Shown here in pieces: positions 1 to 64,000 of a DNA stretch of 64,000 nucleotides. Position 1 is the stretch's first letter, and each line of letters starts with the position of its first letter. Source of the DNA: an uncultured Bacteroidales bacterium. GTDB lineage: Bacteria; Bacteroidota; Bacteroidia; Bacteroidales; WCHB1-69. The position numbers were made by a program, and so were the translations under genes. The notes under the pieces are model-generated. The model was given only the letters and a program-made list of their open reading frames with translations. It was not told the origin of the DNA and ran no database searches. The stretch lies in NCBI GenBank assembly GCA_905235135.1, contig CAJOKR010000020.1, positions 62,001 through 126,000 of the forward strand, in the 5' to 3' direction.

Positions 1-672
1 GCCGAGCTGTCGGAGGATCCTGATGACTCCATCAACCAAAGCTTGCACTACACGTTGAAAGACAAATTCATCCAGGGTGGCGCTGTGTGGATGACCCCCG
101 TGTTGATCTGCTTGATCCTGGGTCTTGCATTCGTCATCGAACGTATATTCTATCTCAACCTCTCCTCAGTGAATTCCAAGAAACTGCTGGATAAGATTGA
201 GAATACCCTCAACACCAAAGGCGTGGACGCTGCTAAGGAGCTCTGCCGCGATACCAAGGGCCCCCTCGCCGCTGTCTTCTATCAAGGCCTCGACCGCTAT
301 GACGAAGGTCTCGAGTCTGTTGAGAAATCCCTCACCTCCTACGGCGCCGTCCAAATGGCTAAGCTGGAGAACAACATGACTTGGATCAGCCTGTTCATCG
401 CCCTCGCCCCGTCTTTGGGATTCTTGGGAACGGTCATCGGTATGGTCCAGGCATTCGATGATATCGAGCGCGCAGGTGATATCTCCCCGACCATCGTCGC
501 CGGCGGTATGAAAGTGGCTCTGTTGACGACCGTCTTCGGTTTGATCACCGCCATGATCCTCCAAGTGTTCTACAACTACCTCCTCACCCGTATCGACGCC
601 ATCGTCAATGACATGGAAGATGCTACCATCTCCTTCATGGACATCCTGGTGAAGTACAAAAACAATAAATAA
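1..672 (+). CDS. MotA/TolQ/ExbB proton channel family protein (5' truncated by window edge)
   Basis: Reading frame is open to base 1; hydrophobic segments and the conserved 'LAPSLGFLGTVIGMVQAFDDI...GGMKVALLTTVFGL' ExbB/TolQ core; followed by two ExbD-like genes. Confidence 0.93.
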   Translation, partial: AELSEDPDDSINQSLHYTLKDKFIQGGAVWMTPVLICLILGLAFVIERIFYLNLSSVNSKKLLDKIENTLNTKGVDAAKELCRDTKGPLAAVFYQGLDRYDEGLESVEKSLTSYGAVQMAKLENNMTWISLFIALAPSLGFLGTVIGMVQAFDDIERAGDISPTIVAGGMKVALLTTVFGLITAMILQVFYNYLLTRIDAIVNDMEDATISFMDILVKYKNNK

Positions 673-723
673 GGAATACGTTCCAATATTACATATATAC
701 AATAATCTTTAATACGTTGTATA

Positions 724-1674
724 ATGAAGAATAGAATTATCACAATCGTCATATTTGCTGTCGCAATCCTGGCGTGTCTGGTGGCTATTGCTTTCTCTTT
801 CTTCTCCTTCGATGCGGATAATAAAGAGAACTATATCCAGGCTCAGGAGGTGAAAGCACAGGCACCTGAGATGGTGGCTGAGTTTGAGACAGCTACATTG
901 GAGACCCTCCCCTCCGTGATTGAGAAAAATCAGAAGGAAACCCAGGAACGTAGTGAAAACCTTAAGAAAGTCCAGATGGAGAAGGATATTCTCTACACCT
1001 ATCTTCAAGACCTGAAGAATCTGGATGAGAACAGCTTCGAAACCTATAAGGCCAATTTCCCCGAGCGCTCCGCCGCTCTGTTCGCCAAGAGCGAGAACAA
1101 GCAGAAATATGTGGACGGCTTCAACAAGGTGCAGACCTATAAGGATCTCGAAGGCTATGTCGAAGAGGTGAACAAGGATTACAGCGATCTGAAACAGCAA
1201 TATCTGGTGGAGCGTAACTATATCAAGGCTGCCAACGGCCTCATCGCTCGCGCTGATGGAATTAACAACACGGCCTCCGCCAGCAAGAAGGAAGCTGAGT
1301 TTGATAATTTCCAAAGTGACCTGAAGAGCTTCGATAAGAGCGCTAAGCTGCAGAACTTCTTCATCGTTCTGACTTACATCCTTCTCATCGGTGCCGCTGC
1401 CCTTATGCTGTTCTTCCTGCTGGCCAATATGGTTGCCAACTTCAAGACCTCCTACAAGATTCTCGTGGGTGTGGTTCTGCTGGTTCTGGCTTTCTTTATC
1501 GGTTACCTCGTGGGTACGCCCACCCTTAGCCCATCGGCTATCAAGGCAGGTATGACCGGTTCTGGCTATAAGATGGTGAACGCCGCATGCTTCACGGTCT
1601 ATGTATGTTTGTTCGGTGCAATCTTCGCAATCATTGCATCCATGATTATGAACGCTGTTAAAAACAGAAACTAA
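724..1674 (+). CDS. Hypothetical membrane protein inside the ExbB/ExbD cluster (N-terminal TM, coiled-coil middle, C-terminal TM segments)
   Basis: 316-aa ORF in tight order between ExbB and ExbD; hydrophobic segments at both ends. Confidence 0.85.
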   Translation: MKNRIITIVIFAVAILACLVAIAFSFFSFDADNKENYIQAQEVKAQAPEMVAEFETATLETLPSVIEKNQKETQERSENLKKVQMEKDILYTYLQDLKNLDENSFETYKANFPERSAALFAKSENKQKYVDGFNKVQTYKDLEGYVEEVNKDYSDLKQQYLVERNYIKAANGLIARADGINNTASASKKEAEFDNFQSDLKSFDKSAKLQNFFIVLTYILLIGAAALMLFFLLANMVANFKTSYKILVGVVLLVLAFFIGYLVGTPTLSPSAIKAGMTGSGYKMVNAACFTVYVCLFGAIFAIIASMIMNAVKNRN

Positions 1675-1675
1675 C

Positions 1676-2260
1676 ATGAGCAAAAGAAAAACACCCGGCT
1701 TGAATACAGGCGCAATGTCAGATATTTCGTTTCTGCTGTTGACCTTCTTCCTGCTGACCTCCTCCATTAACACGGAGCAGGGTATCCCGAGAAAGCTTCC
1801 GCCCCCAAAAAAGGAAGACGCTCAGGATTTGAAGGTGGATATCAACAAGAGAAACGTGCTGAACGTGCTGGTAAACTTCCGCGATGAAATCTCCGTGAAC
1901 GGCGATGAGATTATGATTACGGATTTGAAAGCCAGAGCTAAAGAGTTCTTCGCCAATCCGTCCAACGACCCCTCCCTGCCGGAAAAGGTGAGCAAACCTA
2001 TCGATGGAATCGGTGACTTCCAAGTTTCCAAAGGTGTGGTGTCACTGACTAACGACCAAGGCACGAGTTATAACATGTACGTGCAAGTGCAGAATGAGCT
2101 GCAACGTGCTGTCAATGAGCTCCGTGACGAAACAGCTCTGCTGTACTTTGGCAAGAAGTTCGATGGTCTTGACTCTGCAGCCCAACGTGCTGTCTCCGCC
2201 GCCATTCCGATGAGCATCTCTGAGGCTCCGCCTATCGACTACAGCAACAACGGCAAATAA
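1676..2260 (+). CDS. ExbD/TolR family biopolymer transport protein
   Basis: 'TPGLNTGAMSDISFLLLTFFLLTSSI' N-terminal TM typical of ExbD/TolR. Confidence 0.92.
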   Translation: MSKRKTPGLNTGAMSDISFLLLTFFLLTSSINTEQGIPRKLPPPKKEDAQDLKVDINKRNVLNVLVNFRDEISVNGDEIMITDLKARAKEFFANPSNDPSLPEKVSKPIDGIGDFQVSKGVVSLTNDQGTSYNMYVQVQNELQRAVNELRDETALLYFGKKFDGLDSAAQRAVSAAIPMSISEAPPIDYSNNGK

Positions 2261-2278
2261 CCTTTAAAACGCGAGATT

Positions 2279-2767
2279 ATGTCAAGATTCAGAAAAGAAG
2301 GAAAAAAAGAGACCCCGGAACTCAACATGGGTTCCATGTCCGACATCATCTTCATGTTCCTGTTCTTCTTCATGGTGATCACCACCATGCGTGAGGCGTC
2401 CCTGAAGGTTCATTTCCAGCCGCCGCAAGCTACAGAAATCCAGAAACTGGAGAAAAAGTCACTGGTGGCCAACATCTACATCGGCGCGCCTATCGCCAAG
2501 AATGAGAACACCCTGCCCCCCGGCGAAGTCTCCGTCCAGCTCAATGACCAGACCATCAAGGCTGAGGATTTGAAGAGAGACGTCCGTGACTTCATCGGTA
2601 CTGAGAAAGAGTCCCGCGATGCACAAGACAGAGACCGTCTGACCTTCTCCTTGAAGGTGGACAAGGATGTGCAAATGCGCTATGTGAACACCATCAAACA
2701 AGAGCTGCGTGCCAATAATGCGTTGAAAATCAACTACGCAGCCGGTAAGAAGGTAGAGAAAAACTAA
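2279..2767 (+). CDS. ExbD/TolR family biopolymer transport protein (second copy)
   Basis: 'TPELNMGSMSDIIFMFLFFFMVITTM' N-terminal TM; adjacent to the first ExbD. Confidence 0.92.
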   Translation: MSRFRKEGKKETPELNMGSMSDIIFMFLFFFMVITTMREASLKVHFQPPQATEIQKLEKKSLVANIYIGAPIAKNENTLPPGEVSVQLNDQTIKAEDLKRDVRDFIGTEKESRDAQDRDRLTFSLKVDKDVQMRYVNTIKQELRANNALKINYAAGKKVEKN

Positions 2768-2782
2768 TAGTTAAACCTTAAT

Positions 2783-2814
2783 ATTCAGGGCGATGCATAG
2801 CCATTGCCCTGAAT
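2783..2814 (+). terminator. Stem-loop terminator-like structure after the ExbB/ExbD cluster
   Basis: ATTCAGGGC...GCCCTGAAT inverted repeat directly after exbD. Confidence 0.6.
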
Positions 2815-2855
2815 TTGTATTTAAAATTCATTATACAAATCAAAAATCAATAATT

Positions 2856-4845
2856 ATGAAAAAATTTTTACTTGCTGTTTCCGCGCTTTTCTTAGTCAGC
2901 GCAGTTTTTGCACAGAACATGGTCAGAGTCTCTGACGCCAAGAATGTGCCGATGGTGAAGAAGACCATCACGGGTCGCGAGACCAATGTTCCTGAGAATG
3001 TTACCCCGATGATGCGCACCACGAGCCGCAGCTATATCGGTACGACGTTCTATGATCTCCAAACCAATGGTTCCATGGCTCCGAAAATGTATGCTCACAA
3101 CGATGGTACTATTTCCGCCGTTTGGACCACCAATGCCACCACCTCTGCCTCCCGTGGTACTGGCTACAACTATTTCAACGGCACGAACTGGGTCAATGAT
3201 GCTTCCAGCACGGATCGCATTGAGACTGCTCGTTCTGGTTGGGGTACGATGACTTGCGTGGGCAATGCCGAGATCGTGGCTTCCCACAATGGTACTACCG
3301 CTCTTCTTATCAACATTTGCCCGCAGAAAGGTACCAACAACTGGACTCAGACCACTCTTCAAGGTCCTGCCGTTAGCAATGGTTCCAGCACCAGCACCTG
3401 CCTCTTGTGGCCCCAGATTGCCTCTTCCGGCAACATTGTCCACTTGATTGCTTGTACTGAGTCTGACGCTGGTTACCTCTATCAGGGTATCCAGACCTGC
3501 TTGGTCTATTATCGCGGTACTTTCGACCAACACCATTTCTTGGGAGAATCCTCGCGTTGTGGGTAATGTGACGGCTTCCGAGATTTCCACTTTCAGCGGT
3601 GACGCTTACGCTATCGCTGCTAAGAACAACACGGTGGCCATCTTCGCTGCCAACACCTCGCACGAGGCCTTCCTTTGGAAATCTACCGATAACGGTGTGA
3701 ATTTCACCAAGACCACGGTTGCTGCCCACCCCTATCCCGGCTACAATGAGTCCACTACGTTGGTGACCGACACTCCCTACGTGGCTGACGGTGCCTGCGC
3801 TGTTGCTTTGGATGACCAAGGCATGGCTCACGTTGCTTTCGGTCTTACCCGTTTGTTGAACGATGATCTTACGGATGGTACCTACAGCTATTTCCCCGGT
3901 GTCTGCGGTCTCGTTTATTGGAACGAGAGCATGGCTCCTATCTTGAATGTCGGTCGCAATACCCTGGATCCCGATTCCTTGGCCGCTAATGGTTATCAAG
4001 TGTTCTTCCGCAACGACCTTTCCTGCGATGGCAATGCTTATTTCGCCAGCAATGCTGAAATGCCGAGCTATGGCGTGTCTGGTGTTTCTGTTCCTCAAAT
4101 CGTGGCTCAAGGTGGCAACGTTTACATGATTTTCACCCAACTTTTGGACTTCCCGTTCCTTGATACTGAACAAGGTGCTTATTTCCGTGGTATTTTCGGA
4201 ACGAAATCCACCGACAATGGTACCACTTGGAATGGTGCCACCAGCTGGCTCTCCTACAACAACGAGTGCTTCCACATGAGTGATTGGGCTTGGACGGCTC
4301 TTCAGGCTGAAGATACCTTCAAGATTGCCGACATGCTTGACTATGTGGAAGTTGAAAGTGAGAACATGTTCCCGGCCGTTGCTCCTCAAATTGTTAACGG
4401 CAAGCTCAATATGACATGGCAGATGGACTACTTTGCTGGTTCTGAAATTAAGGAAGACAACGTTGGCATGTGCCAGAGAGAGTCTCTCATCTTCTTTTTC
4501 CAAATGGATGCTAATGAAATCGGTATCTTCAACAACACCGAAGAAGTTTGTCAAGGTCTTTGGCAAGATCACACTGGCATTACCAACCAGGTTATCAGCG
4601 GTATGAAGATGTACCCGAACCCGGCTTCCGAGTCTGTGAACATCGCTTTCTCTTCTGAAGAGAGCGCCGACGCTGTGCTCAGCGTGATGAACCTCATGGG
4701 CCAGACTGTTTACAGCATGGATGTGAATGTGAACGAAGGCAACAACATGGTGACCCTCTCCGTCAACCAACTCCCCGCCGGTGTTTACATGGTGAACCTC
4801 AAATCCAACAAGGGTACCACCACCCAGAAGTTGATTGTGAGATAA
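2856..4845 (+). CDS. Secreted protein with T9SS type A C-terminal sorting domain, interrupted by an apparent single-base frameshift near 3526-3535
   Basis: Signal peptide MKKFLLAVSALFLVSAVFAQ in ORF 2793-3566; sequence continues in the +1 frame (ORF 3448-4845), ending 'GMKMYPNPASESVNIAF...NLMGQTVYSM...GVYMVNLKSNKGTTTQKLIVR'. Confidence 0.85.
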
Positions 4846-4867
4846 TTTTGAATTTGATACTTCAGAA

Positions 4868-4897
4868 AAGGCAGGCCGAAGAGCGCCTGCCTTTTTT
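4868..4897 (+). terminator. Rho-independent terminator
   Basis: AAAAGGCAGGCcgaagagcGCCTGCCTTTTTT. Confidence 0.85.
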
Positions 4898-4917
4898 CTG
4901 TATAAAGCTTTTTTGTT

Positions 4918-5793
4918 ATGATTAAATCCATGACCGGCTTCGGTCGGACGGTGCTGGAGACCGACGGCAAGTGCATTACCGTGGAAATTCGCACCCTGAA
5001 CAGCAAGCAGTTAGACCTGAATACGCGCATTCCGCTGCTGTTCAAAAATTACGAAAACGACATCCGTTCCATCCTCTCCAAGGAGTTGGAACGTGCCAAG
5101 GCGGATTTCACTATCACGGTTGAAAACCGTTCCGTGAGCAATTCCGTGGCCATCAATACGGACTTGGCAATGTCTTATTATCAGACACTTACGGAGCTGT
5201 CCAAAAAGATGGGCAACCCCGTGGAGAGCGACATTTTCCTGCATGTGCTTCGGATGCCCGACGTGGTTTCCACCCCGCAGGAGGAGGTCAGCGACGAACT
5301 TTGGGAGAAGCTGCGGTCAGCCATCCTTGATGCCTGCCGACAGCTGAACGAGTTCCGCATTTCGGAAGGCAAAGTGCTGGAGAAGGATTTCGTAAAGCGT
5401 ATCACGATGATCCGCGACATGATTGACGAAGTGACCCCATTTGAGGAGCAGCGTATCGTCAAGATTCGTGAGAAATTCGAAACTTCGCTGAAGGAACTGG
5501 CCCCCAAGGTGCAGTACGACCCGAATCGCCTCGAACAGGAGATTTTCTTCTATCTGGAGAAATTGGACGTGACCGAAGAAAAAGTCCGTCTGCGCAAACA
5601 TTGCGACTACTTCATCGAAACCCTTAACGACAGCCAGTCCAACGGCAAAAAACTCGGTTTCATCGTGCAGGAATGCGGCCGCGAAATCAACACCCTCGGC
5701 TCCAAAAGCAACGATTTCGACATCCAGCAGATTGTGGTGCGGATGAAGGACGAGTTGGAGAAATTGAAGGAGCAGCTGGCGAACGTGTTGTAA
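4918..5793 (+). CDS. YicC/YloC family endoribonuclease
   Basis: N-terminus MIKSMTGFGR; C-terminus 'FIVQECGREINTLGSKSNDFDIQQIVVRMKDELEKLKEQLANV' typical of YicC. Confidence 0.93.
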   Translation: MIKSMTGFGRTVLETDGKCITVEIRTLNSKQLDLNTRIPLLFKNYENDIRSILSKELERAKADFTITVENRSVSNSVAINTDLAMSYYQTLTELSKKMGNPVESDIFLHVLRMPDVVSTPQEEVSDELWEKLRSAILDACRQLNEFRISEGKVLEKDFVKRITMIRDMIDEVTPFEEQRIVKIREKFETSLKELAPKVQYDPNRLEQEIFFYLEKLDVTEEKVRLRKHCDYFIETLNDSQSNGKKLGFIVQECGREINTLGSKSNDFDIQQIVVRMKDELEKLKEQLANVL

Positions 5794-5840
5794 AAGGTTT
5801 AAGGTTTAGGGTTTAAGGTTTAAGGTTTAAGGTTTAAGGG
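5794..5840 (+). repeat. Heptamer tandem array (GGTTTAA)n directly after the yicC stop codon
   Basis: ggtttaa/ggtttag units, 7-bp period, read directly. Confidence 0.9.
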
Positions 5841-5902
5841 GTTGTAGGGTTTCGGAATGAATGATATTACATTGTTCATTGTACATTGTAAATTGAATTA
5901 AA

Positions 5903-7207
5903 ATGGGAAACATATTATCATTAATCGGTCGGCCGAATGTGGGAAAATCGACGTTCTTCAACCGCCTGATTCAGGCGCGGGAGGCCATTGTGGATGCTAC
6001 GGCTGGCGTGACGAGAGACCGGCATTACGGCAAGTCCGACTGGAACGGCTACGATTTTTCGGTGATCGACACCGGCGGCTATGTGGTGGGCTCGGATGAC
6101 ATTTTCGAGTCGGAAATCCGTAAGCAGGCGGCGTTGGCTATCGAAGAGTCCGATGTCATCGTGTTCATGGTCGATGGCCGTGAAGGGCTGACCCCTTTGG
6201 ATGAGGAGATTGCCGACATCTTGCGTAAATCGAAAAAGCCGTACTATCTGGCGGTGAACAAGATCGATAGCCCGAGCAATTACTTCGATTACACGGAGTT
6301 TTACGCGTTAGGTATTGGCGAAATCTATCCCATTTCGGCGGTTTCCGGCAGCGGCACGGGCGAGCTTTTGGATGAGGTGGTGAAACATTTCTCTAAAGAC
6401 AAAGACGACCTGCCTGACGACCTGCCGCGTATCGCTATCGTGGGTAAGCCAAATGTGGGTAAGTCTTCGATTATCAACGCTTTCCTTGGTGAAGACCGCC
6501 ATATCGTGACCCCATTAGCAGGTACAACTCGCGACACGATCTTCACCCGCTACAAGAGCTTCGGTTTTGACTTCTACCTTATCGACACCGCTGGATTGCG
6601 CAAAAAGAGCAAGGTGGAGGAGAGTTTGGAGTTCTACTCCGTGATGCGGGCCGTGCGTTCCATTGAGAATTCCGATGTCTGCATCGTGATGGCGGATGCC
6701 TCGCAAGGCTTTGATTCCCAAGATCTCAATATTTTTGGGTTATGCGCCCGGAACCACAAGGGCATTGTGTTAGTGATGAACAAGTGGGATTTGGTGGAGA
6801 AAGACACTCATACCCACAAGAATTTCGAGGATGCGTTGAAAAAACGGATTGCGCCCTTCACCGATGTGCCGATCATTTTCACTTCCGTGACCGAGAAACA
6901 GCGCATTTACAAGGTGCTGGAGACGGCCATTCAGGTGTATCAGAACCGTCAGCGCCGGATTTCCACGTCGGAGCTGAACAATACGCTGCTGCCGATTATT
7001 GAGGAGACGCCCCCTCCGATGAACAAGGACAAGGTCATCCGGATCAAGTATATCACGCAACTGCCGGTTGCTTACCCGACGTTTGCGTTTTTTGCCAACC
7101 TGCCGCAGTATGTGGTCGATTCCTACAAACGCTTCTTGGAGAACCAGATCCGCAAGAACTGGGATTTCTCCGGCGTACCCATCGAGATATATTTTAGGAA
7201 GAAGTAA
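5903..7207 (+). CDS. der: Ribosome biogenesis GTPase Der (EngA), two tandem GTPase domains
   Basis: Two G1 motifs ([24 protein letters not shown]), DTGG/DTAG, NKID/NKWD; KH-like C-terminus. Confidence 0.97.
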
Positions 7208-7284
7208 GTTTAAATCCCAAAGTCTTAAGTCTCAAGTCTTAAGTCTTGATCCTTAAATCTCAAGTGTTAAGTCTTAAGTCAAAG
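7208..7284 (+). repeat. Heptamer tandem array (AAGTCTT)n directly after the der stop codon
   Basis: aagtctt/aagtctc units with 7-bp spacing. Confidence 0.85.
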
Positions 7285-7296
7285 TCATAGAGGTAA

Positions 7297-8604
7297 ATGA
7301 AGAAACTTTTCATAGAAACATACGGTTGTCAGATGAACTTTGCGGACAGCGAGGTGGTGGCTTCCATTTTGAAAGATGACTACACGCTGACCAAAGAGAT
7401 TCAGGAGGCCGATTTAATCCTCATAAACACCTGTTCCATCCGCGATAAGGCCGAACAACGTATCCACAAGCGTTTGCGCGAATTAGAGGCTTATAAGCGC
7501 AAAAAACGGACGATGCAGGTCGGGCTGCTGGGCTGTATGGCGGAAAGGATGAAGGAGGAACTGCTGCAGACGGAGCCGGTGCTGGATTTCATTGCCGGCC
7601 CGGATGCCTATCGCACGCTGCCGCAGCTCATCGAAGAATCGCAACACGGACATACCTCGTTCAACGTATTGCTCTCAAAAGAAGAGACTTACGACAACAT
7701 CATGCCGGTGCGCTACGATGCCAACGGCGTCTCAGCGTATGTTTCCATCATGCGCGGATGCGACAATTTCTGCTCCTACTGCGTGGTGCCCTACACCCGC
7801 GGTCGCGAGCGCAGTCGCAGCCCGAAAACCATCCTCAGCGAGATTGAGGATCTGTTGAAGGATAACTACAAGGAAGTCACGCTGTTGGGACAGAACGTGA
7901 ACTCCTACTACTGGAAAGAGGGAGATGAAGAGGTCTCTTTCGCCAAATTGATGGCGATGGTGGCCGAAATGTCGCCGGAACTGCGCGTGCGGTTCGCCAC
8001 TTCGCACCCCAAGGACCTTTCCGACGAGCTGATTGAGACCATTGCCCGTTACGATAACATCTGCAAATGTATCCATCTGCCGGTGCAGTCGGGCAGCGAT
8101 GAGATGCTCAAAAAGATGCGCCGTGTCTATACCCGTGAGAGCTACTTAGAGCGGGTGCGGAAAATCAAGGAGATGCTGCCGGATTGCGCCATCACCACCG
8201 ACATCATCGTTGGATTCTGTGGCGAAACCCTTGAGAACCATCAAGATACGCTGTCGATTATGCGCGAGGTCGGATATGAGTATGCCTACATGTTCAAGTA
8301 CTCCGAACGCGGTGGCACGTTAGCCTCCAAGCAGTATCCCGATGACATCCCCGATGAGGAGAAAACCCGCCGTTTGGAGGAGGTTATCGCGCTGCAGGGC
8401 GAACTTTCGATGGCCAGCAACCTCCGCGATGTGGGCAAAACCTTCCGCGTGTTGGTCGAAGGCACCTCCAAGCGCTCCGCCGACCAGCTTTTCGGCCGCA
8501 ACAGCCAAAACAAGGTGATTATTTTCCCGCGCGGAAACCACCAAATTGGCGATTATGTGGATGTCATGGTGACGGAATGCACACCAGCAACGCTGTTGAG
8601 TTAG
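7297..8604 (+). CDS. miaB: tRNA-2-methylthio-N6-dimethylallyladenosine synthase MiaB
   Basis: ETYGCQMNFADSE, radical-SAM CxxxCxxC 'RGCDNFCSYCVVPYTRGRERSR', TRAM-like C-terminus. Confidence 0.97.
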   Translation: MKKLFIETYGCQMNFADSEVVASILKDDYTLTKEIQEADLILINTCSIRDKAEQRIHKRLRELEAYKRKKRTMQVGLLGCMAERMKEELLQTEPVLDFIAGPDAYRTLPQLIEESQHGHTSFNVLLSKEETYDNIMPVRYDANGVSAYVSIMRGCDNFCSYCVVPYTRGRERSRSPKTILSEIEDLLKDNYKEVTLLGQNVNSYYWKEGDEEVSFAKLMAMVAEMSPELRVRFATSHPKDLSDELIETIARYDNICKCIHLPVQSGSDEMLKKMRRVYTRESYLERVRKIKEMLPDCAITTDIIVGFCGETLENHQDTLSIMREVGYEYAYMFKYSERGGTLASKQYPDDIPDEEKTRRLEEVIALQGELSMASNLRDVGKTFRVLVEGTSKRSADQLFGRNSQNKVIIFPRGNHQIGDYVDVMVTECTPATLLS

Positions 8605-8712
8605 TTTAGGGTTTAAGGTTTAAGGTTTAAGGTTTAAGGTTTAAGGTTTAAGGTTTAAGGTTTAGGGTTTAAGGTTTAAGGTTTAAGGTTTAGGGTTTAG
8701 GGTTTAGAGTTA
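8602..8712 (+). repeat. Heptamer tandem array (GGTTTAA/GGTTTAG)n overlapping the miaB stop region
   Basis: About 14 heptamer units counted by eye; begins tag-tttaggg-tttaagg. Confidence 0.92.
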
Positions 8713-8727
8713 ATGGCCAAAAGCTAA

Positions 8728-9765
8728 ATGAACGATATTCGAAATATAACATTTGACCAGTTGGTGTCGTTTTTGCGCGAAAATGGCGAAAAGCCGTTTC
8801 GGGCGAAGCAGATTTGGACGTGGTTATGGAAGCGGGGTGCGGGCTCGTTTGACGAGATGACCGACCTCTCCGTGGCGCTGCGGACGAAATTGCAGGAGCA
8901 TTTCACGTTTCACCGGGCGGAAATTGCCGAAGAGGTGCATAGTACCGACAAATCAGCCAAGTTTTTGTTAGAGTTCCACGATGGGAAGATGGTCGAAGGT
9001 GTGCTCATTCCGAGCAAGGATCGCGTTACGGCATGTCTTTCCACTCAAATCGGGTGTCCGCTGCATTGCGCGTTTTGCGCCACCGGCACCATGGGCTTTA
9101 TCCGCAACCTGCACTACAGCGAGGTCATTGACGAATACGTATTGCTCAACAATCGGGCGCAAGAGATTTACAACCAGCATATTACCAACATCGTCTTCAT
9201 GGGCATGGGCGAACCCTTGCTCAACTTCGACAACATGATGACCGCCATCGACATCCTCACCGGCAAGGACTATTTCGGGTTGTCGCCCACGCGAATCACC
9301 CTTTCCACAGCGGGCATCATCAAGGGGATCAAGGCATTGGCGGACAGAGGTTTCCGTTGCGGTTTGGCCATTTCACTGCATAGTGCTGACCCGACCGTCC
9401 GTGGGCAGATTATGCCGGTGACCGAAGGCAATCCGCTGCACGATTTGCAGGCCGCGTTGGTCTATTACCACCAGAAGACCGGCGAGCGCATCACCATCGA
9501 ATATCTGCTGTTATCCAAGGTCAACGATTCGGAAAAGGCGGCTGAGCAGTTGGCCCGTTTCTGCCGACCTTTCCCCGTGAAAATCAACATTATAGAGTAC
9601 AATTCCACCCCCGACTCGCTGTTCCACAAATCCGATCCAGTGCGCAAGCAAGGCTTCATCTCCGTGCTGGAACGTTGCAACATGGTCGTGAACATCCGCC
9701 AGAGCAAAGGGCAGGATATTGCTGCGGCGTGCGGGCAGTTGGTACGGAAAATGGTTAACGGTTAG
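8728..9765 (+). CDS. rlmN: 23S rRNA/tRNA adenine-2 methyltransferase RlmN
   Basis: 'CLSTQIGCPLHCAFCATGTMGFIRNL', 'GMGEPLLNFDNM', 'VRQSKGQDIAAACGQL'. Confidence 0.97.
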   Translation: MNDIRNITFDQLVSFLRENGEKPFRAKQIWTWLWKRGAGSFDEMTDLSVALRTKLQEHFTFHRAEIAEEVHSTDKSAKFLLEFHDGKMVEGVLIPSKDRVTACLSTQIGCPLHCAFCATGTMGFIRNLHYSEVIDEYVLLNNRAQEIYNQHITNIVFMGMGEPLLNFDNMMTAIDILTGKDYFGLSPTRITLSTAGIIKGIKALADRGFRCGLAISLHSADPTVRGQIMPVTEGNPLHDLQAALVYYHQKTGERITIEYLLLSKVNDSEKAAEQLARFCRPFPVKINIIEYNSTPDSLFHKSDPVRKQGFISVLERCNMVVNIRQSKGQDIAAACGQLVRKMVNG

Positions 9766-9782
9766 GCGGTTACACGATTAGT

Positions 9783-9830
9783 GTGTAGAGACGCAAAATT
9801 TTGCAGAGCCGTCATAATATGGCGTCTCTA
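9783..9830. repeat. GTAGAGACGC palindromic repeat (copy 1)
   Basis: tgtagagacgcaaaattttgcagagccgtcataatatggcgtctctacg. Confidence 0.8.
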
Positions 9831-9832
9831 CG

Positions 9833-11224
9833 TCATTGCTCCCGATGCCGTAACTCTATAACAATTTGCGGGTACTTCTCCTGCAAATGTTTAGCAGTAC
9901 GTTCAGCAAAATAGACCGAGCGGTGCTGGGCGCCCGTGCAGCCGAAATTGACCGTTAGGTGGGTGAACTTGCGCTCTAAGTAGTTGTCCACCGACATGTC
10001 CACTAACGCACATACGTGATTCACAAAGGTTTCCACCTCCTGATATTGCTCCAAATACTCCTTTACGCAGTCGTCTTTGCCAGTGAAGGTGGCATACCGC
10101 TTCTCGCGACCTGGGTTGGGCAGGGCGCGACAGTCGAAGATGAAACCGCCGCCGTTCCCGGAAGGATCCTCCGGAACCCCTTTCTTGAACGAGAAACTCT
10201 GCACCGTGACCGTCAGCACATCCGGATTTAGCTTGGCGGGCTCCACATAGCTGTCCACCACGGTCTGTAGCACGTGCCGCAGATCGGGCAGGTTGGCCGG
10301 CAGCGCCTTCTGCTGCAGCAGATAGCGCATGTTACGGATGGCATACGGCACGCTCTGGAGGAAGTGCGTTTTCCGTTCGAAATAGCCCCGATAACCGTAT
10401 GCGCCCATCGCCTGCATAATGCGGATGAGCGAAAAAGCGTTGAAGTAGGCCTTGAACTGCTTACGATCCACCGAAATGTACTGGGAAAGGTTATCCAGAT
10501 AGCATTCCAGCAGTTCCTCGCGAATTTCGGGGGAAAGGTCGGCCTTCGCATCATACAGCAGCGAGGCAATATCGTACTGCAGCGCCCCTTTTCTGCCGCC
10601 CTGATAATCGATGAACCAGACATCATCCTGATAAACCATGATGTTCCGCGACTGGAAATCCCGATAGAGGAAAAAGTCGTCCTCAACACTGAGCAAATAG
10701 TCCATAAACTGCTGATAATCATCCTCCAAAAGCTGCTCATTGAAGGGGATGTACGCCATCTTGAGGTAGTAGTATTTGAAATAGTTGAGGTCCCACTGCA
10801 TCGACTGCCGGTCAAAGGCAGCGCGAGGGTAGGCCACCGACATGTCCAGCCCCTCTTTTGCGGTCATCTGGAACTTGGGCAGAGCTGCCACCACTTTCCG
10901 ATAATCGTCCATAACCTCTTGGAAATCACCACCATTCTTCCTCACTTCACACAGCTTGTCATACAAGGTTTGCGTCCCGAGGTCATTCAACAGATAGTGT
11001 TTTTCGTCCTCGTGAACGGCAATCAAAGTAGGGACGTTCAGCCCTTTCCCAGCGAAGAAGCGGGTGTATTCGAAGAAGGCACGATTTTCTGTAACATCTT
11101 CATTATAAGCACCTATCAGCGTGCTATTGTCGCCAAAGGTGAAGCGGTAGTAGCGTCGATGCGAGCCAGATTGCGCCAAAGGGACGCAGGAGGTGGGATT
11201 TTGGGCGGCGTGCGCAGTGGCCAT
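9833..11224 (-). CDS. APH/AmgK-like phosphotransferase fused to a RapZ C-terminal domain; ORF extends to 11329 through a repeat element, so the start is uncertain
   Basis: Kinase motifs 'SGSHRRYYRF', 'LYRDFQSRNIMV', 'FIDYQGGRKG'; C-terminal 'GCTGAQHRSVYFAERTAKHLQ...IVIELRHRE' as in RapZ; no N-terminal RapZ P-loop. Confidence 0.88.
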   Translation of the reverse strand: MATAHAAQNPTSCVPLAQSGSHRRYYRFTFGDNSTLIGAYNEDVTENRAFFEYTRFFAGKGLNVPTLIAVHEDEKHYLLNDLGTQTLYDKLCEVRKNGGDFQEVMDDYRKVVAALPKFQMTAKEGLDMSVAYPRAAFDRQSMQWDLNYFKYYYLKMAYIPFNEQLLEDDYQQFMDYLLSVEDDFFLYRDFQSRNIMVYQDDVWFIDYQGGRKGALQYDIASLLYDAKADLSPEIREELLECYLDNLSQYISVDRKQFKAYFNAFSLIRIMQAMGAYGYRGYFERKTHFLQSVPYAIRNMRYLLQQKALPANLPDLRHVLQTVVDSYVEPAKLNPDVLTVTVQSFSFKKGVPEDPSGNGGGFIFDCRALPNPGREKRYATFTGKDDCVKEYLEQYQEVETFVNHVCALVDMSVDNYLERKFTHLTVNFGCTGAQHRSVYFAERTAKHLQEKYPQIVIELRHREQ

Positions 11225-11246
11225 TGCGGTTAACGTCTCTGTTGGG

Positions 11247-11323
11247 CCCCACACTGCGCTTCGCTTGTGTGGGGTTATTTGCGCTTCGCGCGTGTTGCCT
11301 CTTCGAGGCTGCTCAAGGAAATT
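11247..11323 (-). repeat. Composite multi-hairpin element (family B, copy 1), overlapping the 5' extension of the phosphotransferase-RapZC ORF
   Basis: CCCCACAC..GTGTGGGG + GCGCTTCGCGC + GCCTCTTCGAGGC + tgctcaaggaa. Confidence 0.85.
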
Positions 11324-11373
11324 TTTCATATATATGGTTCTTCGACCGTTATCTAATTATCTGATACTTAAAT

Positions 11374-11433
11374 CCTAAACCCTAAACCTTAAACCTTAAA
11401 CCTTAAACCTTAAACCTTAAACCTTAAACCTTA
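11374..11433 (-). repeat. Heptamer tandem array (coding orientation GGTTTAA) abutting the rodA stop codon
   Basis: aaaccttaaaccttaaacctt... directly downstream of rodA on its own strand. Confidence 0.9.
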
Positions 11434-12687
11434 ATTATCATTCAATTTGATGAAACAGAACAGCATGATGGTGAAGGACCAGAGGGAGGAACCGCCGTAG
11501 CTGATGAAGGGTAAGGGGATGCCGATGATGGGCAGGAGGCCGGTGGTCATGCCGATGTTGATGAAAAAGTGGAAGGCGAGGATGCCTGCTATGCCGTACC
11601 CGTAGTAGCGTACGAACGGATTTCGCTGTTTCTCAGAGAGTTTCAGGATGCGGAAGATGAGGGCACCGAAAAGTCCGAAGACTACCAAAGTGCCGAAGAA
11701 ACCCCATTCCTCGCCGATGGCACAGAAGATGAAGTCGGTGCTTTGCTCGGGTACGAAGTTGAGCTTCGTCTGCGTGCCTTTCAGGTAGCCCTTGCCGAAC
11801 AAGCCGCCCGAGCCGATGGCGATTTTCGACTGGTTGAGGTTGAAGTCGGCACCCAACGGGTCGGAAGTTTTGCCCATGATGGTGTCAATACGCTGTTTTT
11901 GGTGCGGTTCGAGGCCGTGCTCATATAGGAAGTTGACGGAGAAAACGAACGCGACACAGGCCAAATAAACGATGACGTTGCGGCGGTATTTCTTCTTCTG
12001 GGTGCGGTTGGCAATCATGAAGGCGATGAAAACCGCCGTGATGATGGCGATGGAGTAGGTTTCGTTGAATTTCAGCGTGATGAAGGCGATAATGCCCGCA
12101 ATGATACCGAGTACTAAAAATTCCGCACTCAACCCCTCGCGGTAGAAGAGGATGATGAAGGAGAAGAAGACCAGTGCGGAACCCGCGTCGTGCTGCAATA
12201 GCGCCACAATGATGGGGATGAAGACCAACCCGAATTGCGCAAGCCACACGTAGCGGCGTTGGTTGGCGGTCTTGCCCTCCTGCATGAACTTGGCCAAAGC
12301 CAAGGCCGTGGCCACCTTCATAAACTCCGTGGGCTGTATGCTGAAACTACCGATTTTGATCCACGACTTTGCACCGTTGATTTCGGCCCCGATAAAGATT
12401 ACGAGTACCATCAAAAATAGGCAGAAGAGGTAGAAAAAGTAGGGATAATGCTGTATTATTCCACTGTCTATCAGTAATATAACAATAGCTAAAAGGATAG
12501 AGGTCCCAATCCAGATCATCTGTTTGCTGTAGGGTTGCCCGAAGTCGAAAATCGGGGTGGAACCGTCGGGGATGTAGCAGGTGGAATAGATGGTGATCCA
12601 GCCGATGATGACCAGCGCGAGGTAGTAGCAGATCAGCCGGGCGTCAAAACCCTTGGACATCTTATTGTATGGTTCTAATTTCGGCAT
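11431..12687 (-). CDS. rodA: Rod shape-determining protein RodA (SEDS)
   Basis: Multi-TM; 'FVPEQSTDFIFCAIGEEWGFFG', 'GLLPIIGIPLPFISYGGSSL'. Confidence 0.95.
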   Translation of the reverse strand: MPKLEPYNKMSKGFDARLICYYLALVIIGWITIYSTCYIPDGSTPIFDFGQPYSKQMIWIGTSILLAIVILLIDSGIIQHYPYFFYLFCLFLMVLVIFIGAEINGAKSWIKIGSFSIQPTEFMKVATALALAKFMQEGKTANQRRYVWLAQFGLVFIPIIVALLQHDAGSALVFFSFIILFYREGLSAEFLVLGIIAGIIAFITLKFNETYSIAIITAVFIAFMIANRTQKKKYRRNVIVYLACVAFVFSVNFLYEHGLEPHQKQRIDTIMGKTSDPLGADFNLNQSKIAIGSGGLFGKGYLKGTQTKLNFVPEQSTDFIFCAIGEEWGFFGTLVVFGLFGALIFRILKLSEKQRNPFVRYYGYGIAGILAFHFFINIGMTTGLLPIIGIPLPFISYGGSSLWSFTIMLFCFIKLNDN

Positions 12688-12689
12688 GG

Positions 12690-14498
12690 CTACTTGATTT
12701 TCATTTCTTTCATCCGTTGTTCGAGGTCGGTGCGCTCGACTTTGCGATTGAGGTAGTATTCAGCCATCAGGCTGGCGATGGGGCAGGCTACGGTGGCTCC
12801 AAAGCCGCCGTTTTCCACTAAGCAGAAGACGACGATTTGGGGGTCGTTGGCCGGGGCAATGAGGGCAAATACGGAGTGGTCGCGGCCGTGTGGGTTCTGT
12901 GCTGTACCAGTCTTACCGGCCACTTCAATGCCGGGAATCTGCGCCCCGCGTCCCGTACCAGCCGTCACCACCTGTTTCATGCCCTGCAGCACCGTCTCAA
13001 AGTGGCGCGGCTCGATTTTGGAGTATATCTTATCGCTAAACTGCGTGTTAAGGCTGTCTCTATTCCCGATGGCGCGCACCACATGCGGACGGATGTAGTA
13101 ACCCTTGTTGGCGATGACGGCCAGCATGTTGGCCATCTGCAGCGGGGTCACCGCCGCCTCGCCCTGCCCGATGCCCATTGAGACTACCGTGTTGCCGTTC
13201 CAGCTGTTGTTGTATTTCTTGTCGAAATATTCCGCTGTCGGGATGCGCCCTTTCAGCTCGTAAGGCAGGTCGGTGTCGAACACCTGCAGAAAGCCCATCG
13301 AGCTCATGTAATCGAGCCAGGCGGTGTAAGCTTCGTCGATGTTCTTGTATTTCACGCGGTTGGAGAGGATGTTGTAGTAAGCGCGGCAGAAGAAAGTGTT
13401 GCAAGAACGTTGGATGGCGCTGTAGATATTGAGACCGCCGCAGTTATGGCAGTGTACAACGTGATTGCCGAGATGGTAACCGCCGCCGGAGCAGGAATAG
13501 ACCGTCGAAGGGGTGATGATATGGTCTTGCAGCGCGATAAGCCCGTTGGCCAATTTGAAGGTGGAACCAGGGGGATAGGCAGCCTGCAACGCTCTGTTAA
13601 ACAGCGGTTTCTCGGGATCTGTCACTAACTTGCCATAGTTTTTCGGGCGGGCGGTACCGACTAAAAGGTTCGGGTCGTAGTTGGGGCTGGAGACCAGGCA
13701 GAGAATCTCGCCGGTTTTGGGTTCGATAGCCACGATGGCGCCCCGTTTGCCAGCCATCAGCTCCTCGCCATAGCGTTGCAGCTGCATGTCGAGGGTGCTC
13801 CAGATGGAGGTTCCAGGCACGGCTACGATATCGTCCTCGCCGTTGTTGTAAGAGCCCATTTCACGGTTATGAACGTCCACCAGCACCTTCCGTTTGCCTT
13901 TCACGCCACGCAAAATCGGCTCATACGCTTTCTCAATGCCGCTCTTGCCGATATAGTCGCCCATCCGGTAGTAGCTGTCGTTTTCTACATCTTGCTCATC
14001 CACCTCACTGACATAGCCGAGAATGTGAGCTGCGATGGGCTGCGGATAGGAGCGCAAAGTACGGCTTTGCACGAAAAATCCCGGAAATTCGGACATCTTT
14101 TCCTGTAAATAGCCGTAGTCTTCCTTGGAAATCTGCTGTTTGAACAACGAAGGCACGCTGCCGGAATATTTCTTCGCTTTTTCAATTTTCTTCCGCACAT
14201 CTTCGATATCCAAGTCCAGTACCCGGCACAGTTCCGACGTGTCAAAAGGTCGTAACTCCTTGGGTACCACCATCAAATCGTAGGCAGCATCGTTATACAC
14301 TAACAGCGAATCGTTACGGTCGTAGATGAAACCGCGGGCGGGGTGGATGGTAATCTCACGGATGGCGTTTTCGTCGGCTTTGGTCTTGTACGACGTGTTC
14401 AGCACCTGCAAACGGAACAAATGCACCGTGTAGGCCGCCAGCAAAATGCCGAGGGCTGCCACAATGATGTAGTAACGTTTGCTGTTGTCTTGTGCCAT
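12690..14498 (-). CDS. mrdA: Penicillin-binding protein 2
   Basis: PBP dimerisation domain; 'YPPGSTFKLANG' (SxxK), 'SCNTFF', 'VAGKTGTAQNPHG'; followed by rodA. Confidence 0.95.
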   Translation of the reverse strand: MAQDNSKRYYIIVAALGILLAAYTVHLFRLQVLNTSYKTKADENAIREITIHPARGFIYDRNDSLLVYNDAAYDLMVVPKELRPFDTSELCRVLDLDIEDVRKKIEKAKKYSGSVPSLFKQQISKEDYGYLQEKMSEFPGFFVQSRTLRSYPQPIAAHILGYVSEVDEQDVENDSYYRMGDYIGKSGIEKAYEPILRGVKGKRKVLVDVHNREMGSYNNGEDDIVAVPGTSIWSTLDMQLQRYGEELMAGKRGAIVAIEPKTGEILCLVSSPNYDPNLLVGTARPKNYGKLVTDPEKPLFNRALQAAYPPGSTFKLANGLIALQDHIITPSTVYSCSGGGYHLGNHVVHCHNCGGLNIYSAIQRSCNTFFCRAYYNILSNRVKYKNIDEAYTAWLDYMSSMGFLQVFDTDLPYELKGRIPTAEYFDKKYNNSWNGNTVVSMGIGQGEAAVTPLQMANMLAVIANKGYYIRPHVVRAIGNRDSLNTQFSDKIYSKIEPRHFETVLQGMKQVVTAGTGRGAQIPGIEVAGKTGTAQNPHGRDHSVFALIAPANDPQIVVFCLVENGGFGATVACPIASLMAEYYLNRKVERTDLEQRMKEMKIK

Positions 14499-15484
14499 TA
14501 TTTGTCGCGGCTTTGCAGACGGTGGACGAGGGAGAGCACGAAGGCTTTCTTTTCCTTTTCGGTATGGATGCGGTTGATGTCGTCAATGCATTTTTCCGTA
14601 TAGCGGGCAATTTCCTTTTCCGTGGCCTCTTTTGCGTGTACGGCATCGAAAATGGACTTCACCGCGAGGAATTTCGCTTTCTCGTCCGTAGCGGGTGTGG
14701 TGAAGAGTCTGTGCAGCTCCTGTTTTTGCGATTCGTCGGCCAGTTCGAGGGCTTTCAGCAGAAGGAAAGTCTTCTTGTTGTCCTTGATGTCGCCACCCAC
14801 AGCCTTGCCGAAAACCTCTTCTTCGGCATAAACATCGAGCAGATCATCGGCAATCTGGAAAGCGATACCGAGATGGATACCGAGATCGTAAAGGGCCTGC
14901 AGACTCTCCTCATCGGCACCGGCGAAGCGACCCCCAGCCTTCAGACAGCCCGCGAACATGACGGAGGTTTTCAGCCGAATCATGTTGAGATACTCGTCGA
15001 GGGAAACTTCGTCCATAGTCTCGAAGTCGAGGTCATATTGCTGACCCTCACACACTTCCAGCGCCGTTCGACCAAAAATATCGATGAGGTCGAGGATTGT
15101 TTTCGGGTCGCATTGCAGTTTCAGAAGCTGTTGCATGGCGATTACTGCGAGGGCATCTCCGGCGAGGATGGCGATATTGCCGTTCCATTTCTTATAGACG
15201 GTCGGTTGCCCACGGCGCACATCAGCCTTGTCCATGATATCGTCGTGGATAAGAGTGAAGTTATGCAGCATCTCAAAGGCGGCCGCGATATGCTTGACCT
15301 GTTCCGGGTCGCCATTGAACATCTCAGCGGCAATATACACCAACTGCGGGCGCAATCGCTTACCCGATTGCATTAAGATGTAACTAATTGGATTATAGAG
15401 ATTTTCGGGTCTCTTATCTTGCAGGATTTTCTGAAATAGTTGTTCGATGTTATTCACGACTTTGCTGGTTTTTAGAACCTGCAA
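14498..15484 (-). CDS. Polyprenyl synthetase family protein
   Basis: First Asp-rich motif 'LIHDDIMDKADVRRGQPT', second 'IADDLLD'. Confidence 0.93.
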   Translation of the reverse strand: MQVLKTSKVVNNIEQLFQKILQDKRPENLYNPISYILMQSGKRLRPQLVYIAAEMFNGDPEQVKHIAAAFEMLHNFTLIHDDIMDKADVRRGQPTVYKKWNGNIAILAGDALAVIAMQQLLKLQCDPKTILDLIDIFGRTALEVCEGQQYDLDFETMDEVSLDEYLNMIRLKTSVMFAGCLKAGGRFAGADEESLQALYDLGIHLGIAFQIADDLLDVYAEEEVFGKAVGGDIKDNKKTFLLLKALELADESQKQELHRLFTTPATDEKAKFLAVKSIFDAVHAKEATEKEIARYTEKCIDDINRIHTEKEKKAFVLSLVHRLQSRDK

Positions 15485-15489
15485 AGATA
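15482..15489 (-). promoter_or_regulatory. Bacteroidota -7 box (TATCTTTG on minus strand)
   Basis: caaagata next to the start of the polyprenyl synthetase ORF; close to or overlapping the annotated start, so the start may be further in. Confidence 0.5.
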
Positions 15490-15516
15490 CAATTTTTTAG
15501 GCAACAGCGGTAGGGT

Positions 15517-15586
15517 GAAGTAAAGACTTAAGACTTAGGACTTAAGACTTAGGTTACGTCTCAAGTCTCAAATCTCAAGTCTTACG
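15517..15586 (-). repeat. Heptamer array with inverted halves (AAGACTT | AAGTCTY) abutting the 5-FCL stop codon
   Basis: aagactt-aagactt-aggactt-aagactt-aggttacg-tctcaag-tctcaaa-tctcaag-tctta. Confidence 0.85.
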
Positions 15587-16105
15587 TTAAACGGTTAGGA
15601 TTTCGTCGATGGGGCGGTCGTGGGGTTCGGAAGGAGGGACCAGCTGGAAGTCGAAACAGAGACCGAGGGTGGGCGTTTGCGGGTGCTGAGCTAAGAAACG
15701 GTCGTAATAGCCGCGACCACGTCCCAAACGGTGTCCTTCGCTGTCGAAAGCCATACCAGGCACCACAATGAGGTCGAAAGCGCCGGTATAGGGATTGTTT
15801 TGCGGTTCGGGGATGTGGAAGTCTCCCTCCGCAAAGGGCGTATTATCAGCCAGTTCCACCGGGATGATGTCATCACCGACCACGGTGGGCAGGATGATGG
15901 TCTTCCGATGGCGCCATTCCTCAATGAACGACAGTGTTTGCACTTCGTCAGGTAGGGAGGCATAGAGCATCACCCTTTCGGCAGCGAGAAAGCGCGGATG
16001 GGAAGCCAGCTTTTGCAGCACCGCCTCCGACTGCTTTTGCAGCTCTTCCGGGGTATGCTGTTTCTTGGCGATGCGGATTTGTTGGCGGAGGTCTTTTTTG
16101 TTCAT
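15587..16105 (-). CDS. 5-formyltetrahydrofolate cyclo-ligase
   Basis: 'MNKKDLRQQIRIAKK' start; 'DLIVVPGMAFDSEGHRLGRGRGYYDRFLA' signature. The ORF-track start at 16204 lies in repeats. Confidence 0.93.
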   Translation of the reverse strand: MNKKDLRQQIRIAKKQHTPEELQKQSEAVLQKLASHPRFLAAERVMLYASLPDEVQTLSFIEEWRHRKTIILPTVVGDDIIPVELADNTPFAEGDFHIPEPQNNPYTGAFDLIVVPGMAFDSEGHRLGRGRGYYDRFLAQHPQTPTLGLCFDFQLVPPSEPHDRPIDEILTV

Positions 16106-16120
16106 GTCTTTTTTGCTTGT

Positions 16121-16336
16121 CCCCACACTGCGCTTCGCTTGTGTGGGGTTATTAGCACTTCGTGCGCCCCACACTGCGCTTCGCTTGTGTGGGGTTATTA
16201 GCACTTCGTGCGCCCCACACTGCGGCTTACGCCTTGTGTGGGGTTATTAGCACTTCGTGCGCCCCACACTGCGCTTCGCTTGTGTGGGGTTATTAGCACT
16301 TCGTGCGTTTTGCCCCTCCGGGGCTGCTTAAGGAAG
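16121..16336 (-). repeat. Composite hairpin element (family B, copy 2) with a four-unit tandem array of about 46-48 bp
   Basis: Four consecutive CCCCACAC...GTGTGGGGTTATTAGCACTTCGTGCG units, then GCCCCTCCGGGGC and tgcttaaggaagt. Confidence 0.93.
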
Positions 16337-16341
16337 TATTT

Positions 16342-16732
16342 TTAAGTATTCTTTTTTTCTTGTTTCAGGAGGAAGATTTCGAAGATGGCGTAGAGGAAAT
16401 AGATGACCAAGGAAGGCGATGGCGAAGCGGAGGGCGTCTTCGCGGTTGAAGAACATGTACAGGAGCAGGAACATCAGGCAGGAAAGGAGTTTTACGGTGC
16501 GGGAGAGCATGTAGGAGGTGACGAATTTTTTGCCGTCCTGACCGTCGTCGCTGCGGAGGACGATGTACATGGTGAAGAGGGTCATCACAAAGAAGAAGAG
16601 CACGATGAAGGGCAGCGCGGGGGTGGCGAGCTGAGGCCAGATCCATTGGAACAGCAGTGCCAGCGCGGCGATGATGACCGAAAACACGATGATTCGGAAC
16701 GAGAACTTCTTAATCGGTACCTTTTTGCTCAT
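16342..16732 (-). CDS. Small membrane protein (AtpI-like position upstream of the expected ATP synthase genes), C-terminus frameshifted near 16405-16415
   Basis: TM-rich; shifting by one base near the end restores 'FAIAFLVIYFLYAIFEIFLLKQEKKNT*' in place of 'FLGHLFPLRHLRNLPPETRKKEYLKILP'. Confidence 0.75.
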
Positions 16733-16967
16733 TTTTTTGCTTCTTTTGGGTTTTCATTGTGGATCGGATGATGAGGTACAGCGAAATCGCGATGCCGGCC
16801 AGAGAGCAGACGATCGTAAATAATGGACTGATGTTCAGTAGTTTATCAAGCTTAATACCTCCGAAGACACCCAATGCGATGACGGCTCCCATTTCAAACG
16901 CCAGGTTGGAGTAGGTGGCGTATTGATGTATGGGGGAGCTTTTTTCAGGGGTGCCCTTACCGGTCAT
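16710..16967 (-). CDS. AtpZ/AtpI family protein
   Basis: 'YATYSNLAFEMGAVIALGVFGGIKLDKLL...IVCSLAGIAISLYLIIR'. Confidence 0.85.
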   Translation of the reverse strand: MTGKGTPEKSSPIHQYATYSNLAFEMGAVIALGVFGGIKLDKLLNISPLFTIVCSLAGIAISLYLIIRSTMKTQKKQKNEQKGTD

Positions 16968-16970
16968 TCG

Positions 16971-17366
16971 TTACTTCTTTTCGGGTTGCGCGGCGGGTTG
17001 TTGTGCGGCCACGCGGTTGTTGCGCATCTTGCAGTTTCCTGAGAATTCAGCGCCGGGTTCGATGGCAATCTTGCCCGTTTCGATATTGCCGATGAGGTTA
17101 GCAGTGGCTTTCAGGGAGACCAGCTCCGAAACCAGCAGGGATTCGGCTTTCACCGCACCCTCAATCTCGATGTTGGCGCATTTGATGTTGCCTTCCACCA
17201 CGCCGCTGCGTCCGACGATAATCTTGGCCTTGCTTTCGATATTACCGCGCAATGCGCCATCGATGCGGCAGTCGGAGGAGGTGATCAGATTGCCCTGCAG
17301 CTGGGTGCCCTGGGCGATGACATTCACGGCAGAAACGCCGTAATCACGAGTATCGGTCTCTTTCAT
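16971..17366 (-). CDS. Bactofilin (polymer-forming cytoskeletal protein)
   Basis: Beta-helix pattern 'VIAQGTQLQGNLITSSDCRIDGALRGNIESKAKIIVGRSGVVEGNIKCANIEIEGAVKAESLL'. Confidence 0.93.
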   Translation of the reverse strand: MKETDTRDYGVSAVNVIAQGTQLQGNLITSSDCRIDGALRGNIESKAKIIVGRSGVVEGNIKCANIEIEGAVKAESLLVSELVSLKATANLIGNIETGKIAIEPGAEFSGNCKMRNNRVAAQQPAAQPEKK

Positions 17367-17379
17367 AATCTTTCTTGTT

Positions 17380-20073
17380 TTATTGTTGCTTAAGATAATT
17401 GTCCTTGAAAAAGTCAGTGTAATTCTCCCGTTCGTTCCGTTTGTTGTAGAAGGTGGTGTAGTTGGTAGAGCTAATGGCGAACGGTACGATGGTTTTTTTG
17501 TCGATGTCGGACTTGAACATATCGTCCTTCAGCAGGAGATTGTAGTAGTCCATGGCGTCCGAACTGCTTTCAAATTTGGAAATCGTAACCATCTGACGTT
17601 GGTTGTCAATAAAGAAACTACTGACTGTCAGCTTCTTGAGACTGAAATTGCTGGTGTTGAAGTTCGAAACGTTCTGCTTGACGGTTTGCAGAGGCAGGTC
17701 GGCAGTTCTGACCAGCAGGATGATATAATGCTGCTCGGTAGGATTGAAGACAAAGGCGCTTGACTTTTGCGCTTCGGGCTGAATAGCCTGTTCAATTTCA
17801 GTCTTTTCCGGGCTGTTCTCTTCGATGCCTAACGCTTTCCGTATCTGATGTTGCGTGAAGTTGGTCAGATAGAGGCGGGCCAGCTCAGCGACGGGCTGCT
17901 GCGGGTAGTTTTTCACGATGTTGGTCATCCCGACGATGAGGGTGTCCTCATTATAGACTTGACCGGCGGAAACAGCACGCAGGTAGGCGTATTGCGACTG
18001 CAAAGTCTCGTCAGTGCAATTCGGAATGGCAGCATCAGCGGCTTTCACGACACTGCTCCAACGTTTGTTCACGAAATCCTGATACACTTCCGCGTACTGG
18101 TTTTCCAGCGTTTTCTCTTTGGCAGCCAGCTTGTTGTAATAGTCGGGATCTTGAATCAGCTTGGCATAGTCGGTCTCAGGATATTGGGTTAGCAGGGTGT
18201 TTTTGTAGGTTTCCGCCTTTGGATCGCCAATTTTACTGTAGAGGGTGTAAAGCATGAAGATGGAGGGAAGGGCATATTCACTTTTCGGGTAGCGTTGCAG
18301 CAGTGACTCGAAGGAGCCACATGCCCGTTTGGTGTCGTTCAGCAGATCCTGGTACATGAAGCCTGTTTCGTACAAGTCTTTGGCTATAATAGCATTAGCC
18401 GTATCTTTCGCCCCTTGGGTCAAAGGCAGGTCCTGCAGGTAGTAGGCCTCCTTCTTGGGGTCGGTTTCCCGCTTGGGAATAGGGTTGCCATCCTCATCGT
18501 ACTCAACTGTATCCTGTGCTAATGACGGATCGTTCATCAGCGCCATATCGTCGAACGAAATCTGGGTCTTGTTGCTGATGAACCAGTTATCCTCCAGTTT
18601 TCGGTTACCGAAGCGGCGGAAGAAGTCCTGTTGACCGGCGGTCACTAACGACTGGTTGTAGAAGTACCATTTGCCGTTGGAGTTATTCTGGTTGTTATTG
18701 ATATTGGTGTAGGAGGCGGCATTCTGCATGGCCAGCATCCGTTCGGCCTCTTCTGCGGCGGCCTTACGTTCGGCCTCGGTGTAGTCGGCAATCATCTTCC
18801 GCACCCACGCATTGCGCTGTCCTTCGGGCAGGTTCGCGATGCGCAATAAGCTGTCTTGCAAATCGATTTCTTCCAACTTGTCAACCAAGTCTTTCAGCAC
18901 ATTCGATTTTTTCTGGAGGTCCTCATAGTTGGGGTAGTTTTTCGGGATGATCATCATGGCCGTATCATAGTAGTTCTGAGCCTCGCGGTACTCGTTATCA
19001 TCGAAGTAGAGGTCAGCTAAGGTAATGCTGGAGAAGGTCTTCTGGTAGTTATTATTGGTGGAGGCAGCCACGGATTTGGCCAGATAATCCTTCCGCAGTT
19101 CATCATCCTCATCAATGCGGGCAATCTCGGAGAAAGCGTAGTAAATCTGGTCGCGGTAGTCTTCGTTCTTCTTGTCATTCAGCATCTTATTGAGCTGCTT
19201 GGTGATGGCATTACGGTTGCTTTCCGTGCCGTCATAGTTAGCGGCAAGATGCATCTGTGCGCAGAAAGTCATCTCGTAGCTGTTGGATTTTTTGATGACC
19301 TCCTTGAAGTTTTTCTGGGCTTCGGCCTGCTGTCCGAGTGTCTCGTAAAGTTCGCCGAGGATGAGCGTCAGACGGGTGCGGAAGTCGCGTTTGGGATGGT
19401 TGGAGAGGGCATTGCCTATATAGTCGATAGCCTCCTGTACATCCCCGTCGGGGGCGGTGAGGTGGTATTCTGCCTTGGCTGCATTGAAGAGGACCGCAAA
19501 GTCTTTCTTGTTCTTCTTTTCGTTCATGTATCGGATGGTCTCCAACAGCTCATCCGCGCTGGCAAAATAACCCTGCCGCATTTGGGTGCGGGCGAGCAGC
19601 ACTTCCGCCTCGTTGAGGATATTCGACTTGGGGTAAGTGTGCACGATATAGTTCAGCACACGCTGGGCTTGCACGTAGTCCTGCTTGTAGAAGTAGGATT
19701 TGGCCATGAGGAAGTAGGCATCGTCGATAGTTTTCACATACTCTTTGCCCTTGATCATCATCGAGTGCTTGTGGATGGCTTTCGAGGACTTTTCGATGGT
19801 GCGGTCGAGGTGTGAGAGGCACGGACCGAGGTCGCTTTTGTCGGGGTAGTTGTAGATGGGCAGTGTGACCGTGAAGTTATCCTTCGACAGTTTAGCCAGC
19901 TCCTTTTCGGCATCCTTCATTGCCTGGTTGCCGTTCCAATACACATTGTACTTGCAAGTTACGTTGTGATAGGCGCGGTTCGGGAAGGTATTTTTGGACG
20001 TGGAGCAGCCGGTCAGCGCCGCAGTCAGCAGCCCGATGCATAATATCGCGAACAGTTTTGTTTTCTTTCTCAA
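17380..20073 (-). CDS. porW: TPR lipoprotein, T9SS PorW/SprE-like
   Basis: Lipobox 'LTAALTGCSTSKNTFPNRAYHNVTCKYNVYWNGNQAMKDAEKEL', TPR repeats; adjacent to bactofilin and AtpZ. Confidence 0.85.
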   Translation of the reverse strand: MRKKTKLFAILCIGLLTAALTGCSTSKNTFPNRAYHNVTCKYNVYWNGNQAMKDAEKELAKLSKDNFTVTLPIYNYPDKSDLGPCLSHLDRTIEKSSKAIHKHSMMIKGKEYVKTIDDAYFLMAKSYFYKQDYVQAQRVLNYIVHTYPKSNILNEAEVLLARTQMRQGYFASADELLETIRYMNEKKNKKDFAVLFNAAKAEYHLTAPDGDVQEAIDYIGNALSNHPKRDFRTRLTLILGELYETLGQQAEAQKNFKEVIKKSNSYEMTFCAQMHLAANYDGTESNRNAITKQLNKMLNDKKNEDYRDQIYYAFSEIARIDEDDELRKDYLAKSVAASTNNNYQKTFSSITLADLYFDDNEYREAQNYYDTAMMIIPKNYPNYEDLQKKSNVLKDLVDKLEEIDLQDSLLRIANLPEGQRNAWVRKMIADYTEAERKAAAEEAERMLAMQNAASYTNINNNQNNSNGKWYFYNQSLVTAGQQDFFRRFGNRKLEDNWFISNKTQISFDDMALMNDPSLAQDTVEYDEDGNPIPKRETDPKKEAYYLQDLPLTQGAKDTANAIIAKDLYETGFMYQDLLNDTKRACGSFESLLQRYPKSEYALPSIFMLYTLYSKIGDPKAETYKNTLLTQYPETDYAKLIQDPDYYNKLAAKEKTLENQYAEVYQDFVNKRWSSVVKAADAAIPNCTDETLQSQYAYLRAVSAGQVYNEDTLIVGMTNIVKNYPQQPVAELARLYLTNFTQHQIRKALGIEENSPEKTEIEQAIQPEAQKSSAFVFNPTEQHYIILLVRTADLPLQTVKQNVSNFNTSNFSLKKLTVSSFFIDNQRQMVTISKFESSSDAMDYYNLLLKDDMFKSDIDKKTIVPFAISSTNYTTFYNKRNERENYTDFFKDNYLKQQ

Positions 20074-20119
20074 CGATTTGGATTTTTAGTGAAATGCGGA
20101 TAACGCAGATTTGGCGGTT

Positions 20120-20731
20120 TTATTTTTCCCTGTTGTTGAAATATTCCTCCAGGAGGCGTTGTACATATTTCCCGAAGACATCGAACTCGATGTTGACGAC
20201 ACTTCCGGGCTTGAAGTTGTGGAAGTTGGTCACTTTGTAGGTGTAGGGGATGATGGCCACGGAGAAACGGCCCTTTTCGGAATCCACCACGGTGAGGCTG
20301 ACGCCGTTGACGGAGATGGAGCCCTTGGGCACGGTGAAGTTGTTCTTTTCGGGGTCGTAGGTGAAGTAGAACCGCCAGCTGCCGTTCTCATCGACCACCT
20401 TCTCGCACACGGCGGTCTGATCGACATGCCCTTGCACGATGTGCCCATCGAAGCGACCATCCATGCGCATGGAACGTTCGAGGTTCACTTCATCGCCCAC
20501 CTTCCAAGTACCGAGGTTGGTCTTCAGCATGGTCTCCTCCATCGCGGTCACCACGTACTGCTTCTTATCCTTGTCTAACTTGACCACGGTGAGGCAGCAG
20601 CCGTCGTGGGCCATGCTCTGGTCGATGCTAAGTTCGTCGGCGAAATCGACTTCCAGGGTGAAGTGGAAGTTGGTCCGGTCCTTCTCAATATTGACGATTC
20701 TTCCTGTTTTTTCTATAATTCCAGTGAACAT
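20120..20731 (-). CDS. ribE: Riboflavin synthase, alpha subunit type
   Basis: 'MFTGIIEKTGRI', duplicated lumazine-binding domain, 'DGCCLTVV', 'VNGVSLTVV'; start moved to MFTGIIE. Confidence 0.93.
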   Translation of the reverse strand: MFTGIIEKTGRIVNIEKDRTNFHFTLEVDFADELSIDQSMAHDGCCLTVVKLDKDKKQYVVTAMEETMLKTNLGTWKVGDEVNLERSMRMDGRFDGHIVQGHVDQTAVCEKVVDENGSWRFYFTYDPEKNNFTVPKGSISVNGVSLTVVDSEKGRFSVAIIPYTYKVTNFHNFKPGSVVNIEFDVFGKYVQRLLEEYFNNREK

Positions 20732-20753
20732 ACTTATCCAAAAATAAAACTTG

Positions 20754-20761
20754 CAAAGATA
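20754..20761 (-). promoter_or_regulatory. Bacteroidota -7 box upstream of riboflavin synthase
   Basis: caaagata (TATCTTTG on minus) just upstream of the MFTGIIE start. Confidence 0.6.
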
Positions 20762-20776
20762 CAAAATTTTCGACAT

Positions 20777-20841
20777 GGGAGCTTCGGCATTCTTGCCGAA
20801 GATATTTGAGTTTGTATTGCGGCAAGAAAGCCGCAGCTCCT
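20777..20841. repeat. REP-like nested palindrome (family A, copy 1)
   Basis: gggagcttCGGCAttctTGCCGaag...ttgCGGCAagaaaGCCGcagctcc. Confidence 0.85.
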
Positions 20842-20845
20842 AAAA

Positions 20846-20872
20846 AAAGAGCGCCCTTGCGGACGCCCTTTG
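20846..20872 (-). terminator. Rho-independent terminator (minus strand) behind the MFS remnant
   Basis: Minus strand: GCGTCC-GCAA-GGGCGC followed by TCTTTTTTT. Confidence 0.7.
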
Positions 20873-20902
20873 ATTATGATCATGCATTTTTTACATTCTG
20901 AA

Positions 20903-20962
20903 TTACTTGATGTTCGGTTCCTCCAATCCGAGATGCTGCTTCTTATCGACGGCCTTCAGGAT
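20903..20962 (-). pseudogene. C-terminal remnant of an MFS transporter paralogue, truncated at a REP boundary
   Basis: Minus strand encodes ...ILKAVDKKQHLGLEEPNIK*, resembling the end of the nearby MFS protein (LKIEDKKKGYGLELPNVVKDNK*). Confidence 0.6.
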
Positions 20963-20963
20963 T

Positions 20964-21029
20964 AGGAGCTTCGGCATTCCTGCCGAAAATCGTTATTATC
21001 GTTTTGCGGCAGGAATGCCGCACCTCCTA
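20964..21029. repeat. REP-like nested palindrome (family A, copy 2), overlaps the RAYT 3' end
   Basis: aggagcttCGGCAttccTGCCGaaaatcgttattatcgttttgCGGCAggaaTGCCGcacctcct. Confidence 0.92.
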
Positions 21030-21613
21030 AGGTGTATTCATCAGGATCCAAATACTGTGGGTTATTCTGGATATAGACAATATAATGCAGAAAGTTATTG
21101 AGGTTTCTCACTATACGGTCGAAAATGCCAGGTTGCCAGATTGTGCCTTTTTGCCCGAGAACTTTGTTGATAGAATGTGCGGAATAGCCTTTCACTCTGG
21201 AAAACACGGACGTAACATTATGACCGTCTATGGGTGTGAGTAATACGTGAACATGGTTGGGCATAATAACATAGCAATGGATGATATAGCGTTTTCCGTC
21301 GTAGAAAAGAAGGGCATCCTCAACAATTTTCCTTATATCGGGTCTTTTAAGAATGCAGCTACCGTATCCCGCATCTATCCATCTGTCGCACTTCACGAGA
21401 ATATTATGATTATATTCTTCTTGCACTTCTTGGCTCCAAGGGAAAGGATGTGCTTTCATCCATTCCTGTTTATAAACTTTCAGTTCCTCTATTTTCGACT
21501 GTGGGATTGAATCCGCCAAGCGAAATGTGACAAATTGCGTTTTGCCGTCTTGATGCCAATGCGGAAGATTTGTACCCCAAATGTGGACATACTGGTTTTT
21601 TTCGAGAAATTGA

Positions 21614-21680
21614 TAGGAGTTTCGGCATTCTTGTCGAAAATCGTTAATGTTGTTCTGCGGCAGGAATGCCGCACCTCCTG
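21614..21680. repeat. REP-like nested palindrome (family A, copy 3), overlaps the RAYT 5' end
   Basis: aggagtttcggcattcttgtcgaaaatcgttaatgttgttctgcggcaggaatgccgcacctcct. Confidence 0.92.
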
Positions 21681-21849
21681 TTTCGTGCGGCAGGGAATCC
21701 GCGTCACTTAGTTTTGTCTTCATTTTTATATTTTTTATTAAACGTTATCTAACGTTGAAATGGGTAGGTTTATTGTGTTTCTAAAATAATATTTGTTTTT
21801 AAAATTTGAGATTAAACAAGAACAGGTAAAAACCAAGACAGTCGCTATA

Positions 21850-21944
21850 TAGGAGCTTCGGCATTCCTGCCGAAGAATTAGGAGCTTCGGTAGGAATGTC
21901 GAAAATCGTTGTTATCGTTTTGCGGCAGGAATGCCGCATCTCCT
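21850..21944. repeat. REP-like cluster (family A, copy 4; one and a half units)
   Basis: aggagcttcggcattcctgccgaagaattaggagcttcggtaggaatgtcgaaaatcgttgttatcgttttgcggcaggaatgccgcatctcct. Confidence 0.9.
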
Positions 21945-21957
21945 ACAATGGCGTAAG

Positions 21958-21990
21958 AAAAAAGGAGCACCCCATAATGGATGCCCCTTT
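21958..21990 (-). terminator. Rho-independent terminator (minus strand) behind the MFS gene
   Basis: Minus strand: GGGCATCC...GGGGTGCTCC followed by TTTTTT. Confidence 0.7.
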
Positions 21991-22013
21991 GTAAGCGTAA
22001 GCGTGACAGTCTG

Positions 22014-23486
22014 TTATTTATTATCTTTCACCACGTTGGGCAGTTCGAGGCCGTAGCCTTTCTTCTTGTCCTCAATCTTAAGCCAAATGCCCATAATGAA
22101 GGCAATTATGCCGAAGGAGGCAAAAATCACCATACAAGTGGTGTAATTGTACATTAATGACGGGTCGGTGTGCATGACGGCGGCGTCCAGTTCGCCGTTG
22201 GCGATGGCGGAAGTGGCGGCTGAACGGGCCTGTTCAATGCCGGGATTTGTTGCGGCGAGTACATTTCCAATAATTTTGGGAACAAAGCACAGTCCGATGT
22301 TCTGAATCCAGAAGATAAGCGAATAAGCGCTTCCTAGAATCTTGGGTTCAATGACTTTCGGTACGCTGGGCCACAGGGAGGCGGGCACCAACGAGAAAGA
22401 GACACCTAGCACGACGATTAACAGCAAAGCGAGTCCTTTGGACGGGAATGCGGGCAGCAGGAATGCAAAGGAGAGATGGCAGATAATCATAATCAAAGCA
22501 CCGTACATCAGCATAGAGGCACCTTTGCCCTTATAGTCGATAAAGGAACCGAGGAATGGAGTGAGCACCATGGCCAGAATCGGGAACCAACGGAAGAGGT
22601 TGGCAGCATCTGCGGCCGGAATATGCAGCGTGCATTCCAGGAAGTTCGTCGCATATCTCTGGAACGGGAAAATGGCGGAGTAATAGAGTACACACAGCAG
22701 GGCGATAATCCAAAACATCTTGCTGGTGAAAATCGCCTTCAGGTCGCTGATGTGGAACTCCTCGTCCGAAGAATCTTCTGTCGAGCCCATGGCATTGGCT
22801 GCCAACTGCTTGTCCAGTTTTCTGTCCATCAGGCTGAAAACGATGAAGTTGATCAAACCGATTATCAAGAGGATAGTGCAAAACAAGACGGGCTTTTCTA
22901 CAGAACCGCCGTATTTGTTGGCAATCAGTGGGGAGATGGAGAGAACGGCGAACACACCCAGACGGGCGATAGCCATTTCCACACCCATAGCGAGTGCCAT
23001 TTCTTTGCCCTTGAACCATTTGGCGATGGATTTTGACACTGTGATGCCGGCCATTTCACAGCCGCAGCCGAAAATCATGAAACCCAAACAGGCCATTTTC
23101 GCACTACCGGGGAGTGCCACCCACCAAGAGTTCAACCATCCGCAGAAAGCTGTGGTCTGGAATGCGTCGCTCACACCGATGTATTTGATAGTTGCGCCAA
23201 TTACCATCAGAGAGGCGGAAAGCGTGCCCGTGAAGCGAATGCCGCATTTGTCCAGAATGATACCGGCCAGAATCAAGAATCCGCACACATTCAGGAAGTA
23301 CTCAGATGCGGCGTATGTGCCGAATGAACTGGGACCCCAGCCGCGACTCTGTTCAATCAAAGTCTGCAAAGGGGACATCACATCCACAAACATGTACCCG
23401 AAAAACATCATCAAGGCGATGAGGATCAGGGCTATCCATCGGACAGCGAAGTTGTCGTTCAATAATTTTTGTAATTTTTCTGTCAT
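22014..23486 (-). CDS. MFS transporter
   Basis: About 12 hydrophobic segments over 490 aa; MFS-like signatures 'GIILDKCGIRFTG', 'GSFIDYKGKGASM'. Confidence 0.88.
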   Translation of the reverse strand: MTEKLQKLLNDNFAVRWIALILIALMMFFGYMFVDVMSPLQTLIEQSRGWGPSSFGTYAASEYFLNVCGFLILAGIILDKCGIRFTGTLSASLMVIGATIKYIGVSDAFQTTAFCGWLNSWWVALPGSAKMACLGFMIFGCGCEMAGITVSKSIAKWFKGKEMALAMGVEMAIARLGVFAVLSISPLIANKYGGSVEKPVLFCTILLIIGLINFIVFSLMDRKLDKQLAANAMGSTEDSSDEEFHISDLKAIFTSKMFWIIALLCVLYYSAIFPFQRYATNFLECTLHIPAADAANLFRWFPILAMVLTPFLGSFIDYKGKGASMLMYGALIMIICHLSFAFLLPAFPSKGLALLLIVVLGVSFSLVPASLWPSVPKVIEPKILGSAYSLIFWIQNIGLCFVPKIIGNVLAATNPGIEQARSAATSAIANGELDAAVMHTDPSLMYNYTTCMVIFASFGIIAFIMGIWLKIEDKKKGYGLELPNVVKDNK

Positions 23487-23526
23487 AATAATACTATTTT
23501 AGTTAGAAATTATTTATCCAATATTG

Positions 23527-23583
23527 TTTGCGGCAAGAATGCCGAGGTTTTTATTTTATGCGGCAAGAATGCCGCAGCTCCTA
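23527..23583. repeat. REP-like repeat (family A, copy 5; tandem right-half hairpins)
   Basis: gCGGCAagaaTGCCGaggtttttattttatgCGGCAagaaTGCCGcagctcct. Confidence 0.85.
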
Positions 23584-23808
23584 TTTTTCGTTCCGGTTTT
23601 TGCTGGATTTTACGAGGTCGATGAGAATATATCCGGTCAACAAACCCCAAATGGCCATCAGGATTGGGCTTCTTCTCAGGATGTTGGTGGAATACTGGCC
23701 GGCTTTGTACCAATAGAGCAGCGAAAGCAGCACGCCGACCGCCATCGCGGCAACATGCAGCCAGGTAAGGTTCTTTTTCCAGAAATCGCTACTCTTTTTC
23801 ATTGGCAA
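23581..23808 (-). CDS. Hypothetical two-TM small membrane protein
   Basis: 75-aa ORF with two hydrophobic segments; overlaps its neighbour by a few codons. Confidence 0.65.
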   Translation of the reverse strand: MPMKKSSDFWKKNLTWLHVAAMAVGVLLSLLYWYKAGQYSTNILRRSPILMAIWGLLTGYILIDLVKSSKNRNEK

Positions 23809-24569
23809 TCTTGTCGTATTGGTAATTGAAATAGTTGGTGCGGATTTTATCCCGGATTTGCTCGTCGCTCCAACGCACGAGGTCGTAGTAGTTGAATCGG
23901 CAGTACATCATAAAGTCCAACAGCTCATCGCCCTGCAATCCTGTAAGTTCCGAGACCAATTCGCGGTTGTACTTCTGCTGGATGCGCTCCATCTCATCTT
24001 GGTAATCGAGCATCTCGTTGTAGAGACGGCCCATCTTGCCCTTGTGACTGTATTTGTCGTAGAGGAAGGAGATGGGCGACAGGGTGGCCTTCCCGCCGAG
24101 CGACAGGATGTTGCCGTCAGGTTTGAAAGCGGCGTTGGCCTTTTGCCATTCCGACAGCTGGGCCTCCTCCATACGCTTGTAATAGTCTGGTAATTCCAGC
24201 GTTACGATGTCCTTCTTGAACCCCTCATACGACGGGTTGATGCCGATGATGGTCACCTCCTTCAGCATAGTGGCCTTATAATAAAGAAAGAAGTCCTCGA
24301 AGCCGTAATACAGCTTTTTGTCGAGGACTGCCACATGTTGTCGATATTGACTTGGAAATGATAAGCGTATCGTTGAGTGACACCATAATTTCGAAGCGGC
24401 CGTTCTTGTCGGTGAAGGCGAACTGCTGGGTGTTCAGGTTATAGACGCTGGCGCCGGAGAGCGGCTGGAAGGTGATGCCGTCGAATACTCGCGCCGAATA
24501 CTTCTTCTGTTGCGCGAATACCGCCGACAGGCAGCACAAAATCCCTATTATGAGCCAGAGTCTTTTCAC
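23789..24569 (-). CDS. Secreted carboxypeptidase-regulatory-like (CarboxypepD_reg) domain protein, split by an apparent frameshift near 24345-24356
   Basis: ORF 24276-24599 has a signal peptide and 'ARVFDGITFQPLSGASVYNLNTQQFAFTDKNGRFEIMVSLNDTLIISKS'; the other frame continues 'SQYRQHVAVLDKKLYYGFEDFFLYYKATMLKEVTI...'. Confidence 0.75.
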
Positions 24570-24576
24570 GGTGAGG

Positions 24577-25455
24577 TTATCCGTTGAGCGCGTTGGCACC
24601 GCTCACAATCTCAATCAGCTCGTTGGTGATGGAAGACTGGCGGGCGTTGTTGTACTTCAGGCGCAGTTCGCGAAGAATCTCCGTGGCGTTGTCGGTGGCC
24701 TTGGTCATGGAGGTCATTCGGGCACCGTGTTCCGACGCGATGGAATCGGATAAAGTTTTATACAATTGCGTACGTAAAATCTTGGGTATCAGCTCTTGTA
24801 GAAGTTGGTCGGCAGACGGTTCGATGATGTAGTCGCTGGTCACATTCTGTTCTCCGTCGATTTCGATGGGAGCCACGGGCAGGTATTCCTCCACGGTGAC
24901 CCGCTGTGTGGCGGCATTCAGGAACTTGTTGTAAATGATATCGACTTTGTCCACCTCATGATGGATGAACTTCATCACCAAATCGTCAGAAATAGCGGAA
25001 AGTTCGGCAAAGTCAGGGTTATCCAGTAGCTTCTCATTCGAAAAGGCCACCGGATAATGCTTGCCGAGCTGGTCGTTACCTTTTTTGCCGATGCAGATCA
25101 GCTGCAAGTTTCCTGCGCGATTCTGTTCGGCATACTTCTCCTCAATCAGATGATTGGCGGCCTTGATAATATTCGAGTTAAACGCCCCGCAAAGTCCTTT
25201 GTTCGAAGTGATTACAACGACAACCACCTTTTCGGGTTTGCGCTGTTCGAAGAGCGGCAGCTGCTCGGTGCCCGTGTTGGAACTGGCCAAATTGTTCAGA
25301 ATCTCGTTCAACTTTTGGGAGTAGGGGCGGAGATTCTGAATGGCGGTTTGGGCACGACGAAGCTTTGCGGCCGACACCAGCTTCATGGAGCTGGTGATCT
25401 TCTGCGTCGATTCGATCGAGGAGATGCGGGTACGTATTTCCTTCAGGTTACCCAT
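24577..25455 (-). CDS. atpG: ATP synthase F1 subunit gamma
   Basis: 'MGNLKEIRTRISSIESTQKITSSMKLVSAAKLRRAQ', C-terminal 'YNNARQSSITNELIEIVSGANAL'. Confidence 0.97.
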   Translation of the reverse strand: MGNLKEIRTRISSIESTQKITSSMKLVSAAKLRRAQTAIQNLRPYSQKLNEILNNLASSNTGTEQLPLFEQRKPEKVVVVVITSNKGLCGAFNSNIIKAANHLIEEKYAEQNRAGNLQLICIGKKGNDQLGKHYPVAFSNEKLLDNPDFAELSAISDDLVMKFIHHEVDKVDIIYNKFLNAATQRVTVEEYLPVAPIEIDGEQNVTSDYIIEPSADQLLQELIPKILRTQLYKTLSDSIASEHGARMTSMTKATDNATEILRELRLKYNNARQSSITNELIEIVSGANALNG

Positions 25456-25457
25456 AA

Positions 25458-27047
25458 CTATTCGTATTTTTTAGCCACTTCGGCGCAGGCGTCAGTCAGC
25501 TGCTGCATGATGTCGTCGTTAATAACGCCCTTGCCCAGGGTGTCGAGGACATCCTGATGGTGTTCATGCATATAGGAGATGAACTCGGTTTCGAAGTTGC
25601 GGATGTTGGCCACGGGAACTTTCTGCAGCAGGCCGCGGGAACCGCAGAAGATGATGGCGATTTGCTCTTCCACGTTGTACGGGGAGTATTGCGGCTGTTT
25701 CAGGATTTCCACATTACGCACGCCCTTGTCGAGCACGAACTGTGTGGCGGCATCCACGTCGGAACCGAACTTGGCGAAGGATTCCATTTCGCGGTATTGA
25801 GCCTGGTCGAGTTTCAGCGTACCGGCCACCTTCTTCATGGACTTGATCTGGGCGTTACCACCCACGCGGGACACGGAGATACCCACGTTGATAGCGGGTC
25901 TCACACCGGCGTTGAACAGGGAGGTCTCCAAGAAAATCTGGCCGTCGGTGATGGAAATCACGTTGGTCGGGATATAGGCGGAGACGTCACCAGCTTGGGT
26001 CTCGATGATGGGGAGTGCCGTCAAGGAACCGCCGCCCTTCACGATGGGCTTCAGGGTCTCGGGCAGGTCGTTCATCTTTGCTGCAATCTCGTCAGACTCG
26101 ATGATTTTGGCTGCACGTTCCAGCAGTCTGGAGTGGAGGTAGAAGACATCGCCGGGGTAAGCCTCGCGTCCGGGCGGACGACGGAGCAGCAGCGAGACCT
26201 CACGGTAAGCGACAGCCTGTTTGGAAAGGTCGTCGTAGATGATGAGGGCATCGCGGCCTGTGTCGCGGAAATATTCACCGATGGCGGCGCCGGCAAACGG
26301 GGCATAGAACTGCATGGCAGCGGCGTCGGATGCGGTGGCGCAAACTACGATGGTGTAGGGCATAGCGCCGCGTTCCGTAAGGGTCTTCACCAATGCAGCC
26401 ACAGACGAACCTTTCTGTCCTACAGCCACATAGATGCAGTAAACGGGTTTGCCATTTTCGTAGTTTGCCTTTTGGTTGATGATGGTATCGATAGCGATGG
26501 CCGTCTTACCGGTCTGACGGTCGCCGATGATAAGCTCACGCTGACCGCGGCCGATGGGGATCATAGCATCCACAGCTTTGAGGCCGGTTTGTAGCGGCAC
26601 TTTCACGGGTTGGCGGTAGATGACGCCGGGGGCCTTGCGCTCGATGGGCATTTCGAAGAGTTCGCCTTCGATGTCGCCCTTGCCGTCGATAGGCTGGCCA
26701 AGGGTGTTGATGACGCGACCCAGCAGGCCTTCGCCGACTTTGATGGAGGCGATGCGGCCGGTGCGCGTGCAGATGTCGCCTTCGTTCAACGATTTGGAAT
26801 CGCCAAGCAGCACGACACCCACGTTATCCTCTTCGAGGTTGAGGGCGATGCCGGTGATTTCGTCGCCGACTTTGGTTCTGAACACCACCAGTTCGCCGGA
26901 ACGGACATTATGCAGACCATAGACGCGGGCAATGCCGTCGCCGACCAGCAGCACGGTGCCGACTTCTTCCATTTCAGACTTCTGGTTGAAGTTCTCCAGT
27001 TGCTGACGCAGTATAGCTGTAACTTCTGAGGGTTTGATTTCTGCCAT
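25458..27047 (-). CDS. atpA: ATP synthase F1 subunit alpha
   Basis: '[19 protein letters not shown]', '[22 protein letters not shown]'. Confidence 0.98.
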
Positions 27048-27059
27048 TTATATGCGGAT

Positions 27060-27617
27060 TTAGAATTGTACTTGGAAACTGTTTTGGGAAAATTCCTGTC
27101 TTAACTTGTTGATCTTGGTCAAGATGCTGGTGTCGAGGAAGTAGTCGTCCATCTTGATTACGAAACCGCCGATGAGGGTGGGTTCGACCTCCTCTTTCAG
27201 ATCGATGGTGGCGTGTGTCTGTTCGGCGAGCAGCGCAACGATTTTGGATTTGAGCTCATCGCTCAAGGGTTGGGCCGTGATAATGAGTGCGGTCTTGACG
27301 TTGTGGGCCTGGTTGTACAGCCTGAAAAAGCCCTCGCAAATGGTGTCCAGGTCGGGCTCGCGTTTTTTCTTGAGGAGCAGGTCCACGAACTGGTAGGTGA
27401 TTTCGTGGAGGGTTCCGTTGAAGACGCTTTCGAAGATCTGGTGCTTCTGGTTGGGGGGCACAACGGGGTTGCGCAACAGCATCTGCAGGTCGCGGTTCTC
27501 CTTCAGTGTGTTGGCCAACAGCTTGAGGTCGCCATATACCTCCTCTATCTGGTTTTTCTCGTCGGCAAAGTCATACAATGACTTGGCGTATCTGTCGGAT
27601 AATTTCGGGTTTTTCAT
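27060..27617 (-). CDS. atpH: ATP synthase F1 subunit delta
   Basis: 'SDRYAKSLYDFADEKNQIEEVYGDL', C-terminal 'LIGGFVIKMDDYFLDTSILTKINKLRQEF'; followed by atpA and atpG. Confidence 0.93.
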   Translation of the reverse strand: MKNPKLSDRYAKSLYDFADEKNQIEEVYGDLKLLANTLKENRDLQMLLRNPVVPPNQKHQIFESVFNGTLHEITYQFVDLLLKKKREPDLDTICEGFFRLYNQAHNVKTALIITAQPLSDELKSKIVALLAEQTHATIDLKEEVEPTLIGGFVIKMDDYFLDTSILTKINKLRQEFSQNSFQVQF

Positions 27618-27698
27618 CTAATGATTTTAAAACGGCGGCAAATATACATTATTTTTGAATCGGACGGGATGTGAAAATCAGACGGGCATCCCGTTCTA

Positions 27699-27726
27699 TG
27701 GAGACGCACGGCCGTGCGTCTCTACA
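27699..27726. repeat. GTAGAGACGC palindromic repeat (copy 2), overlaps the pyrE stop codon
   Basis: tggagacgcacggccgtgcgtctctaca; pyrE ends ...cgc aag atg tag in the repeat edge. Confidence 0.9.
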
Positions 27727-28297
27727 TCTTGCGACTACCGGGTTTCACGAAGGGCAGGCCCTGTTTGCAGAGCGGGCAGTCTTCCACGGCCCAGTTTTGG
27801 ATGTTGAGTTTGGTCGCGCTATAGACGGGGTAGGGGAAGGAACCGTCGCTGCGGTCGGCGATGCAGCATACGCCGATGACCTCTGCGCCGAAAGCCTTGA
27901 GCACTTCGATGGTTTCGAGGGAGGATTTGCCGGTGGTGACCACATCTTCGGAGATGAGGAGTTTCATGCCGGGTTTCACCTCGAAGCCACGTCGCAAGCA
28001 CATCACATTATCGACACGTTCGGTGAAGATGGCTGGAACACCTAACTGGCGGCCAAGTTCGTAGGCCACGATGATACCGCCCATGGCCGGTCCCACCACC
28101 ATATCCACGTGCAGATCTTTCACCTGCTCCGTGATTTTCGCAATCACGCGCTCAGCCCTGTCGGGGTATTGCAACAGTTTGGCGCACTGGCAGTAACGGT
28201 CGCTGTGACGGCCCGAGGAAAGGAGGAAATGACCTTCGAGCAGCGCTTCCGACTGCTTCAGTTCTTCAATGACGGTATTTTTAATTTCTTCACTCAT
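27722..28297 (-). CDS. pyrE: Orotate phosphoribosyltransferase
   Basis: '[22 protein letters not shown]', PRPP motif '[16 protein letters not shown]'; start moved to MSEEIKN. Confidence 0.95.
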
Positions 28298-28334
28298 AAT
28301 ATTTAAGGTTTTATTATTGCCAAATTTAGAAGTG

Positions 28335-28342
28335 CAAAGATA
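28335..28342 (-). promoter_or_regulatory. Bacteroidota -7 box upstream of pyrE
   Basis: caaagata (TATCTTTG on minus). Confidence 0.6.
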
Positions 28343-28422
28343 CAATTTTTTTGAAGTGAAAATATTAACATTTTGCTTTTTACAAAATGTAAAGGGAAGG
28401 ACGGGTAATTGGTTGAAAATTG

Positions 28423-28430
28423 TATCTTTG
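28423..28430 (+). promoter_or_regulatory. Bacteroidota -7 box upstream of the surface-protein genes
   Basis: ttggttgaaaattgTATCTTTGcag. Confidence 0.65.
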
Positions 28431-28468
28431 CAGGTTTAAGTATAGAAGTGTAAAACTTGTAATTCAGG

Positions 28469-31400
28469 ATGAGGAGACTGTTAGCCATATTGCTGATGTG
28501 TTGTTGCGGATGGGTGACCATTGCGCAGAATTTCCCATATCAGGTTTCTGTGCAGACAGTTGCCGGACATTGCTACGACGATGCCCATCTCATCTTCACC
28601 TTGTCGGACAATAACGGTAACATAATCCAAATCGACCCCCAGACCCACCAGGCGGTGAACATTGCCCAATACCCTTTGTACAACGTCCAGTATCATTACC
28701 AGAACGTTGCGAGCACCGGAATTCAGTATGATTACAGCAATGATATCATGTTGTCGGCAGGCACCTATTGCGTCGGGGTCACCGCGAATGTTCCTACGCA
28801 GGGTGGTATGATATTGGTGGACACCACTTTCTGCAATGTTCAGGTCACGACTTCGTACAACCACATGGAGGCCTCAGTACTGTCGAATGAATGCACAGGC
28901 TATCTTATCAACGGAGAGGAAAGATATGGTTATTGGCCCTCCTTCCATTGCAAGGACATGGGTCGCATTCAGCTGTATATTACTGAAGGTTCCTTCCCGT
29001 ATGAGGTTACCATTCTGGATGAACAACAGGACACGGTCAGACATACCGTGTTCCAACATCGTGTTGGCAGCAGCACGAGCTATCTCTCCGCGAATTACCT
29101 TGACTACTATACTTTTGACAATCTCCCGATAGGAGCGTATTCCATTAAAGTTTCCGACTCGTGCGGATATGGAGTTTCGTTGTCGTTCACCGTACCCGAT
29201 GTCGAGCCCATGGCATGTTATGCAGGTGTAACCATCTACAATTCGACATGTCCCGACAATCCCGTTATTCCTTTTTATTTGGAGCGAAGAAAAGAGAGTT
29301 ATGTTTACAGCGGTAACAGATGGTTTGATAATACCCTTCCATACGTGGACAGCATTCTTTTATATCGTTTTATCAACCCGGGAAACGACACCACAGAATG
29401 GAAAAATGTCGCCTCTCCGGATTATTCGTACGGAAATTGGGTGAATCTTTACGACTCCCTGCCTAATTATTGCGTCATATTCCAAGACACCGTTAAGGTA
29501 CAATTTTACAATCGTTGTCTGGACACCTTGACGACGTTTTTCTTCAAGTTCAATCCGCAGTTTGGACTTTTAGATTCGGTGGAGACCGTCCATATCAGCG
29601 ACACCGTTATTCATGACACCTGTGCCGTGATCCTACCCTCAGGAGTTTATACACAATCTTACAAGATAAGCGGAAATACTTGGACATATAGCAATAGTAC
29701 TCCTTTAGGGGGTTCGGGATATGTTCCCTCCATTCCTTTTAGGTATTACGTTTGTGCTTTGTCGTATGATGTGTGGTCAATGCCGGATTCCACGCTGTTG
29801 GGGCATAGCCAGTCGGAAGAATTCACAGGATTGGGCTCTTGGGTGACCTTCGGTGTGGATACGAGTGTCCAGGTACATATATCGGTGACGGATGCTCAGG
29901 GTTGTCAAATAGCGGAAAAAGACACCGTTTTTGTTTACAATGTAGAACCTGTGGATACGTTGCTCTTTTGGTTTGAGTGTCACAACGACTTGGACGATGA
30001 CGGGAAAAGCCATTGTTGTCCGAAGAGTTACCTGTGGATTCAGGAACATGGGGTGGATGCCAGCACCTTCCGGCGGAACATGATCCTTCGTTTGATCGAA
30101 AGCCCGCTGTACAACCAGTTCAATTTCACGGCGGTGCGGCAAGATGGAGTGTGGACAGTCACGCCAGAAGACCCGAACAATCATTCCACCTATGTGGAGT
30201 TTTCCTACGGGGACGGTTGGCAGGCCACTGTCCGCGATTCAGCATGTCTGGCCCCCGGACGCTATGTTTTCGAGGTCTCTACAGACTGCGGGGTGGACAC
30301 CGTTATCAAGGAATGGGCAGGTTATTATTACGACACCATAGGATTTCCTTACGAGGCACAATACGACATACGTCAGGTTTGTGACCAGGTTGTGGTCACG
30401 CAAATAGACCCGGGCCTTGCCAATTATGTTTATCTTATTGATCCGGCTGTCAGCAATGACGTGCCGATACAGGTGGAATGTGATCATTCTTGTTCGGCAT
30501 ATTGCTCATCCGGAGGAAGTCACACTACAGTCCAAGGAAAAAATGTGTTTACTTTCTCGTTACCAAGAACATACGTTCTCCATACCTATTCCTACAACTC
30601 TTTGACCAGTTTCAATGTGTCCAGTTATGTGGGTGAATGTTTCGGTAGCGGCGGTAATGACGACACCATCACCGTTGTCTTTTCCTATCTTGACTTTGAA
30701 ACGGCGACCGCCCTGTTGTGCAATTCCGCTTCTGTGACGGGAGTCGTGTCTGCGCAGGCCATCAATGGGAATGCTCCCTACACTTATACGTTGTATGACC
30801 AAGGGGGAACCGTGATTGCCTCCAATTCCACAGGATTTTTCGACAATGTGCCCATGACGATGGGTCAGCAGTTCACGGTACAGGTGACGGATTCGTGTTC
30901 GACCAGTTTCTCTGTCAATGTTACTGCGACGCTGCTCACCCACGAAAACCTGCTATGGGAGCAAGGTCCTAACGCGGGCCAATCCCACTGTGCAGGCGAT
31001 ACGGTGCATCTCACGGCCTTCACCTTCCCGCCGCCGGCAACGTATCAATGGATAGGGCCGAACGGATTCAGCAGTTCTTCGCAAACGATTGATGTTGTAC
31101 CCGAGGGCGACGGTGGCTGGTACAAAGTGGAAATCCTCAACAGTATGTGCGGTTCGCTCATCACGGATAGCATTTACGTGTCTGTGGTGACGCCTCAGGT
31201 GACCATAACGGGGGATTCCATAGCCTGTCCCGGCGGCAACGTCACCCTGCATGCTTCAGCGACCAATGCTGTTGTTCCCCCGCCTTTGGCTATCGGTGAT
31301 ATTCTCTGTACGGACGGCACTACGGTGAAACCTTCCGCATATACTGCATTCGGAAAGACGGCCTTGGGGGTGGTCTTCTATGTCGATAACACTGGCGAAC

Positions 31401-31852
31401 ATGGCTGGGCGGTGCACCTGGACGATCAGTCAATGGGTATTTTTTGGACCGTCAAAGGTCAGTTTGAGGATATTCCCAACTTGGATAACTTCACCGAACC
31501 CCGTAATGCCATTATGGATTTGGATGGCTACAGCAATACGCAGAAGATTCGCAATGCGGGAGACGCTTCCCGGTATCCAGCGGCATACGCGGTGGATTTT
31601 GACAACGGATGGTATCTGCCCGCCGCCGGCCAGCTGAGATTGCTCTTTGCCGAGACGCTTACATTGAATCAATCTTTGCAAGTGGTGAATGGAACGTTAT
31701 TTCAGGTGGACGACATGTACTTTTATTGGACATCAACGGAATATGGGTTGAATCGTGCGTGGGAAGTGAGTAACACCGGGAACACCTCTCACTACGACAA
31801 GAACACTGCTAATAATCAATACATTGGGGTACGTAGCATTCGAAACTTTTGA
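28469..31852 (+). CDS. Large secreted protein (1127 aa) ending in a DUF1566/FISUMP-like domain; no T9SS sorting domain recognised
   Basis: Signal peptide MRRLLAILLMCCCGWVTIAQ; Ig/PKD-like regions; C-terminal 'IGDILCTDGTTV...GVVFYVDNTGEHGWAVHLDD...GWYLPAAGQLRLLF...YFYWTSTEY...GVRSIRNF'. Confidence 0.85.
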   Translation: MRRLLAILLMCCCGWVTIAQNFPYQVSVQTVAGHCYDDAHLIFTLSDNNGNIIQIDPQTHQAVNIAQYPLYNVQYHYQNVASTGIQYDYSNDIMLSAGTYCVGVTANVPTQGGMILVDTTFCNVQVTTSYNHMEASVLSNECTGYLINGEERYGYWPSFHCKDMGRIQLYITEGSFPYEVTILDEQQDTVRHTVFQHRVGSSTSYLSANYLDYYTFDNLPIGAYSIKVSDSCGYGVSLSFTVPDVEPMACYAGVTIYNSTCPDNPVIPFYLERRKESYVYSGNRWFDNTLPYVDSILLYRFINPGNDTTEWKNVASPDYSYGNWVNLYDSLPNYCVIFQDTVKVQFYNRCLDTLTTFFFKFNPQFGLLDSVETVHISDTVIHDTCAVILPSGVYTQSYKISGNTWTYSNSTPLGGSGYVPSIPFRYYVCALSYDVWSMPDSTLLGHSQSEEFTGLGSWVTFGVDTSVQVHISVTDAQGCQIAEKDTVFVYNVEPVDTLLFWFECHNDLDDDGKSHCCPKSYLWIQEHGVDASTFRRNMILRLIESPLYNQFNFTAVRQDGVWTVTPEDPNNHSTYVEFSYGDGWQATVRDSACLAPGRYVFEVSTDCGVDTVIKEWAGYYYDTIGFPYEAQYDIRQVCDQVVVTQIDPGLANYVYLIDPAVSNDVPIQVECDHSCSAYCSSGGSHTTVQGKNVFTFSLPRTYVLHTYSYNSLTSFNVSSYVGECFGSGGNDDTITVVFSYLDFETATALLCNSASVTGVVSAQAINGNAPYTYTLYDQGGTVIASNSTGFFDNVPMTMGQQFTVQVTDSCSTSFSVNVTATLLTHENLLWEQGPNAGQSHCAGDTVHLTAFTFPPPATYQWIGPNGFSSSSQTIDVVPEGDGGWYKVEILNSMCGSLITDSIYVSVVTPQVTITGDSIACPGGNVTLHASATNAVVPPPLAIGDILCTDGTTVKPSAYTAFGKTALGVVFYVDNTGEHGWAVHLDDQSMGIFWTVKGQFEDIPNLDNFTEPRNAIMDLDGYSNTQKIRNAGDASRYPAAYAVDFDNGWYLPAAGQLRLLFAETLTLNQSLQVVNGTLFQVDDMYFYWTSTEYGLNRAWEVSNTGNTSHYDKNTANNQYIGVRSIRNF

Positions 31853-31858
31853 TGGATT

Positions 31859-34800
31859 ATGAGGCGGATATTGGTCATATTATGGATGTTGTGTTTCGGT
31901 TTGCTCTCCGCGCAGACTTACCATATCGGGGATGTCTATACCGCGCCGGATGGCAGCCAGGGCATCGTCTATTATCTCCACCCCGACGGCAGTGGCGGCT
32001 GGGTGGTGGCCCTGAATGATGCCTCTGTGGGATGTCCATGGGGTGATGACTCCGATGTGCCGGGACTCGTCAATGTTACCTCTTATTATTCCCAATACAC
32101 GTTGGCCGACACGGCAGGATATTCCAATACACAGACATTGCGCAACTATCAGAACAACAACACGACTTACGCCGCCGGCAAAGTTGATTTCGATAATGGG
32201 TGGGTGCTGCCCTCCGTGTCGCAGCTCCTCATGCTGTATGGGCAGCTGCCTTTCATCTCGTCCGCCCTCACGGGAGCTGGAGGTACGGAGATGGTGGATG
32301 AAGCGTATTGGACTAGCACAGAGAAAGATGCATCATCTGCTTATATTGTTTATTTCAGTTTTGGTTATTTGAATGATGACATCAAAACCAATCCATACCA
32401 TGTCCGTGCTGTGCGTAGCTTCACCAATGAGCCAAACTACCTTTGGAGCACCGGAGACACGACTTCTACCATCACTGTTACGCCATCGCAGACCACCGAA
32501 TATACGGTGACCGTGACCAGTCAATGGGGCTGTACTGGAACAGCATCGAAGGTCATCACAACACTGACACCCATCTCAACCAGTACTCACTATTTTCTCT
32601 GTGATAACGCTTCTGACACGCTTACCGCCCGCGAGGCCGCCTCCTATCAATGGAGTACGGGCGACAGCACGCGCTCTGTCATGATAACGGACGCGGGATT
32701 CTACCTCGTGACCGCCACCTTAGCCGGAGGAGAATGTCCGGTGGTGGATACCTTCAAGGTGACGAACGTGAAGGTGAACGGCATTTCGGACATCAGCATT
32801 CCTGAAATGTGTGCCGGCAACAGTACTACCGTCACTTTGGGCACCGATGCCATCTGTAATGTGACCTTGGTGACCTACGAAACCATTCTGGCACTGCATG
32901 ATACGGTATTCCTGCCCGACGGGGTTGAATGTGAACCCTATGGCTGCTCCTACCAGTCGCCGTTGACGTTTGCCGGTTATGCGGATACCGCCCATGTGAA
33001 CAGTGTCAATGATATTCGCTATCTCCGAATCAATATGGAGCATTCATACGCGGGCGACCTTTACATCAATCTTACCTGTCCAAATGGGCAAAAAGCGGAT
33101 ATTCTGCGATGGGGATACCAAATTTATTCGTCGGATTGTGCTTCACAAATCTCAAATGCTTCATTTGGGTGGCAAAGTGATGAGGAAGGCGTTTACAATT
33201 CACCGATGAGCACCGATTTTGGGTTAGCCAATAAACCAAGTGATTCAGAATTCCCATGTGATCCTGACCGGACTAAAAATGCATTTGGAACAGGGTGGGA
33301 TTATTGTTGGTCAAACAATACCAATCAAGGATATACATACGCAGACGGAAACGGCAGTTTGATATATAGAAGCTGCAATTCCCAAAATTACGGCTCCTTC
33401 TGGAATTCTTTGTATATTTTTGATTCTTCCGATGTGGTTGCAGGCACTCAGTTTTACCATCCTGATGAATCGTTTGAGAGTCTTATCGGTTGTCCGCTGA
33501 ACGGTTCCTGGTACATTGAGGTTATGGATGGGAACAACATTGATAATGGCTACATTTTCGGGTGGGAGTTAGCTTTGGCTGAGGACATCCAGACTATCGA
33601 ATATGCCGATGTGGTGCATACTGTGGTGGAAGGTCCGTGGGTGACCGCCATTTCAGACTCCTCCTTCCTTTTCTCGCCGCCCGCCGATCTACCTCACGAC
33701 ACGGTAGTGGACTATCTTTTCCACTGCTACAGCCAGTTCGGATGCGGCTACGATACCTTGGTGAGCATCTCCATTATTGCCCGAAAGTTTGTCGAAAGCG
33801 ATACTTTAGTCTGCGATAGCTTTGTCTGGAATGGAGTCACATACACCGCTGACACCACCCTTTCGGATACGCTGACGGGCATCCATGGTTGTGACAGCAT
33901 TGTGACCGTTTACGTGCATATTATCACCTCTCCAACCGTCACCATTTCAGGTGCTCAGTACATCTGTGCTGATTCCTCTGTTATCCTGACTGCCAGCGAT
34001 GCGCAATCCTACCTTTGGAGCACCGGCGACACCACGCAGACCATCACGGTCAGTGAGCCGGGAATCTATACGGTTACGGCTACCTTTGTGGGCGGCTGTA
34101 CTGCTGAATCGGCTGAATTCCAACTGTTTGAGTCGGTGAGCCCCATTATTGGCGCGCACCTCTCCGATATGGTGGCTGGCGATACGCAAACCGTGGTCAT
34201 CGGCACCTCAGTGGATGCCAACCTCCAATACGCCAATGCACCTTCCACCGTTACCTATTCGAACATCACCTTCCTGCCCGACGGTGTGCCTTGCGATACT
34301 CTCGGCTGTTCCTACACGGCGGAAATGGTCTTTACGGACTTTCCCGATACGGCGGTCATCCATTCGGCGGAGGAAATCCGCTACATCCGCCTGAATATGG
34401 AGCATTCCGCCCTTATAGACCTCTACATCAACCTCACTTGTCCGAATGGCCAACAGGCGGATATATTGAAGAAATACGACGGAAACAGTTCTTCGGAGTG
34501 CTCTGGCTACATTGGCAATTCGCACAGAGGCTGGCCGAGTGGAAATGTCCAAAGTGTCTATGGCTCTCATTATCCGCATAAGATGACATGGCTAGGGGAA
34601 CCGAATACTTCCAATTCGAATAATAATTCCAGTTTTCCGTGTGACTCCTCGAAAAACAAACCTGGGGTTGGGTGGAACTATTGCTGGTCGAACAACACCA
34701 CCGAAGGCTATCAGTATGCGTCGGCGAACGGAAGTCTGATGGATACCAGCAACGCTATTCTCTATTACAACAATGGGGTCGTGGCATTGAGCAATTTGAA

Positions 34801-37800
34801 AAAAATAGTCATCGATTCCTCCAATTTTGCGGCCGGCACACAATTCTATCATCCGGATGTGTCGTTTGACAGTCTGGTGGGATGTCCGATCAACGGCACT
34901 TGGACGGTTGAGGTGATCGATGGTATCTCCAGTAACAACGGTTATATTTTCGAGAGCGAGTTGTCTTTTGCGAATTATCTTCTTGAAGACCACGTTGTTT
35001 CGGTGATTCAGATGGACTTTGATTCCCTTTGGGTCACCCAGATCAACGATTCGGTTTTCATCATCACCCCGCCGGACACGTTGGCCAATGATACCACGGT
35101 GACCTATACCTTCACGTTGATTGACGAAAATGGATGTGTTTTTGACACCACGGTGACCATCACGATATACGCGCACAAGCATACGGTGCTCTACGATACG
35201 ATATGCTTGGGCGACACCCTCGATTTCAACGGTCAGCTGCTTACCCAGGAGGGTGTCTATTACGATACCATCCATACGGTGATAGGTTACGACAGTGTGG
35301 TGACGTTAAATTTGGCCCTCAAAGCATTGTTGGAGGTAAGCATAACTGCTTCTGTTGACACGACTTGCGCGGGCGTTCCGGTCACATTGCAGGTAAGTGC
35401 CTCGGACAACCTGATGGCCTACCTTTGGAGCACGGGCGATACTACCGCTTCCATCACCGTTGTGCAGGAGGAGAATACGGACTATTCGGTGACCGTCACG
35501 TCCACCTACCAATGTACGGGTGCCGCTTCCAAAACCGTTGCCGTTGGGGAACTTTTCCCGATGAGCACATCGGTTTACATTTGCGAAAGCACTCCCGATA
35601 CGCTCACCGCTCGCGAGGGGGATGCCTTCCTTTGGAGTACTGGCGACACCACACAGTCGATCGTGGTTTCGGACGTGAATATCTATATGGTGACAGTTTC
35701 GTCCGCATCCGATTGCCAGGTGGTGGATACATTCAAAGTGATTTCCGTGCAAATTAGCGAGATTCCACACGTTGAGATTCCGGAGATGTGTGCCGGGGGC
35801 AGCTATCCCATCGTGGTGGGGAATAATGTCATCAGCAGCCAGACCTCCATTACCCACGAAACCATCCATTCGATTCACGATACCGTCTTCCTGCCCGATG
35901 GTGTCTATTGCGAACCTTACGGCTGTTATTACAGTGTTCCTTTCGCCTTCACCGGTTATGCGGACACGGCCCATGTGAACAGCGTCCAGGACATCCGTTA
36001 CGTGAGAATCAACATGGAGCATTCGTATTCCAGCGACCTTTACATCAATCTAACTTGTCCCAACGGACAGAAAGCGGATATTTTGAGATGCGGAGGCACC
36101 TATATTGCGTCCCTGCATTCGGAATGCAGCGTCAATATACCGCTAAATTCATTTGGTTGGCAGTTGGGGATGGGGAATAATACTTCGGCGGACACTCGTT
36201 TCGGATTGCCATACCAGAACAATGATATTCCCGACAATTATCTATGTGATCGTACCTATCCTGAAAACGTACCGGGAGTGGGATGGAATTACTGCTGGTC
36301 GCAGAATGATAACTACTCATACGCGGGTGGTGACGGCAGTTTGATTTATCGGAATGAAAATGCCCATTATGCCATTCCAGGTAATAAATCGTTTGATTCC
36401 TCGAACGTGGCCGTTGGGTCGCAATTCTATCATCCTGATGATTCGTTTGACAGCTTGGTCGGATGTCCGTTGAACGGTGTTTGGCACATTGAGGTGATGG
36501 ATGGAATGGATACCGAGAACGGCTATATTTTCGAGTGCGAGTTAGCGTTGCCTGAGGATATACAGACGGTGGAATTTGCCGATGAGGTGCAGGTTGAGGT
36601 GGAAGGTCCTTGGGTGACAGCCACTTCCGACTCTACGTTCGTATTCTCCCCACCCGTGACATTGTCTCATGACACGACCGTCAACTACAGTTTTCACTAC
36701 CATAACCAGTTCGGATGCAGCTATGACACGGTGATTGAAGTCAACTTCTATGCCCGTTATATCGACACCCTGTCGCTCAGCGCCTGTGACAGTATTGTCT
36801 GGAATGGGGTCACTTATACGGCTGACACCACGCTGACGGACACGCTGACCTGCATCCATGGTTGCGACAGCATCGTGACCGTAAACCTGCATGTGACTCC
36901 CACCTCTCCCGTGACCATCAGCGGGCCCCAGTTCTTCTGTGCCGATGCGGAGGTCACGCTTACCGCCAATGTTGAGATTGAGCCGTTGTCCTACCTTTGG
37001 AGCAATGGCGCCACTACTCCGACGATCACGGTCGGCGATGTGGGCGTCTATTCGGTTACGGCTTTCTATGCGGATGGCTGCACTTCCGAATCGGCTGATT
37101 TCCTGCTACAGGAGGCTCAGAATCCGATAATTGACGCGCACCTCTCCGATATGGTGGCTGGCGATACGCAATACCTGGATCTCACCCTCCAGCCTGACGC
37201 CAGCATCGATTTGATGCTGCTACAAGGCCCTTGGGCGATAATTCATCCAGACACGACCTTCACTGTCACCCCGCCAGACACTCTGGAAAACGACACCTTA
37301 GTGACCTATACGTTCACATTGATTGACACGAATGGCTGTTCCTTTGATACGGTAATCCACATCACGGTATATGCCCACAAGCATACGGATCTCTACAATA
37401 CGATATATGCCTCGGAACTGCCATACAGCTGGAACGGATTGACATTTACGCAGGCGGGTTGCCAAGATACGCTGTTCCTTACCACACACGGTGCCGACAG
37501 TCTGGTTACCATGCATCTTTCGGTCAAATACCCGTATGATACCACAGTTTGTGAGAATCAGATTCCGTTGTATTGGCATGGCCAGACGTTCATCAGTACT
37601 GCTTCTGTCACCATTTCCCATTCCTTGGGTTGTGCCGACAGCATTGAGGTGATTTCGGTATCGGTGCATCCGGTTTACCATGACACGACCGAATATACCA
37701 TCTGCGCTAACGAACTGCCGTATCTGTGGCATAATCAAGAGATTAGCACCTCCGGAACCTATTACGATTCGCTGACCTCCTCGTTCAATTGTGACAGTAT

Positions 37801-40800
37801 CTTTATGTTAGTGTTAACTGTCACAGATACCTCATTCATAGAACTTTACGACACGGTTCTGCAGAACGATCTGCCTTATCCGTTGAATGATGAGGTTTAC
37901 GACACGACCGGTGTTTATGTGCAGCATAAAGAGAATGCTGCGGGTTGTGACAGCCTTATCACGCTCCATCTGACAGTGCTCTATAATGTGCGGACAGAGC
38001 TGGACAGCACGGTCTGCGACAGTCTGCTGCCGGTTATATGGAATGATATCACGTTCCAAGAAACCAGAGTCGATTCTGTTGTGCTGATTGCCGCGAATGG
38101 TGTTGACAGCACGGTGGTGATGCATTTGACGGTGAACAGTTCGACAAGTGAGACACAAGTAGTCGGTATCGTGGAGAATGACCTTCCTTATACCATCAAT
38201 GAGGTTACATACGATTCTGCCGGCACCTACGTGCAGCATCTGACCAATGCCGCCGGTTGCGACAGTGTGCTGACTATCCATCTGCTTGTAGATACCAATA
38301 GCATTTCCTACCGCACTGCGATGATTTGTCAGAATATGCTGCCTGCCGTATGGGAAGGTCACGTATGGACCGAAGCCGGGGTTGTCGTTGACACGTTTAC
38401 AGCGGTTTCCGGTGCGGATAGTATTGTGGTGAAGACCTTGAATGTGGGATTGCCCACCACGAGTGAGATTTACGATACCATAGTGCAGAATAATTTGCCG
38501 TATGTTTTGAACGACAGTATTTACTATGTCCCAGATGATTACGTGCAGCATCGGATCAATGCCGCCGGTTGCGACAGTACTATTACACTCCATCTGACAG
38601 TGTTTTATAACGTGCGGACGGAGCTGGACAGCACGGTCTGTGACAGTCTGCTGCCGGTCGTTTGGAACGATATTACATTCACGGAGGCAGGTGTGGATTC
38701 GGTCACATACCAGGCCGCCAGCGGGGCGGACAGTGTTGTGGTGATGACTCTAACGGTAAAGGAATCGTCAGACAGTTTGCTGGTAATCAGCGAAATAGAG
38801 AACAACCTTCCATACATCATCAATGGGTTTGAGTACGATTCTACGGGAGTTTATGTGCAACATTTGGACAATGCGATGGGTTGCGACAGTACCCTCACCA
38901 TCGCGTTGACGGTGCTGTACAATGTGCGGACGGAAGTGGATAGTGCGGTGTGTGACAGTCTGTTGCCGATTCTCTGGAATGATGTGGAATTTACAGGTGC
39001 AGGTACGGATTCCGTTACGTTGACTGCCTCCACGGGGGTCGATAGTACGGTGGTGATGACCCTGACGGTGAATTATCCAACAGCCGCGACCTTTGCGGAC
39101 ACTGTGCTGGAGAACAATTTACCGTCATATCAGCTGAATGGGTTCCATTATGACACAGCGGGCACTTACATCCAGCATCTGACCAACGTGAATGGTTGTG
39201 ACAGTGTGTTGACGTTACAACTGACTGTCCTCTATAATGTTACATCCGAAGTAGATTCCACCGTTTGCCCGAATGAGCTGCCCTTTACGTGGAACGGCAA
39301 AGTGTTTACGACTGTCGGGACACAGACGGCTATGCTGACTGCCGCCAACGGGGTGGACAGCATCGTGACTATGACGTTGTATTTGTTCCCGAGTCCGAAT
39401 GCCCACATCACTGGTCCGGAAGTGCTGTGTGCCGACAATTTTGCGGTGCTTGTTGCCGATAGCGCCACCTCTTACTTGTGGAGTACTGGCGATACCACTC
39501 AGACTACAAATGTCTATACTATCGGTGTTTACAGTCTGACGGTCACGAACGAGTATGGCTGTATCGCTACCGACTCCTTGCCTTTGACTGAATCCGTTAC
39601 CGTGAACCCCATCGAATACTTCCAGTTTCCAGACCTTTGTGCCGGCAACGACTATTCCATCACAGTTGGTCACCAGAGTACATGCACCATCGTTTTGGAA
39701 AATCCCGTATCGACGCTTTCTTGGGCTGATACCGTTTTCCTGCCCGACGGGGTCTATTGTTCGCCTTACGGTTGTTCCTATCAGTCACCGCTCACGTTCA
39801 CGGATTTCGCGCCTGGATCGACGGTGAGTTCCGTCAATGACATTCTGTACGTTCGTCTCAACATGGAGCATTCCTACGCGAGCGACGTTTATATCAACTT
39901 GACTTGTCCAAATGGGCAGAAGGCTGATATTCTGAAATTTAAAGGTCACAGTAGTAGTACTTTTGATGGACCGTGCATGTCTGAAATCCCGCTGACATCC
40001 AGAAATTGGCAAAACGGGAACAACGCAAGCGGCAGCACCTTCTTCGGTATGGCTTACGACCATTCTTCACAGGGAAATAATGCTTGTAATCCCAATACCT
40101 ACGATAATGCTCCTGGAATAGGGTGGAATTACTGCTGGTCTAACAACAATGACCAAGGTTATACCTACGCCCCGGGTCAGGGCAGTCTGGTTTACAGAGC
40201 GGTCAATGCCCATGAACATACCAATCCTTATTATACTTTTTGGAATGGCGAAGCACATTATGTGGACATCTTTGATTCCTCCAATGTGACGGCAGGAACG
40301 CAGTTTTATCATCCGGACCAGTCATTCCAAAGTCTCATTGGGTGTCCGTTGAACGGCTCTTGGTATATCGAGGTCATTGACGGGACGAATGAGGATAACG
40401 GTTACATCTTCGAATGGGAGCTGGCGTTGGCTCCGTATCTGGTCCCCACCTCATTTTCAGATGTGACACTCGTTACGGTGGACGGTCCATGGGTAACCAC
40501 CCTTAGCGATACGTCATTCCTTTTCTCGCCGCCCGACACGCTCGAACACGATACGGTGGTAGCTTATACCTTCCACTTACAAGACCAATATGGTTGCGGC
40601 TACGATACCACGGTCTATCTTAATGTTTATATGCAGAGTAATACGGTCTTCGACACCACCGTTTGCGGCAGTTTTGTGTGGAATGGGACGACCTACACGC
40701 AGAGTCAGGAAATCACGTGGAATGGGGTCAACGTGCATGGTTGTGACAGCACGGTGGCCATCAATCTGACGGTGTATCCCATACCGACAACGACTATCTC

Positions 40801-42826
40801 AGGTCTGCCTGTTCCTTGCGTTGATGATACTGCGCATCTTACTGCCGTTTGTGCAGACACTGCTGCCCTTCTCGTCTGGAGTACCGGCGATACGGCGCAA
40901 ACCATTACGGTAACCTCATCTGGCGACTATGGTGTCACAGCTACAAACCCAAAATGCAGCTACGACGCAACGGTCTCTGTCGAGTTCACCAGTCCGACCT
41001 ATTCAACGGTTGAGGACACCGTTTGTGACAGTCTCCTTTGGAACGGAACCCTCTACACCCAAACGGGCGTCTATATGGACACGCTGATAAACAGTGTTGG
41101 TTGCGATAGTATTATAGCACTCAATTTGACAGTACTTTACAGCTCTATTACATACGACACATTGCTTCTGATGCAGAACCAGCTGCCGTATTATTTCGCG
41201 CCGTTGGATACCACTTTCCCGGTTGGGTCGCCGGCGGAGTTCCAGTTCAGCTATACCTTCCCGGCTCAGAACGGTTGCGACTCCGTCATTATGGAGAAAG
41301 TGTATGTCTTTATGAACTATTCGTTTGCCTTCGATACGACCGTTTGTGCCGATGCGTTGCCGTTGCAATGGCATGGGCACACGTTTGCGGGGGCAGGTAC
41401 GATTACCGATTCGCTGCAAACAGTGCATGGTAGCGATAGTGTGCTGACTTATACCGTGACTGTGGATGCCCTTAGCGCGACTATCGGCAACGTAACCCAT
41501 ATTAACTGCTACGGTGAGAGTACAGGTGCGGCTACGGCCACAGTCACCGGAGGAATTTCGCCGCTGGCCTACCAATGGACGAACAGTACTGGCTCTATGG
41601 TCTCTGTCACGACACAGATCAGCAACCAGCCGGCGGGAGATTACACGTTCACGGTCACAGATAATGTGGGATGTTCAGCCACCGCCACGGTGACGCTTAA
41701 CACGCTTCATGGGCAGATGTCACCTGGCACTATTTCCGGTCCGCAGACGCTATGCTACGGTGATACGCTCGGACAGGTCAACGGTACCGCGGCTACCGGC
41801 GATGAGTGCACTTATCAATGGCAGATTTCTACCGATGGCAATACGTGGACTCCGGCTGCCGGCACCAACAACACCCAGAACTATACGCTTCTCACGCCCG
41901 CCACCAGCGACTTTCAGCTGCGTCGCGCTTGGATTGGCGGGGCTTGCGGCACCTTGTATAGCGATACGTTAACCATTGCGGTCTGGCCGGTCAGCAGCGA
42001 CACGATTTACGATGAACTGTGCGAGGGACAACCCTATCAGCAACACGGTTTCGACATTTCCGGGGCGGAAACGATGGGACATGACAGCTTGACGTTCGTG
42101 GAACATTACACCAGCGTGAACGGTTGCGACAGTGCGGTGACTCTTATGCTGACCATCCATAAACCGCAGGAGACGAACCTCAATGTCGAGATTTGCGAGG
42201 GAGACGGCTACTATGGGAACGGGTTTGCGATTCCCGCGTCGGAGACCGTGGGTGCGGACAGCCTGATGCGCGTCCTGAACCTGCAAACGACCGACGGTTG
42301 TGACAGCATCGTGCGGTTGGAGGCTACCATCATCGACACTGCGCTGCGCATCGAAAACCTCACCCCCGACTTCTGTGAAGACATGCAGGCTGAGTTGGTG
42401 GTGGTGACCAACATGACCGACTACGTATGGAGCACGGGTGAGCAGATGCCGAACATCACGGTGATTGCGCCCGGCATGTATATGGTCACGGCCTCGCAGG
42501 GAGAATGCAGTGTCAGTGCGAGATACGTCATCGAACCTTGCATTTTCGAGCTATATCTGCCCAATGCCATCTCGCCCAGCCGCACAGATGGTCTGAACGA
42601 CTACTTCAGCATCTCGGAACATGCGCAAGGGATGATCAACTTATTCGAAATCAGTATCTTCAACCGCTGGGGTGAGCTGGTGTTCTATTCCAACAACAAA
42701 GGTTTCCAATGGAATGGAGAGGTGAATGGCCAGATTTACTACCAGAATGTTTATAATTACGTTATTGAATACACCGACAGTGCGGGACGCCCGTATAGGG
42801 TGACGGGTACGATTACGGTGCTGTAA
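31859..42826 (+). CDS. Giant modular surface protein (3655 aa) with an N-terminal DUF1566/FISUMP-like domain, Ig-like modules, four P-domain-like modules, Cys-containing tandem modules and a T9SS type B (gliding-motility-associated) C-terminal domain
   Basis: Signal peptide MRRILVILWMLCFGLLSAQ; repeated 'YLWSTGDTTQTITV', 'INMEHSYAGDLYINLTCPNGQKADIL', 'GCDSIVTLHLTV'; C-terminus 'LPNAISPSRTDGLNDYFSI...FEISIFNRWGELVFYSNN...YNYVIEYTDSAGRPYRVTGTITVL'. Confidence 0.93.
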   Translation: MRRILVILWMLCFGLLSAQTYHIGDVYTAPDGSQGIVYYLHPDGSGGWVVALNDASVGCPWGDDSDVPGLVNVTSYYSQYTLADTAGYSNTQTLRNYQNNNTTYAAGKVDFDNGWVLPSVSQLLMLYGQLPFISSALTGAGGTEMVDEAYWTSTEKDASSAYIVYFSFGYLNDDIKTNPYHVRAVRSFTNEPNYLWSTGDTTSTITVTPSQTTEYTVTVTSQWGCTGTASKVITTLTPISTSTHYFLCDNASDTLTAREAASYQWSTGDSTRSVMITDAGFYLVTATLAGGECPVVDTFKVTNVKVNGISDISIPEMCAGNSTTVTLGTDAICNVTLVTYETILALHDTVFLPDGVECEPYGCSYQSPLTFAGYADTAHVNSVNDIRYLRINMEHSYAGDLYINLTCPNGQKADILRWGYQIYSSDCASQISNASFGWQSDEEGVYNSPMSTDFGLANKPSDSEFPCDPDRTKNAFGTGWDYCWSNNTNQGYTYADGNGSLIYRSCNSQNYGSFWNSLYIFDSSDVVAGTQFYHPDESFESLIGCPLNGSWYIEVMDGNNIDNGYIFGWELALAEDIQTIEYADVVHTVVEGPWVTAISDSSFLFSPPADLPHDTVVDYLFHCYSQFGCGYDTLVSISIIARKFVESDTLVCDSFVWNGVTYTADTTLSDTLTGIHGCDSIVTVYVHIITSPTVTISGAQYICADSSVILTASDAQSYLWSTGDTTQTITVSEPGIYTVTATFVGGCTAESAEFQLFESVSPIIGAHLSDMVAGDTQTVVIGTSVDANLQYANAPSTVTYSNITFLPDGVPCDTLGCSYTAEMVFTDFPDTAVIHSAEEIRYIRLNMEHSALIDLYINLTCPNGQQADILKKYDGNSSSECSGYIGNSHRGWPSGNVQSVYGSHYPHKMTWLGEPNTSNSNNNSSFPCDSSKNKPGVGWNYCWSNNTTEGYQYASANGSLMDTSNAILYYNNGVVALSNLKKIVIDSSNFAAGTQFYHPDVSFDSLVGCPINGTWTVEVIDGISSNNGYIFESELSFANYLLEDHVVSVIQMDFDSLWVTQINDSVFIITPPDTLANDTTVTYTFTLIDENGCVFDTTVTITIYAHKHTVLYDTICLGDTLDFNGQLLTQEGVYYDTIHTVIGYDSVVTLNLALKALLEVSITASVDTTCAGVPVTLQVSASDNLMAYLWSTGDTTASITVVQEENTDYSVTVTSTYQCTGAASKTVAVGELFPMSTSVYICESTPDTLTAREGDAFLWSTGDTTQSIVVSDVNIYMVTVSSASDCQVVDTFKVISVQISEIPHVEIPEMCAGGSYPIVVGNNVISSQTSITHETIHSIHDTVFLPDGVYCEPYGCYYSVPFAFTGYADTAHVNSVQDIRYVRINMEHSYSSDLYINLTCPNGQKADILRCGGTYIASLHSECSVNIPLNSFGWQLGMGNNTSADTRFGLPYQNNDIPDNYLCDRTYPENVPGVGWNYCWSQNDNYSYAGGDGSLIYRNENAHYAIPGNKSFDSSNVAVGSQFYHPDDSFDSLVGCPLNGVWHIEVMDGMDTENGYIFECELALPEDIQTVEFADEVQVEVEGPWVTATSDSTFVFSPPVTLSHDTTVNYSFHYHNQFGCSYDTVIEVNFYARYIDTLSLSACDSIVWNGVTYTADTTLTDTLTCIHGCDSIVTVNLHVTPTSPVTISGPQFFCADAEVTLTANVEIEPLSYLWSNGATTPTITVGDVGVYSVTAFYADGCTSESADFLLQEAQNPIIDAHLSDMVAGDTQYLDLTLQPDASIDLMLLQGPWAIIHPDTTFTVTPPDTLENDTLVTYTFTLIDTNGCSFDTVIHITVYAHKHTDLYNTIYASELPYSWNGLTFTQAGCQDTLFLTTHGADSLVTMHLSVKYPYDTTVCENQIPLYWHGQTFISTASVTISHSLGCADSIEVISVSVHPVYHDTTEYTICANELPYLWHNQEISTSGTYYDSLTSSFNCDSIFMLVLTVTDTSFIELYDTVLQNDLPYPLNDEVYDTTGVYVQHKENAAGCDSLITLHLTVLYNVRTELDSTVCDSLLPVIWNDITFQETRVDSVVLIAANGVDSTVVMHLTVNSSTSETQVVGIVENDLPYTINEVTYDSAGTYVQHLTNAAGCDSVLTIHLLVDTNSISYRTAMICQNMLPAVWEGHVWTEAGVVVDTFTAVSGADSIVVKTLNVGLPTTSEIYDTIVQNNLPYVLNDSIYYVPDDYVQHRINAAGCDSTITLHLTVFYNVRTELDSTVCDSLLPVVWNDITFTEAGVDSVTYQAASGADSVVVMTLTVKESSDSLLVISEIENNLPYIINGFEYDSTGVYVQHLDNAMGCDSTLTIALTVLYNVRTEVDSAVCDSLLPILWNDVEFTGAGTDSVTLTASTGVDSTVVMTLTVNYPTAATFADTVLENNLPSYQLNGFHYDTAGTYIQHLTNVNGCDSVLTLQLTVLYNVTSEVDSTVCPNELPFTWNGKVFTTVGTQTAMLTAANGVDSIVTMTLYLFPSPNAHITGPEVLCADNFAVLVADSATSYLWSTGDTTQTTNVYTIGVYSLTVTNEYGCIATDSLPLTESVTVNPIEYFQFPDLCAGNDYSITVGHQSTCTIVLENPVSTLSWADTVFLPDGVYCSPYGCSYQSPLTFTDFAPGSTVSSVNDILYVRLNMEHSYASDVYINLTCPNGQKADILKFKGHSSSTFDGPCMSEIPLTSRNWQNGNNASGSTFFGMAYDHSSQGNNACNPNTYDNAPGIGWNYCWSNNNDQGYTYAPGQGSLVYRAVNAHEHTNPYYTFWNGEAHYVDIFDSSNVTAGTQFYHPDQSFQSLIGCPLNGSWYIEVIDGTNEDNGYIFEWELALAPYLVPTSFSDVTLVTVDGPWVTTLSDTSFLFSPPDTLEHDTVVAYTFHLQDQYGCGYDTTVYLNVYMQSNTVFDTTVCGSFVWNGTTYTQSQEITWNGVNVHGCDSTVAINLTVYPIPTTTISGLPVPCVDDTAHLTAVCADTAALLVWSTGDTAQTITVTSSGDYGVTATNPKCSYDATVSVEFTSPTYSTVEDTVCDSLLWNGTLYTQTGVYMDTLINSVGCDSIIALNLTVLYSSITYDTLLLMQNQLPYYFAPLDTTFPVGSPAEFQFSYTFPAQNGCDSVIMEKVYVFMNYSFAFDTTVCADALPLQWHGHTFAGAGTITDSLQTVHGSDSVLTYTVTVDALSATIGNVTHINCYGESTGAATATVTGGISPLAYQWTNSTGSMVSVTTQISNQPAGDYTFTVTDNVGCSATATVTLNTLHGQMSPGTISGPQTLCYGDTLGQVNGTAATGDECTYQWQISTDGNTWTPAAGTNNTQNYTLLTPATSDFQLRRAWIGGACGTLYSDTLTIAVWPVSSDTIYDELCEGQPYQQHGFDISGAETMGHDSLTFVEHYTSVNGCDSAVTLMLTIHKPQETNLNVEICEGDGYYGNGFAIPASETVGADSLMRVLNLQTTDGCDSIVRLEATIIDTALRIENLTPDFCEDMQAELVVVTNMTDYVWSTGEQMPNITVIAPGMYMVTASQGECSVSARYVIEPCIFELYLPNAISPSRTDGLNDYFSISEHAQGMINLFEISIFNRWGELVFYSNNKGFQWNGEVNGQIYYQNVYNYVIEYTDSAGRPYRVTGTITVL
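32880..33580 (+). repeat. P-domain-like module 1 within the giant protein
   Basis: 'HDTVFLPDGVECEPYGCSYQSPLTF...GWELAL'. Confidence 0.8.
34245..34975 (+). repeat. P-domain-like module 2 within the giant protein
   Basis: 'NITFLPDGVPCDTLGCSYTAEMVF...YIFESELSF'. Confidence 0.8.
35860..36550 (+). repeat. P-domain-like module 3 within the giant protein
   Basis: 'HDTVFLPDGVYCEPYGCYYSVPFAF...YIFECELAL'. Confidence 0.8.
37840..39400 (+). repeat. Tandem alternating modules of roughly 60-70 aa within the giant protein
   Basis: Repeated 'YNVRTELDSTVCDSLLPVxWNDITF...AxSGxDSVVVMTLTV' and 'IENNLPYxINGxxYDSxGxYVQHLTNAxGCDSxLTIxLTVL'. Confidence 0.85.
39710..40435 (+). repeat. P-domain-like module 4 within the giant protein
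   Basis: 'ADTVFLPDGVYCSPYGCSYQSPLTF...YIFEWELAL'. Confidence 0.8.
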
Positions 42827-42846
42827 ACGCGCCAACGGCACGTCTT

Positions 42847-42941
42847 ACCCATACTCTACCCATACTGCAGGCATACTGCAGGCATAGTGCAGGCATACTG
42901 TAACCATACCCTCGGGTATGCATATACTATGCCTGCCCTAT
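42847..42941. repeat. 11-bp period array with an inverted right half, between convergent genes
   Basis: acccatactct-acccatactgc-aggcatactgc-aggcatagtgc-aggcatactgt ... gggtatgcatatactatgcctgc. Confidence 0.85.
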
Positions 42942-42951
42942 GGCTGATGGT

Positions 42952-43662
42952 TTAGAAGGACGGAATTAGGTGCTTTTCCAAGGTAACGACATCCTCCGGA
43001 TAGGTGAGCTTCATATTGGAGACCTCGCCGGGGACGATAAAGATGGGGATTTCGGGACAATAACGGAGGAGCACGCCGCAATCGTCGGTGCTGGTGAAAT
43101 CTTTATCCTGCAGTGCTTTACGATAGGCTTCGCGAATCACGTTGAGGTGGAAGGCCTGCGGGGTTTGGGCGCAGCGCAGTCGAGCGCGGGTAGGGATTCC
43201 CGCAATGTGTTGTCCATCGTCGGTTACCTCGAAAATGGTGTCCGTAGCGGGTATCGCCACGGCTACCGCCGGATGGGACTGTAATGCCGTAACGGTTTCG
43301 TTGATAATCCGTTGGCTTACTGCTGGGCGAGCTGCATCGTGGAAGATGAGGTTCGCTTCGGTAGTGCCTTCGTAGGCGTTGAGGGCCGCGAGGGTTGAGA
43401 GGTATCTTTCCGCACCGCCGGGCAGCAGCTTACGCACCTTCTGCCAGCCGTTACGGTCGATAATCTCCTGCATCTGCGGCAGATAGTCGGGATGCATCAC
43501 CACCGCAATCTCATCGATGGCCTCGCATTTTTCGAATGCCCCGACGCTATATTCGATGACGGTTTTCCCCGCCAACGGCAGGAACTGCTTCGGCAGCGCA
43601 GATCCGAATCGCTGCCCGCTGCCACCGGCGAGGATGATGGCTATGTTTCGTTGTTTCTTCAT
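42952..43662 (-). CDS. ispD: 2-C-methyl-D-erythritol 4-phosphate cytidylyltransferase
   Basis: 'IAIILAGGSGQRFGSALPKQFLPLAGKTVIEYSV', 'IFHDAARPAVS', 'STDDCGVL'; start moved to MKKQRN. Confidence 0.95.
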   Translation of the reverse strand: MKKQRNIAIILAGGSGQRFGSALPKQFLPLAGKTVIEYSVGAFEKCEAIDEIAVVMHPDYLPQMQEIIDRNGWQKVRKLLPGGAERYLSTLAALNAYEGTTEANLIFHDAARPAVSQRIINETVTALQSHPAVAVAIPATDTIFEVTDDGQHIAGIPTRARLRCAQTPQAFHLNVIREAYRKALQDKDFTSTDDCGVLLRYCPEIPIFIVPGEVSNMKLTYPEDVVTLEKHLIPSF

Positions 43663-43678
43663 TGTTTGTTCTGGACTA

Positions 43679-43768
43679 CCCCACATTACGCTCCTTCGTC
43701 GCTTATATGGGGTTAATTGCACTTCGTGCGTCTTGCCTCTTCGAGGCTGCTTAAGGAAGTTGTTTCAT
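43679..43768 (-). repeat. Composite multi-hairpin element (family B, copy 3) upstream of ispD
   Basis: ccccacattacgctccttcgtcgcttatatggggttaattGCACttcGTGCgtcttGCCTCttcGAGGCtgcttaaggaagttgtttcat. Confidence 0.88.
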
Positions 43769-43839
43769 ATTACTACCCCGCCCTTCGGGCACCCCTTCTA
43801 CAATAGAAGGGGAATTGGAGCCGCTCGTTCCTAATTCTC

Positions 43840-43885
43840 TGTTGCCTGTTGCCTGTTGCCTGTTGCCTAATGCCTGTTGCCTAAA
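43840..43885 (-). repeat. Heptamer tandem array (TGTTGCC/TAATGCC) abutting the YitT stop codon
   Basis: tgttgcc x4, taatgcc, tgttgcc; 7-bp period. Confidence 0.9.
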
Positions 43886-44827
43886 CTACTCCGTCGGCAG
43901 TGCCTTGAACCCCTGTCCCATGATTTCCGCGCTGTCGATGACGTTCACGAAGGCGGTGGGGTCGATGTGGCGGATGTTGTTTTTCAGCTTGACGAGGTCG
44001 GTGCGCTCCAGCGAGACGTAGATCATGCTGCGCTCGGTGCCGGCGTAGAGGCCTTGGCCGAGGAACAGCGTGCCGCCGCGATGGAGGTCGTTGAGGATGT
44101 AGCTGCGCATGGCCTCCACGTTGTCGGTCACGATATAGACCGTCTTGTAGCTCTTCATGCCCTCCACGATGAGGTCGATGACCTTGCCCTCGATGTAGAT
44201 CAGGATGATGGAGTAGATGGGTAGCCGGATCTGTTTGAAGGCGATGAGGGTGGTGAGGGTGATGACGGAATCGACGATCATCACCAGCTTGCCGAGGGAG
44301 ATTTTCGTGTATTTGTGGATGATCATGGAGATGATGTCGCTGCCGCCGGAAGTGGCGCCCGACTTGAAAATCAGCCCGATAGCGATACCGTATATGATGC
44401 CGGCGACCACCGTATTCAGGAAGTAGTCGGGGATGAAGAACAGATCGCTATGCGGGATCTGCACCATAGTGGGCATGGTTGCCGCATCCACAATGCCTTC
44501 GTGAATGACGGGGTTGTAGCCCCAGAAAGTCTCCATCACCCAGGTGAATGCGAAAATCAGGATGGTGGAAAGGATGGTCTTGAACCCGAACTTGGGACCG
44601 AGAATCCAGGTGCCGATAAGGAGCAGCGGGATGTCCATGCAGATGGCGTAGTAACTGATTTTCCACGGCCACACGGTATTCAGCACGTTGGAAAGACCGT
44701 AGGTGCCGCCGGGGGCCAGCAGGTAGGGGTTGACAAACATCACGTCGCCGACTGCAAAAAGGAAGCTGCCGGCAATCAGCATCAAGTATGCGATAATCTG
44801 CTCTTTAGCATTGTTTTTCTGTCTCAT
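43886..44827 (-). CDS. YitT family membrane protein (DUF161 + DUF2179)
   Basis: 'GGTSGGSDIISMIIHKYTKISLGKLVMIVDSVI', C-terminal 'RGGTLFLGQGLYAGTERSMIYVSLERTDLVKLKNNIRHIDPTAFVNV'. Confidence 0.93.
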   Translation of the reverse strand: MRQKNNAKEQIIAYLMLIAGSFLFAVGDVMFVNPYLLAPGGTYGLSNVLNTVWPWKISYYAICMDIPLLLIGTWILGPKFGFKTILSTILIFAFTWVMETFWGYNPVIHEGIVDAATMPTMVQIPHSDLFFIPDYFLNTVVAGIIYGIAIGLIFKSGATSGGSDIISMIIHKYTKISLGKLVMIVDSVITLTTLIAFKQIRLPIYSIILIYIEGKVIDLIVEGMKSYKTVYIVTDNVEAMRSYILNDLHRGGTLFLGQGLYAGTERSMIYVSLERTDLVKLKNNIRHIDPTAFVNVIDSAEIMGQGFKALPTE

Positions 44828-44849
44828 TCCGCTTGTTTTTTTGTGGCGG

Positions 44850-44857
44850 CAAAGATA
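44850..44857 (-). promoter_or_regulatory. Bacteroidota -7 box upstream of YitT
   Basis: caaagata (TATCTTTG on minus). Confidence 0.55.
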
Positions 44858-44862
44858 CGAAT

Positions 44863-44901
44863 TTTGGCTGTTGGCTGTTAGCTATTAGCTGTTGGCTTTT
44901 C
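44863..44901. repeat. Heptamer tandem array (TTGGCTG/TTAGCTG)
   Basis: ttggctg-ttggctg-ttagcta-ttagctg-ttggctt. Confidence 0.85.
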
Positions 44902-44970
44902 GCCATTTCTTACGGCTTTATACGGCAGGTATGCCTCAGCACCTATCTTGTCGCTGCAAAAATACAACGT

Positions 44971-45210
44971 TCAATATCTCAGCACATCCTTGATAGAGTA
45001 AATCTTGCTCATCGCATCAAAGGAAAAATACTGGTCGTCCATAATCATGTAATCCTCACGCTGCGAAAGACTTAGTTTCTTTATATCCGGAAACATGGAG
45101 ACGGGAACCATCACAACACGGCCATCGGTCAAAAACACGGCCATCATGCCGCGCTTCATACCAAAGTCCAGTTTCTTTATTCCTAAATTGGTATCCTTGT
45201 ATTTACACAT
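44971..45210 (-). CDS. DUF2442-like small protein
   Basis: 'MAVFLTDGRVVMVPVSMFPDIKKLSLSQREDYMIMDDQYFSFDAMSKIYSIKDVLRY' fits the DUF2442 pattern. Confidence 0.7.
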   Translation of the reverse strand: MCKYKDTNLGIKKLDFGMKRGMMAVFLTDGRVVMVPVSMFPDIKKLSLSQREDYMIMDDQYFSFDAMSKIYSIKDVLRY

Positions 45211-45218
45211 ACTGTCTG

Positions 45219-45521
45219 TTATTTTATCTTTTTAATCCTAATCTTCTCACCATCAAAAACCTTGTCAATCAGTCTATTCAACTCTTCCCAATGGTCATCT
45301 ATTGCTTTGATGATTTCCGCTTCTTCCGTTGCACTCAATTCAGACCAAGCTATCTCAATGTCTTTTTGCCCATTCTTTTCAATCCAAATTTTCGCCACCG
45401 TATTTCCCCTATGCGATCGTTTGTTGCCTTTTCGCACCACATGGATGTGCCTCCTGTTCTCTGTAGCATCAGCGGGGAAGACCGAGAGTATAAATCCGAG
45501 TATGAATGCTAGTTTGCCCAT
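45219..45521 (-). CDS. DUF4160-like small protein
   Basis: 'GFILSVFPADATENRRHIHVVRKGNKRSHRGNTVAKIWIE...IIKAIDDHWEELN' fits the DUF4160 pattern. Confidence 0.65.
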   Translation of the reverse strand: MGKLAFILGFILSVFPADATENRRHIHVVRKGNKRSHRGNTVAKIWIEKNGQKDIEIAWSELSATEEAEIIKAIDDHWEELNRLIDKVFDGEKIRIKKIK

Positions 45522-45628
45522 AGTGATATTATTTTTTCAACCCGCAAAAATACAAATTTCCGAAATAAAAACCATTTCGGTGAAAAAATCCACCGAGAAC
45601 AATTCGCAAAATTCGCAAAATTCGCCGA

Positions 45629-46843
45629 TTACTCGTACCGCAACGCCGAAATCGGATTCATGTTCGCCGCCTTCTTTGCGGGGTACCAGCCGAAGAAGAT
45701 GCCGGTGAGGGCGCAGACGAGGAATGACCCCACAATGGCCATTTGGCTCACCACGTAGGGCATATTCATCAGTTTGGAGGCCACATACGCGATAATCAGC
45801 CCCAAGATGATGCCGATGATGCCGCCGATGAGGCTCAGAATCACGCTTTCGCACAGGAACTGGAACATGATGTCGCGGTTGTGCGCGCCGATGGCCATAC
45901 GCAGACCGATCTCCTTGGTGCGCTCTGTCACTGTAACATACATGATGTTCATAATGCCGATACCGCCCACTACTAACGAGATGGAGGCGATGGCGGCCAA
46001 TAGCGTGGTCATTAGGCCGGTGACGGAACTGATAGTGGAAACCAGCTCCTCCTGCGTGCGGATGTCGAAATCATCGCTCATACCGCTTTTGATGCCGTGG
46101 TTGCTGCGCAGAATGTAAGTAATCTCCGTGGCGGCCAACTCGGATTCCTCTTCCGAGGTGGCAGACGCATACATCATGTTGAAGTAGTTGATGCCCAAAA
46201 ACCGCTTCTGGATGGTGGTGTAGGGCGCAAAGACGATGTCGTCCTGATCGTCACCCATACCGCTTTGTCCCTTCGATTCCAATACACCGATGACAGTCAT
46301 GGGAATGGAACCGAAACGGATGGACTTGCCGAGCGGGTCTTCCCCGTTGGTGAAAAGCTCCACGGTCTGTCCAATGACACACACTTTGTTGTAGCGTTTT
46401 ACATCCTCTTCGGTGAACATCACACCCTCTGCAATTTCGTATTTGCGGATGTCGAGATAGGATGCCGACACGCCATTGACCGAACAACTGTGGTTGTTGT
46501 TGCCGTAAATCAGCTGTTTGTTGCTGCTGACCATCGGGGAGACGGCGGCCACGTAGCGGGTCTTTTCCTGAAGTGCTTGCAAGTCTTTGTTGTCCAGTGA
46601 TTTGGACGATGACATACCCATATCCACACCGCCCCTTTGCTGACGGGCGGGCATGATCATGATCATGTTGGAACCCATGGAAGAGAGCTCCGATTTGACG
46701 CTTTGGGTGGAGGCCTGCCCGATGCTGACCATGGCGATGACCGATGCGATGCCGATGACGATGCCTAACATGGTCAGTGCTGTGCGCATTTTGTTGCGGA
46801 ACAGCGAGCTGAAGGCGACTTTTACAAGATTTCCGATATTCAT
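45629..46843 (-). CDS. ABC transporter permease, MacB type
   Basis: 'MRTALTMLGIVIGIASVIAMVSIGQ', 'NIMYVTVTERTKEIGLRMAIGA', 'GWYPAKKAANMNPISALRYE'. Confidence 0.95.
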   Translation of the reverse strand: MNIGNLVKVAFSSLFRNKMRTALTMLGIVIGIASVIAMVSIGQASTQSVKSELSSMGSNMIMIMPARQQRGGVDMGMSSSKSLDNKDLQALQEKTRYVAAVSPMVSSNKQLIYGNNNHSCSVNGVSASYLDIRKYEIAEGVMFTEEDVKRYNKVCVIGQTVELFTNGEDPLGKSIRFGSIPMTVIGVLESKGQSGMGDDQDDIVFAPYTTIQKRFLGINYFNMMYASATSEEESELAATEITYILRSNHGIKSGMSDDFDIRTQEELVSTISSVTGLMTTLLAAIASISLVVGGIGIMNIMYVTVTERTKEIGLRMAIGAHNRDIMFQFLCESVILSLIGGIIGIILGLIIAYVASKLMNMPYVVSQMAIVGSFLVCALTGIFFGWYPAKKAANMNPISALRYE

Positions 46844-46846
46844 AGC

Positions 46847-47590
46847 TTAGTCTTCTTTTTGGAGGTTGATGGCGGCCAACGCTTCGGCAGCCGACTGTGT
46901 GTCAATGGGCGCATCTTCGATGATCTGCCCGTCGCGAAGCTTGATTTTGCGGGTGGTAAACGTGGCAATATCGGGCTCGTGGGTCACGAAAGCGATAGTT
47001 TTGCCCTGCTCGTGCAGGTCTTGGAAGAGACTCATAATTTCGTAGGAGGTGCGGGTGTCGAGGTTGCCGGTAGCCTCATCCGCGAGCAGGATGACGGGGT
47101 CGTTGACCAGGGCGCGGGCGATGGCCACACGCTGTTGCTGTCCGCCCGAGAGCTGATTCGGCATATGCTCCATCCGGCTCTCAAGGCCTACCAGTTTTAA
47201 GGCTTCAATCGCACGGTCGCGGCGTTCCTTGGCTGGCACATCGCTGTTGTAAAACAGGGGCAGCTCCACATTTTCGAGGGCCGTGGTACGTGCCAACAGG
47301 TTGTAGTTCTGAAACACGAACCCGATCTTGCGGTTGCGAAGCGTCGATAACTCGTTCTTGCTCAGCTTCTTGATGGAAACTCCATCGATGATATAGTCGC
47401 CGGCGGAAGGGGTGTCCAAACAGCCGAGAATGTTCAGCAGGGTGGATTTTCCCGAGCCGCTGGTGCCCATAATGCTCACAAATTCGCCTTCGGTAATGGT
47501 GAAGGAAACACCCCGCAGGGCGTGCACATCCTCACTGCCCACGCGGAACACGCGCTCCAGTTTCTCTACTCGTAATATGTCTTTGGCCAT
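46847..47590 (-). CDS. ABC transporter ATP-binding protein, MacB/LolD type
   Basis: Walker A '[12 protein letters not shown]', signature '[15 protein letters not shown]', Walker B 'VILLADEAT'. Confidence 0.96.
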
Positions 47591-47592
47591 AG

Positions 47593-48843
47593 CTATCTGG
47601 TTTTGCGTTCTGGCGGACCCATCTTGAAGGGATTGGAGCTGCCTCCGTCCGAACCCTTGCCCGGCATTCCCTCCATGGCCTCGCTGACACCAATCACTAC
47701 CTCTTCACCTTCCCGCAAACCTTCGGGTATCAGGGTGTTAACGCCATTGTTCAAGCCCACAGTCACGCTTTTCTGTTCGTAAACTTTTTCGCCAGTCTTC
47801 ACCCAGATGGTCTTCTTCGTGATGTCTTTCAGTCCTTGGGCGACTTCCTCCTGGTTCTTGTACAGCGACTTGAACGTGTATCCCTTCTTCTCCAACTGCT
47901 TCATCATTTCCGGGTCAATGGAGGCGAACAGGGCAGTCATCGGGATGCTGACACCGCTCTCCTTTTTGGTGGTGATGGTCACGCTGGCCGTCATACCCGG
48001 GAAAAGTTTGCTCTCGGGGTTGGGAGCATCGATGATGACAGTGTAAGTCACTACGTTGGAGGTCACTGTCGGGTTGATACGAACCTCTTTCACAGTGCCG
48101 GCGAACACATCGTCGGGGAAGGCATCCACGGTGAAGGTTACAGGTTGTCCGGTCTTTACCTCGCCAATGTCTGCTTCATCCACCTTCGCCTCCACCTGCA
48201 TTTTGGTCAGGTCGTTGGCGATGGTGAACAGCGTAGGCGTATTGAACGAGGCAGCCACCGTCTGACCCTCTTCCACCGCTTTGTCCATGACAACGCCATC
48301 GATGGGCGAGTAGATGGTGGCGTAGGAGAGGTTCGTTTGTGCACGCGACAGGTCCGATTGTGCCGTTTTGAGTTGGTTTTTAGCCAACGTCAGCGAGTTG
48401 GTCGCCGATTCGTAAGCCTCCAGCGTGGCCGCCTTGTTGTCGTACAGAGCTTTCACGCGGTCGTACTGTTGTTGGGCTAATGTCAGGTTGCTTTGGGCAT
48501 TCGATACGCTGGTTTTCGCTTGCGTGAGCTGCTCGTTGAGGTTCGAGCGGTCGAGTTCGGCTAAGAGCTGTCCTTTCTTTACCACGCTGTTGAAATCCAC
48601 GTAGATACGCTCCACAATACCGGAGACCTGTGTACCGACATCGACTTTATAGACGGGCTGTAGCTCGCCGGTGGCCGTCACGGTCACCTCAATGCTGTCG
48701 ATGCGGCTGCGTTCGGTCATCACCTGGATTTCGCCTTTTTTGCCTTTCTTTAACATGGAAAACAGGATTAACGCGATAATCACCACCGCGATAATGCCCA
48801 ATATCCACCAAAGTTTCTTTGATTTCTTCATATTGTTTGACAT
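47593..48843 (-). CDS. Efflux periplasmic adaptor subunit, MacA/HlyD-like
   Basis: N-terminal TM, 'VTATGELQPVYKVDVGTQVSGIVERIYVDFNSVVKKGQLLAELD', 'IYSPIDGVVMDKAVEEGQTV'. Confidence 0.93.
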   Translation of the reverse strand: MSNNMKKSKKLWWILGIIAVVIIALILFSMLKKGKKGEIQVMTERSRIDSIEVTVTATGELQPVYKVDVGTQVSGIVERIYVDFNSVVKKGQLLAELDRSNLNEQLTQAKTSVSNAQSNLTLAQQQYDRVKALYDNKAATLEAYESATNSLTLAKNQLKTAQSDLSRAQTNLSYATIYSPIDGVVMDKAVEEGQTVAASFNTPTLFTIANDLTKMQVEAKVDEADIGEVKTGQPVTFTVDAFPDDVFAGTVKEVRINPTVTSNVVTYTVIIDAPNPESKLFPGMTASVTITTKKESGVSIPMTALFASIDPEMMKQLEKKGYTFKSLYKNQEEVAQGLKDITKKTIWVKTGEKVYEQKSVTVGLNNGVNTLIPEGLREGEEVVIGVSEAMEGMPGKGSDGGSSNPFKMGPPERKTR

Positions 48844-48863
48844 TAAAATATTATCATTGTCAT

Positions 48864-48892
48864 TGTAGAGACGTGCCATGGCGCGTCTCTAC
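48864..48892. repeat. GTAGAGACGC palindromic repeat (copy 3), overlaps the TolC-family stop codon
   Basis: tgtagagacgtgccatggcgcgtctctacaa; minus-strand gene ends ...gta acc ttg tag aga cgc. Confidence 0.9.
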
Positions 48893-50207
48893 AAGGTTAC
48901 CGGAATTCCCATATAGACATCCAAAATCTTCCGTTGCAGCACATACGAATATTTAGCCTGCATGAATAGGTTGAGCTGGTTGAGGAAATTGGTCTGCTGC
49001 TGGATGAGATCGACGGCGGTGACGGAGCCGTATTTGAAACGCAGGCTGTAAGTTTTGTAGTTGGCAAGGTAGGCGTCTTTCTTGGCCTCTGCCGAGATGA
49101 AATTATTCTGCGATTTGGTTACGTCCAGGTAAATCTGTTGTAACTCTTGGTTGACCTTATAGATGGTCTCCTTGTTTTGCAACTCGACCTGTTGGGCGCG
49201 ATATTCCGCCAGTTTGACGCTGTTGCGGACGTTGCTACGCTGGTAAATCGGGATGTTGAGACTAAGCCCGATACTCTCGCCGAGGCCGTGCCACAGCTGC
49301 GTGCCCCAGCCGGTATTGGGCGAAGTGAGGTTGGAACCATTGTAACCCGTGCTGATGCCCGCATTGGCCGAAAGCGTGGGGTAAAAGCCTGCCTTCTGGA
49401 TTTTCACATCGTACTCTGCACTGGTAACCTCGTTCTCACTTATCTTCAACTCCGGCAGATAGTTAGTAGATTTATTCATGAACTCCTGCAATTCCGGAAG
49501 CTCCAGATTCTTGAACAAGGTAGCGCTGTCGGGAGGGATAATGGTAATCTGCACGGATGGATCTATGGATAGTAAATTTTTGAGTGTTAGATAGTTGGAT
49601 TCGATAGTGTGTCTGGTGTTTTCGATGTTGTAGAGATCGGAAGTGTATTGTGCCTGCAGCATTTTGTAGTCGCTTTCGAGAATCTGACCCACGTCGAGCT
49701 GCTGCTTTCCCTGATCCATCTGCTCCTGGCTGGCGGTGAGCACCTGTTGTTGGTAGCCGAGGATCTCCTCATTCATCATAATGGCCAGGAAAGCCTGTAT
49801 CACGGAGATGCGAACACTGTTTGTGCTGCTTTCCCCATGTAGCTTCGACTGTTCGACATTCAGCTGGCTCTGCTTGATTTTGTTGGCATCAACCCGTTGA
49901 AGAGGGTCATGCCTGCGTTGATGCCGTAGTTGCCGTTCCAGCCCACGGATTTCTCATAGTTGCCGAAGTTGAAGCCCTGAGAAGCCGATGCCGAAACGGA
50001 CGGCGCGATATTCTCCTTTGCCTGCCGATAGTTTACATCCGCGATGTAGTCGTCAATAACGACCGACTGTAACGAAAAGTTATGCGTTTCCGCATAGTGC
50101 AGACATTCCTCAAGGGTGAGGGTAAGTTTTCCGGTGTTTTCTTGGGCATATACTATATTGCTGAATGTCAACAATATAAGGCCTGCTATCACAAAATATT
50201 TCTTCAT
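48889..50207 (-). CDS. TolC family outer membrane protein, interrupted by an apparent single-base deletion near 49888-49898
   Basis: ORF 49860-50207 (signal peptide, 'LTLEECLHYAETHNFSLQ...GNYGINAGMTLFNGL') continues in another frame as 'DANKIKQSQLNVEQSKLHGESSTNSVRISVIQAFLAIMMNEE...' into ORF 48889-49803. Confidence 0.88.
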
Positions 50208-50280
50208 ATACTATATATAAAACATGATTGCAACTCTGATTTTGCCATAAGGTTTAATCGCGGCTGTAATTTTTTAGGTC

Positions 50281-50331
50281 CAAAAAAAACAGGCAACAAG
50301 TTTACTTTCTAATTCCCTGTTGCCTGTTTAC
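50281..50331 (-). terminator. Rho-independent terminator-like hairpin downstream of cdaA
   Basis: Minus strand: CAGGCAACA...TGTTGCCTG followed by TTTTTTTT. Confidence 0.65.
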
Positions 50332-50359
50332 TAATGCCTACTCCCTAATGCCTAATGCC
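50332..50359 (-). repeat. Heptamer tandem array (coding orientation GGCATTA) abutting the cdaA stop codon
   Basis: ctaatgc-ctactcc-ctaatgc-ctaatgc-cttactcc. Confidence 0.85.
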
Positions 50360-51154
50360 TTACTCCTTCGTCAGCATCTCCTCAAGTGCCTGACGGAGCG
50401 TGGAGGAGGTATAGTCGCGGGTGAGTTGGCCGTCGCGGCAGATGGAGATATTGCCGGTCTGCTCGGAGACGACCACGGCGATGGCATCGGTAAATTCGGT
50501 GGCACCAAGGGCGGATCGGTGGCGCAAACCAACCTCCTGCGGCAAGTCGCGGTTTTTCGACACGGGCAGGATGCAACGTGCGGCAGCAATCCGATGGTCC
50601 TTGATAATGACTGCGCCATCGTGTAACGGACTGTTTTTGAAGAAGATATTCTCCAACAGTTCCGCTGACGGTTTGGCGTCAATCACCTCGCCGGTGTTCA
50701 GAAATTCGTCCAACGGGGTCTTCCGGGCGAAGATAATCAGGGTGCCCGTCATGGTGGCCGACATGTGGCGGCAGGCACTCTTCACAGCCTCAATCTCATC
50801 AATGTAAGCCGAGTTTTTGTTCTGTTTTGAGAACCTGTCGCTGAAAAAGTGCACCACCCGGCCGTCGCCGATGTAGAGCAGGAATTTGCGGATTTCGGGT
50901 TGGAACAGGATGATGACGGCCAGCACACCCACATTCATGATTTCCCCCATCAAGGCGGAAAGCATGGTGAAGTGGAAATAGGAGACCACCTCCCAAATCA
51001 CGAACAGCAGCGCCAGCACCCAGAAAATCTTCACGGCGGCGGTGCCTTTCGTCAGCTTGTAGAGCTCGAAAAGCAGTATCGTCACAATCAGGATGTCAAG
51101 AACATCCACGATGCGGAAGCTGACGAAGTCGAATATGGCGGCCAGGGTCATCAT
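50360..51154 (-). CDS. cdaA: Diadenylate cyclase CdaA
   Basis: Three N-terminal TMs; DAC domain 'SPLHDGAVIIKDHRIAAARCILPVS...LGLRHRSALG'-type motifs ('VGLRHRSALGATEFTDAIAVVVSEQTG'). Confidence 0.95.
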   Translation of the reverse strand: MMTLAAIFDFVSFRIVDVLDILIVTILLFELYKLTKGTAAVKIFWVLALLFVIWEVVSYFHFTMLSALMGEIMNVGVLAVIILFQPEIRKFLLYIGDGRVVHFFSDRFSKQNKNSAYIDEIEAVKSACRHMSATMTGTLIIFARKTPLDEFLNTGEVIDAKPSAELLENIFFKNSPLHDGAVIIKDHRIAAARCILPVSKNRDLPQEVGLRHRSALGATEFTDAIAVVVSEQTGNISICRDGQLTRDYTSSTLRQALEEMLTKE

Positions 51155-51166
51155 TCTTAAAAAGGA

Positions 51167-52069
51167 TTAAGCCATCAAAGCGGCCAGGGCGATAGAGTAC
51201 ATTTTGGTCTTGGCGCTGTCGCCACGGGAGGAAAGCACGCACGGCACTTTGGCACCCTTCAGCAGTGCGCCCAGTTCGGCGTGGCTGAATTTGGTACAGC
51301 ATTTGTAGAAGACGTTGCCCGTTTCGATGTTCGGGAAGAGCAGACAGTCGGCATCGCCGGCCACTTCGCTCTTGAATTTCTTGATTTCCACCGTCTCCTG
51401 GTCGATGGCGAGGTCCAAAGAGATAGGACCTTCAACGGCTACGTTGCCCAGTTGGCCACGATTGCCCATAGCGGCGAGCAGGGCGGCGTCCACGCAAGCC
51501 TGCATACCCACGGACATCTGCTCGGTGGCGGCCACGCAAGCCACTTTCGGTCTCTCAATGCCGAGAGCCTTGGCGGTTTCGACCAAATATTTGAGGATAG
51601 CTTGTTTCTCCTTGAACTCGGGGGCGGGGATCACGGCCACATCACCCACGATAAGCAGCTTGTGGTAAGCCGGGTTCTCAATCACGGTCACGTGCGACAG
51701 GGTGGCCTTCGGCGGGCAGAGACCCTTCTCCTTGTTCAGGATGGCACGCATGTATTTGTCGGTGGGCAGCAGACCCTTCATCAGAATCTGGCCTTCGCCG
51801 GCGTTGATGAGCTCGCAGCTCTTCGTGGCAGCCTTCGTGTCCACATATTCGGGCACGATGGTGAACTTCGACATATCGAAACCGTGCTCCTTGCAGACTT
51901 TTTCGATTTCCTCGGGGTTACCGACGAGGGTAGCGTCAATCACGCCCAGCTCCACAGCGGCGTAAACGGCCTCAATGGTGTGTGCGTCGTTGGCGTTTGC
52001 AGCGATCAGTCTTTTTTTCGGTTTGGATTTAACTAACTCTACTAATTGGTCTAATTTCGTGATAGCCAT
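51167..52069 (-). CDS. Phosphate acyl/butyryltransferase (Ptb-like)
   Basis: PTA/PTB family: 'ILMKGLLPTDKYMRAILNKEKGL', 'SHVTVIENPAYHKLLIVGDVAVIPAP', 'DCLLFPNIETGNVFYK'. Confidence 0.9.
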   Translation of the reverse strand: MAITKLDQLVELVKSKPKKRLIAANANDAHTIEAVYAAVELGVIDATLVGNPEEIEKVCKEHGFDMSKFTIVPEYVDTKAATKSCELINAGEGQILMKGLLPTDKYMRAILNKEKGLCPPKATLSHVTVIENPAYHKLLIVGDVAVIPAPEFKEKQAILKYLVETAKALGIERPKVACVAATEQMSVGMQACVDAALLAAMGNRGQLGNVAVEGPISLDLAIDQETVEIKKFKSEVAGDADCLLFPNIETGNVFYKCCTKFSHAELGALLKGAKVPCVLSSRGDSAKTKMYSIALAALMA

Positions 52070-52097
52070 AATGTTACAATTTTATTGTTAGAAAGCG

Positions 52098-52105
52098 CAA
52101 AGATA
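52098..52105 (-). promoter_or_regulatory. Bacteroidota -7 box upstream of ptb-like gene
   Basis: caaagata (TATCTTTG on minus). Confidence 0.6.
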
Positions 52106-52144
52106 TAATTTTTTTTGGTTACATGGTTGCATGGTTGTGGTTTG

Positions 52145-52190
52145 TGGAGACGCATGGCCTTGTAGAGACGCACGGCCGTGCGTCTCTACA
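52145..52190. repeat. GTAGAGACGC palindromic repeat (copy 4), perfect palindrome plus partial unit
   Basis: tggagacgcatggcctt gtagagacgcacggccgtgcgtctctac. Confidence 0.92.
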
Positions 52191-52209
52191 GCCTATTGCC
52201 TAAAAATGT

Positions 52210-52217
52210 TATCTTTG
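52210..52217 (+). promoter_or_regulatory. Bacteroidota -7 box upstream of ahcY
   Basis: TATCTTTG. Confidence 0.6.
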
Positions 52218-52244
52218 CAGCCTCAAATTTCCGAACAAATATAA

Positions 52245-53666
52245 ATGTATAACAATATGATAGACAAGACTTTAAAATACAAAATCGCTGACATGGGGTT
52301 GGCGGAATGGGGACACAAGGACATTGATGTCTCCCAAAAGGAGATGCCGGGTCTGCTGGCTATTCGTGAGAAATATGGCGACAGCAAGCCTTTGAAGGGT
52401 GTGCGCATCATGGGTTCGCTGCACATGACCATCCAAACCGCTGTGCTGATTGAGACGCTGACGCACCTCGGCGCGGAAGTCCGCTGGTGTAGCTGCAACA
52501 TTTTCTCCACGCAGGATCATGCCGCTGCCGCTATTGCTGACAACGGCGTTAGCGTTTTCGCCTGGAAGGGTGAAAGCCTCGAAGACTACTGGTGGTGCAC
52601 CGTGAACGCTCTTTCGTTTCCCGACGGCAAAGGTCCGCAACTCATCGTGGATGATGGCGGAGATGCCACCTTGCTCATTCATCTGGGCTGCAAGGCCGAA
52701 GACAATCCGACGGTTCTCGATGCCAAACCCGAATCCCACGAGCAAGCTGTGATTTTCAACACGTTGAAGCAGGTGCTGAAGGAGGATCCGCACCATTGGC
52801 ATAACATGGTGAAGGAGATTAAGGGTGTTTCCGAAGAGACGACCACCGGTGTGCATCGTCTGTATCAGATGATGGAGCGCGGTGAGCTGCTTTTCCCGGC
52901 CATCAATGTCAACGATTCTGTGACAAAGTCCAAATTCGACAACAAATACGGCTGCCGCGAGTCTTTGGCCGACGGCATCAAACGCGCCACCGACGTGATG
53001 GTGGCTGGCAAGGTGGTCGTTGTTTGCGGTTACGGCGATGTGGGCAAGGGTTGCGCACAGGCCATGCGCTCCTACGGCGCCCGCGTCATTGTCACTGAGG
53101 TCGATCCCATCTGCGCCTTGCAGGCTGCTATGGAGGGCTTCGAGGTCAAAACCGTGGAAGATGCGCTCGATGAGGGCAATATCTACGTTACCTGCACCGG
53201 CAACTGCGATGTCATTACCGTGGATCACCTCAACAAGATGAAGGATCAGTCCATCGTCTGCAACATCGGCCACTTCGATAACGAGATACAGGTCAGCGCG
53301 TTCGAGAGCCAGACCAATATCAAGAAGCGCAACATCAAACCGCAGGTGGATGAGTACATTTTCCCCGACGGGCACTCCATCTTCATCCTCGCGGAAGGCC
53401 GCCTCGTGAACTTGGGTTGTGCCACCGGACACCCCTCTTTCGTGATGAGCAACTCTTTTACCAACCAGGTGATGGCCCAGCTTGACCTCTGGCAGCACGA
53501 ATACAAGGTGGGTGTCTATAATCTGCCGAAGCACCTCGATGAGGAGGTTGCCCGTCTGCATTTAGGCAAAATCGGTGTCAAACTGACGACGCTCACGCAG
53601 AAACAGGCCGACTATATCGGTGTGAAAGTTGAGGGTCCGTATAAGACGGATGCCTATCGTTACTAG
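52245..53666 (+). CDS. ahcY: Adenosylhomocysteinase
   Basis: '[42 protein letters not shown]', '[33 protein letters not shown]', C-terminal '[10 protein letters not shown]'. Confidence 0.98.
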
Positions 53667-53698
53667 TAAAGAGAACCCTGAAAGGGTCCGTATTTTTA

Positions 53699-53738
53699 TC
53701 CCGGCATTATGATTCTTAAAAATAATGTCGGGATTTTT
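53699..53738 (+). terminator. Rho-independent terminator downstream of ahcY
   Basis: CCCGGCATTAT...ATAATGTCGGG followed by ATTTTTAT. Confidence 0.75.
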
Positions 53739-53765
53739 ATATTAATACATATTATAAAAAAAACG

Positions 53766-53773
53766 TATTTTTG
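53766..53773 (+). promoter_or_regulatory. Bacteroidota -7 box (TATTTTTG)
   Basis: cgTATTTTTGcgcc upstream of 53839 gene. Confidence 0.5.
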
Positions 53774-53838
53774 CGCCTATCTAAAATCAGGGTAGAATAT
53801 CTTTGCGAAAGAATTAATAACAAAAAAAATATAGACTT

Positions 53839-54327
53839 ATGAAAAAGCAACTTTTCCTTTTGACAGCCCTGTTTATGGGCATTACCATGCTTGGCACGGC
53901 ACAGAGTGCGATTGTGCCCGTGGGTGGAGACGCACAGTCTTCAGCCGGTTCGGTGAGTTACACCGTGGGGCAGATTGCGGTGCAAACGGTGGCCAACAGT
54001 AACGGCATTTATGTGGCCGAGGGCGTGCAACAGCCATACGAGATTCAAGCTGTGGGCGTGGACAACTATCCCCAAATCGTGCTTGACGCCGTGGTCTATC
54101 CCAACCCGACGGAAAACATTGCGCAGCTGAAACTTAACGGTTTCGAGCTTCCGGCCGATGGTCTCCGTGCCACTATTTTCGACGGCAACGGCAAGATGCT
54201 GCAGTCGTTTTCTGTCACTGACGACCTGACTTCCTTCCAAATCGGCCAGTACGCCACCGGAACCTACTATCTTGAGGTGAAAGATGGGAAGCGGGTGTTG
54301 AAGACGTTCAAAATCGTGAGGAAGTAG
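53839..54327 (+). CDS. Small secreted protein with T9SS type A sorting domain
   Basis: Signal peptide, C-terminal 'VVYPNPTENIAQLKLNG...ATIFDGNGKMLQSF...TGTYYLEVKDGKRVLKTFKIVRK'. Confidence 0.9.
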   Translation: MKKQLFLLTALFMGITMLGTAQSAIVPVGGDAQSSAGSVSYTVGQIAVQTVANSNGIYVAEGVQQPYEIQAVGVDNYPQIVLDAVVYPNPTENIAQLKLNGFELPADGLRATIFDGNGKMLQSFSVTDDLTSFQIGQYATGTYYLEVKDGKRVLKTFKIVRK

Positions 54328-54640
54328 TTTAGAGTTTAGAGTTTAAGGTTTAGAGTTTAGAGTTTAAGGTTTAGAGTTTAAGGTTTAGAGTTTAAGGTTT
54401 AGAGTTTAAGGTTTAGAGTTTAAGGTTTAGAGTTTAAGGTTTAGAGTTTAGAGTTTAAGGTTTAGAGTTTAAGGTTTAGAGTTTAAGGTTTAAGGATAAC
54501 GACATATCAATCCCCCTTAACCCTTAAACCCTCAACCTTAACCCTTAAACCCTCAACCTTAAACCCTCAACCTTAACCCTTAACCCTTAAACCTTAAACC
54601 TTAAACCTTAACCCCTCAACCTTAACCCTTAAACCAAAAA
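54325..54640. repeat. Long heptamer array with inverted halves (G-rich AGTTTAAGGTTTAG left, C-rich CCCTTAAACCTTAA right)
   Basis: Left half 54328-54497 in GTTTAAG/GTTTAGA orientation, right half about 54515-54636 in the complementary orientation. Confidence 0.93.
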
Positions 54641-54649
54641 ATAGAGATT

Positions 54650-56690
54650 ATGAAGAAAATATATCTTTTATTTGCCATTATGGTGCTTAGTGTGGTGAGT
54701 TTGTTTGCATAGGCACCGGAAAAGTTCAGCTTTCAGGCGGTGGTTCGCAACGAAAGCAACCAATTGGTCAACAACTCACAGGTGGGTGTGCGCGTGAGCA
54801 TCCTGCAGGGCAGTACCTCTGGAAATGCCCTCTGTGTGGAGACCCATACGGCCACAACCAATGCAAACGGTCTGATGACGGTGCAAATTGGGGGGCGGCA
54901 ACTCGCAAGTGGGCTCTTTCACCAATATCAACTGGGCGAATGGCCCGTGGTTCTTGAAAACGGAGACCGACCCGAACGGCGGTTCTAATTACACCGTAGT
55001 CAGTGTGCAGCAGCTGCTGAGTGTGCCCTACGCCCTTTATGCAAAAGAGGCGGGCAACGGCTTCAGCGGCAATATCATGGACTATCTGACCCCCAACACG
55101 ATACCCTACGTTGTGACGGCGTTGAATCAGGCGGGCGTGGCTACACAGAGCGATATCCCGTCTGTGCCGACAAATGTGAGTGCCTTCAACAATGATGCGG
55201 GCTACATTACGATTTCCGCCGTACCGACGGTGCCCACCCATCTGAGCGCGTATGTCAACGATATGGGCTATATCTCTGGCTATACGGAAACGGACCCGCA
55301 GTTCAATGCCTGGGATAAAAACTACAACGACTTGACAAACAAGCCGACCATCCCGACTGTGCCCACGAATGTGAGTGCCTTCACAAACGATGCGGGCTAC
55401 GTTACCGAGGCCGAAGTGCATGAGGCGGCCAATATCCCGACGAATGTGAGTGCGTTCGTCAACGATGCGGGCTATCTGACCTCTTACACCGAGCAGCAAG
55501 TGTTGAGCATCAGCAATGACACGCTGTTCCTCACGGGCGGCAGTTTCGTGAAGTTGCCTGCCGGCTTTGATGGAAACTATAACTCCTTGACCAACAAGCC
55601 GGAAATCCCGACAGTTCCTGCCAATGTGAGTGCGTTCACGAATGATGCGGGTTATATCACCAGTGCCGCGCTGCCGACGGTGCCCACCAATGTGGGTGCC
55701 TTTTCCAACGATGCACACTATGTGAGCAACACCGGCTGCGACAGCATCCAATTTTGCGACATTCTTGCGCGGTTGAACGCTATGCAGGCTGAGATTGATG
55801 CCCTCAAGGCGATGATGCCTGCTGATACTACCCAGCCTGGTTCGGACACCACGGTGATTCCTGATCCGGTTGACCCGTCAGACACAACAGTGGTGCCCGA
55901 TGCCATTGACCCGATGGACACGCTGTCGTCTTTAGCCTGCCCGGACATGCCCAAGGTGACCGATTTTGACGGCAATGAGTACAATACGGTGAAGATCGGC
56001 AACCAGTGCTGGCTGCGGGAGAACATCCGTTCTACGCACTACTCCAACGGCGTGGCAATTCCGCTGCTCGAAAGCTTGGAAGGTCTGACTGCCCTGCCGG
56101 AAGGACGGCTCTATCCCGACCTCAGTCAGGACAAGGTGAGCAAATATGGCTATCTCTATACTTATACAACGTCCTCCTTCAACCACAATTTAACCACGGT
56201 TGGCCCGATTACGGGTGTCTGTCCCGCCGGTTGGCGTATGCCTACCAGCTCAGATTGGGATTCGCTGTTCAACTACTTGTCGCAATGGGACACGCTGCGT
56301 TGCAACAATGAGGCTTCGCAGGTGGTGAAGGCAATCTTCTCCCGTGTGGATTGGGCGCCGAGCACTACGGAGTGCGCCATTGGTTGGAATGCCGCCAACA
56401 ATAATGCCACCGGATTCTCCATCAAGCCGGCCGGCTATGTGGAGAACGGCCCTTACGGTGTTTATGGCCAGAATGTGGGTCTCGCTTCCGGCACTGCCGC
56501 CTACTTCTATACAAGCTCTGCCACGGTTGCGACCAGTGGCGGCGGCCAACAGATTGTAAGACCCTGGTTGTGTAAAATCAATACCCAGACTGCCGCTAAT
56601 GGGGCTAACTTTATTATGGGCCAGCAGTCCCCGACCCCGGCCCAATTACATATTGGTGCTTCCATACGGTGCGTGAAAGACGAAGAATAA
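54650..56690 (+). pseudogene. FISUMP-domain secreted protein, copy 1; in-frame TAG at 54710-54712 and G6-tract frameshift at 54890-54895
   Basis: MKKIYLLFAIMVLSVVSLFA*APEKFSFQAVVRN...; frame resumes as GGGNSQVGSFTNINWANG...; C-terminal FISUMP domain 'VTDFDGNEYNTVKIGNQCWLRENIRSTHYSNG...GVCPAGWRMPTSSDWDSLFNYL'. Confidence 0.88.
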
Positions 56691-56705
56691 GGAAGATTGT
56701 CTGTT

Positions 56706-58034
56706 ATGAAAAAAATAAGTCTGTTATTGTTACTTTTATCCGGCATCCTGCTCGCCATCGGGCAGGTGTCGGTTCCTTACAAGTTCCCTTACCAGGCGGT
56801 GGTGCGCGGCGCAGATAACCAGCTGTTGCAGAACCAGACGGTGGGGGTGCGCGTGAGTGTGTTGGAGGGAAGTACGTCCGGCAATGCCGTGTTTGTGGAA
56901 ACCCATTCCGCACAGACAAATGCCAACGGGGTGCTCTCCCTGACCATCGGGACGGGAAATGCACAGGTGGGCAACCTCAGCTCTTCTGTACATTGGGGAA
57001 CGGCAGAGAATTTCCTCAAGGTGGAGATTGACCCCCAAGGGGCAAGCAACTACACCTTGTCCACCACCCAGCAGTTAGTGAGCGTGCCGTACGCCCTGTA
57101 TGCGCAAAGTGCCGGAAATGGTTTCAGTGGAGACTATAACGACTTGATACACAAGCCGAATGTTCCTGTTCTCCCTACCAATGTCTCCTATTTCTACAAT
57201 GATGCGCAATATCTGACCGCAGCCCGGCTGAACGAGCTTATGGACAGTCTGCTTTCACCGTACATCCAAACGATTGACAGTCTGAATGCCCTGATCAACG
57301 CGCAAGCGGCGGCAATCAATAGCTTGGTAAATACGATGGACACGCTGGCCAACGGCGGCTTCCGGTGCGGAATTTACAAGGTGACGGATTTTGACGGCAA
57401 TGAGTATCATACTCTCCAATTGGGCAACCAGTGTTGGATGAAGGAGAACCTGCGGACCACGCATTACAGTAACGGTATGCCAATCCCGATGGGTTCCACC
57501 ACCGATTATCTTAACGCTTACTGCTACTACCCGAACAACCAGAGTTTGAACATGCAGACCTACGGATTGCTCTACAACTGGGCGGCTGCCATGAATGGTG
57601 CGGCTACCAGCAATAGCAGTCCTTCGGGGGTGCAAGGCATCTGTCCGAATGGGTGGCATCTGCCGTCGGAGTCGGAATGGGGTGATCTGGTCAGCTACCT
57701 GCAAACGCTTACCGATGCGGTCTGCGGGAGCACCAACACCAATCTGGCCAAGGCGGTAGCCTCCACTACGGGATGGGTAAGCAGTACGGTGCCCTGTGCG
57801 GTGGGCAATGAGCCTTGGGACAACAATGTCTCGGGTTTTTCCGCATTGCCCTCAGGCTACTATAACGGAAATTACAGCGCGTTTGCCTCCACCGCTTCCT
57901 TCTGGAGCGCCACGGAGGTGGATAACGCCAACGCCTACCAGTTCGGGATTCTTCATGATGCTGCGCAACTCAACATGCCGACCACCGGCTATGGCAAGAA
58001 CAACGCCATGTCGGTGCGCTGTGTTCTGAACTAA
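56706..58034 (+). CDS. FISUMP-domain secreted protein, copy 2 (intact)
   Basis: Signal peptide MKKISLLLLLLSGILLAIGQ; 'KFPYQAVVRGADNQLL'; 'VTDFDGNEYHTLQLGNQCWMKENLRTTHYSNG...GICPNGWHLPSESEWGDLV'. Confidence 0.93.
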   Translation: MKKISLLLLLLSGILLAIGQVSVPYKFPYQAVVRGADNQLLQNQTVGVRVSVLEGSTSGNAVFVETHSAQTNANGVLSLTIGTGNAQVGNLSSSVHWGTAENFLKVEIDPQGASNYTLSTTQQLVSVPYALYAQSAGNGFSGDYNDLIHKPNVPVLPTNVSYFYNDAQYLTAARLNELMDSLLSPYIQTIDSLNALINAQAAAINSLVNTMDTLANGGFRCGIYKVTDFDGNEYHTLQLGNQCWMKENLRTTHYSNGMPIPMGSTTDYLNAYCYYPNNQSLNMQTYGLLYNWAAAMNGAATSNSSPSGVQGICPNGWHLPSESEWGDLVSYLQTLTDAVCGSTNTNLAKAVASTTGWVSSTVPCAVGNEPWDNNVSGFSALPSGYYNGNYSAFASTASFWSATEVDNANAYQFGILHDAAQLNMPTTGYGKNNAMSVRCVLN

Positions 58035-58046
58035 AACCGCGCTGTC

Positions 58047-61000
58047 ATGAAAAGAGTCTGTATCTTATTCTGGCTGATGGCCTTAGCCTCCGTGTTGATG
58101 GCGCAGGCACCGTAGGCCTTTACTTTCCAGACGGTGGTGCGAAACAACGGCGGCCAATTGTTTACCAATGCCACGATGAATGTCAAGGTGAGTATCCGTA
58201 AGGAGTCTAACAACCAGACCGCCTACGCGGAAACCCACACGGTGACCTCCAATTTCAATGGGTTGATTACGCTGGTGGTTGGCGACGGACAACTGTCAGC
58301 GGGCTCCCCAGCCTTCAACACCATTGATTGGGGACAGCGCTACAATCTGCTGTTGGAGATTGATCCCAATGGCGGTACAAACTATTCCATCAGCATTGAA
58401 GAACCGATTGTCAGTGTCCCGTACGCCCTCTATGCGAACGAGATGCAGGAGGGGGCATTCAGCGGCGACTATAACGACCTCTATAACACCCCGGTTTTTC
58501 CTGTCATCCCTGACTATGTGTCTGCGTTTTTCAATGATCCGCCATACGTCACCACGTTTCAGACAGAGCAGCAGATTGCCAATACCGTGCATGATTCCCT
58601 AAGTCCGCGGTTGGAAAATCTCCCAAGCCAGGTGTTGAATCAGGAAGAGACGGTGGATTCACTGATGGAAATGGTCGATTCTATCGTAAATGGTGGATTC
58701 CTCTGTGGTCTGCACAAAGGTGGTTGACTTTGACGGCAATGTGTATAATACAGTCCAGATTGACAAGCAGTGCTGGATGCGGGAGAACTTGCGGGTGCGC
58801 CATTTCAGCGACGGCACGGAAATCACTTGGGGCAGCGGTGTCAAGGACGGAATCCCGCATTGTTACAGGCCTTTCTCAAACAACTTCTTTTACCTGGGAT
58901 TCACCGAGGAGAACACCGGATTGCATTACAACTGGTTCGCGGTTATGAACGGCAATTCTGCTTCCAATGCAGTGCCTTCGGGCGTGCAGGGCGTCTGTCC
59001 GAAGGGATGGCATGTGCCCAGCATGGCGGAGTGGGAGAAGATGATCAACTATGTGAAAAGCTGTCCCGAATATTCCTGCAACGGCAACCCTTCGGCAGTG
59101 GGCAAAGCCCTTGCCGGACAGACGGGCTGGTATGGGGATACCAACGTGTGTGCACCAGGATATGGCTGTACAGCATCGGGGCAAGGCTCGACCACCAACA
59201 ACCAGACCCTGATGTCCATCATGCCTACGGGAGAGAGCTATCTATCTGTCAATCAAAACGTATATAACAATTATCATGGCAGTGAGGCCAAAGTGTGGAG
59301 TGCATCACGTTACGGCGATTACAGACGGAATGTGTTCCTCTCCAAAAGCAGTACCGGTATCACCACTGGACCTACATCCGGGGCTCTCTCGTCTCCGTAC
59401 AACGGTCTGCCCGTGCGTTGCGTGCGCGATGAGCTTTCCTACAATCAGGTGCGGATGCGGTTGCCGGTAGTGAAAACCACCCGGGCCTACAACCTTACGG
59501 ACACCACCTTCATGGCGGGATGCAACATCTTGACGGACGGCAATTCGTTTGTGACGGAAAAGGGCGTTTGTTGGAGCACCCAGCCGAATCCCACTGCCAA
59601 TGGTCCGCACGCTGCCGCCGGGGCAGGTGAGACGGGAAGTTTCAAGGTCACCGCAACAGGACTGAGCCTCCATACCATCTATTACTATCGGGCATACGCC
59701 ACCAACGCTGTCGGCACCGCATACGGGGAGGAATTTAGCGTTTCCACCACCTGGGACCAGATGGACAGCATGGTTTGCCCGGACGTGCCTGCCGTGGCTG
59801 ACATTGACGGGAATATCTATTCCACCGTGAAGGTTGGCGACCAGTGCTGGATGCGGGAAAACCTCCGTGTTGCGCATTTTCCCGACGGCACCCCGATACC
59901 GATGTCTGCGGACTGGAGCATCCGTAGCGACAGCCTGCCGAACTGCTATCCTCCGGCAAAAGATGCGACCAAGGTGCCCACTTACGGCTATCTGTATAAC
60001 TGGACGGCTGCGATGAATGGCGAGGCACCCAGCAATGCTGTGCCCTCTGGGGTGCGCGGCATCTGTCCTGCGGGCTGGCACATTCCTTCCAACGACGAGC
60101 AATATCGGCTGAAATCGTATGTGTCGGCATTGGACAAATACCGCTGCACCATTCCCCCGAGTCACGTCTGGTACGTTTCCCCGGCATTGGCCTCCAATTT
60201 CGGATGGGAGTCCTGCTCCACCGGTTGCACACCCGGTTACGACTTAACAGCCAACAACGCCACGGGATTGTCTATCTGCCCTGCTGGTTCCATCATCGGA
60301 AACGTCTCCTACAGCTTCATCGGCGGCTATTATGGATTCGGCACTTACGGCGGTTTCATGAGTTCCTCCTTGGTTTATGATGACCACAATCAAAAATACA
60401 CAACACCCGCCATCTGCCTTCACCATAATGAAAATTGGATTGGAGGGACAATCCTCTATTACAGGAAAGATGCTCTTTCCATCCGATGCATACTCGACTA
60501 TGATGCTGCCTCTTCTACCTCCACCTGCCAGCTGCCCTCGGTCATCACTGGCGAGGTGTCCGATATTACAGAATCTTCCGCCATCGTCAGCGGTACGGTG
60601 CACAACACCGGCGGCTGTGATGTGACGGAACGCGGGGTCTGTTGGAGCTTCTTCCAGCATCCTACCACAGATGACAACATTATGACTTCCGGCAACGGGG
60701 AGGGCGATTTCTCCTGCCAGCTGACCAACCTCATGGCCCAGACGGAGTATTATGCCCGAACTTACGCCATCAACGAGGAAGGCACAGCCTATGGTGAGGA
60801 GCGGCACTTTGTGACCACCGATTCTGTAGTTCCCGGACCGAGTGTGCCGTTGGTGACCACCTATCCTGTGACTGACATCACGCTCAAGTATCGGGTGGCA
60901 TTGTCAATTCCGACGGCGGTGCATTCGTGACCGAATACGGCCTTTGCTGGGGCTTTAACCCCAACCCGACCGTGAATAATTTCCACATCGCGTTAGGATC

Positions 61001-62903
61001 GGGGGTGGAAACCTTCACCTACACGATGGAGAACCTCTACATGAGCCTGCCCTACCATGTGCGGGCGTATGCCATCAACAGCCAGGGTATTGGTTATGGT
61101 GAGGATATAGCGTTCCAAACAGCCACGCCTAACCCGCAGCCTTTCAACCAGATTTGTCCGGGATCGTCCGTTGTGTTTGACTACGACAGCAATGTCTATA
61201 ATACGGTCCGTATCGGCAACCAGTGTTGGATGCGGGAGAGTTTGCGGACCACGCACTACAGCAATGGCACGGAGATTCCCCTGCTGACTTGGAGTTCGAA
61301 CACACCGGCACGCTATTCTCCCGGCGGCAGCAGTTCTAATGTCACTGCCTACGGGTATCTGTACAACTGGTCTGCCGTGATGGGCGGTGCATCCCCATCG
61401 TCGGCCAATCCTTCCGGCGTGCAGGGCATCTGTCCCGTCGGCTGGCATGTGCCCAGTGCATCGGAGTACCAGCAGCTGAACGACTATGTGGGCAGCCAGG
61501 CCTCCTGTCGTTGCAACGGTTATCCGCAGAATGTGAAGGTGGCCCTGTGTGATCTTCCCACGGTTTATTGGAACTATTTGGAATATTACGAAGCCATCCC
61601 GGAACTTTATGAGATTTGCACCGCATTCGGGGCCTACTATCACGGTTTCGAAGGCAAGAAAATCCAGATTAACCACACCGGTTTCAGTGCTCGGGCGGCC
61701 GGATTATTCTATAGCGGGAACTATGTCAACATGATGGCAAGTGTGGAGTTTTGGACGGCCACAACGGCCAACAATGGGAACCCGACGTTTGTGATGCTCC
61801 AATACACCAGTCCCGAGATGTTGGTTTCGAACAGCTATCCCGCAGATTACGGTTTTTCCGTGCGTTGTGTGCGCGATGTGGCAGTGTCATGTCCGCCTAC
61901 GGTTTACACCAACACGGTGAAGTACATCACATCCTCTACGGCGCAGTCGGGTGGTGAAGTCACCCATGATGGCGGGGCCACTGTAACCGACTTTGGCCTT
62001 GTTTGGGCAACCACCCCGGACCCCACCCTTGCCAACAGCAGCCTGTCAAGCGGTGTCCTGTCCGGAAGTTTCACGGAAGTGATGTCGGGTTTGCAACCCG
62101 CCACTGTCTATTATGTGAGGGCTTATGTCACTACCTCGCAAGACACTGTCTATGGCAACGAAGTCAGCTTCTATACCGAGGATAATCCGTTCTACGATGA
62201 CGGTTGGCCTTGCACAACCACGCCTACGGTCACGGACTATGACGGAAACAGCTATAATACCATCCAGTTGGGCAACCAGTGCTGGATGCGGGAGAATTTG
62301 CGGAGCACCCACTTCTCCGACGGTTCCGAAATCCCCTTGACTTCCAGCGAGTTTTCCGATGAGGTCCCATACCGCTATTATCCTGACAATGCGCCGGTTT
62401 ATGTCACCCAATACGGTTATTTGTACAATTGGCGGGCCGTTTGTGCCAATAATGATACAAACAGCAGCAGTGTGCCGTCCGGCTTGCAGGGTATTTGCCC
62501 GACAGGTTGGCACATCCCCTCGTATGCGGAATGGGACACGTTGAGGCTCTATATGTCCAGCCGGACGCAATACAGCTGTGACCAGGTTGTCGGCCAGGTG
62601 GGCAAAGCCATGGCCTCCACCATAGGATGGAATCTCTCGAATGGCGAGTGCTATGTCGGTGAATATCAGATGGCTAACAATACGAGCGGGTTCGATGCCT
62701 ATCCCGCCGGACTGATGATTCAGCCACCCGGACAGATGCCCATATTCCCAAGATACTTTGGTGTTTCGGCCGTCTTCTGGACCACGACGAACAATTCCTC
62801 CCAGTATAAGAAAACCTGGCAGGTGCGCAGTGCCTCGTCCACGTTCAGCGGAACCATCACGAAAAAGTCGTCGGGTGCTTCGCTGCGGTGTCTGAAGGAT
62901 TAG
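58047..62903 (+). pseudogene. Large multi-FISUMP-domain secreted protein, copy 3; in-frame TAG at 58113-58115 and frameshifts near 58720 and 60888
   Basis: MKRVCILFWLMALASVLMAQAP*AFTFQTVVRN...; four FISUMP modules ('QCWMREN' at about 58770, 59840, 61220, 62280) with intervening Fn3-like 'VSGGIVNSDGGAFVTEYGLCWG' segments. Confidence 0.87.
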
Positions 62904-62912
62904 AAAAGGAGA

Positions 62913-63012
62913 TGGCAAGGGGTTCGCAGGTACATGGCAAGTATATGGCAAGTCCTAGGCAAGTCAAAGTGCTTGCTTCGACTTGGGTAGTACTTGCCAA
63001 GTACTTGCCAAG
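62913..63012. repeat. 11-bp period array with inverted halves (TGGCAAGTNNA | ACTTGCCAAGT)
   Basis: acatggcaagt-atatggcaagt-cctaggcaagt ... agtacttgcca-agtacttgcca-agg. Confidence 0.85.
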
Positions 63013-63049
63013 GTGGGGGTGTGGGAACGAGGAATGTTTCAGTAAAGAA

Positions 63050-63580
63050 ATGGATATTATTGAACGTATGGCAAACCGGATTCTTGACGAATTGTCCGAC
63101 TCTAACAAAATCTCTTTGGGCGGTGTCCTTGAAGACTGTGATATTGAGGAAACTTCGCCATATTGCTTCATAAACACACTTGAGGGTTCTTCATTTCGTG
63201 ATTTTTTCTGCCAATTTTTCATTGATGATGAATTATTGTTCACCATCAGTCAAGATGTCGGGCTATTGTATGAAGACGGACAGGCTTGTTTCATTCCAGA
63301 AAATCCAGACCATGTCAAAAAACAGTATTTCTATAATTGGGGGAAGTTGTTATACCGAATGAGGAATGATCTCCTTCAGTGCCAATCGGACACAATTCCG
63401 GGGATGAATGGGAATTATTTGTTGGTGCGATTCAATGGGCATTGGTCCTACGTAAATGGATTGGATATGAAAACGCTGAAAAATTGGCTGAAAATGATGG
63501 ACAAAGTGGTGCCACGGTCCTATCGGAAATCATTCAAACGCAAAAAGGAACAATTAATCCTGTCGTGGGAAAAGAGATAA
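63050..63580 (+). CDS. Hypothetical protein (start placed at MDIIERMANRILDELS; the ORF-track start at 62888 lies in the repeat)
   Basis: 176-aa ORF, protein-like composition; no family recognised. Confidence 0.65.
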   Translation: MDIIERMANRILDELSDSNKISLGGVLEDCDIEETSPYCFINTLEGSSFRDFFCQFFIDDELLFTISQDVGLLYEDGQACFIPENPDHVKKQYFYNWGKLLYRMRNDLLQCQSDTIPGMNGNYLLVRFNGHWSYVNGLDMKTLKNWLKMMDKVVPRSYRKSFKRKKEQLILSWEKR

Positions 63581-63691
63581 CCGGACATGTTTTTTTTCTT
63601 ACATTTGCAGCCATAAAATGTGATTTTGGAATGCGTATATTTCTGTAATGCTTTGGCCCAGCCGGCCTCAAATTTTCGATTGAGCATTTGG

Positions 63692-64000
63692 CTAATCGGC
63701 CTCAATCCTCCTTTTGTGTTTAGATTTCGATTTGGAGTTAGTTTCAGTAATATAATCAAACAAATAGGGAACTGCAAACAATGAAACACCGTCTTTCTCA
63801 TATCTGCGAATATGAACGGCATATTCATCGGTATAAGTAATGGGCTCTCCTGCGGGTGATATTATGTCATAATAGTTTTTCGGAAATATTATTGGTTGGA
63901 GGGGGTTATAATAAGCCAATCGGAGAATGGAGTCATTTTCATCTTGCATTAGTAGGTATGCCATACGATACTTATGCAGCTGATAGAAATAGCCTTCCTT
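63692..64000 (-). CDS. Hypothetical protein, 5' end beyond the window
   Basis: Frame stays open past M63964 to the window edge (KEGYFYQLHKYRMAYLLMQDE...). Confidence 0.6.
   Translation of the reverse strand, partial: KEGYFYQLHKYRMAYLLMQDENDSILRLAYYNPLQPIIFPKNYYDIISPAGEPITYTDEYAVHIRRYEKDGVSLFAVPYLFDYITETNSKSKSKHKRRIEAD

Follow-up and report, generated by a model that had tools for sequence, protein, structure and literature searches.

Introduction

Why should tandem repeats with a period of 7 bp begin at, or close to, the stop codons of eight genes in one stretch of a Bacteroidales genome? The question is raised by the window analyzed here, i.e., the whole stretch of 64,000 nucleotides (G000:C20:62001-126000). 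A preliminary description of it proposed that degenerate heptamer arrays anchored on stop codons could act as a fail-safe for termination or, alternatively, be a neutral product of slippage. The host genome (G000; 3.26 Mb in 118 contigs, 88% complete) has rumen and gut Bacteroidales MAGs as its closest named relatives based on miaB; the host is described as a rumen bacterium, and its relatives also possess intergenic heptamer runs. In this genus hundreds of intergenic gaps contain arrays, the units at a given site differ between sister species, and position and orientation obey a clear rule that also applies to published data from two other phyla; together, these features open the origin of the 7-nt step to testing. 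The arrays also show a route by which non-coding repeats rewrite the C-termini of proteins. Species share the position and the period of the arrays but not the unit, and this favors copying in fixed steps of 7 bases over a stop signal built for the purpose.

Sequences and Methods

Tracts were detected with Tandem Repeats Finder and a lag-match scan. Genome-wide figures on the arrays rest on sampled stretches of the genome; the period statistics were derived from 453 kb of stretches picked without regard to repeats, and the gene calls for the stop-distance test were made by codon usage. The gene names in the window agree with Pfam, including those of YicC and 5-formyltetrahydrofolate cyclo-ligase (5-FCL).

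Heptamer Tracts in the Window

All eight loci named in the preliminary description indeed carry period-7 tracts, and the unit differs by locus (GGTTTAA, AAGTCTT, and GGCAACA/GGCATTA families) while the 7-bp period is common to all. At six of them the array starts no more than about 3 nt from the stop codon. On the plus strand, a GGTTTAA-family array (5794–5839) lies directly after the stop of yicC (5791–5793), the 15 units of the GGTTTAA/GGTTTAG array of miaB (8604–8711) start with the last base of the stop TAG (8602–8604) and end 16 nt before the start of rlmN (8728), and the 24 units of a GAGTTTA/GGTTTAA array (54326–54495) begin inside the stop TAG (54325–54327) of a gene with a T9SS sorting tail (53839–54327). 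On the minus strand, the GGTTTAA array of rodA (11369–11434, in rodA sense) is in register with the stop TAA at 11431–11433 (aatTAAGGTTTAAGG), a GGCAACA/GGCATTA array (43839–43882) lies 3 nt past the stop of yitT, and a weak GGCATTA tract (50337–50360) is in register with the stop of cdaA. The AAGTCTT/AAGTCTC-type tracts of 5-FCL (minus strand), a weak one at 15558–15582 and a second one at 15523–15551, follow the stop at 4 nt. The distance of about 2 nt given for all loci does not apply to der, where an AAGTCTT-family array (7220–7280, plus strand) starts 12 nt past the stop (7207) and is not strictly stop-anchored.

The arrays had also been presented as a class anchored on stop codons. Anchoring at stops stands, but start-proximal arrays had been overlooked. 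These are a CATTGTA-type tract (5870–5895, minus strand) 7 nt before the start of der (5903), a TTGGCTG array (44864–44897, plus strand) 36 nt before the start of yitT, with its C-rich strand in the sense of the gene as predicted by the start-side rule discussed below, and an array of opposite orientation (54514–54635, minus strand; CCTTAAA in plus sense) that ends 14 nt before the next start codon (54650). In this last gap (54326–54635) the G-rich-sense array after the stop faces the C-rich-sense array before the next start, resulting in a long inverted repeat with a predicted RNA minimum free energy (MFE) of -110 vs. -60 for shuffles. The open frame that follows (54650–54712) has a signal-peptide-like beginning (MKKIYLLFAIMVLSVVSLFA) and is cut by a TAG at 54710–54712; since its frame goes on downstream of this TAG, a gene for a secreted protein appears to be nonsense-interrupted.

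Period and Abundance of the Units

Unit size 7 is in excess over other unit sizes, as is characteristic of bacterial heptameric simple-sequence repeats (SSRs): the 453 kb contained 56 lag-7 tracts vs. at most five at any other lag between 4 and 15, except the multiple 14, and the excess was repeated in four further genomes (G021, G014, G020, and G059). The non-coding location of this class is also found here, with 93 of 97 tracts outside called genes. Heptamer arrays are common in the genus (0.04–0.21 per kb) and are also present in at least one other family sampled. That 7-bp repeats are in excess in bacteria has been on record since 2007, to our knowledge without a mechanism; the earlier reports of an excess of unit size 7 reportedly proposed a connection with the stretch of DNA that DNA polymerase holds. 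The size-7 excess is common to those reports and this study, whereas stop anchoring is absent from what is cited.

The dominant units are GGTTTAA, AAGTCTT, TAGTTAG, and GGTTATT. The pattern GGTTTAAGGTTTAAGG has 1301 matches (≤2 mismatches) in the host genome vs. 3 for reversed-pattern controls. Its counts range from 0 to 1019 across 36 genomes of the genus; with ≤1 mismatch allowed, 299 other sampled Bacteroidota have 0–30 matches vs. 936 in the host, indicating that the GGTTTAA burst is specific to a few species. Units within the host genome are alike far beyond chance: 13% of array pairs share an identical unit vs. 0.5% for shuffled units and 1% against G021, percentages that are descriptive as the pairs are not independent.

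Anchoring at the Stop Codon

The preliminary description suggested comparing the distance of the tracts to the nearest stop codon with chance, and in the host genome and its relatives an enrichment at stops was indeed found. Thirty-five of the 84 stop-facing array sides of the host lie ≤3 nt from the stop, while random placement in the gaps predicts 6.4 (sd 2.1), a value that rises to 12.0 or 17.9 if the 30 or 60 nt before starts are forbidden. Start-facing sides are ≤3 nt from the start at chance level (6 of 82). Three other species of the genus, with other units, have 15/36, 13/30, and 9/20 stop-anchored sides vs. 4.0, 3.8, and 1.5 expected.

The stop codon is also frequently part of the repeat. 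In a set of 1372 genes, an exact copy of the stop triplet is present at +7 in 98, at +14 in 85, and at +21 in 75, whereas lags other than multiples of 7 give about 21–42. It fully matches the phase of the array in 41 of the 110 arrays near a stop vs. 4.0 at other phases, a count that takes in arrays intruding into the gene and so containing the stop. The sense unit holds a stop in 86 of the 110 anchored arrays; anchored units without one are nonetheless many (e.g., GGTTATT, TGTTGGC, and GCAACAG).

Comparison of Orthologous Genes and Gaps

The age of the stop codon relative to the array was judged from orthologues. Where the array starts at -3 to +3 (30 genes), the position of the stop is kept in 78% of the orthologues vs. 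68% for 385 array-free genes; where it starts at -7 to -4 (11 genes) this drops to 48%, and for arrays beginning at least 8 nt inside the gene it is kept in none of six genes. Most anchored arrays thus grew on an ancestral stop, while a minority replaced the stop and a few C-terminal residues. The former case is represented by rodA, where the TAA also occurs in relatives without the GGTTTAA array, and the latter by miaB of G014 and G021.

At shared gaps, position and period are common to species while the unit changes. The miaB–rlmN gap, which has GGTTTAA in the host, contains AGTTAGC, TGGTTAG, TAGTAGT, TAATTGA, or TAATGGA arrays in close relatives; other close relatives have 11/10-mers or are array-free, with only AGTTAGCAGTTAAC. 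Among 607 orthologous gap pairs, both members carry an array in 97, where about 43 would be expected if they were independent (calculated from the margins). In these 97 pairs the unit is identical in 5% and differs by ≤1 mismatch in 21% (2 and 6% in controls); the orthologous pairs are not independent, which makes these percentages descriptive. A one-unit difference in length of the miaB array between G010 and G021 is the single clear case of a 7-nt step, differences of whole gaps modulo 7 being noisy.

Strand Polarity

The arrays have a distinct polarity. Of 212 skewed arrays of the genus, 171 lie closer to the gene boundary on the 5′ side of their G-rich strand than to the one on its 3′ side, and the same holds for convergent gaps (22/25), divergent gaps (20/26), and another family (18/20). 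The G-rich strand is in sense in stop-anchored arrays (66:8) and the C-rich strand in arrays near starts (52:11), whereas unanchored arrays nearer a stop are without bias (18:16; Fisher p about 1e-4 vs. anchored). This G-strand polarity extends to units without GGG. Gaps without arrays have no GC skew, and the general base composition of UTRs was rejected on this ground as the cause of the orientation. The letters of the stop codon were likewise rejected as the whole cause of the G skew: they account for much of it in full-register arrays, which have a ratio of 37:23 elsewhere in the unit, but not for the remainder, since anchored arrays not in full register have 67 G vs. 14 C at phases 0–3, outside the stop triplet (calculated).

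Origin of the Arrays

The arrays are, in our opinion, probably heptameric SSRs that are born and extended by 7-nt duplication and are kept where they are silent, including across stops. Tandem duplications of 7 nt would arise repeatedly and lengthen by slippage in 7-nt steps, and the arrays may be homogenized within a genome toward few units (here GGTTTAA), either through ectopic copying between arrays or through a shared mutational bias. They would survive at harmless sites. Since a duplication at the 3′ end that spans or follows the stop leaves the protein unchanged, the stop would come to lie inside or against the array. Upon deeper intrusion, a unit that holds a stop would usually supply a new one within about 21 nt, the period being coprime to 3, and a few C-terminal residues would be rewritten. 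Before starts, the strand kept in sense would be the C-rich, G-poor one, owing to selection for an unstructured leader. This part rests on analogy with Flavobacterium, where initiation is limited by the structure of the leader (PMC6847099), a limit that could account for the sense orientation of the G-poor strand; against it, the G deficit of array-free regions upstream of starts is slight at most. The neutral alternative of the preliminary description, slippage seeded at the context of the stop, is supported. The period, the anchoring, the stop register, the recurrence at +7, the ancestral stops of orthologues, the turnover of units, and the equal frequency of arrays in gaps without stops speak for this origin. 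Slippage is seen directly in single pairs at most, the comparison being at the species level, and the silence of insertions alone falls short of the 2–5-fold preference for stops over the rest of the gap (35 vs. 17.9 with 60 nt reserved). The G skew that persists outside the stop triplet in anchored arrays likewise counts against this origin.

Selection for stops in every frame, or for ending transcripts, would turn the arrays into the fail-safe or insulator initially suggested. They do abut stops far above chance, GGTTTAA has TAA on both strands, and most anchored arrays hold a stop in the sense unit. However, arrays are equally frequent in divergent gaps, which have no stops (17% vs. 19% in codirectional and 22% in convergent gaps), among anchored units other than those copied from the stop, the share with a stop in sense is at chance level (66 vs. 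67% of permuted units), many anchored units have none in sense, and at the same housekeeping genes of close relatives the arrays have turned over or are absent. On the gap-type frequencies and the stop content of permuted units, fail-safe stop selection was rejected as a general cause, and we regard this explanation as quite improbable. Terminator-like sites (G+C-rich stem plus T run) do not exceed shuffles either in the part of the window scanned for them (4900–16500; 12 sites vs. 12.6), where none coincides with an array. The stops borne by the arrays are best explained as a by-product, not as a designed termination device. Nor is it probable that G-rich sense RNA or DNA (a hairpin or two-tetrad quadruplex) stabilizes 3′ ends or regulates expression, even though the predicted folding is in part suggestive. 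Repeats that are G-rich in sense fold and C-rich ones do not (ten GGUUUAA units: about -17 kcal/mol vs. 0 for the complement), the miaB array (-35.9 vs. -18.9, sd 3.5) and likewise the long arrays of the window fall below shuffles, the orientation follows the difference in mean MFE between sense and antisense (-9.5 vs. -4.2 after stops, -5.1 vs. -11.3 before starts), and a G4 framing has been proposed for the heptamers of Xanthomonas and Nostoc (PMC4692102). Yet the self-complementarity of stop-anchored units does not exceed that of their letter permutations (mean percentile 0.49–0.54), the yicC and yitT arrays fold no better than shuffles, and many units lack GG, so that quadruplexes are not general. 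Selection for hairpins or terminators was rejected, as the permutation test was null, terminators were not in excess, and Rfam models gave no match in the window.

The polarity would also follow from a templated or template-switching process of 7 nt that extends a 3′ end outward from gene boundaries and seeds new arrays from old ones by 2–4 nt of microhomology (TAA, TAG). The closeness of most arrays to the gene boundary 5′ of their G-rich strand, also in convergent and divergent gaps and in the other family, the dispersal of genome-specific unit families over loci, and the positional rule shared by Xanthomonas and Nostoc (PMC4692102) agree with such directional copying. Nevertheless, it seems unlikely: the enzyme is purely hypothetical, the units of orthologous gaps keep some ancestry (21 vs. 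6% with ≤1 mismatch), and the absence of bias in unanchored arrays nearer a stop means that the polarity is divisible into two simpler rules. Also unlikely is a single directional process with a fixed 7-nt step, operating in unrelated phyla, that primes at gene boundaries, mostly at the stop, and copies outward along the G-rich strand; if true, position and period would outlast the sequence itself through one such process. An artefact of assembly or gene calling, whereby an open frame running into an array must stop there, is extremely improbable and is already refuted for the bulk of the arrays. Arrays starting at least 8 nt inside a gene do set the stop, and five of the 28 sampled contigs of the host begin inside an array (C8, C10, C12, C38, and C40; L034, L042, L046, L148, and L150), which indicates that arrays break the assembly and that the longest ones are probably under-measured. 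However, arrays occur in about ten separate genomes, including on a 478-kb contig, and those at -3 to +3 retain the orthologous stop.

Relation to Known Heptameric Repeats

In comparison with the literature, the feature is a Bacteroidota form of the heptameric SSRs known from Xanthomonas, Nostoc, and Beggiatoaceae (PMC4692102, PMC4679880). In Xanthomonas and Nostoc, Rehm et al. (2015) described GGGAATC and GGGGA(C/T)T heptamers located ≤50 bp from a stop, which they may overlap, when on the coding strand and ≤50 bp from a start when on the non-coding strand; this positional rule was read through quadruplexes (PMC4692102). Like those, the arrays studied here are intergenic heptamers nearer to the 5′ neighbor of the G-rich strand, with extensive variation in length and sequence between species at shared loci, and the same orientation was found (G-rich strand in sense near stops, 66:8, and in antisense near starts, 52:11). 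They differ in that there are many unit families per genome, in that the phylum is Bacteroidota, and in that most units are without GGG and are not canonical quadruplex formers; the positional rule is consequently wider than its quadruplex reading. The direct repeats of TAACTGA reported by MacGregor (2015) occur in marine Beggiatoaceae and in some cyanobacteria and Bacteroidetes; most are forward-oriented and immediately precede a start codon, and they were read as the site of a translational regulator (PMC4679880). That system shares with ours intergenic arrays of stop-containing heptamers, their record at contig ends, and mixed heptamer arrays in some Bacteroidetes, but it has one unit on the start side, whereas the arrays here have many; TAACTGA was not found among the common unit families here. 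The earlier remark that a stop-anchored class was not known to have been described in Bacteroidota requires qualification, since heptamers near or overlapping stops were already published for Xanthomonas and Nostoc (PMC4692102) and heptamers in Bacteroidetes by MacGregor (2015; PMC4679880). What this analysis adds is the anchoring at the stop at nucleotide level, with its two orthologue-supported modes, the turnover of units at conserved sites, and a polarity rule widened to units lacking GGG; the stop-register and ortholog-stop analyses are new.

Other Repeats

Other repeats were encountered as well. Four tandem copies of a 46-bp unit, with the palindrome CCCCACAC...GTGTGGGG followed by GCACTTCGTGCG, occur at 16121–16307, similar copies near 11246–11300 and 43678–43760, and single copies elsewhere; this unit looks like a dispersed REP-like element. 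Palindromes of the type GTAGAGACGC...GCGTCTCTAC are dispersed in the intergenic DNA of the genus, at about 9786–9830 and 52142–52177 and in many gaps of relatives. Tracts with a period of 11 were found at 42846–42909 and 62906–63012, one of them 20 nt past the stop of an ORF of 3655 aa, and in one miaB–rlmN gap (L153) an 11/10-bp array (CGATGAATGGG) takes the place of the heptamers of relatives; 11 bp may represent a minor second period.

Follow-up and report, generated by a model that had tools for sequence, protein, structure and literature searches.

An array of small hairpins lies just upstream of the gene for 5-formyltetrahydrofolate cyclo-ligase (5-FCL) in the rumen-type genome of an uncultured Bacteroidales bacterium. 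The array is an amplified copy of a dispersed element, not a regulator of 5-FCL. The element itself is, with a probability of about 0.8, a REP-like, non-autonomous mobile DNA element of three hairpins, mobilised as single-stranded DNA by a Y1 protein of the Y---Q--HH type. All coordinates refer to the window, the whole stretch of 64,000 nt that was analysed.

Array at the 5-FCL locus

The relevant features of the window are as follows.

15587..16105 (-): 5-FCL, the gene downstream of the array (PF01812)
16121..16165 (-): array unit 1, with hairpin 1 at 16121-16148, a linker, and hairpin 2 at 16155-16165
16167..16211 (-): array unit 2
16213..16260 (-): array unit 3, with a compensated variant of the inner apical hairpin, GGC-TTAC-GCC
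16262..16306 (-): array unit 4, which with hairpin 3 and the tail forms a complete canonical element at 16262-16341 (107 bits)
16312..16324 (-): hairpin 3, GCCCC-TCC-GGGGC, with a GGA loop on the minus strand
16325..16335 (-): conserved tail, TGCTTAAGGAA as presented and TTCCTTAAGCA on the minus strand, where an A/T-rich stretch precedes TTCCTTAAGCA
16328..16732 (-): upstream co-directional gene; in the frame of its homologues the stop codon is at 16342-16344, 6 nt from the element
11247..11326 (-): a complete element on its own, after FtsW/RodA (11431-12687), not mentioned in the earlier note
43679..43764 (-): another complete element on its own (88 bits), likewise not mentioned there

The array is composed of four hairpin 1-hairpin 2 units (46, 46, 49 and 46 nt), followed by hairpin 3 and the tail, and a gap of 15 nt separates it from the 5-FCL ATG (16105-16103, minus strand). 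These coordinates bear out the layout given in an earlier note on this DNA: four adjacent units with one GCCCC-TCC-GGGGC hairpin and TGCTTAAGGAA, a third unit whose inner hairpin is replaced yet pairable, an end about 15 nt before the ATG, and GAA/GGA triloops on the minus strand. In shuffled sequence the chance expectation is 0.00 for the outer hairpin and 0.16 for the linker with the second hairpin, and the RNA fold z-score is -9.35. A CRISPR array, a riboswitch or another catalogued RNA would likewise be repetitive and structured, but the units are without spacers and the window gives 0 matches to Rfam families, riboswitch and other leaders included, at gathering thresholds. Such an identity can be practically dismissed; the earlier note had likewise seen no resemblance to CRISPR or to a riboswitch class.

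Two side observations concern the neighbouring genes. The upstream gene carries an apparent 1-nt frameshift near 16407-16415 relative to its homologues, either an assembly error or a recent mutation. The mechanical 5-FCL ORF can be extended 33 codons upstream through the array (16106-16204, minus strand), from a GTG (MLITPHKRSAVWGARSANNPTQAKRSVG...). It exemplifies how hairpin arrays may yield false N-terminal extensions in annotation.

Architecture and covariation of the element

The element is about 75 nt long and consists of three hairpins. Its consensus on the coding strand is TTCCTTRAGCA - GCCTC(GNA)GAGGC - AAAAC - GCRC(GNA)GYGC - AATTAA - CCCCACAC-AA-GC(GAA)GC-GCA-GTGTGGGG. Hairpin 1 contains a conserved AA/GCA internal loop, and hairpins 2 and 3, read on the coding strand, are closed by a GNA loop in nearly every copy. 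GNA triloops form a stable family in DNA (PMC5815330), and their stability in single strands is exceptional.

A covariance model was built from 23 copies. Of the stem cells, 99.1% are paired, changes on both sides of a pair number 32 against 11.6 in shuffles, and no helix is without a pair changed on both sides. The earlier claim of a composite hairpin element is supported by real covariation across copies. Among about 190 copies, 3427 stem cells are Watson-Crick, 37 are G-T and 31 are A-C. Wobble pairs are thus rare and show no bias toward either strand, with the proviso that few masters gave rise to the young copies. This points to a constraint at the DNA rather than the RNA level, unlike selection on one transcribed RNA. 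Three adjacent GNA hairpins kept on one strand represent a clean natural case of a structural constraint on single-stranded DNA.

Some copies depart from this plan. At L112, L108, L159, L164 and L146 of the same genome, a different hairpin repeat, TACCACCCCGCCCTTCGGGCACCCCTCCAGAGGAGGGGAATGG, takes the place of hairpin 3 or lengthens it, with the outer GCC/GGC kept, and longer matches occur in relatives (L323 and L374). A subset (for example L130:1550, L100:2457 and L125:2569) has a further module in common, GTTGTNACGAAA...CATATATTNAAA, which extends the element upstream of TTCCTT and may be a promoter or belong to a longer version of the element. A promoter on the tail side was also considered, given the A/T-rich stretch there and the GTTGTNACGAAA...CATATATT found before TTCC in some copies; no Bacteroidetes promoter consensus could be assigned to it.

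Copy number, host range and orthologous gaps

In its own genome the element has 137 covariance-model matches, and the exact outer stem occurs at 59 places. The majority of the copies are single complete elements, with tandem expansion also at contig C14. No copy of 60 bits or more lies inside any called gene of this genome. The element was found in nearly all genomes of the same genus that were searched (per-genome counts near 77 in this survey stand for at least 77) and, by model search, in 0 of 24 genomes of other families of the order. Among viral contigs its pattern was seen in three stretches only (L375, L376 and L377); these IMG/VR contigs carry the junction of hairpins 1 and 2 and may be prophage or host fragments.

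The named relatives at the 5-FCL locus are MAGs of Bacteroidales, the majority from ruminant guts. The element is absent from the 5-FCL gap in every relative that was read. In the closest of them (91% protein identity) the same gene pair is present and the gap holds 7-mer repeats instead. Downstream of FtsW, 7 genomes (6 of them relatives) have the element in the gap and 10 do not. As a separate observation, 7-bp tandem repeats (for example GTTTAAG and AAGTCTT) are present in many intergenic gaps of the window (5794, 7220, 8604, 11367, 15523, 43839 and 54326-54635), and in relatives tracts of such repeats fill gaps that are occupied here by the hairpin element.

Placement and orientation

Placement was counted on gene calls from a simple codon-usage gene finder. 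Sense orientation between co-directional genes accounts for 88 of about 104 copies in the own genome and for 66 of 75 in relatives. Pooled, there are 146 sense, 7 antisense, 8 divergent and 1 convergent copies, while the control gaps are 240 co-directional, 41 convergent and 31 divergent. Sense against antisense gives P ~6e-35 for the pooled copies, in which sites shared by orthology between species are not independent observations; the own-genome set alone stands at 87 sense to 3. Divergent gaps (P ~8e-8) and convergent gaps (P ~4e-4) are both depleted in the length-weighted comparison of pooled copies. Divergent copies make up 5% of those that are sense or divergent, against 34% expected were only the antisense orientation forbidden. 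The downstream start lies a median 44 nt from the element, the upstream stop a median 32.5 nt. The earlier note had named random placement relative to start codons, or a lack of covariation, as grounds for giving up its reading. Neither is seen in the genomic copies, because the covariation is real and the placement 5' of start codons is highly non-random.

The orientation lock, the depletion of the other gaps, the short distances and the covariation of the stems are also what an intercistronic RNA element would show, that is, an mRNA stabiliser, a processing site or a setter of downstream expression, kept by selection on RNA. We consider this unlikely: the transcribed strand has no excess of G-U pairs, the loops match stable DNA triloops, copies stand before many genes while orthologous gaps are empty or variable, and copies flank Y1 genes (see below). 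Hairpins after stop codons could likewise be intrinsic terminators or attenuators between genes. This is hardly credible, since the hairpins have no T-run in the sense direction and a terminator scan gave 0 hits against 2.3 in shuffles; the promoter scan run together with it gave nothing convincing either.

It is also conceivable that the element is mobile and that its orientation merely reflects the direction of replication, because lagging-strand insertion would correlate with gene orientation; IS200/IS605 elements do target the lagging-strand template (PMC6006769). However, gene strand and element agree at 95% and 88% for the genes directly adjacent and at no more than 60-65% five genes away. 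The lock is therefore tied to the adjacent genes rather than to the replichore, and the replication explanation appears very improbable.

The probable Y1 transposase partner

A clade of Y1 transposases (PF01797) is flanked by diverged copies of the element. Its members have the motifs MSYT...GGMPDHVHLF and Y---Q--HH, and the flanking copies are often inverted pairs. The member in the genome under study, on contig C111, reads YIARQKEHH, with variants in relatives, and the solved structures nearest to the Y1 protein by sequence are IS200-type transposases. Close homologues (72-100% identity) were found in eight genomes, all Bacteroidales, one copy per genome, and 8/8 have element matches beside the gene. 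This closest subclade comprises the proteins of G000 (C111), G019, G020, G026, G003, G028, G015 and G027. Matches on both sides of the gene are present at L398, L399, L400, L401, L403 and L404. The flanking copies at L384, L385, L390 and L394 follow the same three-hairpin plan, several of them with the AATTAA linker, and sister Y1 subclades have two-hairpin versions. On the tree the element-flanked Y1 genes are clustered (2 changes, compared with 11.5 in shuffles), and in the other Y1 clade 0/25 members are flanked. Furthermore, element copy number is higher in genomes with a close, C111-like Y1 (P = 0.005). The presence of just any Y1 gene does not account for copy number, since almost every member of the genus has one; the correlation is confined to the C111-like clade.

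Two observations count against mobilisation by this Y1. First, at its own Y1 locus C111 has a diverged CACCACAC version of the element, unlike the CCCCACAC of the dispersed copies; C111 is a short contig, and the draft MAG to which it belongs has an estimated contamination of 4.8%. Second, no close Y1 homologue was found in the draft assemblies of several high-copy genomes (G002, G013).

Other Y1 proteins were noticed as well. The window encodes one of class-2 (RAYT) type (20962-21723, minus strand; motif YIQNNP, PF01797). Both ends of its coding sequence contain a repeat encoding GGAAFLPQN.NNDFRQECR, and a 30-bp tandem that looks similar is located at 23522-23587. The surroundings of this gene yielded no three-hairpin element. 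At L060 (G000:C94) a Y1 transposase domain is in one frame with a C-terminal region that, by eye, resembles a Fic/Doc-type protein.

Proposed mechanism

Most likely, a low-copy HuH/Y1 protein of the Y---Q--HH type copies and moves the element as single-stranded DNA. The single-stranded form would be the Y1 substrate, and the transposition would be performed by the element-flanked Y1 protein. The array at 5-FCL is a tandem amplification of the hairpin 1-hairpin 2 unit. The earlier note had read the array as a regulatory 5' UTR device of 5-FCL. The composite hairpin element and its placement 5' of start codons stand, and the regulatory role is not supported: the same element is dispersed before many genes, is missing at the orthologous 5-FCL gaps that were read, directly follows an upstream co-directional stop codon, shows no strand bias in its wobble pairs and flanks a Y1 transposase clade.

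The orientation lock may have one of three causes: the element could insert into the transcribed coding strand, antisense copies could be selected against, or the element could be of use in the mRNA. Under mobilisation by Y1, the bias may arise at insertion, if the exposed coding strand is the target, or later, if antisense insertions are lost. The near-absolute orientation raises the question of whether REP-like spread is coupled to transcription or antisense copies are removed. A speculative and rather unlikely version is that transcription lays bare the coding (non-template) strand, as in R-loops between operon genes, and that Y1 inserts the single-stranded element there. If true, transposition would be oriented by transcription rather than replication, and the element would be the first described cognate element of a subclass 1.2 TnpAY1.

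Comparison with known systems

The closest parallel is with the REP/BIME sequences and TnpAREP (RAYT) REPtrons of E. coli, Pseudomonas and Stenotrophomonas. Both systems have high-copy intergenic palindromes with tandem amplification, a low-copy Y1 gene flanked by inverted-pair copies, and a bulge of the AA-GC type in the main hairpin (PMC8266576, PMC6006769); in E. coli REPs the conserved AA-GC bulge is required for activity (PMC8266576). As in REPs, a short palindrome is present in many extragenic copies (137 matches), and as in REPtrons a Y1 gene is flanked by copies (at the six loci with matches on both sides, L398-L401, L403 and L404, and at related Y1 loci). By analogy, the element would be of the REP/REPtron kind, in which a hairpin unit that is not autonomous depends on a HuH protein of low copy number. 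In canonical REPs the cognate Y1 protein also cleaves the single-stranded hairpin. There are several differences. Three hairpins are combined in one element here, and its dispersed copies, most of them single, are locked in sense orientation between co-directional genes; known REPs sit between unidirectional and convergent genes (PMC3733652). The flanked Y1 has the class 1 motif Y---Q--HH, whereas class 2 TnpAREP has an NP motif. Finally, the GT[AG]G foot 5' of the palindrome is missing: among 163 dispersed copies the foot is TTAA in 97, ATAA in 50 and GTAA in 12, although some Y1-flanking copies have GTAG or GTAA. The lack of the canonical GTAG in dispersed copies counts against the REP-like mobile reading, and for this reason the element is named REP-like and not REP. 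In the open-access papers searched for REPs in Bacteroidetes, no description of this element was found.

An IS200/IS605 insertion sequence has its transposase gene inside the multi-copy mobile unit; here the dispersed element is gene-free and the close Y1 occurs once per genome. TnpAREP subclass 2.6, described in Bacteroidetes with 'atypical secondary structures' (PMC6006769), shares the phylum and a Y1 flanked by unusual hairpins found elsewhere in the genome, but its motif is YIH[QN]NP (PMC6006769), while the flanked proteins here have Y---Q--HH. This motif is assigned to TnpAY1 subclass 1.2, for which no REP association has been reported and which is generally without the typical terminal IS200 secondary structures (PMC6006769). 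The subclass is also marked by a specific C-terminal domain and a shorter core. The flanked Y1 agrees with subclass 1.2 in its signature, its low copy number and its host, the subclass being known from Bacteroidetes and Cyanobacteria (PMC6006769). It differs from the description in that the hairpin elements beside the genes of one clade are present in many copies across the genome. One clade of a subclass described without a partner element now has an apparent cognate element of precise architecture.

Follow-up and report, generated by a model that had tools for sequence, protein, structure and literature searches.

A short hairpin repeat upstream of ispD belongs to a family of mobile elements that lies in the gaps between genes of uncultured rumen Bacteroidales. 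Its copies are dispersed, restricted to one genus and present or absent at orthologous sites; they are strongly biased towards the sense strand, conserve their structure in situ, and related copies flank Y1 transposase genes. We hold it probable that the element is REP-like, was mobilised by Y1 enzymes and lives as an RNA structure on the sense strand of intercistronic regions and leaders.

According to this model, the element would be a genus-specific, REP-like, non-autonomous unit of about 76–80 nt with three GNA-loop hairpins on one strand, and the family would have multiplied in uncultured rumen Bacteroidales. It would have moved, most likely, as single-stranded DNA by means of Y1 (HUH, IS200-like) subclass 1.2 transposases. 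Insertion would occur 3' of A/T-rich sites, an example being the stop codon of the gene in front, and copies would hardly ever last unless transcribed in sense, either within a leader or between a pair of co-directional genes. The RNA strand would form three stable hairpins there, maintained after insertion. The role is most likely that of a structured intercistronic or leader spacer, comparable to REPs in E. coli mRNAs; as a barrier to exonucleases or ribosomes, such a spacer could separate the fates of the upstream and the downstream message. REPs stabilise E. coli mRNAs or slow them. For our element, we infer both the role as RNA barrier or spacer and the direction, up or down, that an effect on ispD would take.

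New here is a REP-like family that lies nearly wholly in sense between co-directional genes and keeps its hairpins by compensatory change. The question whether such repeats are parasites or parts of the mRNA becomes testable in one system, and a first element partner is offered for the orphan Y1 subclass 1.2 enzymes.

The element in front of ispD

The window, a stretch of 64,000 nt (G000:C20:62001-126000), belongs to a genome of 3.26 Mb in 118 contigs. A covariance model built from 28 copies placed the element upstream of ispD at G000:C20:105679-105760. Its parts, its neighbours and two further copies in the window are as follows:

43679..43758, minus strand: element upstream of ispD, 80 nt (head TTCCTTAAGCAG, hairpin 3, linker, hairpin 2, linker TTAA, hairpin 1)
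43748..43758, minus strand: conserved 5' head TTCCTTRAGCA with a sharp left boundary (sequence logo and pattern search)
43735..43747, minus strand: hairpin 3, GCCTC-GAA-GAGGC (GNA loop in 267 of 268 distinct elements)
43719..43729, minus strand: hairpin 2, GCAC-GAA-GTGC (GNA loop in 263 of 268 distinct elements)
43679..43712, minus strand: hairpin 1, CCCCATAT-AA-GCGACGAAGGAGC-GTA-ATGTGGGG, with a single T.G wobble (stem comparison and fold)
43663..43678, minus strand: A-rich spacer of 16 nt between element and ispD start codon (read from the sequence)
42952..43662, minus strand: ispD, ATG at 43662 (Pfam PF01128, E 2e-47)
43759..43775, minus strand: A/T-rich, target-like left flank outside the repeat (logo), holding the ATG of a proposed uORF at 43768-43751
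43773..43815, minus strand: second hairpin repeat family R2 (ATTCCCC..GGGGTGCCCGAAGGGCGGGGTAGTA), in the same gap as the ispD element (sequence)
43886..44827, minus strand: YitT/DUF2179 membrane protein gene, upstream of and co-directional with ispD (domain match)
11247..11320, minus strand: element copy upstream of gene 9833-11224 (APH-like kinase with RapZ C-terminal domain)
16121..16335, minus strand: element copy with four tandem hairpin 1-hairpin 2 units, upstream of the 5-formyl-THF cyclo-ligase gene 15587-16105

On the minus strand, the element consists of TTCCTTAAGCA + GCCTC-GAA-GAGGC + AAGAC + GCAC-GAA-GTGC + AATTAA + CCCCATAT...ATGTGGGG; the head is TTCCTTRAGCAG, and the hairpins follow in the order 3, 2, 1 with GNA loops. 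A search with the head pattern returned 75 matches, compared with 3 for the reversed control. The minus-strand RNA is predicted to fold into exactly these three hairpins (−24.8 kcal/mol, z −3.25, none of 200 shuffles as good). For the plus-strand RNA, fold prediction preferred a different fold.

All letters quoted for the element in an earlier note on this DNA were recovered on the plus strand, with CCCCACAT...ATATGGGG at 43679-43712, GCACTTCGTGC at 43719-43729 and GCCTCTTCGAGGC at 43735-43747. The wobble described there for hairpin 1 is likewise real, being a C.A mismatch on the plus strand and a T.G (U.G) wobble on the minus strand. As for the copies used for comparison, that at 11281 reads GCGCTTCGCGC as quoted, and GCCCCTCCGGGGC was given correctly in its letters but lies at 16312 instead of 16311. 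The span 43679-43768 assigned to the element has the correct left end; the repeat itself stops at 43758, and 43759-43768 are variable left flank. The close distance to the ispD ATG, given as about 17 nt, measures 16 nt.

According to the logo, the 5' end of the element is sharp at TTCC and is preceded by an A/T box of 14–16 nt with an AAA core. Directly before the element this box reads TATWWTRAAA and varies between copies. Many copies lie so near an upstream gene that the stop codon of that gene falls inside the box, and several empty orthologs at other loci already hold the left flank without the element. The sequence ATG AAA CAA CTT CCT TAA, put forward in the earlier note as a minimal uORF (MKQLP*), is located at 43768-43751 on the minus strand. 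Most of the 113 own-genome copies have no ATG at this position, and a short uORF that ends in LP* is found at the same place in only a handful, three of them with MK[QKH]LP*. The uORF was also absent from the orthologous ispD elements of genomes G012, G003, and G026. As it is conserved neither in the copies nor in the ispD orthologs, the uORF reading was dropped; the ATG is most readily explained as having arisen by chance within the A/T-rich box.

Conservation of the fold

Across 107 distinct copies of the own genome, 98.2% of the stem cells were paired. The covariation statistics over copies that the earlier note had proposed gave a clear excess of double-change stem cells, with 126 compared to 39 in shuffles and 0–4 with slid partners. 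Because related copies inflate such within-genome counts, we compared orthologs at loci with both flanks matching (62 pairs at 41 loci). Here, both sides had changed in 61 stem pairs, every one of which remained paired; 53 changes were one-sided. Partners shifted by 1–3 positions gave 0–5 paired double changes. At least one paired double change was present at 27 of the 41 loci, and with a single pair per locus the count was 39 double versus 26 single changes. The ispD orthologs of G000, G012, and G026 show double changes in hairpins 3, 2, and 1, with one wobble. The claim that paired changes reflect selection on structure is thus supported both within the genome and between orthologous copies. 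Double changes between orthologs often exchange one common family allele for another, and since the swapped arms are common alleles of the family, gene conversion among copies may have produced part of them. For known bacterial repeats of this kind, retention of the fold in situ has not been reported.

On the sense strand, G.T mispairs outnumbered A.C mispairs by 73:21 (terminal pairs excluded), which points to the sense strand as the one that folds. In most of the 268 distinct elements, the loop of hairpin 1 is GNA or GNNA (GATA, GTAA, GCAA). Such loops, when closed by G-C pairs, yield extraordinarily stable mini-hairpins in single-stranded DNA (PMC4686876). As the GATA and GACA tetraloops obey the DNA rule (GNNA) and not the RNA rule (GNRA), the loops may have been shaped by recognition of single-stranded DNA during transposition. 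In two copies (G000:C9:14369 and G000:C76:16950), the interior of hairpin 1 is inverted between intact arms.

Distribution and site occupancy

The covariance model gave 133 matches in the own genome, almost none within genes, an intergenic location and high copy number as in the REP class; about 113 of these copies were read out from stretches for copy-level comparisons. The element was found in 35 of 36 genomes of the same genus, with 1 to >80 copies each. Outside the genus, only one of 195 genomes of the order gave matches, a few weak ones (draw of 198 genomes). The family is therefore probably a recent, genus-specific expansion. Exact-pattern matches in named genomes came from uncultured Bacteroidales MAGs, mostly of ruminant stomachs. 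A record titled Synergistales (CAJOGG010000175.1) also has the element and is probably mislabelled or a contaminated bin (L358).

Among the ispD loci compared, the element is present in G012, G003, G026, G002, and G007, whereas G062, G031, G019, G033, and G034 have ispD without it. In the element-free G033 and G034, about 5 nt separate the co-directional genes yitT and ispD, which makes transcription through the element into ispD plausible on grounds of gene order. In G013, the ispD locus shares the head and first hairpin but continues with another hairpin (CCCAGGGT...ACCCTGGG). From the filled, the empty, and the G013 loci, we conclude that the element was inserted into an intercistronic junction and that its 3' modules are exchangeable. 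Further filled/empty and module-swapped ortholog pairs were found at other loci. A search of close relatives for clean empty-site junctions with target duplication yielded none, because other repeats rewrite the gaps there.

Shared heads and first hairpins with differing 3' modules were seen between L296 and L073, between L080 and L366, and at the G013 ispD locus (L124); one differing module at orthologous sites reads GCTCGGTAG..CCCAGGGT, as if modules had been exchanged in place. The copy at G000:C2:9362 (L191) is close to where a lipoprotein-like signal peptide begins, with the reading frame open across the copy (MIKIFFLEQPRRG...).

Y1 transposase genes

Four Y1_Tnp matches were detected in the own genome, the best of which lies between related elements on both sides, arranged in inverted pairs. 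Related copies also flank Y1 genes of G032, G031, and G007. At the four Y1 loci flanked by covariance-model matches, the flanking copies represent a divergent subfamily, in which hairpin 2 is replaced by an ATCT.GGTAG linker or the arms are GGTGTGG. The protein signatures are DHVH/YIARQKEHH (L089), DHIH/YIKNQKEHH (L115), and DHVH/YIKRQKEHH (L119 and L121), that is, proteins of the Y1_Tnp family (Pfam PF01797) with the motifs DH[IV]H and Y---Q--HH. The latter motif is the signature of Y1 subclass 1.2, which has been described as generally lacking typical terminal secondary structures (PMC6006769). The agreement with that subclass extends to a single domain of about 150 aa, the occurrence in Bacteroidota and the few copies per genome; unlike the published members, several of the genes found here are flanked by GNA-hairpin repeats that are dispersed through the genome.

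The number of elements, counted among the best 80 scored candidates per genome, correlated with the number of Y1 genes (rho 0.72 for 36 genomes, uncorrected for phylogeny, genome size, and this limit). Genomes lacking Y1, three in all, had 0, 1, and 3 element copies. From these genomic associations we infer that Y1 enzymes mobilised the element. Other Y1 genes of the genus are flanked by GNA-loop hairpin families of their own, for example TGTCCCGCAGGGACA (L094, L095, L096, L107, L113, L114, L118).

Placement, strand bias, and alternative explanations

In the own genome, where genes were called with a simple codon-usage caller, 87 of 113 copies sit between co-directional genes in the sense orientation, compared with 4 in antisense. 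The genus-wide set comprised 285 distinct copies, 270 of them with enough flank; 231 were sense and 5 antisense in co-directional gaps, 15 were in divergent and 6 in convergent gaps. The position upstream of a gene and on its sense strand (minus at ispD), as first described for the ispD copy, was thus borne out and extended to the genus. Copies lie a median of 39 nt from the stop codon before them and 55 nt from the start that follows; 58 begin ≤12 nt from that stop codon. Inspection of the reading frames revealed that the downstream genes (ispD, thyA, obgE, purC, ispG, nagB, and others) are functionally unrelated.

The gaps available in a sample amounted to 55.6 kb (co-directional), 18.3 kb (divergent), and 8.2 kb (convergent). 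The sense-to-antisense ratio of left-flank-like sites is only 1.7, and these sites are commonest in divergent gaps, which are poor in copies. Target composition predicts a ratio of 1.7:1, not 46:1, and was therefore rejected as the cause of the strand bias. For 231:5, the binomial p is about 1e-61 against 1:1 and about 1e-38 against the target-composition ratio, with copies that are not independent. Other intergenic repeats of the genus, sampled near elements, also show a sense bias, namely R2, sister elements, and some heptamers. The cause may therefore be common to all of them, and a sense bias may characterise such gaps in general and not the element in particular.

The foremost alternative, which we regard as unlikely but worth serious weight, is transcription-coupled insertion without function. 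An HUH transposase would take the exposed non-template strands (R-loops) of untranslated intercistronic DNA, so that copies would be sense from the start and would stay because they are harmless. This would accommodate a sense bias well above target composition, sites adjoining stop codons, where translation ends, and the sense bias of R2 and sister elements; it also agrees with the general knowledge that Y1 enzymes act on single-stranded DNA (IS200/IS605, TnpA-REP). Neutral copies, however, should lose their pairing, whereas the orthologs had 61 paired double changes versus 53 one-sided ones, unless gene conversion renews the copies. Moreover, heptamer repeats, which are not known to be mobilised by HUH enzymes, share part of the bias. 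A combined scenario, in which Y1 HUH insertion into transcription-exposed strands lays the family down in sense and the copies are then used as an intercistronic RNA module, is unlikely. If true, Y1 insertion and subsequent use would constitute a transposon-built, genome-wide layer of operon structure.

Purifying selection alone is an improbable cause. It assumes random sites and orientations, with antisense copies purged as a hindrance to the downstream gene. The near absence of antisense copies from co-directional gaps is consistent with this, but convergent gaps, where neither orientation should damage a start, contain only 0.73 copies per kb versus 4.2 per kb in sense in co-directional gaps.

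A mobile promoter, with element and A/T flank bringing in a −10/−7-like box selected upstream of genes, is very improbable, although a TATWWTRAAA box immediately precedes the element and copies sit upstream of start codons. Putative mobile promoters are similar sequences in front of unrelated genes, and our element resembles them in this respect. Unlike them, no promoter was found in the element: the box lies outside it, is already there in orthologs without the element and frequently includes the upstream stop codon. Divergent gaps, home of most promoters, are depleted (15 vs. 231 copies). A scan that does not cover Bacteroidota promoters found no sigma-70-like site near ispD, and a −33 signal was absent from the logo of the copies. 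We rejected the mobile promoter on the grounds that the A/T box is external and pre-existing and that divergent gaps are copy-poor. A cis-regulatory leader with uORF, as envisaged in the earlier note, would fit a structured leader with covariation, but riboswitch- or attenuator-like control of ispD is scarcely credible given an unconserved uORF, functionally unrelated downstream genes, no match of the window to Rfam covariance models above the gathering score, no terminator-like fold near ispD on either strand, and a presence that varies among close species.

Relation to known repeat systems

We compared the REP-like element favoured here with the REP/REPIN systems of the GTAG super-family and their TnpA-REP (RAYT) transposases (Di Nocera 2013, PMC3733652; PMC6006769). 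Both are small, extragenic hairpin repeats of high copy number with genus- or species-specific subfamilies, and both have a Y1 transposase gene flanked by related copies, in our case copies of the divergent subfamily, with inverted pairs at that gene. Unlike REPs, the element has three hairpins per unit, and its dispersed copies lie in sense upstream of genes. REPs belonging to the GTAG and CGTC super-families are reported to lie mostly behind genes and in gaps that are convergent or unidirectional (PMC3733652); dispersed copies of the element (231 sense co-directional, 6 convergent) are near an upstream stop codon but before a co-oriented gene. In place of the GT[AG]G 5' foot, dispersed copies have TTAA, ATAA, or GTAA before CCCCACAC; Y1-flanking copies have GGTAG or GGTAA before hairpin 1, and GGTAG is confined to these and to sister copies. 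Inverted pairs, too, are confined to the Y1 gene; instead of forming inverted dimers, dispersed copies occur singly or as direct tandems. Because neither the GT[AG]G foot nor the typical REP placement is found in the dispersed copies, we do not class the element as a REP; at the DNA level it nevertheless probably behaves as REPs do.

In placement, the closest published parallel is offered by the forward-oriented TAACTGA heptamers, which are also intergenic, in one orientation just before start codons, and also known from Bacteroidota (MacGregor, PMC4679880). A post-transcriptional role has been proposed for them; they differ from the element in being unstructured 7-nt tandem repeats without transposase association (PMC4679880). 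The MITEs/BrickBuilt of P. gingivalis (PMC4596501) are likewise dispersed, non-autonomous repeats of Bacteroidales; they differ from the element, which consists of hairpins, with no terminal inverted repeats seen and no minisatellite core.

Other repeats share the gaps with the element. R2 (ATTCCCC..GGGGTGCCCGNAGGGCGGGGTGGTAA) adjoins it, lies inside hairpin 3 in several copies (L208, L176, L181, L167, L172), and is oriented 36 sense to 2 antisense. Heptamer tandem arrays, separate from the element, occupy many intergenic gaps of the genus and are found in the window at 5794-5853, 8601-8716, 11380-11434, 43841-43884, and 54325-54643. Their units are TTTAAGG, TTAAACC, and TGTTGCC, with TAGTTAG, GACGTAA, TAGAATG, and AACCCAT at other loci. 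Several heptamers are sense-biased between co-directional genes, as exemplified by TAGTTAG with 55 sense to 8 antisense. The window also contains a 3655-aa open frame (31859-42826), probably for a large surface protein, in which units of about 312 and about 1400 nt are repeated.
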